A DNA stretch of 22,643 nucleotides, from the IMG/VR virus record IMGVR_UViG_3300043122_000022, positions 1 through 22,643 of that record; one strand, 5' to 3'. The notes under the pieces are model-generated. The model saw only the letters and a list, made by a program, of their open reading frames with translations. It was not told where the DNA came from and did not search any database. The position numbers and the translations under genes are program-made. Within the stretch, counting starts at the first letter, position 1. The number at the start of each line of letters is the position of its first letter. Source of the DNA: a virus. Of this stretch, positions 1 to 22,643 are shown piece after piece.

Positions 1-1321
1 CGACAAGATGAAATCTGATCCGCTGGTTTCCGGCTCCCTTATGATGATCAAGCAATACATTCGTAAGGTGGAATGGGATATTCAGCCAGTTGGTGGTGTC
101 AACGCTTCTGATGAAGATAAAGCTACAGCCGAGATTATCCGTGATGCACTGTTCATGCGAATGGCACGGTCATGGGATCAGGTGGTGGCTGATATATTAT
201 CTTTCATTGAATACGGTTTCTCTTTTCACGAACCAACTTACAAAGTGTATAAAGGGAATTTCATCTGGAAAGATTTTCCTTCCCGATCACAGAAAACAAT
301 CTCTGGCTTTGAATTTGATGAGCGCGGTAATCTTGAGCTAATCAAACAGCGCCCAGCTAATATTGCTGGATTTACACAGAAAGCTACGACAGAGATTCCA
401 ATTCCTTATTCACGACTTCTACATTTCCGCACTGACTCTGAACGAAACAATCCTCTCGGACGTTCTATTCTAAAGAATGCTTACTACGCTTGGGACAAGA
501 AAACCAAGCTAGAGTATTATGAAGCAGTTGGTATTGAGCGTGAAATGAACGGTTTGCCTGTATTCCGTATTCCAATGGAGTACTTCATGGCTGATCCTCA
601 AGAAGATCCAGACCGCTATAAAGTGTTTCAAGACTTCATTCGTATCGGTACTAATGTCCGTAATAATGAACAGGCTTGCTTATTCTTGCCAAGTGATACG
701 GACGAGACATCCAACAAAGAGTTGTTCAACTTCGATCTAGTTGCAAGCCGTGGTACACGTTCTATTGATACCTCTAAAGTGATTGAGCGTTACGACTATC
801 GTATTGCACAGAGTATGTTGTCAGACTTCATTCTGATGGGTTCCTCTTCGAGTGGTTCGTTTGCATTGTCCGATAACAAGATTGGCACATTCATTCAGAC
901 CCTAGAGGCTTATCTGGAAATCATTGCTGAACAGTTTAACCGTAAGGCTATTCCTACGTTGTACAAAATGAACGGTTGGGATGATAGCAAAACGTGTAGA
1001 CTGGTTCATAAGCCAATTGGGGCAGCTAGTTTGGCTGATCTTGGTGGGTACTTGCAAAATATTTCCAGTTATATTGTTGCTGACGCCTCACTAGAGAACG
1101 CACTACGCAAACGTGCTGATCTACCAGAGCGTGACGACAGCAGCACATTCTTGGATACCCCTGTCAATGTCCACCAAGCAATCTCTCAGCGTATTGGTAT
1201 GACCAAGAACGCTGACAAGGAAGCTGCTACAGCATCCCCAGACGAGCTTGCTGAGCAAGATGATGCGATGGTGGACAACCTGATGAAAGCTCTTGACGGA
1301 AACTATCAAGGAGAAGCGTAA
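1..1321 (+). CDS. Phage portal protein, DUF935/Mu gp29-like (5' partial)
   Basis: The portal forms the dodecameric ring at the capsid vertex through which DNA is packaged and to which the neck binds. The family match is by recognition. An early segment reads like the DUF935 'AEIIRDAL...SWDQVVADILSFIEYGFSFHE' stretch, followed by a basic RSQKTI motif, LLHFR with NPLGRSILKNAY around residues 135-155, and the IERE-GLPVFRIP block near residue 180. An ATG lies at position 8, but the frame is open to the left edge and family members have more N-terminal sequence, so I treat the gene as truncated by the window. The stop TAA (1319-1321) overlaps the ATG of the next gene by one base, which suggests translational coupling. 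The terminase should lie upstream, outside the window. I am confident of the portal role and less sure of the subfamily. Confidence 0.85.
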   Translation, partial: DKMKSDPLVSGSLMMIKQYIRKVEWDIQPVGGVNASDEDKATAEIIRDALFMRMARSWDQVVADILSFIEYGFSFHEPTYKVYKGNFIWKDFPSRSQKTISGFEFDERGNLELIKQRPANIAGFTQKATTEIPIPYSRLLHFRTDSERNNPLGRSILKNAYYAWDKKTKLEYYEAVGIEREMNGLPVFRIPMEYFMADPQEDPDRYKVFQDFIRIGTNVRNNEQACLFLPSDTDETSNKELFNFDLVASRGTRSIDTSKVIERYDYRIAQSMLSDFILMGSSSSGSFALSDNKIGTFIQTLEAYLEIIAEQFNRKAIPTLYKMNGWDDSKTCRLVHKPIGAASLADLGGYLQNISSYIVADASLENALRKRADLPERDDSSTFLDTPVNVHQAISQRIGMTKNADKEAATASPDELAEQDDAMVDNLMKALDGNYQGEA

Positions 1322-1776
1322 TGATTGATAAAGACAATATGATTAAAGCCTTCTCCGAATTCCTTGAGAAACACTTTGGTGACACTAAGCAAGTTGAAGT
1401 TGTAAAGGCAGTCAATACAGAAAAACGTATGGCTACATTCGTTGTGCTCAAAGCTATGTCAGACACATCTGATTTTGATGCACATGGCGACTTCTATGAC
1501 CGAGAGACAGTGGAAGATGCTTGCTACAACTTCTACGAGAATTGCATGAAAGCGAATCTGGGTCATCTGGTTATGGTGGACGAAGGTACAGCCAAGATTG
1601 TTGAGTCATACATCATCCCTGTAGACATTGAGCTAGGGGAGCAGCATGTACCAGCAGGTAGTTGGTTACAGACGTGGAAGTTTGCTGATGATGCTCTCTG
1701 GCAAGGTGTTAAGGACGGAGAGTGGAACGGATTGTCTGTAGGCTGTATGGCTAACGTGGAGACACTAGATGGATAA
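1321..1776 (+). CDS. XkdF-like prohead serine protease (N-terminal/catalytic part)
   Basis: Prohead proteases of the XkdF family cleave scaffold and capsid proteins during head maturation. The 151-residue product shows the family pattern: an 'SDFDAHGDFYDRETVEDA' segment near residues 50-67, a histidine in LGH (residue 82), the block IVESYIIPVDIELG (residues 93-106) with E95, a SWLQTWKF strand, and a GLSVG motif with S139 close to the C-terminus. H82, S139 and possibly E95 are the candidate catalytic residues; I infer this from position, not structure. XkdF-type proteins usually continue past the GLSVG motif into a 'slV..pAN' region. Here that region appears in the next ORF, which overlaps by 8 bases. 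The gene is placed between portal and capsid, as expected for a maturation protease. Confidence 0.75.
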   Translation: MIDKDNMIKAFSEFLEKHFGDTKQVEVVKAVNTEKRMATFVVLKAMSDTSDFDAHGDFYDRETVEDACYNFYENCMKANLGHLVMVDEGTAKIVESYIIPVDIELGEQHVPAGSWLQTWKFADDALWQGVKDGEWNGLSVGCMANVETLDG

Positions 1777-2722
1777 GGCTAAAAAGAAACTAACTAAGTT
1801 TGATTTCTCTGGAGCGAATGCGCATGTAGCATTAGTGCATCGTGAACAGAATGGAGCGGCCAATATGTATAAGACGCTCATTACGAAAGCAACAGATGTG
1901 GTTGTAGAGCTGTCTATGAAAGACTTTCTGGAACGATTCTTTTACATGTGGGAAGGAGACGCTAAATTCCTAGCCGATATGCTTGGCTACGGAAAAGACA
2001 TGTCTGAATACACTAGTGAGAAGCGTCAAGAAGAAATGGTGGAAGACCTAGCCGAGCTTATGGAGCATGATCTATATGGCAAGGTGGAGTTGTTACAGAA
2101 AGCTCGTAACGAAGGTGTGGATGCTGTCTCTGACACAGAACGTAAAGAATTAGAAGAGATTGTAAAGTCTCTTGCTAAATTTAGCAACGTAACTATCAAA
2201 GACATTGATAAGTATGCGGCTAAAGATGCTGGCGGGGAATCTCCTGTTAGCGATATTGAGAAAGGCAATGTTGCCGACAATTCCCTCCAAGATAAACAGG
2301 AGAAACCAATGAGCGAAGTAATTGAAAAGAGTGCTGTTGAGGCTCTTATTCAGAAGGCTCTCGAAGAACAGCAGGCAGAGATTCAGAAAGCTGTTGCTGA
2401 AAAAGAAAGCCGCATCGAAGAACTAACTAAATCTCTGGCTCAGTTTGAAGCAGAGAAAGCTGAAGCCAAGAAAGCTGAATATGTAGCCAAGGCTGCTGAC
2501 TTTGAAGTGCTAGGCGTAGAGGATAAAGAATCTTTTGGTGTAGCTCTGATGAAGATGTCTGAACAAGAAGAACTGGCTGGCGTTATGTCTGTGCTGGAAA
2601 AGGCTGTTCAGATTGCTAAGGCTGTAGATGGTCTTGGTGAAGTTGGTCACGACCTTGAGCCAGAAGAAGAACAGATTAGCAAAACTGCCGAGCTTCTCAA
2701 AGCTAAATACGGCAACAAGTAA
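1769..2722 (+). CDS. Protease C-terminal-like and scaffold fusion protein
   Basis: This 317-residue ORF begins inside the end of the protease gene (ATGGATAA overlap) with TAG immediately upstream in its own frame, so the ATG at 1769 is the only possible start. Residues 8-40 contain a VALVHREQNGAANMY segment resembling the 'slV..pAN' tail of XkdF proteases. Residues about 55-150 are acidic and helical. Residues 181-250 are a charged Glu/Ala/Lys-rich coiled coil, and the C-terminus ends in KAKYGNK. A coiled-coil region just upstream of the capsid gene is typical of capsid scaffolds, which direct shell assembly and are then removed by the protease. A strong internal ribosome site precedes Met181 (see the nested feature). 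The scaffold role is inferred from composition and position. Confidence 0.6.
   Translation: MDKAKKKLTKFDFSGANAHVALVHREQNGAANMYKTLITKATDVVVELSMKDFLERFFYMWEGDAKFLADMLGYGKDMSEYTSEKRQEEMVEDLAELMEHDLYGKVELLQKARNEGVDAVSDTERKELEEIVKSLAKFSNVTIKDIDKYAAKDAGGESPVSDIEKGNVADNSLQDKQEKPMSEVIEKSAVEALIQKALEEQQAEIQKAVAEKESRIEELTKSLAQFEAEKAEAKKAEYVAKAADFEVLGVEDKESFGVALMKMSEQEELAGVMSVLEKAVQIAKAVDGLGEVGHDLEPEEEQISKTAELLKAKYGNK
2309..2722 (+). CDS. Nested capsid scaffold protein (in-frame internal start)
   Basis: An in-frame ATG at 2309 (Met181 of the longer ORF) is preceded by AGGAG (2298-2302) with a six-base spacer. This is as good as the ribosome sites of the head genes around it and unusual for a chance internal Met. 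The 137-residue product would be almost entirely the Glu/Lys/Ala coiled coil, as in a free scaffold. The layout parallels phage lambda, where scaffold Nu3 is translated from an internal start within protease gene C. Known: that nested arrangement is common in siphophages. Inferred: that it operates here. Confidence 0.5.
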   Translation: MSEVIEKSAVEALIQKALEEQQAEIQKAVAEKESRIEELTKSLAQFEAEKAEAKKAEYVAKAADFEVLGVEDKESFGVALMKMSEQEELAGVMSVLEKAVQIAKAVDGLGEVGHDLEPEEEQISKTAELLKAKYGNK

Positions 2723-2742
2723 TTTATTAGGAGATTATAAAG

Positions 2743-3147
2743 ATGACTAAAATCGCCACAGAAAACCCACGCATCTCTGATGTTGTTAAGTATGAGCAAG
2801 CTCCTGAACATGGATGGTGCCGTGATGATGTTGTCATCAATGTTGCTGCTGCTGCCGATTACAAGATTGGTACTGTTTTGGGCAAAGTAACCGCAACCGG
2901 TAAATATGTTCCAGTTAATGCCGCTGCAGTTGTTGGTCAGGAAGGTGCTGAGGTTGCTGCCGCTATTCTACTTGAGAACGTCTCTGTAGCTGCCACCACT
3001 GACACCACTGCAACTGCTGCTGTAAACGGAGCAATGATTGTTCGTGATGGTGGTCTGGTGTTTGTAAACACACACAGCACTGCTGAACGTGCTGCTGCTG
3101 TTGCTGCTATTGAAGCTCTAGGCATCAAAACCCGTTCTGGCAACTAA
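2743..3147 (+). CDS. Head decoration protein, lambda gpD-like
   Basis: This 134-residue protein fits the head decoration family (lambda gpD/HDPD), which trimerises on the expanded capsid surface and stabilises it. The pattern is a polar N-terminus, then an Ala/Val/Thr-rich beta fold with YKIGTVLGKVTATGKYVPV near residues 40-60, a G-E-AAAILLE segment and a VNGAMIVRDGGLVFV strand pair near residues 93-108. AGGAG upstream with nine-base spacing supports the ATG at 2743. It lies 25 bases before the capsid gene, the lambda D-E order. Both genes have strong ribosome sites, in keeping with high copy number. Confidence 0.8.
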   Translation: MTKIATENPRISDVVKYEQAPEHGWCRDDVVINVAAAADYKIGTVLGKVTATGKYVPVNAAAVVGQEGAEVAAAILLENVSVAATTDTTATAAVNGAMIVRDGGLVFVNTHSTAERAAAVAAIEALGIKTRSGN

Positions 3148-3172
3148 GAATTATTTTTAAGGAGATTTAATA

Positions 3173-4219
3173 ATGGCAACTGCTCGTGATTTTCAAAACC
3201 CATACCAGCTTACAGACCTAACCAGTGAGATTCAACTGATCCCTAATACTTGGGGTCTGGTTACTCAGATGGGTCTATATTCTGATATTGGCGTATCTAC
3301 CAATACCGTAACTCTCGATAAGGTTAACAACACCCTGACCCTGCTGGGCGATTCCCGCCGTGGTACTCGTCACAACACCGAAGGTGCTAATGAGTCTGTT
3401 GAGACCTATGCGTTCAGCATTCCTCACTTCCAGATCCATGACCGCATTGAGCCAAAAGATCTACAGGGTCGCCGTCGTCCCGGTACTGACAACGAAGCTG
3501 ATACTCTGGCTATGGCCCGTATGCGTAAGCTGGAACGTATGCAGAAGCAAATCGGTATCACCAAAGAATACCTCGCCGTACAAGGCATCAAGGGTAATCT
3601 GGTAACTCCAAATGGTAACACTGTAGCTAACTACTACACCTCTTTTAGCGTATCTCAAAAATCTGTGGATTTTGTTCTGGGTACAGCTACTACAAAGGTT
3701 GGTGATAAGATCGAAGAAGTGATTGCACACATTCAGGACAACATCCTGTCTGGTGATATCGTAAATGATATCGTTGTACTGTGCTCCCCAACCTTCTTCC
3801 AGAAACTGGTTACCCATGCTAAAGTAGAATCTGCTTACCAGTTCTACATGAACACTAATCAGGGCTCTGGCGTTCAGGTGCTGCGTGATCGTCTGGGTTC
3901 TGGTCTGTACCGCTCTTTCTCTCACCAAGGTCTAGTTTTCCTTGAATATAGGGGCGCTTTTACAAAACAGGACGGCACAGTTGAAGCTCTAATTGAAGCT
4001 GATACTGCTTACGCTGTACCAATGGATGTGAGTGCGATGTTTGAGGCTTACAACGGCCCAGCAGATCATCTGGATTTCGTGAATACACTAGGTGAAAGCA
4101 TGTATGCTTGGGAATACACTGACGGACGTGGATTTGGCTACGACATCTTTGCAGAGTTCAATACCCTGCACTTGAACCGGATGCCCCAAGCTGTTGTTAA
4201 GTGTGTAACAAGCAACTAA
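3173..4219 (+). CDS. Major capsid protein, lambda gpE-like
   Basis: This is the major head shell protein. The 348-residue length is normal for the gpE family (HK97 fold). Recognisable features are the N-terminal LTSEIQLIPNTWG segment, an RRGTRHN motif, the HFQIHDRIEPKDLQGRRRPG region around residues 85-105 corresponding to the E-loop/spine region, a long charged helix (AMARMRKLERMQKQIG), a P-domain-like region around residue 190, and the C-terminal half with a Y-VPMD-motif and MYAWEY. The start is fixed by AAGGAG upstream of 3173. Codons are biased toward CTG, GGT and CGT compared with neighbouring accessory genes, as expected for a highly expressed gene. Gene order gpD-gpE confirms the call. 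Confidence 0.9.
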   Translation: MATARDFQNPYQLTDLTSEIQLIPNTWGLVTQMGLYSDIGVSTNTVTLDKVNNTLTLLGDSRRGTRHNTEGANESVETYAFSIPHFQIHDRIEPKDLQGRRRPGTDNEADTLAMARMRKLERMQKQIGITKEYLAVQGIKGNLVTPNGNTVANYYTSFSVSQKSVDFVLGTATTKVGDKIEEVIAHIQDNILSGDIVNDIVVLCSPTFFQKLVTHAKVESAYQFYMNTNQGSGVQVLRDRLGSGLYRSFSHQGLVFLEYRGAFTKQDGTVEALIEADTAYAVPMDVSAMFEAYNGPADHLDFVNTLGESMYAWEYTDGRGFGYDIFAEFNTLHLNRMPQAVVKCVTSN

Positions 4220-4231
4220 GCATTCTTGTCC

Positions 4232-4262
4232 AAAGCCTGTTAGGAAGTTCTTGACAGGCTTT
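4232..4262 (+). terminator. Hairpin behind the capsid gene, possible terminator/processing site
   Basis: AAAGCCTGT (4232-4240) and ACAGGCTTT (4254-4262) form a perfect nine-base inverted repeat around a 13-base loop, 12 bases after the capsid stop codon. Only three T end the stem, so termination would be partial at best. It may mainly protect the 3' end of the capsid message or lower transcription of the following endonuclease gene. Confidence 0.45.
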
Positions 4263-4278
4263 CCGCAAGTGTGTTTAA

Positions 4279-4304
4279 ATAGCCTTTTTATTTAAGGAGG
4301 CTGT
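4279..4304 (+). promoter_or_regulatory. RNA hairpin burying the ribosome site of the first endonuclease gene
   Basis: Bases 4279-4289 can pair with 4294-4304 in eleven consecutive pairs (three of them G-U) around the loop ATTT. The stem contains all of the AAGGAGG ribosome site (4294-4300) and ends at the start codon. The predicted effect is low translation of the endonuclease from long read-through transcripts. The pairing is seen in the sequence; the regulation is inferred by analogy with T4 homing endonuclease genes, whose ribosome sites are hidden in hairpins. Confidence 0.5.
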
Positions 4305-4895
4305 ATGAGAAAAGTATACGGTGTTGGTACAAATGACGCTAATTATAAAGTTACCCAGTACGCAGATGTAGACGGGAAATACACACAAGTCTGGAGGTGT
4401 CCGTATTATAGTGTGTGGAAGCATATGTTATATCGTTGTTACCATCCAGCATACCATAAAAGACAACCAACTTATATTACGTGCACTGTTTGCCCAGACT
4501 GGTTGATTTTCTCGAACTTTAAGAAGTGGATGCAGGAGCAAGACTGGGAAGGTAAACAGTTAGATAAAGACATACTGGTGGATGGTAACTTAGTTTATGG
4601 CCCAGAGTTTTGCGTTTTCGTTGAACAATCTATTAACAAGTTCTTACATGACGTTAAAGGGAGACTTGGGTCTTTAAAATTGGGCGCTCATTTAGATGCC
4701 CGCAAACATAAGTATGTAGCGGCTTGTAGCAACCCCTTTGAGGGTAAGCGTGAGGTGTTGGGTAGATTCGACACTCAACATGAAGCTCACTTAGCTTGGA
4801 AGTCTCGAAAACACGAGCTTGCTTGTATGCTTGCTGATTCTGACTTAGTTACAGATGAGCGTGTAGCACAAGCACTTCGCACAAGGTACTTGTAA
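4305..4895 (+). CDS. Free-standing homing-endonuclease-like protein with AP2-like domain
   Basis: This 196-residue protein belongs to the HNH/AP2-type phage endonuclease-like families. It has the N-terminal pattern W-hM-RCY (YSVWKHMLYRCYHP, residues 36-49), C-DW-FSNFKKW, then a QLDKDIL...VYGPEFCVFV block around residues 85-105 that corresponds to the LD-D...Y-P-NC-W region of such proteins. Residues about 123-170 resemble an AP2 DNA-binding domain (GAHLDARKHKYVAACSN, then LGRFDT-EAHLAWKSRK). A classic HNH triad is not obvious, so nuclease activity is uncertain. The gene sits alone between the capsid and connector genes, looks AT-richer and richer in TTA/AGA codons than the capsid gene, and is bracketed by hairpins. 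This suggests acquisition by homing. It is paralogous to the gene at 7849. Confidence 0.65.
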   Translation: MRKVYGVGTNDANYKVTQYADVDGKYTQVWRCPYYSVWKHMLYRCYHPAYHKRQPTYITCTVCPDWLIFSNFKKWMQEQDWEGKQLDKDILVDGNLVYGPEFCVFVEQSINKFLHDVKGRLGSLKLGAHLDARKHKYVAACSNPFEGKREVLGRFDTQHEAHLAWKSRKHELACMLADSDLVTDERVAQALRTRYL

Positions 4896-4902
4896 CAAAA
4901 CC

Positions 4903-4930
4903 AAAAGCCTCTCTAACCAGAGGCTTCTTT
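4903..4930 (+). terminator. Rho-independent terminator behind the first endonuclease gene
   Basis: AAGCCTCT (4905-4912) and AGAGGCTT (4919-4926) make a perfect eight-base stem with a six-base loop, followed by CTTT on the + strand. On the other strand the stem is followed by TTTTGG, so it may act in both directions. It lies eight bases after the stop codon at 4895. The rest of the gap to 5043 holds no + strand gene that I can support. Confidence 0.6.
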
Positions 4931-5042
4931 AGCCGGAGCCTCCCCCTACACAACACGGAACAAATTCTTCCGGCGTAATATCCAGCAACGACACATCTTC
5001 GTTCACATTACACAATGCTGACATATTCTTTTAGGAGGCTAC

Positions 5043-5510
5043 ATGGCATTCACATTCAACCCAGATTTATCTGACACGATCTCTCAAGTAAGATTCCTTA
5101 TCCAAGATGTGACGGAGGCTGCTCCGTATTTCCAAGACGAAACAATCTCAGCTCTACTGCTCACCAATAACAACCGTGTCCTAGATGCGGCTAAAGGTTT
5201 GGCTCAGGCACTCTGGACACAATATCTACATAAAGCTGATGTGGCTGAAGTAGATGATATTCGTATCGAGTACAGAGATAAAGCTAATCAGTTCAAGATG
5301 CTCTACGAAGAGCTGTCCAAGCAAGCAACCATTGCTAGATCATCTGGCGTACTGCCTATCTTCTTCGGTGGTATTGACCGAGCACAGTTTGATAATACAC
5401 GTAATGATAGCACCACTGTCAAACCATCCTTCACAAAAGGTGGTATTCAATTCGATAAACAATTCCCTGAATTATATCCAGTAGACGAAGAACGATACTG
5501 GCCTAGATAA
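5043..5510 (+). CDS. Head-tail connector (adaptor) protein, gp6/YqbG-like
   Basis: This 155-residue protein has the usual head-tail adaptor opening: an aromatic/Asp start (AFTFNPDLSDTISQVRFLIQD), then a YFQDETISALL segment, a run of Ala-rich helices (DAAKGLAQALWTQYL) and a DDIRIEYRDKANQFKMLYEEL helix near residues 70-95. This matches the four-helix adaptor that sits under the portal. The Gly/Phe-rich C-terminus (VLPIFFGGIDRAQFDN) is typical. TTAGGAGG gives a clear start at 5043. Its place between capsid and completion genes agrees. No catalytic function is expected. Confidence 0.7.
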   Translation: MAFTFNPDLSDTISQVRFLIQDVTEAAPYFQDETISALLLTNNNRVLDAAKGLAQALWTQYLHKADVAEVDDIRIEYRDKANQFKMLYEELSKQATIARSSGVLPIFFGGIDRAQFDNTRNDSTTVKPSFTKGGIQFDKQFPELYPVDEERYWPR

Positions 5511-5538
5511 TAGGCTGGCCTATGTAATCGGAGGGAAT

Positions 5539-5901
5539 ATGTTTAGAGAGAATATCAAGCGTGAAATAGCAAATGCTTGGATAAGAGAATTTGGTTCAAA
5601 CCTAACATCTGTCACATATGAGCGTTCTGCTACAGATGGTGTGTTCGATCCTATTACAGAGTCATATACAGGCGGTACAAACGGTATTGACCAGACAGTG
5701 AATGGAATGTTCCGTAAAATTAAATCCAGCCTAGTCGATAAGCTAAACCTTACAATGGATGATCGTAAGTTCACTATCCTACAGGATGACCTGACATTCA
5801 CTCCAGAAGAGAATGATGTATTAGACGGTGAGTGGCGTGTCGTTAAATATGACGAAGATAATGCCAGTGTCTTTTACAACATCTATGTGAGGCGTGTATG
5901 A
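5539..5901 (+). CDS. Putative head-closure / head-tail joining protein
   Basis: This 120-residue beta-rich protein has a short N-terminal helix (FRENIKREIANAWIREFG) followed by strands with VTYERSATDGVFDPITESYTGG and a C-terminal YDEDNASVFYNIYVRRV. The size, fold character and position between the adaptor and the tail-completion gene fit a head-closure (stopper) protein of the gpFII/gp16 kind. The sequence match is not strong enough to name a family. GGAGGG precedes the ATG at 5539 with short spacing, and the last four bases overlap the next gene, so the two are probably translationally coupled. Confidence 0.5.
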   Translation: MFRENIKREIANAWIREFGSNLTSVTYERSATDGVFDPITESYTGGTNGIDQTVNGMFRKIKSSLVDKLNLTMDDRKFTILQDDLTFTPEENDVLDGEWRVVKYDEDNASVFYNIYVRRV

Positions 5902-6326
5902 ATGGGTGGGATAATCTTGAGGAATGGGTAGAAGAAGCTGCTGAGACTCTTGTTAAGAAGGCTAAGACTGAAGCTGGCGACGAATTCTTACAGGAAGTAA
6001 CATCTCCGACAAACAATTGGAAAGACACCAAGCATTACAACTCCAACGGTAATACACCTGTGCTTGAAGGTAACCTAATGGCAAATACTGAGGTTGGTGT
6101 TAAGACTGCCCCAGATGGTGAGAATCCTTACGAAGATGAGGATGGGAAACAGACCTATCTAAGAGGTATTGCCAAAGTCAGGGCCGCAAATGCTTGGGAC
6201 AAAATATACTTCGTGAACGCTACTGAATACAACATACAGGCAGAGTTTGAAGGCTGGGGAAAATCTGGCCCATACAGATATTGGCAAACATCTTACAACA
6301 ACATGCTGGAGGCTATAAATAAATGA
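5898..6326 (+). CDS. Putative tail-completion / neck protein (HK97 gp10-like position)
   Basis: The 142-residue product begins with an amphipathic helix (NLEEWVEEAAETLVKKAKTEAGDEFLQEV), a common start for HK97 gp10-like or gpZ-like neck proteins. A TPVLEGNLMANTEVGV segment resembling the 'G.L..s' motif and an aromatic C-terminus with FEGWGKSGPYRYW follow. These proteins join the tail to the head. ATG overlaps the previous stop (ATGA) and the stop overlaps the next ATG (ATGA), so three genes in a row are coupled. The assignment rests mainly on position and weak pattern. Confidence 0.5.
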   Translation: MNGWDNLEEWVEEAAETLVKKAKTEAGDEFLQEVTSPTNNWKDTKHYNSNGNTPVLEGNLMANTEVGVKTAPDGENPYEDEDGKQTYLRGIAKVRAANAWDKIYFVNATEYNIQAEFEGWGKSGPYRYWQTSYNNMLEAINK

Positions 6327-6745
6327 ATCTACAGCCTTCTGAAATCCGTTCACACATTATTCAACACATATCTGCAAACTATACAGAGACTCCTGTTGAA
6401 TATCCGCCAAACCCTTTTAAAGAAAACAAAATTACCGAATGGGTGAGTGTCCATATTGACATGGGTGAAGGCTATACAGTGATGAAGGGGCAAGGCACTA
6501 CAACAAGACATCTTGGCCTAATTCATTTTGCTGTAAATGTTAAAAGGATTCAATCTGATCCAAGATCACTTGGTACAAGACGTGTCTATGAAATTGCAGA
6601 TGCTGTGCTTGCTGCAATGGAACGTAAGCGACTAAACGGATCTGCTGTTGTAACTAGAGCAGGACGTGTTGACACATCCGAACTAACAGATAAAACAGGC
6701 GAGATTTCTTTTGCCTTGGTTACAATTCCATTCTTTGTAACGTAA
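6323..6745 (+). CDS. Tail terminator protein (gpU / DUF4128-like)
   Basis: Tail terminators cap the tube to stop polymerisation and provide the head-binding surface. This 140-residue protein shows the expected alpha/beta layout: an N-terminal helix (SEIRSHIIQHISANY), an ENKITEWVSVHIDMGEG strand region, a TRHLGLIHFAVNVKR strand, a GTRRVYEIADAVLAAMERKR helix and a final SFALVTIPFFVT strand. It sits between the completion gene and the tube gene, the standard siphophage order. Four-base overlap with the preceding gene; 93 non-coding bases follow. Confidence 0.65.
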   Translation: MNLQPSEIRSHIIQHISANYTETPVEYPPNPFKENKITEWVSVHIDMGEGYTVMKGQGTTTRHLGLIHFAVNVKRIQSDPRSLGTRRVYEIADAVLAAMERKRLNGSAVVTRAGRVDTSELTDKTGEISFALVTIPFFVT

Positions 6746-6748
6746 AGC

Positions 6749-6774
6749 ATCACTTGTCCATTTGGACAGATGAT
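6749..6774 (+). terminator. Hairpin between tail terminator and tail tube genes
   Basis: Bases 6749-6759 pair with 6764-6774 around the loop ATTT in ten of eleven positions (one G-U, one mismatch), three bases after the stop at 6745. No T-run follows, so it may be an RNA-stability or pausing element rather than a strong terminator. Confidence 0.35.
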
Positions 6775-6793
6775 CCTCCCTGTAGGTAACAGG

Positions 6794-6809
6794 AAACAAT
6801 ATATTGTTT
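6794..6809. promoter_or_regulatory. Perfect 16-base palindrome upstream of the tail tube gene
   Basis: AAACAATATATTGTTT reads the same on both strands and lies 30 bases before the tube start codon. It could be a binding site for a dimeric regulator, part of a promoter region, or an RNA stem in the leader of the highly expressed tube gene. I cannot decide between these. Confidence 0.3.
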
Positions 6810-6838
6810 AAACTTTAAATCTTCTAGGAGAACACTAC

Positions 6839-7786
6839 ATGAGTTCATCTAACCTTGTTTCGGTAAAGTACGTACCGGAAGTTACATACGATACAGTTCC
6901 AGCCAACTCCCCTGATTGGAAATATACACGTTTCACTGGTGAGTCACTGTCTGCCACTGCTGATACAACCACCTCTAGTGAAATCCGCCGTGATCGTTCT
7001 ATCAGTGATATGCCTCTGGTGTCTATCACCACTGGTGGATCTCTTGATATTGAATTCTCTGCTGATACTTTCGATGACTTTATTGAAGCAGCACTAGCCT
7101 CTACTTGGCAAGCCGCTACTCCAGCGATAGGTAGCCAACAGCTCAAGCTAGGTACTGCCGAGTCTTCTTTCTCCGTAGAGAAGCACTTTGAGGACATTAA
7201 CAAGTTCGTCCTCTACTCTGGTATGCGTGTCGGAACCTTCAACCTATCTATGGCTTATGGTTCTATCCTGACAGGCTCTATCGGCTTCGCTGGTGCCTCC
7301 GCATCTACTCCTGCTACCTCTGCTGTAGGTACAGGTTCTGTAGCCTCTGCTACCACTACAGAGGTTCTGAACAGTACTTCTGACTTCGGTACTATTGAGA
7401 TTGGTGGTGTTGCTACTACTATCTGCCTGTCCTCTATGGACATCAGCATTGATAACTCTCTACGTGCAATTGGTTGTATCGGTAGTGCTACTGCTAAAGA
7501 TCAGAAGCTAGGTACTGCTAACATCACTGGTACTATTGAGATTTATCTGGATGCGTCTTCTTTCGCATATTACGAAGCAGCTCTGAACAATACATCTACT
7601 TCCCTGAAGTACACTGTAACTGATGGCACAGATACTTACGAGTTCTTCCTGCCAAAGATTAAACTGTCTTCTGACTCCCCACAGGCATCAAGTCTCGACA
7701 CTGACACAATGGTATCGCTGTCCTACACAGCTCTGTATGACGAAACTGAACAATCTTCTATTGTCATTACAAAAACCACCGCTTAA
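6839..7786 (+). CDS. Major tail tube protein
   Basis: This protein of 315 residues polymerises as hexameric rings around the tape measure to form the tail tube. The N-terminus (SNLVSVKYVPEVTYDTVPANSPDWKYTRFTGESL) is the usual tube opening with a Pro-Asn-Ser-rich loop. It continues with SSEIRRDRSISDMPLVSITTGGSLDIEFSADTFDDFIEAALAS (residues about 45-90), a hallmark of siphophage tube proteins. An Ala/Ser/Thr/Gly-rich stretch lies around residues 145-180, and the end is beta-rich (MVSLSYTALYDETEQSSIVI). CTAGGAG precedes the ATG. Codons are strongly biased, as in the capsid gene. With only this tube gene and no sheath gene, the tail should be non-contractile. Confidence 0.88.
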   Translation: MSSSNLVSVKYVPEVTYDTVPANSPDWKYTRFTGESLSATADTTTSSEIRRDRSISDMPLVSITTGGSLDIEFSADTFDDFIEAALASTWQAATPAIGSQQLKLGTAESSFSVEKHFEDINKFVLYSGMRVGTFNLSMAYGSILTGSIGFAGASASTPATSAVGTGSVASATTTEVLNSTSDFGTIEIGGVATTICLSSMDISIDNSLRAIGCIGSATAKDQKLGTANITGTIEIYLDASSFAYYEAALNNTSTSLKYTVTDGTDTYEFFLPKIKLSSDSPQASSLDTDTMVSLSYTALYDETEQSSIVITKTTA

Positions 7787-7797
7787 GACTTGACAGG

Positions 7798-7850
7798 TAT
7801 AACCTCCTTGTGAGATAGTACAGTTTGACTATTAAGCGAGGAGGTTGTAT
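7798..7850 (+). promoter_or_regulatory. Long RNA hairpin burying the start site of the second endonuclease gene
   Basis: Bases 7798-7811 plus 7797 pair continuously with 7836-7850 (15 pairs including four G-U). This covers AGGAGG (7839-7844) and reaches into the ATG at 7849. An inner stem ATAGT (7815-7819) / ACTAT (7828-7832) caps the structure. Transcripts coming from the tail tube gene would therefore have this start site closed. A transcript beginning inside the hairpin would leave it open. Confidence 0.6.
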
Positions 7851-8595
7851 GGCAAAGTTTGAAGTAGGAGGCGTTTACCCTACACGCACTTACGGTGACA
7901 TAGAGGTCTTAGATAAACGCACAAGGCAATACTTAATCAGGTTTATTAACACTGGGTTTAAAAGATGGGTTAAAGATTCATCTATGTACAATGGTAATTT
8001 AAGAGATCCTTACCATCCTACTGTAGCGGGAATTGGGTATATTGGCGACGGGCAGTATTCTGCACAAGATCGTCAAATCGATAAGCCTTGCTTTGATAGG
8101 TGGTATCACATGATAAATCGTTGTTATAACCCAGAAGAACCTTCATACAAATTCTATGGTGACGTTGGGGTTACCGTGTGTGATGAGTGGCACTGCTTCC
8201 AGAACTTCGCTGAGTGGTATAATAAAAACAGTGTAGATGGTTACGACCTAGATAAAGACTTGTTGTCTAAAGATAGTCGTGTATATGGCCCAAACACATG
8301 TTGCTTTATACCGAGAGAGATCAACAGACTTATTGTATCCGGTAGAAAACGAAAATCTAACAAGCATCTACCGATAGGTGTAATTGTTGGATCAAACGGA
8401 TACAAAGCTAAAGTTAAAAACCACTTTACAGGCAAGGAAGAGTATTATGGCCCTTTCGAGTCATACGAAGAGCCTGCTGAGATTTACAAGAGACGGAAGC
8501 TGGAATTAGTAAGAGAGACCATTGAGTCTTATTACTCTAATGGGCTTCTTTCGGATCTTGCTTACGAAGCACTCCTTCGGTGGGAACCTTGTTAA
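7849..8595 (+). CDS. Free-standing homing-endonuclease-like protein with AP2-like domain
   Basis: This 248-residue paralogue of the gene at 4305 has an extra N-terminal module (MAKFEVGGVYPTRTYGDIEVLDKRTRQ...), a small beta domain seen at the front of other phage HNH/AP2 proteins. The endonuclease-like part shows DRWYHMINRCYNP, YGDVGVTVCDEWHCFQNFAEW, then YDLDKDLL and VYGPNTCCFIP. An AP2-like segment (LPIGVIVGSNGYKAKVKN ... YYGPFESYEEPAEIYKRRK) follows near residues 175-225. I chose the ATG at 7849, not the upstream TTG at 7825, because of the perfectly placed AGGAGG and the family-like N-terminus. The gene is inserted directly behind the tube gene and looks AT-richer than its neighbours. Cutting activity is not proven by visible motifs. 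Confidence 0.65.
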   Translation: MAKFEVGGVYPTRTYGDIEVLDKRTRQYLIRFINTGFKRWVKDSSMYNGNLRDPYHPTVAGIGYIGDGQYSAQDRQIDKPCFDRWYHMINRCYNPEEPSYKFYGDVGVTVCDEWHCFQNFAEWYNKNSVDGYDLDKDLLSKDSRVYGPNTCCFIPREINRLIVSGRKRKSNKHLPIGVIVGSNGYKAKVKNHFTGKEEYYGPFESYEEPAEIYKRRKLELVRETIESYYSNGLLSDLAYEALLRWEPC

Positions 8596-8598
8596 ATT

Positions 8599-8664
8599 AT
8601 AACGGTCAATTTTGACCAAGATTGACTGGCTGGACTAGTTTGCCCGTTATGGTCTGGTCAGTCA
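8599..8664 (+). other. Highly structured intergenic leader before the tail chaperone gene
   Basis: The 106-base gap holds several inverted repeats: ATAACGG (8599-8605) with CCGTTAT (8644-8650), GGTCAA/TTGACC (8604-8617), and TGACTG (8623-8628) with CAGTCA (8659-8664). They cannot all form at once, so alternative folds are possible. A short direct repeat (ACGGGTAA, twice, about 8671-8688) and the GAGGT ribosome site of the next gene follow. No T-run is present. Confidence 0.35.
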
Positions 8665-8701
8665 TTTTAAAACGGGTAAACGGGTAATGAGGTAATACAA
8701 C

Positions 8702-9094
8702 ATGGCATTTACAATCGGTACAGTTGATAAAGCAAAGCAGCAAGACGGTGTTTGGGAAGAGTTTGAAGGTAGTGAGTTTCTCATTGCATATGCTCAGAAC
8801 CCAACCTTCCTGAAAGAGAAGGAACGTCTAGAACGTCCATACAAGCGTCAGATTGAACGCAACAAGATGAATGGTGATGAGCAGAAGCGTATTCTGTGTA
8901 AAGCACTTGCTCATGGTGTGTTGCTGGATTGGCGTGGTGTTACGGACGGCAAGGTTGAGATTGCTTATGACACTGAGATTGCTGCACAAGAATTGCAGGA
9001 CAATCCAGAATTCCTAGAGTTTGTAGTTAATGTCTCTGCTGACGTTGCCAACTACAAGCGCGAAGAGGTAGAACGCAAGGCCAAAAAAAGCTAA
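8702..9094 (+). CDS. Tail assembly chaperone, upstream frame (gpG-like)
   Basis: This 130-residue acidic/basic helical protein lies between the tube and tape measure genes, where nearly all long-tailed phages encode tail assembly chaperones in two overlapping frames (lambda gpG and gpGT). The N-terminus (AFTIGTVDKAKQQDGVWEEF-GSEFLIAYAQNPTFLKEKERLERP) and the middle (LAHGVLLDWRGVTDGKVEIAYDTEIAAQELQDNPEFLEFVVNVS) are typical of this group. The protein coats the tape measure during tube assembly and is not in the virion. The gene ends GCC AAA AAA AGC TAA. The seven-A run is the probable slip site into the next frame. Confidence 0.8.
   Translation: MAFTIGTVDKAKQQDGVWEEFEGSEFLIAYAQNPTFLKEKERLERPYKRQIERNKMNGDEQKRILCKALAHGVLLDWRGVTDGKVEIAYDTEIAAQELQDNPEFLEFVVNVSADVANYKREEVERKAKKS
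9083..9089 (+). promoter_or_regulatory. Probable programmed ribosomal frameshift site (A7), -2 or +1
   Basis: The upstream chaperone reads GCC AAA AAA AGC TAA. The downstream frame is open from 9072 (after a TAG at 9069) and runs through 9431 without interruption. Slipping -2 (or +1) at the A-run puts the ribosome into AAA GCT AAA GAC GCT TTG ATG. A -1 shift would reach TGA at 9103 and is not productive. A -2 shift in tail chaperones is known for phage Mu. Confidence 0.6.
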
Positions 9095-9104
9095 AGACGC
9101 TTTG

Positions 9105-9431
9105 ATGTGGCATCTTGATTGGTCTGAAAAAGAAGATGTCCTTTGGGGCATGTACGAAAAGACTGGTGAGATGCCACCTGCCCTTGTTAATCGTCCTGAT
9201 ATTGATGGTTGGACAAGTTGGTATTTAGATGCGTTCTTCCTCCTATCCAATTCAAGACAAACAGGTATGAGTGTCGGCAAGATACCATTGTCTGAGATGA
9301 CAAACTACGCAATGGTGTTTGATACGTTGGGTGAAGATGTTAAAGACTTTTGCTTGATTTTATCTAGGCTAGACTCAGCCTACTTAGAATGGTTGGATAA
9401 GAAGAAACCTAAGAAGGGGGCTGCTAAATGA
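9105..9431 (+). CDS. Tail assembly chaperone, downstream (T) part of the frameshift product
   Basis: This frame encodes the C-terminal 'T' half of the chaperone fusion, which in lambda binds the tube protein while the G half binds the tape measure. The residues fit the group: HLDWSEKEDVLWGMYEKTGEMPPAL, then DIDGWTSWYLDAFFLLSNSRQTGM, GKIPLSEM-NYAMVFDTLGEDVKDFC and a Lys-rich end. The ATG at 9105 has no credible ribosome site in front of it (only AAAG), and the frame is open back to 9072 across the A-run. It is therefore probably made mainly as a fusion by frameshifting. Coordinates start at the first ATG by convention. The tape measure gene follows after 57 bases. Confidence 0.75.
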   Translation: MWHLDWSEKEDVLWGMYEKTGEMPPALVNRPDIDGWTSWYLDAFFLLSNSRQTGMSVGKIPLSEMTNYAMVFDTLGEDVKDFCLILSRLDSAYLEWLDKKKPKKGAAK

Positions 9432-9488
9432 CATACGTTGTTGGCTGTCCCCTTTTTCTTTGCCCTAAATTCACGATAGGAATATAAC

Positions 9489-12400
9489 ATGGCAGATGAG
9501 AAAAGATTACAATTAGTTATAGACCCGTCTAGAGCCAAGAGCGGGGCAAAGGTTGCAAAGGATGCTGTTCTATCTGTAGAGGCTGCTGCGGATAAAGCAA
9601 CAAAGGCTTTAGCTAAACTAGAACGCGTTATCTTGTCAGGAAGCTCTCCTCTAGACAAACTGAACAAAGCTATTGGACACGTTGTTAATGTGAACCAAAA
9701 GATGCTGAAGTCTATAAATGACCTATCAGCAAAACTAGATGGCGTGAACACATCTGTCCGTAATGGCGCACAAGGACTAACCAACTGGGAGAAGTCTTTA
9801 GAACGTGCCAAGGACAAGACAGCCATGCTCAACTCTGAGCTAGGTAGGCAGCTTGTCGCAGAGAAACAATTACATGCAGAATTAACTAAGCAGATTAAGG
9901 TTGGTTCAGATCGTATTAACCAACTATCTGCTCAAGAGATGGCCCAAAAGAAACTAGCCGACTCTGTAGCCTTCTGGACTCAACGTACTAAGGATCTAAA
10001 CTCTGAAGAATATAAATCCCTTGTACAGATGCGGGAGAAAGCACGTCAGCTAGAGGCTTATGAGAAGTCTATGGTGGATGGATTATCTACTACGCAAAAG
10101 GCTGCTAAGGCTGAGAATGAACTACGCAAGGCTATTGAGCGTGGTAAGATTGAGCTAGACCAGTATGAGAGTGGATTGGCTCAAAAGAATATCGAGATGC
10201 AGGAGAGCATTGCTATCCAGCGTAGGCTAGCTCAGTCTGAAGCTAGATTGAAAGCTACAATGGATGGTACATATGACACTATCATCAAGAATGAAGCTGC
10301 TATAAGGAAATATAAGCGAGAGCTGCTTGGTCTAGAAGATGCGAATAACCGGCTCAACAGGTCAAACAGAGATTTAAGCCAAGGTTTTACTGCTCTAGGT
10401 GGTGCTCTTGGTACAATTACAGGAGCATACGCCGTAACTGAGGTGGTTCGCCTAGCTGATGCTTATAAAGCAGTTGGAAACAGAGTTGCTGTGGTGACGG
10501 GCACTACTGAAGGCTTATCAGAGAGTATTGCTGCGTTGTTTAAAGTGTCTGTTAAATCACGTACTGAGTTGGATGCCACAGTTGATGTGTATACCAAAAT
10601 GACTCGCGCAAACGAGCAACTGGGATATTCACAACAAGAAGTCCTCCGTATAACAGAGACTGTATCAAAAGCAGTGGCGATGTCGGGTGCATCTGTGCAA
10701 GGTGCACAAGGTGCGTTGCTACAATTTGCACAGGCAATCAGTGGTAACTTCCAAGCATCTGCACAAGAACTTAACAGCATCATTGAACAGGCACCTGCTC
10801 TTGGTGCTGCAATGGCTGACGCACTCAACACAGTTAATCCTGAACTGAACGCAACCATTGGTAATCTAAAGGCTCTTGCTAAAGAGGGTAAGATAACTTC
10901 AGCAGATCTCCTTCAAGGTTTCCTCAATATCTCAGATGAGATTGATGGAGTATTTAGTGCCTCAACGGAGTTGGTTGCAGAACGCTGGCGGAATGTAGTA
11001 GATGCTATTACAATTTACATCGGGGAGACAGACAAAGCTCTTGGTATAACTAACAGAATCTCCGCAGTGTTAAAAGACTTTTCACTGAATATAAAACAGT
11101 ACGCCGATGAAATTGATGCCGTACTACTAGGGATTGGCGCAGCGCTTGGTGTTGTTACAATTGCACTTGGTGCATTCATTGTGAGTATTGCAGCGATCCC
11201 GTTGTTAATAGCCGGTGTTGTCGGAGGCGCTGTCGGTAGTATATACTATTTCAGAGATGAAATTTCAAACACACTCAAGGAGATTGAATTAGCATTTTAT
11301 GAAACACTGCTGCAAGATATACCTGCTGTGTTCTCTGATGCTGGTAGTGCATTGATTGAAGGGTTTGCTAGTTATTTAGAGTATGGTGCACAACCAATAG
11401 AATCACTGCTAGACATTGTTTTTAAAGCCGTTGACAAGATAGCAGATGCGTTTGAAGGAAGCATCTTACAGAGTGCCCTCACTACATTCGGTATGAGATT
11501 CCAGTTAGTAGGTAAACAAATCCAATTATTCTTTGCAGAAGTATGGTCTAATATCCTATCTGGATTGGAGTCCATGATCAATTCCGCTGTATGGATGCTA
11601 AACAAATTCATACAAGAAACCATCTACAAACTAAACCAGATTCGTGACTTCATTGGTAAAGATGCTTTAGTTGTAGATGCAATCACTCCTGTAATCTTCT
11701 CATCTGATGCAAAGAAAAATGTAGAAGACTTGCGTGGGGAGATTGAACGCCTCAGCGGGGATATAAATACACAAGCTGATGTTACGCAGAGGTTAATTGA
11801 TGAGGAGAAGGAGGACTTACAGCTTAAAAAGGATATAGCAGAGTGGGCGTCTTTTGCTGGTGACGCCACTATAACATTTTCCAACTCTAACAATATTCTA
11901 TCTGACTCATTAGGTGGCTCTAATAAAGAACTAGAAAAACTAAAGGATGCCTTTATTGAGCTAGAGGACGAAGCACTCTCCCCAGTAGAAAAGCAGCAAA
12001 AAGAACTAGCCAAGATTTGGAACACACTTGTTAAAGGTGGTAAACTTCTAGGTAGATCCACGGACGAGATTAACAAGATATTCGTCAAACACGCAATGGA
12101 AATATCTGGTGCAAATGATCGCCTAGAAGAGTTGCGTGACACCTATAAAGAAATCACTTACCAAATGAATCCAGCCCTCGAAATCCAAGAAAAGATGATT
12201 GAGGCGGAACGTGCATTTAACCAAGCTGTTGCTGTTGGTAGTGAAAATATAGCTGATAAAGAACAATGGCTAGACCGCTACCGTAGAAGTATTGACGGGA
12301 CAGATGACCGTCTACAAGCACTCCAAGAGACCATAGCCGACACATTCATGGATGGATTTGAGGCTGCAATGGAAGGTGGCGAAGAGTTTAAGGATTGGTT

Positions 12401-15137
12401 TGATGACTTACTGAAACAACTTGCTCTACAAGCTATTCGTAACCAGATTGTTATTCCGATTGTTGGCCAGTTCTTAGGTGTGAATGGTGGTACAGCCGGA
12501 ATGGTTCAGCAAGGTGTTTCTATGCTGGGTGGTGGGGGTAATAACACACAGGGTACATTTGGTGGTATATCTGGAGTTGTCAGCAACATCGGCTCGTTGT
12601 TCGGCGGTAACTCAATGGGTACAATGATCAGCAACGTTGGTGGATGGGTTGGTGGCAGCTCACCTCTTGCTGGTACAGGCGCGGGTAATTACATCTCTGG
12701 TGTATCTGCTAATGCTGCGAATCTAGCCAACTGGCAAATAGCTGGTGGTGGTATGCTTGGTGGTGTTCTTTCTGGTGCACTAGGACTGTCTGGAGAATAC
12801 TCCGCCATTACAGGTGCTGCGGGAACAGCATTAGGTAGTTCGTTGCTTACACCTGTTCTAGGGCCACTTGCTCCTCTTGCAGGCTCTTTCCTTGGTAGTG
12901 CTCTTGGTGGATTGATAGGCAACAGCAAGCCATCTAACAAACAAGGTCGTGCAACTTATGACCTATTAACAAATGAGGTAATGATTGGCGGACAGACAGG
13001 AAAAAAATTCAGTCAAGAAAACAGGGACGCTGCTGAACTATTATCTGGTGCTATCGCCAGAGACGTTGTAGGTACTATCAGTTCGTTGTCAGGTGAGGAA
13101 TTGTCGGGACAATTGATGGTTGGTGTCGGTAATAGAGACCCACTTGCTTTTTGGTATGGTACAGCAGGTGAAACAGATACTGAGCCGCAAAACGTGGTAA
13201 TTGGCTCTGCTTACTATGCTAATCAAGGTAGTATAGGAGTGGCAAATACACGCGACCCAGAGGAGTTTATTAACTCTATTACTGAAGCATTCGCTGAATT
13301 AACCGATTTTGACTTAACAGTTTATAAGGATCTCGCAGACGAAAACGAACTACTGATAGATTCAATCAAGCGTGTTGAACTACAGTTTAGTTTTGTCAGA
13401 GGTTTGTTTGAGGATATTGGTGACTCAACCGAAGTGACTAAAGAGTTTGCCGATGTTTGGACGGATGAGTTTATTAAACCTCTCCTTGACAGTGAAGAAT
13501 CCCTGTCAGAGGGTATGACAAGACTTGCGCAGCAATACTCTGTTGTAAAATCTTATACAGACTTGTTTGGACAATCTCTTGGTAATACCGCTCAGGGAAT
13601 ACTTGTTGCTACGGATAATATCATCAAAGCATCAGGAGGTCTTGAGCAATTCAATGCTGCTGCAAGTAGTTATTACCAGAACTTCTACTCTGAAGAAGAG
13701 CGGTTTGTGAAGTTTGCCAACAACTTATCTGATACATTTAAACAACTAGGTGTCTCACTACCAGACACAATTGATGGATTCCGTAAGCTTGTTGAAGGAT
13801 TAGACTTGACTAAAGAGTCTGACCAAGAGTTGTATGCCACATTGCTTGCACTGAATCCTCAAGTTAAGCAGTACATAGAGGGTGTTAAGGAATTCGGAGA
13901 GGCTGTAGGCATCGGCTTGTTAGGTGCGCTACGTGCTGAAGCCACTAATGCTCTTGATGCCGTTAAAGCTGCTGTGGCTAATCAGAAAGCCCTGATACAA
14001 AATAGGTATGATTCTGAGAGGAATCGTCTTGAAGGGCTGCTAGAGACTGCACAGAAGAAGTATGAAGCAGAGCTTGAAATGCTCAGGGATCAAGAGGAGT
14101 ATATAGACAATTTGAGTAGGTCTCTGGATCTACTGAGAAGGGTCTATCGTGATATGACGATGGATACTTTTGAAGCTAATCAGATGCGTAGGGAAAATGC
14201 TCAGGCTCTTATTCAAGGTGCTGTGGCTTCAGGTATCATACCTTCCTATGACACCCTTGATCCTGCTTTGAGAGAGCTTCAGAAACCATCTCAGCAATAC
14301 TTCTCAACCTTTGAAGAGTATGCTAGGGACTTCTATACCACTAAGAACATGATAGGTGCTCTTGGGGATCTCACGGAAGAAACTCTAACCAGCGAGGAAC
14401 AACTGTTAAAGCAAGCTAAAGACTCTGCTTATGCTGATGTTCAGTTTTATCAAGCACAACTTGATAAGCTGGATGAGTGGTATAGAGTCCAGAATGAAAA
14501 ACTGGATATGCAGTTGGAACAAGCTATCAATATGTATAACGTAGCTATGGGTATTGATACGTCCCTAGAAACTGGTTTTAACAAGGTAGTAGAAGCCGTT
14601 GACAAACTTAAGAGTGTATTAGCAGACCTTTCAAAAGAGCAAGCTGCGGTATCTGCTGAAGTAAACACATCTGGTGCCTCCGGAGGAGGATCTACATCTT
14701 CTGTCACAGACCCTATAGTTGCGGTTTACAACAAGCTCTTTGACAGAGACCCTGAACCTGGTGGGTACACGAATTGGAAAACTGCTTTGGACGGTGGTAG
14801 GGTTTCGTTGGCGAACTTAGAGTCGGAAATCAGAGCAGGGGCCACTGGCCTAGATGCGCTGAAAGTCAAAGGGTTTGCTGATGGTGGTATCCACACAGGC
14901 GGGTGGCGTGTTGTTGGTGAACAAGGCCCAGAGCTGGAATACACACCACCAAGTCGTATCTACAGTAACTCTGACTCATCTGATATGTTCGACATTTCCG
15001 AGCTAGTGGCTGAGGTGAAGCAGCTTAGGGAAGATATGCGCTCTGCTAATTACGCCATTGCTAAGAATACTCAGAAGACTGCTAAGACTCTTGAGAAATT
15101 CGATTACGATGGCTTGCCTGAACAGCGTGTTGTCTAA
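9489..15137 (+). CDS. Tail tape measure protein
   Basis: The 1882-residue tape measure sets tail length and is ejected into the host envelope. By the usual ratio of about 0.15 nm per residue the tail would be near 280 nm (estimate). Residues 1-300 are coiled coil. Residues about 310-510 match the conserved tape-measure N-terminal domain (RLADAYKAVGNRVAVVTGTT, ALLQFAQAISGNFQASAQELNSI). A long hydrophobic stretch lies near 541-588 (LGIGAALGVVTIALGAFIV onward), a candidate membrane-inserting segment. A Gly/Ser-rich hydrophobic region spans about 996-1150, and further coiled coil 1500-1700. Near the C-terminus a DUF4214-like motif (VYNKLFDRDPEPGGYTNW, about 1742-1760) precedes the tape-measure signature GGIHTGGWRVVGEQGPELEY (about 1799-1818). 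ATAGGA before the ATG supports the start. Confidence 0.92.
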   Translation: MADEKRLQLVIDPSRAKSGAKVAKDAVLSVEAAADKATKALAKLERVILSGSSPLDKLNKAIGHVVNVNQKMLKSINDLSAKLDGVNTSVRNGAQGLTNWEKSLERAKDKTAMLNSELGRQLVAEKQLHAELTKQIKVGSDRINQLSAQEMAQKKLADSVAFWTQRTKDLNSEEYKSLVQMREKARQLEAYEKSMVDGLSTTQKAAKAENELRKAIERGKIELDQYESGLAQKNIEMQESIAIQRRLAQSEARLKATMDGTYDTIIKNEAAIRKYKRELLGLEDANNRLNRSNRDLSQGFTALGGALGTITGAYAVTEVVRLADAYKAVGNRVAVVTGTTEGLSESIAALFKVSVKSRTELDATVDVYTKMTRANEQLGYSQQEVLRITETVSKAVAMSGASVQGAQGALLQFAQAISGNFQASAQELNSIIEQAPALGAAMADALNTVNPELNATIGNLKALAKEGKITSADLLQGFLNISDEIDGVFSASTELVAERWRNVVDAITIYIGETDKALGITNRISAVLKDFSLNIKQYADEIDAVLLGIGAALGVVTIALGAFIVSIAAIPLLIAGVVGGAVGSIYYFRDEISNTLKEIELAFYETLLQDIPAVFSDAGSALIEGFASYLEYGAQPIESLLDIVFKAVDKIADAFEGSILQSALTTFGMRFQLVGKQIQLFFAEVWSNILSGLESMINSAVWMLNKFIQETIYKLNQIRDFIGKDALVVDAITPVIFSSDAKKNVEDLRGEIERLSGDINTQADVTQRLIDEEKEDLQLKKDIAEWASFAGDATITFSNSNNILSDSLGGSNKELEKLKDAFIELEDEALSPVEKQQKELAKIWNTLVKGGKLLGRSTDEINKIFVKHAMEISGANDRLEELRDTYKEITYQMNPALEIQEKMIEAERAFNQAVAVGSENIADKEQWLDRYRRSIDGTDDRLQALQETIADTFMDGFEAAMEGGEEFKDWFDDLLKQLALQAIRNQIVIPIVGQFLGVNGGTAGMVQQGVSMLGGGGNNTQGTFGGISGVVSNIGSLFGGNSMGTMISNVGGWVGGSSPLAGTGAGNYISGVSANAANLANWQIAGGGMLGGVLSGALGLSGEYSAITGAAGTALGSSLLTPVLGPLAPLAGSFLGSALGGLIGNSKPSNKQGRATYDLLTNEVMIGGQTGKKFSQENRDAAELLSGAIARDVVGTISSLSGEELSGQLMVGVGNRDPLAFWYGTAGETDTEPQNVVIGSAYYANQGSIGVANTRDPEEFINSITEAFAELTDFDLTVYKDLADENELLIDSIKRVELQFSFVRGLFEDIGDSTEVTKEFADVWTDEFIKPLLDSEESLSEGMTRLAQQYSVVKSYTDLFGQSLGNTAQGILVATDNIIKASGGLEQFNAAASSYYQNFYSEEERFVKFANNLSDTFKQLGVSLPDTIDGFRKLVEGLDLTKESDQELYATLLALNPQVKQYIEGVKEFGEAVGIGLLGALRAEATNALDAVKAAVANQKALIQNRYDSERNRLEGLLETAQKKYEAELEMLRDQEEYIDNLSRSLDLLRRVYRDMTMDTFEANQMRRENAQALIQGAVASGIIPSYDTLDPALRELQKPSQQYFSTFEEYARDFYTTKNMIGALGDLTEETLTSEEQLLKQAKDSAYADVQFYQAQLDKLDEWYRVQNEKLDMQLEQAINMYNVAMGIDTSLETGFNKVVEAVDKLKSVLADLSKEQAAVSAEVNTSGASGGGSTSSVTDPIVAVYNKLFDRDPEPGGYTNWKTALDGGRVSLANLESEIRAGATGLDALKVKGFADGGIHTGGWRVVGEQGPELEYTPPSRIYSNSDSSDMFDISELVAEVKQLREDMRSANYAIAKNTQKTAKTLEKFDYDGLPEQRVV

Positions 15138-15172
15138 CAAAATTTATGTGCTACCCTTTTAAGGAGGTGATA

Positions 15173-16075
15173 ATGAAGATTGTACGTCCTGTAACGATTA
15201 CGGACACTGTTTTAGTTTCCTCCGACATTCCTGAAAATGATTACGCTGAATGGCTGTCTACAACGACATATTCCATTGGCGATAAGGTGATCGTAACAGA
15301 TGTTGGAGTGCATAAAATATATGAAGCACTAAAAAGTAATACAGATAAATATCCACCAGACAACTCCACTGGAGATACACCAGATTGGTTAGACATCGGT
15401 GCAACTAATCGTTGGAAGATGTTCGATGGTAAGACATCTACATACACAGAATCCGCTGATGCAGATATTGTAGTAACATTAAACACAACATCTGTTACAG
15501 ACAGCCTTGTTCTATTTGGTTTGTCTGGCTCCACTGTGAATGTCACCGTGACAGATGATGTTGAAGGTGAGGTGTATAACAAGACAATCAATCTAGTATC
15601 TGCGTCAGGTATAAACGATTGGTATATGTATTATTTTGAACCAATTGAATATGTATCAGACGTAGCCTTCCTAGACCTTCCGCCATACTCTACAGCCGAC
15701 ATAACAATCACAATCACTGGCACAGCTCCTAAATGTGCCTTATGTGTACTAGGTAGTCAGTTTGAGATTGGCGACACTGTGTGGGGTACTGGTGTAGGTA
15801 TTGTAGATTATTCTAGGAAGGATGTTGATGCGTTTGGTAACTTCACCATTGTGCAAAGACGTTTTAGTAAGACAGCCGATTATGACATTACGATCAGCAC
15901 CCCTCGTGTTGCGTCTGTTCAGAGAACATTAGCAAGCTATCGGTCTACACCTTTGGTTTGGATTGGGAATGTAGATTTCCCTGAGACAATCATTTACGGA
16001 TATTATAGAGATTTTGACATAGTACTTTCTAACGTAAGTGTTAGCGATTGTTCGCTCACTGTGGAAGGACTTTAA
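15173..16075 (+). CDS. Tail-tip associated protein with carbohydrate-binding-like module
   Basis: This 300-residue, Thr/Val-rich beta protein lies between tape measure and fibre. Residues about 26-75 (DYAEWLSTTTYSIGDKVIV, YEALKSNTDKYPPDN, then PDWLDIGATNRWKMFDG) follow the W-Y-GD-V-Y-A...W pattern of CBM5/12-like sugar-binding modules. The rest is predicted beta sandwich with a C-terminal DYDITISTPRVASVQRTL segment. It could be a baseplate or tip component contacting surface glycans. I cannot assign it to Dit, hub or another named tip protein. I chose the ATG at 15173 because of AAGGAGGTG just upstream; an in-frame ATG at 15146 lacks a ribosome site. Confidence 0.55.
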   Translation: MKIVRPVTITDTVLVSSDIPENDYAEWLSTTTYSIGDKVIVTDVGVHKIYEALKSNTDKYPPDNSTGDTPDWLDIGATNRWKMFDGKTSTYTESADADIVVTLNTTSVTDSLVLFGLSGSTVNVTVTDDVEGEVYNKTINLVSASGINDWYMYYFEPIEYVSDVAFLDLPPYSTADITITITGTAPKCALCVLGSQFEIGDTVWGTGVGIVDYSRKDVDAFGNFTIVQRRFSKTADYDITISTPRVASVQRTLASYRSTPLVWIGNVDFPETIIYGYYRDFDIVLSNVSVSDCSLTVEGL

Positions 16076-16091
16076 CGGGAGAATATGAAAC

Positions 16092-18779
16092 ATGGCTTAT
16101 ACACCAATAAATAATTTACCACCAGCTCCACAAAGGAACGACTCACCAGAGGATTTTGTTGCAAAAGCTGATGCACATGTTGCTGCGTTGTCTACTTGGA
16201 CTACTCAGGTGAATAATGCTGGAGGTTATGTAGATACTGTTGTTTCTGATATGAATGCCATCAAGACAGACACAATCTCAGCAAGAGACCAGGCTGAAGG
16301 TTTTGCTGCGGCATCTGAACAGAGTGCTGAAGAGTCACAACAATACAGCCAGATTTCCTTAGCAGCAGCTAATTTCAAAGGTGAATGGCAAGACTTGTCT
16401 GGCCCACTGTCCATTCCAGCCAGCGTGTATTGGAACGGTAAGTATTGGGTGTTGCTGAATAATGTAGCCGAAATATCTAGCGAAACACCATCTGATACAG
16501 CAACTAATTGGGCTGAACTTGCTGCTATTCAAGTTGTTCGCACACCAGTCATTATATCTCCTCAGAGCGGGTCTGTGGGAGTGGTTCCTACGCCAACACT
16601 TGAGGCAAGTGCTTATGGTAACATCTATGGGGATGTACGTAACTACCGCCTGTTCCAAGTGGACGATGGAGACTTCTCTACACCAATATATGAATTCCAA
16701 GGTGATGTAGACAGCCACACTGTAGCATCAACCCTCCCTTTAAACACACAGCTAAAATGGCGTTGTAAAGATGTTGCTGTTGGAGGTGCTGAAAGTAACT
16801 GGTCTGGTGTAAGTGTGTTTAGCACAGGCGATGTCACTGTAGGTACACCAACACTTTCCGTTGAAGGATCTCCTACAGATGTACCTGAATCACCATTACT
16901 GGAAACATCTGCATTCTCTGTTATAGGCGGGTCAGATACGCATCTAAACACCGATTGGCAGATACTCAACGATCAGTTAGTTGTTGTGTGGGAATCCCTT
17001 GCCGACAGTGCTAACAAGCTGTCCGTTACAGTGGATGCTGGTGTTTTGCAAGAATCCACCACCTACACATTCCGAGCCAGACATCGTGGCACAACATATG
17101 GAGTAGGTGCTTGGGTAAGTGTTGTCGCCACTACAAAGGCTATGTTCTTCGATGACAACTCTGACGTAGATGGCTTGACATTCGCTGCAATGGACACTGC
17201 CGGTAACTTTGACTCCACCACCAATACAGGCTTCTTTGGTGAAATTCCTGCTACAGATTTGATTGACGATTACGATTATCGTGGCACATGGTCTGCGTCT
17301 ATTGCATACACTACTGGTCAGAGTGTTGTTTACAACGGTGTCAAATATGTAGCACTGACATCTACAACTGGGAATCAGCCAGATATTTCACCAACACAAT
17401 GGGACGTGGATACACGGGAGAATCTCCCAACAGGACGTTGGTTGTTTGAACACATGGGCTTTGGTCAAGGCGTGTTACAGTTTGCTGGGAATACAGCATC
17501 AGATGCGGGTTGGCTTAAATTCTATAGTCACGGTAAGGTGTTGTATGTAGCTAAGAAACCTTTTGCTCACTCTATTTCTTGGGATGCGATTGCCTGTCGA
17601 GATGGTGTGTTCGGTGATAGGACAGTTCGCATAGGCACTAAGTTATATAAAGTGAGACTGTTGACGGGTGCTGCATCTGATCCGATTGATCTAACCAACA
17701 TTGCGGCTACAGATAGCTGTACTCAGAATTATGGCGGTGGGTCTGAATACAATGAACTCATCTACCGTATTCATCAGACTGTTGTGACATGTGGCTCTAA
17801 CACATACGATGGTGGCCCACAGGTTGGTGCGAATTGGGCAAGCTATACGGATGCAGATCTTGTCATAGCTGCTGGCGATGGTCGTTATAAATGGACACAG
17901 GAGACAGCTTCTAACAACACCTCCGATCGTGTCGGTCGTGGCGCTGCTCGTCTTTCTTACTTGTATTCGCTCACGTCCTCGGGTGGGAATACCGGCCTCG
18001 GCTGGCTGCCTGTCTTAGAACTGATCTCTGATGGCGATGAGCCATATAATAGCGCCGTGTTGGGCGTAGGCCAAACCCAGCTTACATACGATTTCCATAC
18101 CGATACCGGCTATTTCGGCACTGTATCCTCAGCCGAATTCATATCAGGGAGTGCTTTAGCCTCAAGTATTGGCCTAACATCTGGTACAGCAATCAATGAC
18201 ACAACAGATTGGCTTAAGTTTTATTGGCATGGACAGATCCACTATATCCCGATGAAACCTCTTCGTCACAGTGTTAGTTGGGATGCCATCTATGACAGAG
18301 GTGCTGTATATGGTGTATCTTCGATGGGATTGTTTGGCAAAGGAACCGTAGCTCCGAGTGTTGTCCAGAATCGTGAAGTGACAATCGGGACAGATACATT
18401 CCGAGTGAAGCTCTTGAAAGGTGCTGAGAACGGAGATGTTGACGGAAGTACAAGTTTCCCTGCTGCCGACGAATCTGGTAGAAACTCCGAATATAACGAC
18501 CTCATTTATCGTGTTCATCAGGATGTTCCATCAAGCGCATCTGGACTAACTTTTGATGGCGGCGGTCAGATCGGGGATAATTGGGCAAGCTATACTGATA
18601 CAGATCTTGTTATAGCTGCTGGTGATGGTCGTTATAAATTGGCTATTGAAAGACGTTCTGATTCCACCTCCCGTCGTGTCCTTCGTGGCGCTACTCGTCT
18701 TTCTTACTTGGATTCGACTACGTCCTCGGGTGTGCATACCGCCCGCGGCTGGCTGCCTTCGCTTGTCTTAAAGCCGTAA
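16092..18779 (+). CDS. Modular tail fibre, DGR target with two variable domains
   Basis: This 895-residue adsorption protein is the target of the adjacent retroelement. Residues 1-93: phage fibre anchor (MAYTPINNLPPAPQRNDSPE, then an Ala/Gln/Ser coiled coil). Residues 95-144: FKGEW...NWAEL sugar-binding-like module. Residues about 150-245 and 252-350: two fibronectin-III/Ig-like repeats. Residues about 360-645: first receptor domain with a CBM5/12-like insert (YRGTWSASIAYTTGQSVVY, about 396-440) and the core WLKFYSHGKVLYVAKKP...SWDAI, ending in VR1 (610-640). Residues about 670-895: second copy of the receptor domain (WLKFYWHGQIHYIPMKP...SWDAI), ending in VR2 (859-889) six residues before the C-terminus. 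The R-V-RG-xRLS...GWLP frame of each VR fits the C-type-lectin-like fold of DGR targets. The ribosome site GGGAG is ten bases upstream. Confidence 0.88.
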   Translation: MAYTPINNLPPAPQRNDSPEDFVAKADAHVAALSTWTTQVNNAGGYVDTVVSDMNAIKTDTISARDQAEGFAAASEQSAEESQQYSQISLAAANFKGEWQDLSGPLSIPASVYWNGKYWVLLNNVAEISSETPSDTATNWAELAAIQVVRTPVIISPQSGSVGVVPTPTLEASAYGNIYGDVRNYRLFQVDDGDFSTPIYEFQGDVDSHTVASTLPLNTQLKWRCKDVAVGGAESNWSGVSVFSTGDVTVGTPTLSVEGSPTDVPESPLLETSAFSVIGGSDTHLNTDWQILNDQLVVVWESLADSANKLSVTVDAGVLQESTTYTFRARHRGTTYGVGAWVSVVATTKAMFFDDNSDVDGLTFAAMDTAGNFDSTTNTGFFGEIPATDLIDDYDYRGTWSASIAYTTGQSVVYNGVKYVALTSTTGNQPDISPTQWDVDTRENLPTGRWLFEHMGFGQGVLQFAGNTASDAGWLKFYSHGKVLYVAKKPFAHSISWDAIACRDGVFGDRTVRIGTKLYKVRLLTGAASDPIDLTNIAATDSCTQNYGGGSEYNELIYRIHQTVVTCGSNTYDGGPQVGANWASYTDADLVIAAGDGRYKWTQETASNNTSDRVGRGAARLSYLYSLTSSGGNTGLGWLPVLELISDGDEPYNSAVLGVGQTQLTYDFHTDTGYFGTVSSAEFISGSALASSIGLTSGTAINDTTDWLKFYWHGQIHYIPMKPLRHSVSWDAIYDRGAVYGVSSMGLFGKGTVAPSVVQNREVTIGTDTFRVKLLKGAENGDVDGSTSFPAADESGRNSEYNDLIYRVHQDVPSSASGLTFDGGGQIGDNWASYTDTDLVIAAGDGRYKLAIERRSDSTSRRVLRGATRLSYLDSTTSSGVHTARGWLPSLVLKP
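17832..17891 (+). repeat. Conserved segment before VR1, direct repeat with 18579-18638
   Basis: This 60-base stretch matches 18579-18638 at 56 positions and lies at exactly the same distance (86 bases) from its VR. Both encode NWASYTD-DLVIAAGDGRYK; three of the four differences are silent. It marks the duplication of the receptor domain and may supply upstream homology. Confidence 0.8.
17918..18010 (+). repeat. DGR variable repeat 1 (internal)
   Basis: This 93-base segment aligns without gaps to the template repeat 19264-19356. Sixteen positions differ; 15 are TR adenines and one is T to G (GTG to GGG). Changed codons are mostly AAT/AAC or GAT/GAC in TR and read D, G, A, A, Y, Y, L, G, N (unchanged), G, L in the fibre. 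The segment ends with the invariant GGCTGGCTGCC block, the likely initiation site for homing. It sits inside the protein (residues 610-640), not at its C-terminus. Confidence 0.92.
18579..18638 (+). repeat. Conserved segment before VR2, direct repeat with 17832-17891
   Basis: Second copy of the 60-base segment described at 17832; 56 of 60 bases are identical and it has the same 86-base offset to its variable repeat. Confidence 0.8.
18665..18757 (+). repeat. DGR variable repeat 2 (C-terminal)
   Basis: This 93-base segment aligns without gaps to TR. Eighteen positions differ: 16 at TR adenines, plus one G to A (GAT to ACT) and one C to T (AAC to ACT). The codons at the eleven template positions read R, L, A, T, Y, D, T, G, H, A, R. 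It ends in the same GGCTGGCTGCC block as VR1 and TR and is followed by only six more residues (SLVLKP) and the stop. Confidence 0.93.
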
Positions 18780-18783
18780 GGCT
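18772..18783 (+). other. Small GTAA-loop hairpin just behind VR2
   Basis: AGCC-GTAA-GGCT forms a four-base stem with a GNRA-type tetraloop 14 bases after VR2; the fibre stop codon TAA lies in the loop. In the Bordetella phage DGR a longer hairpin a few bases behind VR is needed for efficient homing. The match here is short, so this is tentative. Confidence 0.3.
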
Positions 18784-18808
18784 GTCTCTTAACACTAATA
18801 TCTAATGT

Positions 18809-18848
18809 GTGCGCGTTCAATGGCGGGGCTTGTCCCCGTCTAGCGCAC
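18809..18848 (+). other. Two-tiered GC-rich hairpin between fibre and avd genes
   Basis: Outer stem GTGCGC (18809-18814) / GCGCAC (18843-18848) encloses an inner stem CGGGG (18824-18828) / CCCCG (18834-18838) with loop CTTGT, extendable by GG/TC. It lies about 50 bases behind VR2 in the only gap between fibre and avd and has no T-run. It could be the DGR homing hairpin, an RNA processing site, or an attenuator for avd-RT. Confidence 0.5.
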
Positions 18849-18868
18849 TATTAACAAGGATATTTAAC

Positions 18869-19240
18869 ATGGTTGCAAGTGGGCTGCTTGTATTCTCCAA
18901 AGCAGAGTCGCTGTTCTACAAGATATACCCGTCTTTAATTAACTACCCTCGTGGTGAAAAATACTCTGTAGTTGCAGCGATTAAGGAGAATTTCATAGGA
19001 TTCTTAACAAAAATAAACCAAGCAAATGCTGTCAAGTCTAAACGTATCGTTTACTTACAAGAAGCTGATGCTTGTTTACAAACTTTAAAAATGCTATTCA
19101 GATTGTCACTTAACAGGAAATTCATAAAACAAGCATTTTTCGAAGATATTTCAGAATCTCTCACAGAGATAAACAAACTACTGGTTGGTTATTTTAAAGC
19201 GTCTTCTAGTAAAGATTACAAATCCAACTTCAGCAAATAA
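18869..19240 (+). CDS. avd: DGR accessory variability determinant (Avd-like)
   Basis: This 123-residue helical protein matches the Avd family, barrel-shaped pentamers of four-helix bundles that bind the reverse transcriptase and template RNA and are required for mutagenic homing. Visible signatures: an N-terminal helix ending in NYPRGEKYS (compare YPKSERF in relatives), an amphipathic helix (VAAIKENFIGFLTKINQAN), the YLQEADACLQTLKMLFRLS helix around residues 62-80, and a C-terminal ISESLTEINKLLVGYFKA helix. It is basic, as expected for nucleic acid binding. I chose ATG 18869 over the in-frame GTG at 18809 because AAGGA lies just upstream and the extra 20 residues are not family-like. It sits between target and TR, the classic order. 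Confidence 0.88.
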   Translation: MVASGLLVFSKAESLFYKIYPSLINYPRGEKYSVVAAIKENFIGFLTKINQANAVKSKRIVYLQEADACLQTLKMLFRLSLNRKFIKQAFFEDISESLTEINKLLVGYFKASSSKDYKSNFSK

Positions 19241-19521
19241 CTAGGTTTAGGATTAACAACTATCACCTCCAATCGTGTCAATCGTGGCAATGATCGTCTT
19301 TCTAACTTGAATTCGAACACGTCCTCGAATGTGAATACCGACAACGGCTGGCTGCCCTACTGATTTTGATTTAATGATAGGCACTTGGTTACGACTAGGT
19401 GTCCAAGATCAAGTATTTTGATAAGGGGTTGTTAATCCTGTGCGTTATGCACGAATACATAAACAGCAGGTGCACTCACCCATAGAGGACATTGTGCCTG
19501 TGCAATTCATTAAGGGATTTT
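19241..19521 (+). ncRNA. DGR template RNA with structured 3' spacer
   Basis: The 281-base gap between avd and RT holds TR and a 165-base spacer. In the Bordetella phage system TR RNA together with its downstream spacer binds RT-Avd and primes cDNA synthesis. The spacer here is rich in stems: GG-CACTTGG (19380-19388) with CTAGGTG-T-CC (19395-19404) around loop TTACGA; ATCAA/TTGAT (19408-19422); GGTG/CACC near 19469; and an ATTGTGC/GTGCAAT-type stem near 19491-19506. No separate promoter is evident, so the RNA may come from transcripts reading through from the fibre. Exact ends are unknown. Confidence 0.6.
19264..19356 (+). repeat. DGR template repeat (TR)
   Basis: This is the master copy from which adenine-mutagenised cDNA is made. 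It has 23 adenines, 20 of them in nine AAT/AAC and two GAT/GAC codons (in the frame of the fibre). Those are exactly the codons that vary in VR1 and VR2. AAY codons can become 15 different amino acids by changes at the two A without ever giving a stop. The three remaining A (in ACC, ACG, ACC) are unchanged in both VRs. The left boundary is taken at CACCTCC, where similarity to both VRs begins. The right boundary is GGCTGGCTGCC, after which TR and VRs diverge. Confidence 0.93.
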
Positions 19522-20520
19522 ATGTTTGACGGGATTGTTAGTTGGGATAATTTGCTAGATGCTTACAACAAGACACGTAAGGCGAAAGGTAAGCACAAGG
19601 TTGCTGCAATAAGATTTGAACAAAACGCTATACACAATCTTAAAATACTACAACAGTCGTTGATAGATGGTACTTACAAGTGTTCTGGTTACAACACATT
19701 CATGGTGTATGAACCAAAACCTCGTGTGATATATGCACCACACTACGTTGACAAGATTGTTCAACATGCAATCAACAATGTCATACGTGACCACTTAGAG
19801 CCTAAGTTTATACACGACAGCTATGCTTGTATTCGTGGAAAAGGTACTCACAGAGCAATACTGGCTATCCAGAAACATGCGAGAGTGTGTAAGCGTAACT
19901 ATGGCGACAAGTGTTATTTTGCCAAGACTGACATATCTAAATTCTTTTACACAATAGACAGAGGTGTTCTAAAGAGAATTGTTGCTAAGAAGATCCCTTG
20001 TGTCAGAACACAGGAGTTGTTAAACATTGTCATAGATAGTAGCCCTAGTGATGGACTACCACTTGGAAACCTGACAAGTCAGATATTAGCAAACCTCTAT
20101 ATGAACGAGCTTGACCAATACATCAAACGACATCTTAAGGTACGGCATTATGTAAGATATGCCGATGATTTGTTTATGGTGTGTAAAGATAAGTCTGAAG
20201 CTAAACGTATGTTACTACTTGTTAGGAAAGCAGCAAAAGACATCCTGCACTTAGACACAAGTGATAAGAAATCCTTTGTAACACCTGTTGCTGGAGGTAT
20301 TGTAGGACTTGGTTGCAAGATATTCACGACACACATATCGCTACTCTACAAACACAAACGTGGAATTATCAGATGCTTACAATCAGTTAAATCTATAAAG
20401 TCTTGGCTGTCATTCACGTCAGTAATGAACCGATACAATTTCATCAAGAGGATATTACCAGATGATTTACTTCCAAAACAACGAAGCGCAATTCTACACA
20501 ACAAAAGCTATATTCACTGA
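19522..20520 (+). CDS. DGR reverse transcriptase
   Basis: This 332-residue RT copies TR RNA into adenine-mutagenised cDNA. Motifs in order: PRVIYAPHYVDKIVQHAINNVI (residues 67-88, finger motif; the PR-I-P-D-VQ pattern of this RT class), a SYACIRGKGTHRAI block (100-113), KTDISKFF with D137, GLPLGNLTSQILANLYMNELD (178-198), and RYADDLF with catalytic D215 and D216. LPLGNLTSQ is the DGR-type form of motif 4; group II intron RTs have a different sequence there. No maturase or endonuclease domain is present. I chose ATG 19522 (AAGGGA just upstream), not TTG 19492. The last 59 bases overlap the next gene in another frame. It is close to the Bordetella phage RT in size. Confidence 0.95.
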   Translation: MFDGIVSWDNLLDAYNKTRKAKGKHKVAAIRFEQNAIHNLKILQQSLIDGTYKCSGYNTFMVYEPKPRVIYAPHYVDKIVQHAINNVIRDHLEPKFIHDSYACIRGKGTHRAILAIQKHARVCKRNYGDKCYFAKTDISKFFYTIDRGVLKRIVAKKIPCVRTQELLNIVIDSSPSDGLPLGNLTSQILANLYMNELDQYIKRHLKVRHYVRYADDLFMVCKDKSEAKRMLLLVRKAAKDILHLDTSDKKSFVTPVAGGIVGLGCKIFTTHISLLYKHKRGIIRCLQSVKSIKSWLSFTSVMNRYNFIKRILPDDLLPKQRSAILHNKSYIH

Positions 20521-21133
20521 TACAGGCCATCCTGTTGAGCAATATACAAATGATCGTCAATACTATGAAAGCCTAGTAGGACAATGGGGCCATCTGTCCA
20601 ACCTATCCTTCGAGGATGTCGTCCCAACACAATCTCAGCAAGCTCGTCTAGTAGAACTAAATAACCTAGAAGTTCCTAACAAAGATCTCTGGCAAGGCAC
20701 CTGTGCTACATTCGTTGAGCATGGTATTATCCTCCCAGATGATTCTAGCCCACTATCTTCACTAGAACCTTCCTACAGAGAATCTACACTCAATTTCTTC
20801 CGTGAAGAACGTAGGCAGATTCTCAAGCAAGAACGTGATGAACGTATCTCTCTTCCAATCAATAATGTTCAAGTGGGACGTATTGAGGACAGAGAGAACG
20901 TGACAGGTACTATCTCGAATTGGGATATTCTTGGTCTGACAACATCAATCGGATGGGTGATGGCTGATAACACGCTACAAGATCTCTCTAAAGCTGATCT
21001 GGAGGCTGTTGTAATTGGATATACACAACGTAAGGCTCAGACATTCTCTGCTTACGAACAGGCTGTGATTGCTTTACAGCAAGCATCTACGATTGAGGAG
21101 ATCATGGGCGTAATATTACCGGAGGCTGTATGA
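20462..21133 (+). CDS. DUF4376-like tail fibre assembly/associated protein
   Basis: This 223-residue protein has an N-terminal MIYFQNNEAQFYTTKAIF segment, a common opening for fibre-associated proteins, and a C-terminal half that reads like DUF4376: REERRQILKQERDERIS, NVQVGRIEDRENVTG-IS, IGWVMADNTLQDLSKADLEAVV, RKAQTFSAYEQAVIALQQAS. DUF4376 proteins usually follow a tail fibre gene and are thought to help its folding or attachment. The start lies 59 bases inside the RT gene with AGAGGA upstream, so the DGR avd-TR-RT block appears inserted between fibre and partner gene. The last four bases overlap the next gene (ATGA). Confidence 0.75.
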   Translation: MIYFQNNEAQFYTTKAIFTDTGHPVEQYTNDRQYYESLVGQWGHLSNLSFEDVVPTQSQQARLVELNNLEVPNKDLWQGTCATFVEHGIILPDDSSPLSSLEPSYRESTLNFFREERRQILKQERDERISLPINNVQVGRIEDRENVTGTISNWDILGLTTSIGWVMADNTLQDLSKADLEAVVIGYTQRKAQTFSAYEQAVIALQQASTIEEIMGVILPEAV

Positions 21134-21639
21134 GGAAGGTAGTGGCTACATTGTTCTTAGGATCTGTCCTAACCGGGTGCTCCTTAGACACAACTAATCG
21201 AACACTCTCTGTTATAACTTCTGCCACAAACATTGCTTACACATATGAGAATGGACAGGCTGTTAAATTCATCGACAATGCCCCTCTGACAGACCTTGAG
21301 ATAACAATGGTGTTGGAGGCTTTTGATCAAATAGACCGTTCGAAGTCTGTCCTAAAACACTACCGAGACAATCCAGACGCACTCGTTCTGAACATACAAG
21401 ATGTATCATTTCAATATGCTAAGATCAAATCAGCCTACCTAAGCATTCGAGAGATAGTCTTGTCTCACAAGGATGCTTACAACGCTTCAGAATGGGCTGT
21501 ATTCAAAGAGTTTGATCAGAGTGCATCCGTATTAGACAAAGAGTTTAGACAGCTTGTGGAGGCTGTAGAGGCCAATACAGCATTGTCTACAGCTCTACGT
21601 CTGGCTGACACTGCTATCAAGATAGGAGCTATGTTGTGA
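21130..21639 (+). CDS. Phage-encoded lipoprotein of unknown function
   Basis: The N-terminus MRKVVATLFLGSVLTGCSLD is a compact lipoprotein signal: two basic residues, a hydrophobic core and the lipobox LTGC with Cys17 as the lipidated residue. Ser at +2 suggests the outer membrane in a Gram-negative host. The mature part (about 153 residues) is helical, with LTDLEITMVLEAFDQIDRSKSVLKHY and a C-terminal amphipathic helix (LRLADTAIKIGAML). I do not recognise a family. It is too long for a typical Rz1. A superinfection-blocking or envelope role is possible but unproven. It overlaps its neighbours by four bases on each side. Confidence 0.6.
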   Translation: MRKVVATLFLGSVLTGCSLDTTNRTLSVITSATNIAYTYENGQAVKFIDNAPLTDLEITMVLEAFDQIDRSKSVLKHYRDNPDALVLNIQDVSFQYAKIKSAYLSIREIVLSHKDAYNASEWAVFKEFDQSASVLDKEFRQLVEAVEANTALSTALRLADTAIKIGAML

Positions 21640-22148
21640 TCCAGTTCGACAGATCAAAGGATCAGATACTTCAGCACGGAATATCTGTCAGATATTATCA
21701 CGGCAACTCACCTGAGGACAAGATTGTACTTGTTCCTTGGGTGTTGTGGTCAGCACGATTTCAGATAAAGATAATCATACCTCGCTTCTTTATCTACGAT
21801 GGAGCGTCAGTCCCGAAGTCTTTACGAAGTATCGTGTCCAAAGCTGGTCCTCTTGAGATAGCATCTTTACCGCATGATTTCGGCTATACACTCCCCGCAT
21901 ATCATCCAGACGAAACGGTTCTCACCCGAGATGAATGGGACTTAATCCTCAAGGACTTCTGTGAGCTTGAAGGTATGTCTTGGAGGCGTAGGCAATATGT
22001 GTACCTAGCCGTGAGGTCTGCTGGATATTTTGCCTATAACAACAAAGACAAGGCTTTCTTCTGTCCAGATGAACACAAGGATTGGTATATCCAAGAATAT
22101 TCATATCTAAACATACCAAAAGAGAATGGTGACTATTTAATCTTATAA
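21636..22148 (+). CDS. DUF1353 family protein
   Basis: This 170-residue protein has the DUF1353 core: IIIPRFFIYDGASVPKSLRSIV (residues about 47-68, the 'IP.GF.tDgASVP' motif), ASLPHDFGYTLP (about 77-88) with a conserved His-Asp, then DEWDLILKDFCELEGMSWRRRQYVYLAVRSAGYFAY (about 107-142). Members are common near the lysis genes of tailed phages; the biochemical role is not established. The start is GTG at 21636, overlapping the previous TGA, with AGGAG seven bases upstream. A 22-base extension with AGGAGG leads to the next gene. Confidence 0.8.
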   Translation: MIQFDRSKDQILQHGISVRYYHGNSPEDKIVLVPWVLWSARFQIKIIIPRFFIYDGASVPKSLRSIVSKAGPLEIASLPHDFGYTLPAYHPDETVLTRDEWDLILKDFCELEGMSWRRRQYVYLAVRSAGYFAYNNKDKAFFCPDEHKDWYIQEYSYLNIPKENGDYLIL

Positions 22149-22158
22149 GGAGGATATT

Positions 22159-22452
22159 GTGAGTGACGGGGATGATCTACACAGGAGGGTGTCTAAGTTA
22201 GAATCTCAACACGATAGGTTGTTGGAATCAACACAGCAATTAGTGGTGTCAACGAGACTCTTAACAGAAAACATCACACAGATGTCTGAGATAATCAAGG
22301 AGCTGAAAGCTCTTGAGCCAAGGATTCGGCAAATGGAGATGGACGTGAATAATAACAAGCTGATGTCTCGTGCATTGGTGTGGCTAGGTACTACGGCTGG
22401 TAGTGCTGCTGTTATCATGTTCATTACATATCTAGCTAATCTAGGCCGATAG
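22159..22452 (+). CDS. Small coiled-coil protein with C-terminal membrane segment (XhlA-like layout)
   Basis: The 97-residue product has an N-terminal acidic start, a coiled coil (LHRRVSKLESQHDRLLESTQ onward to about residue 65) and one hydrophobic segment (ALVWLGTTAGSAAVIMFITYLA, about residues 72-93). This layout is that of XhlA-type or holin-accessory lysis proteins: coiled coil in the cytoplasm or periplasm, tail anchor in the inner membrane. Assignment is by architecture only. The start is GTG at 22159 with AAGGAGG six bases upstream. Confidence 0.6.
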   Translation: MSDGDDLHRRVSKLESQHDRLLESTQQLVVSTRLLTENITQMSEIIKELKALEPRIRQMEMDVNNNKLMSRALVWLGTTAGSAAVIMFITYLANLGR

Positions 22453-22468
22453 GTCAAGGCAGGAGAAT

Positions 22469-22643
22469 ATGTCACTATGTGTATTAGAGGCAATTCATTG
22501 GATCACTCTCTGCCTGTATTTGATTGTAACGATTAAGGCAATATTGCTCCTTCCACACATCAAACAATGCCCTCATAAACATAGTATGGGCTGGATAGTA
22601 TATGCTTATCTAGGCTGTCTGTTATGCCTCACTAGCGTGTTTA
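22469..22643 (+). CDS. Membrane protein, possible holin (3' partial)
   Basis: An ATG at 22469 preceded by AGGAGA opens a frame that runs uninterrupted to the right edge (58 codons visible). It encodes two hydrophobic segments: WITLCLYLIVTIKAILLLP (about residues 11-29) and GWIVYAYLGCLLCLTSVF (about 41-58), separated by a short His/Lys-rich loop. The small size of the loops, the position behind the coiled-coil gene and the 16-base spacing suggest a holin or holin partner. The family cannot be named from the visible part. Confidence 0.5.
   Translation, partial: MSLCVLEAIHWITLCLYLIVTIKAILLLPHIKQCPHKHSMGWIVYAYLGCLLCLTSVF

Follow-up and report, generated by a model that had tools for sequence, protein, structure and literature searches.

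Hairpin leaders with predicted embedded host-type promoters as probable translation switches of two inserted HNH nuclease genes in a tailed phage

Why would two nuclease genes of a phage each carry a Shine-Dalgarno (SD) sequence for the ribosome that would be folded away in a hairpin directly ahead of the start codon? The question arises in a viral DNA of 22,643 nucleotides (IMG/VR record IMGVR_UViG_3300043122_000022), the whole of which we call the window. An initial annotation had read the hairpins as silencing of invasive genes and had placed these genes behind the capsid and tail tube genes. The neighbouring genes are indeed of these two types, and each nuclease gene is part of an inserted unit:

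3173-4219, plus strand: major capsid protein gene, upstream of unit 1 (Phage_cap_E, E = 3.2e-66)
4278-4929, plus strand: inserted unit 1, comprising hairpin leader, HNH ORF and 3' hairpin
4305-4895, plus strand: HNH endonuclease-type gene 1, 196 residues (phrog_953, E = 2.4e-84)
4903-4928, plus strand: 3' hairpin of unit 1, AAAAGCCTCTCTAACCAGAGGCTTCT, common to the T5orf172 alleles described below; its U-rich tail is better on the minus strand
6839-7786, plus strand: tail tube protein gene, upstream of unit 2 (Phage_tube_2, E = 7.4e-44)
7796-8617, plus strand: inserted unit 2, comprising hairpin leader, HNH ORF and 3' hairpin
7849-8595, plus strand: HNH endonuclease-type gene 2, 248 residues from ATG 7849 (phrog_953, E = 5.5e-53; phrog_2081, E = 2.8e-48)

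The insertions were recognised from relatives, found as viral contigs with 93-100% identical capsid or tube proteins. In L013, L014 and L015 (capsid protein 93-97% identical), unit 1 is absent and the sequence goes from window position 4277 straight to 4930. Unit 2 is absent from L013, L017 and L018, in which window 7795 to 8618 is replaced by about 60 other bases. Both sites show presence/absence polymorphism at a fixed position among close relatives, and the finding of empty alleles for each bears out the earlier claim of two separate insertions. At each site the hairpin is the first part of the inserted sequence, which makes the leader a component of the unit.

Judged by their profile matches, both genes belong to the HNH endonuclease family phrog_953, and homing activity may be presumed for both. 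They had been called paralogues; the shared family agrees with this, but the relationship is a distant one, since the proteins align over their common part only (about 33% identity over about 144 residues). The TTG at 7825, given as the start of gene 2 in the ORF list, is less likely than ATG 7849. Neither protein has a match in Pfam or NCBIfam, and AP2 is present in five of 24 relatives. The model of the gene 2 protein (pLDDT 88) suggests a Tudor/SH3-like N-terminal part and an AP2-like C-terminal part; only these parts matched solved structures (PDB Foldseek, VIA), with no confident match for the nuclease core.

Beyond unit 2, a tail assembly chaperone gene (8702-9094) is followed directly by an ORF (9102-9431) ahead of the tape measure gene, where programmed frameshifts are usually located. 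Further downstream, 16092-20520 holds a diversity-generating retroelement:

16092-18779: target ORF, with variable repeats at 17918-18010 and 18665-18757
18809-19240: Avd gene (phrog_3206)
19264-19356: template repeat
19492-20520: reverse transcriptase gene (RVT_1, E = 2.1e-22)

The structures around the two ribosome sites are as follows:

4231-4262, plus strand: predicted stem-loop 3' of the capsid gene, also present in empty alleles; its 3' half holds the -35 element TTGACA of promoter 1
4279-4304, plus strand: hairpin 1, arms 4279-4289 and 4294-4304 (11 bp), loop AUUU at 4290-4293
4294-4300, plus strand: SD of gene 1, AAGGAGG, within the 3' arm of hairpin 1; start ATG 4305
7797-7850, plus strand: hairpin 2, arms 7797-7811 and 7836-7850 (15 bp)
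7814-7819 and 7828-7833, plus strand: inner stem of hairpin 2 (6 bp)
7839-7844, plus strand: SD of gene 2, AGGAGG, within the 3' arm of hairpin 2; start ATG 7849

The positions and pair counts in the initial annotation (11 pairs; 15 pairs and an inner stem) are exact, and the folding that it proposed as a check leaves the SD paired in both leaders. The z score of the fold is -2.3 for site 1 alone, -5.4 for site 1 with the upstream capsid gene (MCP) hairpin, and -4.8 for site 2. When the SD was held fixed and the upstream sequence was dinucleotide-shuffled (2000 shuffles per site), the stem of hairpin 2 was matched by none of the shuffles and that of hairpin 1 by 107, or about 5%. Uninterrupted stems covering the SD score 9.5 at site 1 and 13 at site 2, compared with at most 5.5 for the other window genes tested. 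Opening the SD of gene 2 is predicted to cost 20.0 kcal/mol, more than in any of 415 phage control genes whose SD has five or more bases. The corresponding value for gene 1 is 7.5 kcal/mol, which is at the 97th percentile of these controls, with 11 of them higher, among these the native window gene at 6323 with 8.4 kcal/mol. Site 2 is exceptional by itself; site 1 is modest alone and needs comparative support. The leaders have no match in Rfam. A terminator reading of the hairpins was rejected: no U tract lies 3' of either, and no plus-strand terminator is predicted in positions 1-10000, so that read-through from the structural genes would be expected.

The stem scores uphold the claim that flanking genes show no comparably close pairing. 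In its stronger form, that all of their ribosome sites are open, the claim fails at native gene 5043, whose SD is paired in long context through a helix of AGCCTCC (about 4936-4943) with GGAGGCT (about 5034-5041). The SD of this gene, AGGAGGCT, thus has its complement about 95 bases upstream, just past insertion point 1 (window 4930-5060), and the empty alleles L013 and L014 retain the complementarity. For L015, a start from the native promoter is predicted to land within the AGCCTCC arm, which makes a native long-range counterpart of start-dependent SD logic possible at gene 5043.

The key feature, missed by the initial annotation, is the position of promoter-like sequences relative to the hairpins:

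4251-4280, plus strand: predicted promoter 1, sigma70-type, TTGACA-18-TTAAAT with TG before the -10; second-best plus-strand site of the window
about 4287, plus strand: predicted start 1, within hairpin 1
7790-7819, plus strand: predicted promoter 2, sigma70-type, TTGACA-18-GATAGT with TG before the -10; best plus-strand site of the window
about 7826, plus strand: predicted start 2, between the arms of hairpin 2

The ranks come from a weighted scan of all 22.6 kb, which uses E. coli hexamer frequencies and a bonus for an extended -10. Without the bonus, the sites at 7790 and 4251 remain in the top three; a simple promoter scan of 10 kb also listed 7790 as one of its top two sites. The same two sites are again the two best promoter matches in L012. 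As scores these values are not exceptional for a sequence of such length (shuffled sequence gives a mean best of 13.8), and the argument for the putative promoters is one of position, not score: both predicted starts would fall inside the hairpins by chance with a probability of about 5e-6 for random positions in the window, or about 0.002 if only intergenic DNA is considered. A reading of site 1 as a T4 late promoter, based on the resemblance of TTTAAATA at 4274-4281 to TATAAATA, was dropped, as this element is lost in the L012 and L018 alleles while TTGACA is kept. The candidate promoters are thus of the sigma70 type, TTGACA-18, and not phage middle or late promoters.

The -35 element is the same in the empty alleles at site 2 and in most of them at site 1, where L013 has CTAACA; their overall promoter matches are weaker. 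In filled alleles, the -10 lies within the leader at 18-base spacing, and the score is above that of the empty alleles. Because the empty alleles share the -35 and match less well overall, the units seem to have entered native intergenic promoters, with the -35 kept and the -10 supplied or reshaped.

Taken together, these features lead us to propose that each leader is probably a translation switch, dependent on transcript start, of a mobile free-standing gene of the HNH homing-endonuclease type. A long RNA reading through from the capsid or tail tube gene would contain both arms; the hairpin would fold, the SD would be hidden, and the nuclease would not be translated alongside the abundant structural message. 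Initiation at the embedded promoter would yield an RNA that lacks all or most of the 5' arm, since its predicted start lies inside the hairpin, and with the anti-SD arm gone the SD would be open and the nuclease translated. The predicted opening cost of the SD falls from 9.8 kcal/mol in the long RNA to 2.9 kcal/mol in the RNA from the predicted start at site 1, and from 19.8 to 3.3 kcal/mol at site 2; if the site 1 start is moved four bases earlier, a short stem still pairs much of the SD (P = 0.81). This drop, the expected read-through and the like arrangement of the T4 I-TevI leader make start-site-dependent translation the likely mechanism; read-through transcription, activity of the embedded promoters and the effect on translation are inferred. 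A host-type promoter points to expression that is early, or constitutive at a low level, in place of the late expression known from T4.

The closest competitor is the plain silencing of the initial annotation. Here the nucleases would be nearly off on all transcripts, and TTGACA would be a native promoter remnant serving the downstream structural genes or nothing. The hairpins are indeed predicted to block translation from read-through RNA, and empty alleles do have promoter-like sequence at the same -35. However, the -10 in the leader of the filled alleles outscores that of the empty alleles at its 18-base spacing, and the predicted starts sit exactly where the 5' arm would be lost. We consider plain silencing rather unlikely. 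Its first half stands, in that the read-through message is predicted to be off; the other half is not supported, given the good match to a sigma70-type promoter within each hairpin. Since this promoter would remove the 5' arm, the anatomy is that of a conditional switch, off on read-through and on from its own short message, and 'switch' fits better than 'silencing', which covers only half of it.

The comparative support for site 1 comes from an exchange of ORFs behind the leaders. The HNH gene is carried at site 1 by the window, L001, L002, L009 and L010. L011, L012 and L016 have instead, behind a nearly identical hairpin, a 415-residue zinc-module gene of the T5orf172/GIY-YIG type (the L011 contig stops within it), and in L018 a 228-residue T5orf172-type gene follows a diverged hairpin, ATACTCTTTTCT/AGGAGGGAGTAT. 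At site 1, the sequence identity of the window with L012 ends after the third codon and returns at the 3' hairpin. The L012 allele of site 2 holds a diverged HNH gene, 46% identical; the hairpin ahead of it differs at three stem positions, each time with a Watson-Crick pair where the window has G-U. Thus, three different nuclease ORFs occur at site 1 (HNH and two T5orf172/GIY-YIG types) and two at site 2, all with an SD-blocking hairpin, and the SD is covered by pairing in every allele examined at both sites. The L018 leader forms a 12-bp SD stem from different bases (matched by 45 of 2000 shuffles). Strict compensatory covariation was rejected here: the rebuilt helix is two bases out of register, and the alignment columns therefore do not correspond; as read from the sequence, it is evidence for keeping a helix, not for column covariation. 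L018 also has a clearly different capsid ORF (1303-2319) upstream of its site 1 leader and downstream genes about 91% identical to those of the window, which places an exchange border near the nuclease gene. The initial annotation had left open whether the hairpins were convergent or inherited; both seem to apply, at different levels. Within a site the hairpin is kept among alleles, and between sites the differences of the hairpins in sequence and loop favour convergence.

The L018 leader also bears on the idea that hairpin 1 arises mostly as a side effect of a purine-rich SD opposite a T-rich leader, with a true regulator at site 2 only. The ease with which shuffled sequence reaches hairpin 1 and its unexceptional opening energy speak for this. 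Nevertheless, we regard it as improbable, as the diverged leader keeps an SD stem with other bases, and promoter position and architecture at site 1 match those of site 2 and of T4 I-TevI. Still less probable is a role of the hairpins in the processing or stability of the RNA, for example as RNase sites splitting the structural from the nuclease message, with SD burial secondary and cleavage perhaps freeing the SD: the long near-perfect duplex at site 2 and the reviewed RNase E processing near T4 segB, segG and Aeh1 mobE (PMC2988022) would suit it, but a processing site would not require the SD to be covered in every examined allele of both sites.

Returning to the switch, a tentative extension, which we hold possible and no better than that, is that the conserved unit is an expression cassette of promoter-in-hairpin leader and 3' hairpin, into which unrelated ORFs (HNH, T5orf172/GIY-YIG) are swapped; its host-type promoter would then give early or low constant nuclease, off from late structural transcription, the reverse of T4.

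We surveyed 90 nuclease genes and 719 control genes for a stem scoring 7 or more that has an internal promoter scoring 11 or more. The combination occurs in seven nuclease genes and no controls. Of the seven, five come from the window group, as alleles of sites 1 and 2, and are not independent because they were found first. The remaining two are from L039, an unrelated contig whose HNH gene adjoins terL and has a 14-bp hairpin with TTGACA-18-TATATT, and from the window relative L135, whose GIY-YIG-type gene lies at terS/terL. Without the window-group alleles the count is 2 versus 0 (p = 0.011), and for the unrelated phage alone 1 versus 0 (p = 0.1). A family-wide claim for the hairpin was rejected, as most of the roughly 60-90 related nuclease genes are without an SD hairpin; L075 was rejected as a further case, having a better start codon upstream, ATG 2983, inside the hairpin loop. 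The terS/terL junction is a third exchange site, with different GIY-YIG-type genes in three contigs and none in L134:

L135, 1426-2448: GIY-YIG-type gene at terS/terL
L136 (reverse complement), 8662-9570: GIY-YIG-type gene at terS/terL
L138, 3969-4892: GIY-YIG-type gene at terS/terL

The genes of L136 and L138 overlap the upstream gene and are not among the hairpin cases.

The likeness to T4 homing endonucleases drawn by the initial annotation is well founded, as SD-sequestering hairpins have been reviewed for I-TevI, I-TevII, I-TevIII, segB and Aeh1 mobE (PMC2988022). In the three I-Tev genes, the SD lies in the 3' arm of a hairpin on upstream-initiated RNA, and a promoter is placed so that its RNA is without the 5' arm (PMC2988022). 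As a positive control, the leader of T4 I-TevI was put through the same calculation: its SD hairpin costs 12.1 kcal/mol to open, and a late-promoter-like element lies at -31. The window resembles I-TevI in having the SD in a stable hairpin on the long RNA (strong at site 2, moderate at site 1) and, by sequence, a predicted promoter positioned for an RNA without the 5' arm. It differs in that the T4 genes use middle or late phage promoters in an intron setting, whereas the window genes are free-standing and have host-type TTGACA. In phages whose transcription relies on the host RNA polymerase, sigma70-like promoters count as early or middle (PMC7344957), so the timing here may be reversed relative to T4. 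Free-standing endonuclease genes with SD-sequestering hairpins are also known in Aeh1 mobE and T4 segB (PMC2988022, PMC3014915); unlike those T4-like phages, the window phage has a capsid of the Phage_cap_E type, and no T4-type late promoter is conserved across its alleles. In the HEG-islands of Vibrio phages, unrelated nuclease classes swap at one place beside capsid and tail genes, and the T5orf172 nucleases carry CapR-like zinc modules (PMC10448857). The window and its relatives share both features; the main text of that paper says nothing of hairpins, promoters or ribosome sites, whereas in the present group the leader and 3' hairpin stay and the ORF changes. If our reading is right, RNA gating of homing endonucleases is no peculiarity of T4 but is met again, on host-type promoters, in other tailed phages, and its outlasting of nuclease replacement would point to selection that shields invasive genes from high-level transcription of structural genes. 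The window leaders look as if they work like the T4 system, with an ordinary host-type sigma70 promoter in place of the late promoter.

Follow-up and report, generated by a model that had tools for sequence, protein, structure and literature searches.

Does this stretch of viral DNA (IMG/VR record IMGVR_UViG_3300043122_000022, positions 1 to 22,643; hereafter, the window, at its full length of 22,643 nucleotides) encode a complete and active DGR that diversifies a tail fibre, and what has become of such cassettes in related phages? The original prediction, made from the letters alone, held that all parts are present in order, and this layout was recovered: a target gene with two VRs, avd, the TR, a spacer and an RT gene with YADD (Table 1). 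The avd frame is also open from a GTG further upstream, at 18809. The gene downstream of the RT gene lies outside the DGR proper and was used as the landmark for the presence or absence of the cassette. The one-strand order of parts is the same in the BPP-1 DGR (mtd, bbp7/avd, TR, brt, bbp4), where the RT gene overlaps the next gene by 20 nt, compared to 59 nt in the window. No Rfam family was detected at gathering thresholds in the whole window.

Table 1. Features of the DGR cassette and its surroundings (positions in the window)
Feature	Coordinates	Strand	Basis
DGR target gene, 895 aa, tail-fibre-like	16092..18779	+	ORF; CBM_5_12-like stretch, aa 399-437; two tandem VR domains, probably C-type-lectin-like
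VR1, internal, target aa 609-640	17918..18010	+	TR comparison
VR2, close to target C-terminus, aa 858-889	18665..18757	+	TR comparison
Small inverted repeat 3' of VR2 (weak target-hairpin candidate)	18772..18783	+	DNA fold
avd, 123 aa	18869..19240	+	Pfam bAvd, PHROG 3206
TR-closing helix, 5' strand	19249..19260	+	Pairs 12/12 with 19428-19439
TR, 93 bases, 23 adenines	19264..19356	+	Repeat alignment; identical in G001
Spacer RNA, TR to RT	19357..19521	+	Predicted RNA fold, 10-bp hairpin 19380-19403
TR-closing helix, 3' strand	19428..19439	+	Pairs with 19249-19260
DGR RT, 332 aa, GLPLGNLTSQ and YADD	19522..20520	+	RVT_1, PHROG 1423, tree, PDB sequence search, motifs
Downstream gene, DUF4376, weak PHROG tail match	20462..21133	+	ORF and profile matches

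The ungapped 93-base alignment of the TR with both VRs was reproduced, as was the concentration of differences at TR adenines, namely, 31 of 34 (15 of 16 in VR1 and 16 of 18 in VR2). Expressed per position, 15 of the 23 TR adenines are changed in VR1 vs 1 of the 70 other positions (Fisher p = 9e-11), and 16 of 23 vs 2 of 70 in VR2 (p = 8e-11). The high identity claimed for the non-adenine positions stands, but the range given for it, 67-69 of 70, was slightly off, the actual values being 69 for VR1 and 68 for VR2. Across six VRs from three phages, changes affect 92 of 138 adenine cells and 9 of 420 non-adenine cells; these nine non-adenine differences count against the explanation that we favor below. 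As predicted, 20 of the adenines fall within eleven variable codons (nine Asn and two Asp), allowing 4^20, or ~1.1e12, nucleotide variants; at the protein level, arithmetic from these codons gives a repertoire of 15^9 x 4^2, or ~6e11, per VR. The three remaining adenines of the TR sit in Thr codons and are changed in 1 of 18 cells over the six VRs. A window-wide scan for paired repeats whose mismatches are biased to adenines yielded two pairs, the TR with VR1 and with VR2, and no further one.

The RT, which had been expected to fall within the DGR clade, groups with 34 other DGR-like RTs, including BPP-1 Brt, and is split from four outgroup RTs at 100/100. The BPP-1 enzyme is a distant relative, with 37.6% identity over 82% of the query. 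In DGR RTs, SQ replaces SP in the motif preceding YxDD. A pattern for this motif matched 15 of the 35 DGR-like rows, all with SQ, and all four outgroup rows, all with SP; the window RT has GLPLGNLTSQ, whereas the outgroup RTs have QG...SP. The best match in a PDB sequence search was 8ub7 (“Reverse transcriptase”), which we take to be the BPP-1 bRT, with E=1.6e-51 and 179 bits, compared to 2.2e-13 and 54 bits for the next chain, and profile searches retrieved Pfam RVT_1 and PHROG 1423 (E=4e-97). That the RT is of another kind (group II intron, retron or defence RT), with repeats diverged by ordinary selection, is exceedingly improbable: the NCBIfam search of the RT produced group II, retron and Drt models and no DGR RT match, but all of these models were far below their cut-offs, and the SQ motif, the tree split, the gap in bit scores and the restriction of changes to TR adenines, which ordinary selection would not impose, all speak against it. 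The Avd accessory protein is common among DGRs, albeit not universal; here, the avd product matches Pfam bAvd above the cut-off (E=1.9e-14) and PHROG 3206 (Avd), and scores 60 bits with the NCBIfam Avd model, below its cut-off of 80. For Avd, the PDB sequence search gave no match.

VR diversity in related genomes, an expectation of the original prediction, is present: relative to the window, both G001 and G002 have VRs that differ at 13-18 of the 23 TR-adenine positions and at 1-4 of the 70 others. In one genome pair, the window and G001, the TR is invariant (93/93) and the VRs diverge, with 80% identity (74/93) for VR1 and 84% (78/93) for VR2, compared to 88% for avd, 89% for the spacer and 95% for the RT. 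RT and avd are under purifying selection between these two genomes, with dN/dS of 0.06 and 0.05, respectively. The corresponding ratios for VR1 (8.0) and VR2 (7.2) are rough because each includes a single synonymous count.

We are therefore highly confident that the phage DGR in the window is of the BPP-1 type, intact and recently active. One alternative is that the cassette, though intact in appearance, has stopped working, the VRs being fossils of earlier activity, as in G002, where they still show the adenine pattern although the cassette is broken; in addition, 10 of the 26 related target loci lack a working cassette (absent or broken). Nevertheless, we consider this quite unlikely for the window, given that RT and avd are open and constrained, the catalytic YADD is present, and the TR is unchanged in G001 despite surroundings that differ by 5-12%. 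If the RNA, Avd and RT of this DGR act as in BPP-1, the TR would be transcribed together with its flanks into a structured RNA bound by Avd and RT, the RT would copy the TR to cDNA, erring at template adenines, and the cDNA would replace VR1 or VR2. In each of the tandem domains, eleven codons would thus be randomised and the scaffold kept.

The target protein matches PHROG families of virion structural and tail fiber proteins, and its CBM_5_12 match (E=7e-5) is below the Pfam cut-off; a PDB sequence search of the target retrieved chitinase A1 only, at E=0.015. The two VR domains align as tandem copies. VRs of DGRs usually lie in a C-type-lectin-like domain, and this fold is likely here as well. 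The model of a single VR domain, built from a 30-row alignment, has a pLDDT of 85.5, and VIA-align places it next to 2y3c (Z 7.4) and 1yu2 (Z 6.3), with 20 of the 50 rows listed being formylglycine-generating enzymes by title, every Z being below 8. Foldseek of this model against the PDB returned nothing at E <= 0.001, which, like the Z values, counts against the favored explanation. A joint model of both domains, from three near-identical rows, was set aside (pLDDT 29). Homology and the analogy with BPP-1 suggest that the target is a receptor-binding protein, in which variation may change host binding and host range.

BPP-1 has one target domain and one VR, whereas the window has two of each. 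Passages of PMC6642488 count 271 multi-VR DGRs, of which 31 carry more than one VR in a single target ORF, so that two VRs per ORF are already published and the window is no different in kind. The sections consulted of PMC10907252 describe a third VR within a single target gene, and those of PMC3521204 mention, under multi-VR DGRs, an ORF made up of three FGE-sulfatase paralogs in tandem. What sets the window apart from these ORFs is that its target is a tail-fibre-like phage gene in which the domains form a tandem pair. The target domain family, avd, TR, RT and the closing helix described below are shared with the Halomonas qaidamensis plasmid NZ_CP080628.1 and with phage loci L082, L087, L091-L094, L097, L099, L003 and L031, which also have a similar downstream gene where the contig extends that far; these contain one VR each, compared to two in the window, and their RTs are about 44-51% identical to that of the window. 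A domain homologous to the target by sequence and predicted structure is found in jumbo-phage virion structural proteins (PhiPA3 080-082, Salicola SCTP-2 gp82 and others), with no annotated DGR adjoining the two loci examined.

The TR RNA is closed by a covarying 12-bp helix, with 155 of 156 cells paired over 13 of 13 DGRs of the family when the downstream-strand anchor was limited to 45-85 nt after the TR, a choice made post hoc; a wider anchor gave a mean of 10.4 of 12 pairs, with the downstream strand misplaced in 4 of 13 rows. The unanchored search found helices at similar places in all 13 rows, of which 10 beat all 60 shuffles; shuffles reached the helix 4 times in L091 and once each in L082 and L093. 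In a wider test, 14 of 45 DGRs, many of the 45 being close kin, failed; these include BPP-1 (p 0.44), VP58.5 (0.12) and, from the family itself, L093 (0.08). In BPP-1, the best duplex of the TR flanks is at a position similar to that of the window helix, with a bulge. The predicted RNA fold of the TR-spacer region, as a single sequence, does not outperform shuffles (z -0.65). The cDNA may be bounded by the helix immediately upstream of the TR. Covarying as it does over DGRs, the helix offers a way to delimit DGR RNAs from sequence and a place at which the end of the cDNA can be tested.

BPP-1-like phage DGRs have a hairpin or cruciform after the VR, with an 8-bp stem in BPP-1 and the loop consensus GRNA, according to the portion of PMC3240598 consulted. 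The candidate counterparts in the window are weak, which, together with the loop sequence after VR2, weighs against the favored explanation. The inverted repeat 14 bases 3' of VR2 has a 4-bp stem and a 4-base loop, GTAA, that departs from the consensus (DNA-fold z -1.41), and the one after VR1 (18031-18045) has 5 bp (z -0.79), compared to z -5.25 for the strong BPP-1 control hairpin. A stronger inverted repeat lies further downstream of VR2, and the whole of 18758-18868 has z -3.67.

As a single element, the DGR of the window is a further well-supported phage case; of more importance is the comparison with its relatives. On the tree, the ten related target loci without a working cassette require 7 changes. 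The cassette was probably lost several times in related phages, which would leave a fixed version of the binding protein. Remnants demonstrate true loss or breakage in three cases: G002 retains part of avd and the RT end, L089 avd, a truncated TR and the last 15 RT codons, and L106 frameshifted avd and RT pieces; L085 also holds a remnant. In G002, the loss corresponds to a point where G001-like phage sequence joins window-like phage sequence. In three other cassette-less loci, the place of the cassette is occupied by an endonuclease-like ORF.

A competing view, which we regard as possible but rather unlikely, is that true losses were few, with absence being ancestral and DGRs gained several times, or with targets carrying diversified VRs imported into DGR-less phages. 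The remnants in G002, L089 and L106 argue against this. In its favor, L086, L090, L108 and L110 contain no cassette remnant at the locus, and L095 is 76% identical to L091 upstream of the site and 96% downstream, suggesting recombination. Moreover, the adenine excess in diverged loci is measured only relative to the TR of a relative, and its p-values are uncorrected, being taken for the best of 13 TRs over all offsets by non-adenine mismatch. With the best TRs, the jumbo-type negative controls L100 and L102 gave 0.06-0.3, and the flanks showed no clear adenine excess; the footprint was none or weak in the RT-bearing L104 and L105 (0.02-0.15 and 0.43-0.67), so that diverged cases escape the test. 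The nearest TR is diverged for L085, L086, L090, L096, L106 and L110, and therefore variability of the binding site could explain part of the footprint there. The scan covered loci whose scanned stretch includes the VR, which leaves out L108.

Under repeated loss, the reading that we prefer, a tentative and still doubtful scenario is that avd-TR-RT forms a labile unit that follows a conserved gene for the binding protein. This unit would be removed repeatedly where co-infecting phages recombine illegitimately and where free-standing homing endonuclease genes take its site. The binding protein would be frozen in one variant, and the evolvable state might return from relatives; if so, the hypermutation system would be the target of endonuclease genes behaving as gene drives. 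A search of the literature on DGR loss and on DGRs with homing endonucleases, largely outside subscription journals, found no report of this cassette-loss pattern, which is absent also from the passages of PMC8144416 and PMC8867640 consulted; part of PMC11792537 notes that some prophage DGRs are possibly inactivated temporarily. Close relatives with and without the cassette amount to natural knock-outs, so that one can ask what is gained and lost when a binding protein stops evolving by design. L085 also holds a remnant.

The window, whose 22,643 bases come from a virus record and include portal, major head and tape measure genes, is probably a fragment of a phage genome, and its diversity-generating retroelement (DGR) is a true, well-formed element. 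The original prediction of a complete phage DGR at 16092-20520 was borne out, with every claimed part found at its coordinates, as was the claim that differences between the variable repeats (VRs) and the template repeat (TR) concentrate at TR adenines, which account for 15 of the 16 differing positions in VR1 and 16 of the 18 in VR2 (Fisher p ~1e-10 for each). When the entire window was scanned for adenine-biased repeat pairs, TR-VR1 and TR-VR2 were the only ones returned. The gene order is that of the annotated DGR of Bordetella phage BPP-1, in which the reverse transcriptase (RT) gene also overlaps the next gene, by 20 nt compared with 59 nt in the window. Between the end of the target gene and avd lies a strong inverted repeat (18758-18868; DNA fold z -3.67, equalled by 0 of 200 shuffles), a candidate terminator or target-recognition element.

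Features of the window discussed in the text
Feature	Coordinates	Strand	Remarks
HNH-type ORF	4305-4895		PHROG 953; 33% identical to the other HNH-type ORF
HNH-type ORF	7825-8595		PHROG 953
Target ORF	16092-18779	+	895 aa; holds both VRs
VR1	17918-18010	+	inside target ORF
VR2	18665-18757	+	inside target ORF
avd	18869-19240	+	coordinates confirmed
TR-closing helix, 12 bp	19249-19260 with 19428-19439	+	covariation over 13 DGRs
TR	19264-19356	+	coordinates confirmed
Spacer	between TR and RT	+	present
RT	19522-20520	+	coordinates confirmed

Avd matches Pfam bAvd above the cut-off (1.9e-14) and PHROG 3206, and scores 60 bits with the NCBIfam Avd model, below the cut-off of 80. The RT matches RVT_1 and PHROG 1423 (4e-97) and contains the motifs GLPLGNLTSQ and YADD; QG...SP is present in all four outgroup RTs. 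In a tree of 39 RTs, the window RT falls inside the DGR clade, as proposed, grouping with 34 other DGR-like RTs including BPP-1 Brt and separated by a 100/100 branch from a small outgroup made up of two RTs annotated as group II, a protein with an RT domain and L050, an RT that carries no annotation. The top match in a PDB sequence search was 8ub7 (E=1.6e-51; runner-up 2.2e-13).

The two VR domains of the target form a tandem pair, and the domain, modeled from a 30-sequence alignment (pLDDT 85.5, pTM 0.87), likely adopts a C-type-lectin-like fold. A Foldseek search of this model against PDB gave no match at E <= 0.001. VIA-align comparison with 560 candidates yielded, among the 50 matches listed, PvdO (Z 7.6), the Treponema denticola DGR variable protein (2y3c, Z 7.4) and Mtd (1yu2, Z 6.3), with formylglycine-generating enzymes, by title, making up 20 of the 50; none of these reached Z 8, and such values may reflect a mere common arrangement. 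By sequence, the domain is also present in virion structural proteins of jumbo phages, including PhiPA3 080-082 (L072) and Salicola SCTP-2 gp82 (L071), and a predicted-structure search recovered 32 viral models at E <= 0.001, with PhiPA3 the best (2.6e-19). These homologues contrast with a review (PMC7824862) that reports no C-type lectin domain of the FGS type in jumbo phages. Two VRs per ORF are already known: PMC6642488 reports multiple VRs in one target ORF for 31 of 271 multi-VR DGRs. Our scans obtained a TR-VR pair from 38 of 48 sources in the first round and 13 of 36 in the second, and a TR with two VRs only in the window and its near relative G001 (entered twice, as L002 and L028); another relative, G002, also has two VRs, its TR being gone.

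Comparison with relatives indicates that the window DGR is probably active. Searches of IMG/VR yielded three near relatives, G001 (38,047 bases), G002 (54,010) and G003 (17,131), the last of which stops within the target, ahead of the VRs. G001 carries the same cassette, with a TR identical at 93 of 93 bases, and identities to the window of 88% in avd, 89% in the spacer, 95% in RT, 80% in VR1 and 84% in VR2. The VR diversity that the original prediction called for in related genomes was found: pairwise comparison of the six VRs of the window, G001 and G002 shows differences at 10-18 of the 23 adenine sites but at just 1-4 of the 70 others. Pooled over these VRs, 92 of 138 adenine cells (one TR position in one VR) differ from the TR vs 9 of 420 others (C 5/162, G 1/114, T 3/144). 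Between the window and G001, dN/dS is 0.06 for RT and 0.05 for avd vs 8.0 for VR1 and 7.2 for VR2, the VR values resting on one synonymous difference each. On a farther branch, the loci L093 and L098 share 99% identity across an alignment of 6,007 columns and nonetheless have different VR sequences; measured against the L093 TR, the L098 VR is changed at 14 of the 26 adenines and at none of the 74 other positions. An invariant TR together with adenine-limited VR divergence, seen here between genomes, is the pattern that an active DGR would leave.

The covarying helix that closes the TR RNA is an addition of the present comparison. An unanchored search of the TR flanks in the window paired the bases directly before the TR with those 71 nt after it, and similarly placed helices (2-5 nt before, 61-74 nt after) were found in 13 of 13 DGRs of the target family. 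When a conserved motif, AAGRGR, was used to anchor the downstream strand, pairing held in 155 of 156 cells (one base pair in one DGR), a count in which some of the 13 DGRs are close kin and each row was given the best of 13 offsets. At 11 of the 12 positions, two or more pair types occur, and swapping strands between DGRs left a mean of 7.9 of 12 paired. Against mononucleotide shuffles, a TR-flank helix reached p < 0.02 in 31 of 45 DGR loci; that of BPP-1 (p 0.44) did not, and the best TR-flank duplex of BPP-1, with one bulge and no control, lies in a similar place (6 nt before, 56 nt after the TR). In a single-sequence fold of the window TR region, the helix appears but the energy is not beyond that of shuffles (z -0.65). 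PMC12875486 describes a folded spacer that recruits the RT-Avd complex and a motif at the avd 3' end that terminates reverse transcription; we infer that an RT completing the TR would run into the TR-adjacent helix. The helix could seed a covariance model of DGR RNAs.

Turnover of the avd-TR-RT cassette, with the VRs left frozen, is likewise added by this comparison. A target-domain scan gave 35 loci and a second scan two more, and we examined 39 loci (L079-L114, L003, L031, L073) plus the window. Left out were those truncated too close to the target (L081, L083, L098, L101, L103, L107, L109, L111, L114), jumbo-type or partial loci without the downstream DUF4376 gene (L100, L102, L112, L113) and the copy L088; L079 and L080 were counted as G001 and G002, and L084 was retained although its domain minus the VR equals that of L082. 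Avd and RT are present in 16 of the 26 resulting rows, a TR-VR pair being found in 14 of these 16 (not in L104 and L105), and 10 lack a working cassette (G002, L085, L086, L089, L090, L095, L096, L106, L108, L110). Mapped on the domain tree with the VR excluded, cassette state requires 7 changes (7-8 in bootstraps; no fewer than 5 on the well-supported branches), a scatter resembling that of shuffled labels (120 of 500 equally low). The target-avd-TR-RT-downstream gene order also occurs at 6277-9682 in L073, the 46-kb Halomonas qaidamensis plasmid record NZ_CP080628.1, which may be a phage-plasmid; its VR is adenine-biased (14 A and 0 non-A differences over 97 bases).

Sequence remnants firmly point to loss or breakage of the cassette in G002, L089 and L106, and loss is the likelier reading for the remaining seven. 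In G002, ~1,387 bp are missing between a CAAGA in avd (window 19058) and another close to the end of RT (20445), so that a 5' avd piece and the last ~29 RT codons are what is left; a profile search of the record found no RVT_1 match. The avd piece agrees with G001 at 41 of 41 sites that differ between the window and G001, whereas downstream of the junction 93 of 100 such sites agree with the window, the first site and 6 others being G001-like; the target has mosaic ancestry further upstream. This switch of parental sequence at the deletion (1855-1924 in G002, L053) indicates that the break is the junction between two phage lineages. Both G002 VRs (VR1 727-819, VR2 1474-1566) retain the adenine pattern (11/23 and 16/23 adenines vs 2/70 others each) and, at TR position 85, share a C to T change absent from the window and G001 TRs, possibly a relic of the TR that was lost. 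In L106, avd is frameshifted with stops and RT is split over two frames with its middle gone. L086 (where the contig includes merely the start of the downstream gene), L090, L108 and L110 have no cassette, the downstream gene following close behind the target (its identity to the query is only 43% in L108 and 29% in L110).

At 3 of the 10 cassette-less loci, an HNH-type endonuclease ORF lies at the cassette site. L089, 100% identical to L088 over 6,845 bases, retains the target, avd and a truncated TR, with such an ORF (3860-4603) in place of RT, its C-terminus being the last 15 RT codons. In L095 and L096, ORFs of PHROG 953, 64% identical to each other, fill the whole site; L085 has a 42-aa piece weakly matching HNH-type ORFs (E=0.004). 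Compared with the L091 TR, the L095 VR is changed at 14 of the 24 adenines and at 3 of the 75 other positions, which shows that this target was once DGR-diversified, and because L095 and L091 are 96% identical downstream of the site vs 76% upstream, the target may have been imported. We hypothesize that the endonuclease genes cause cassette removal. Because HNH-type ORFs are common in these phages, with two in the window alone, they may instead have occupied an already empty site by chance; the window ORFs are 34-38% identical to the site-filling ORFs of L095 and L096.
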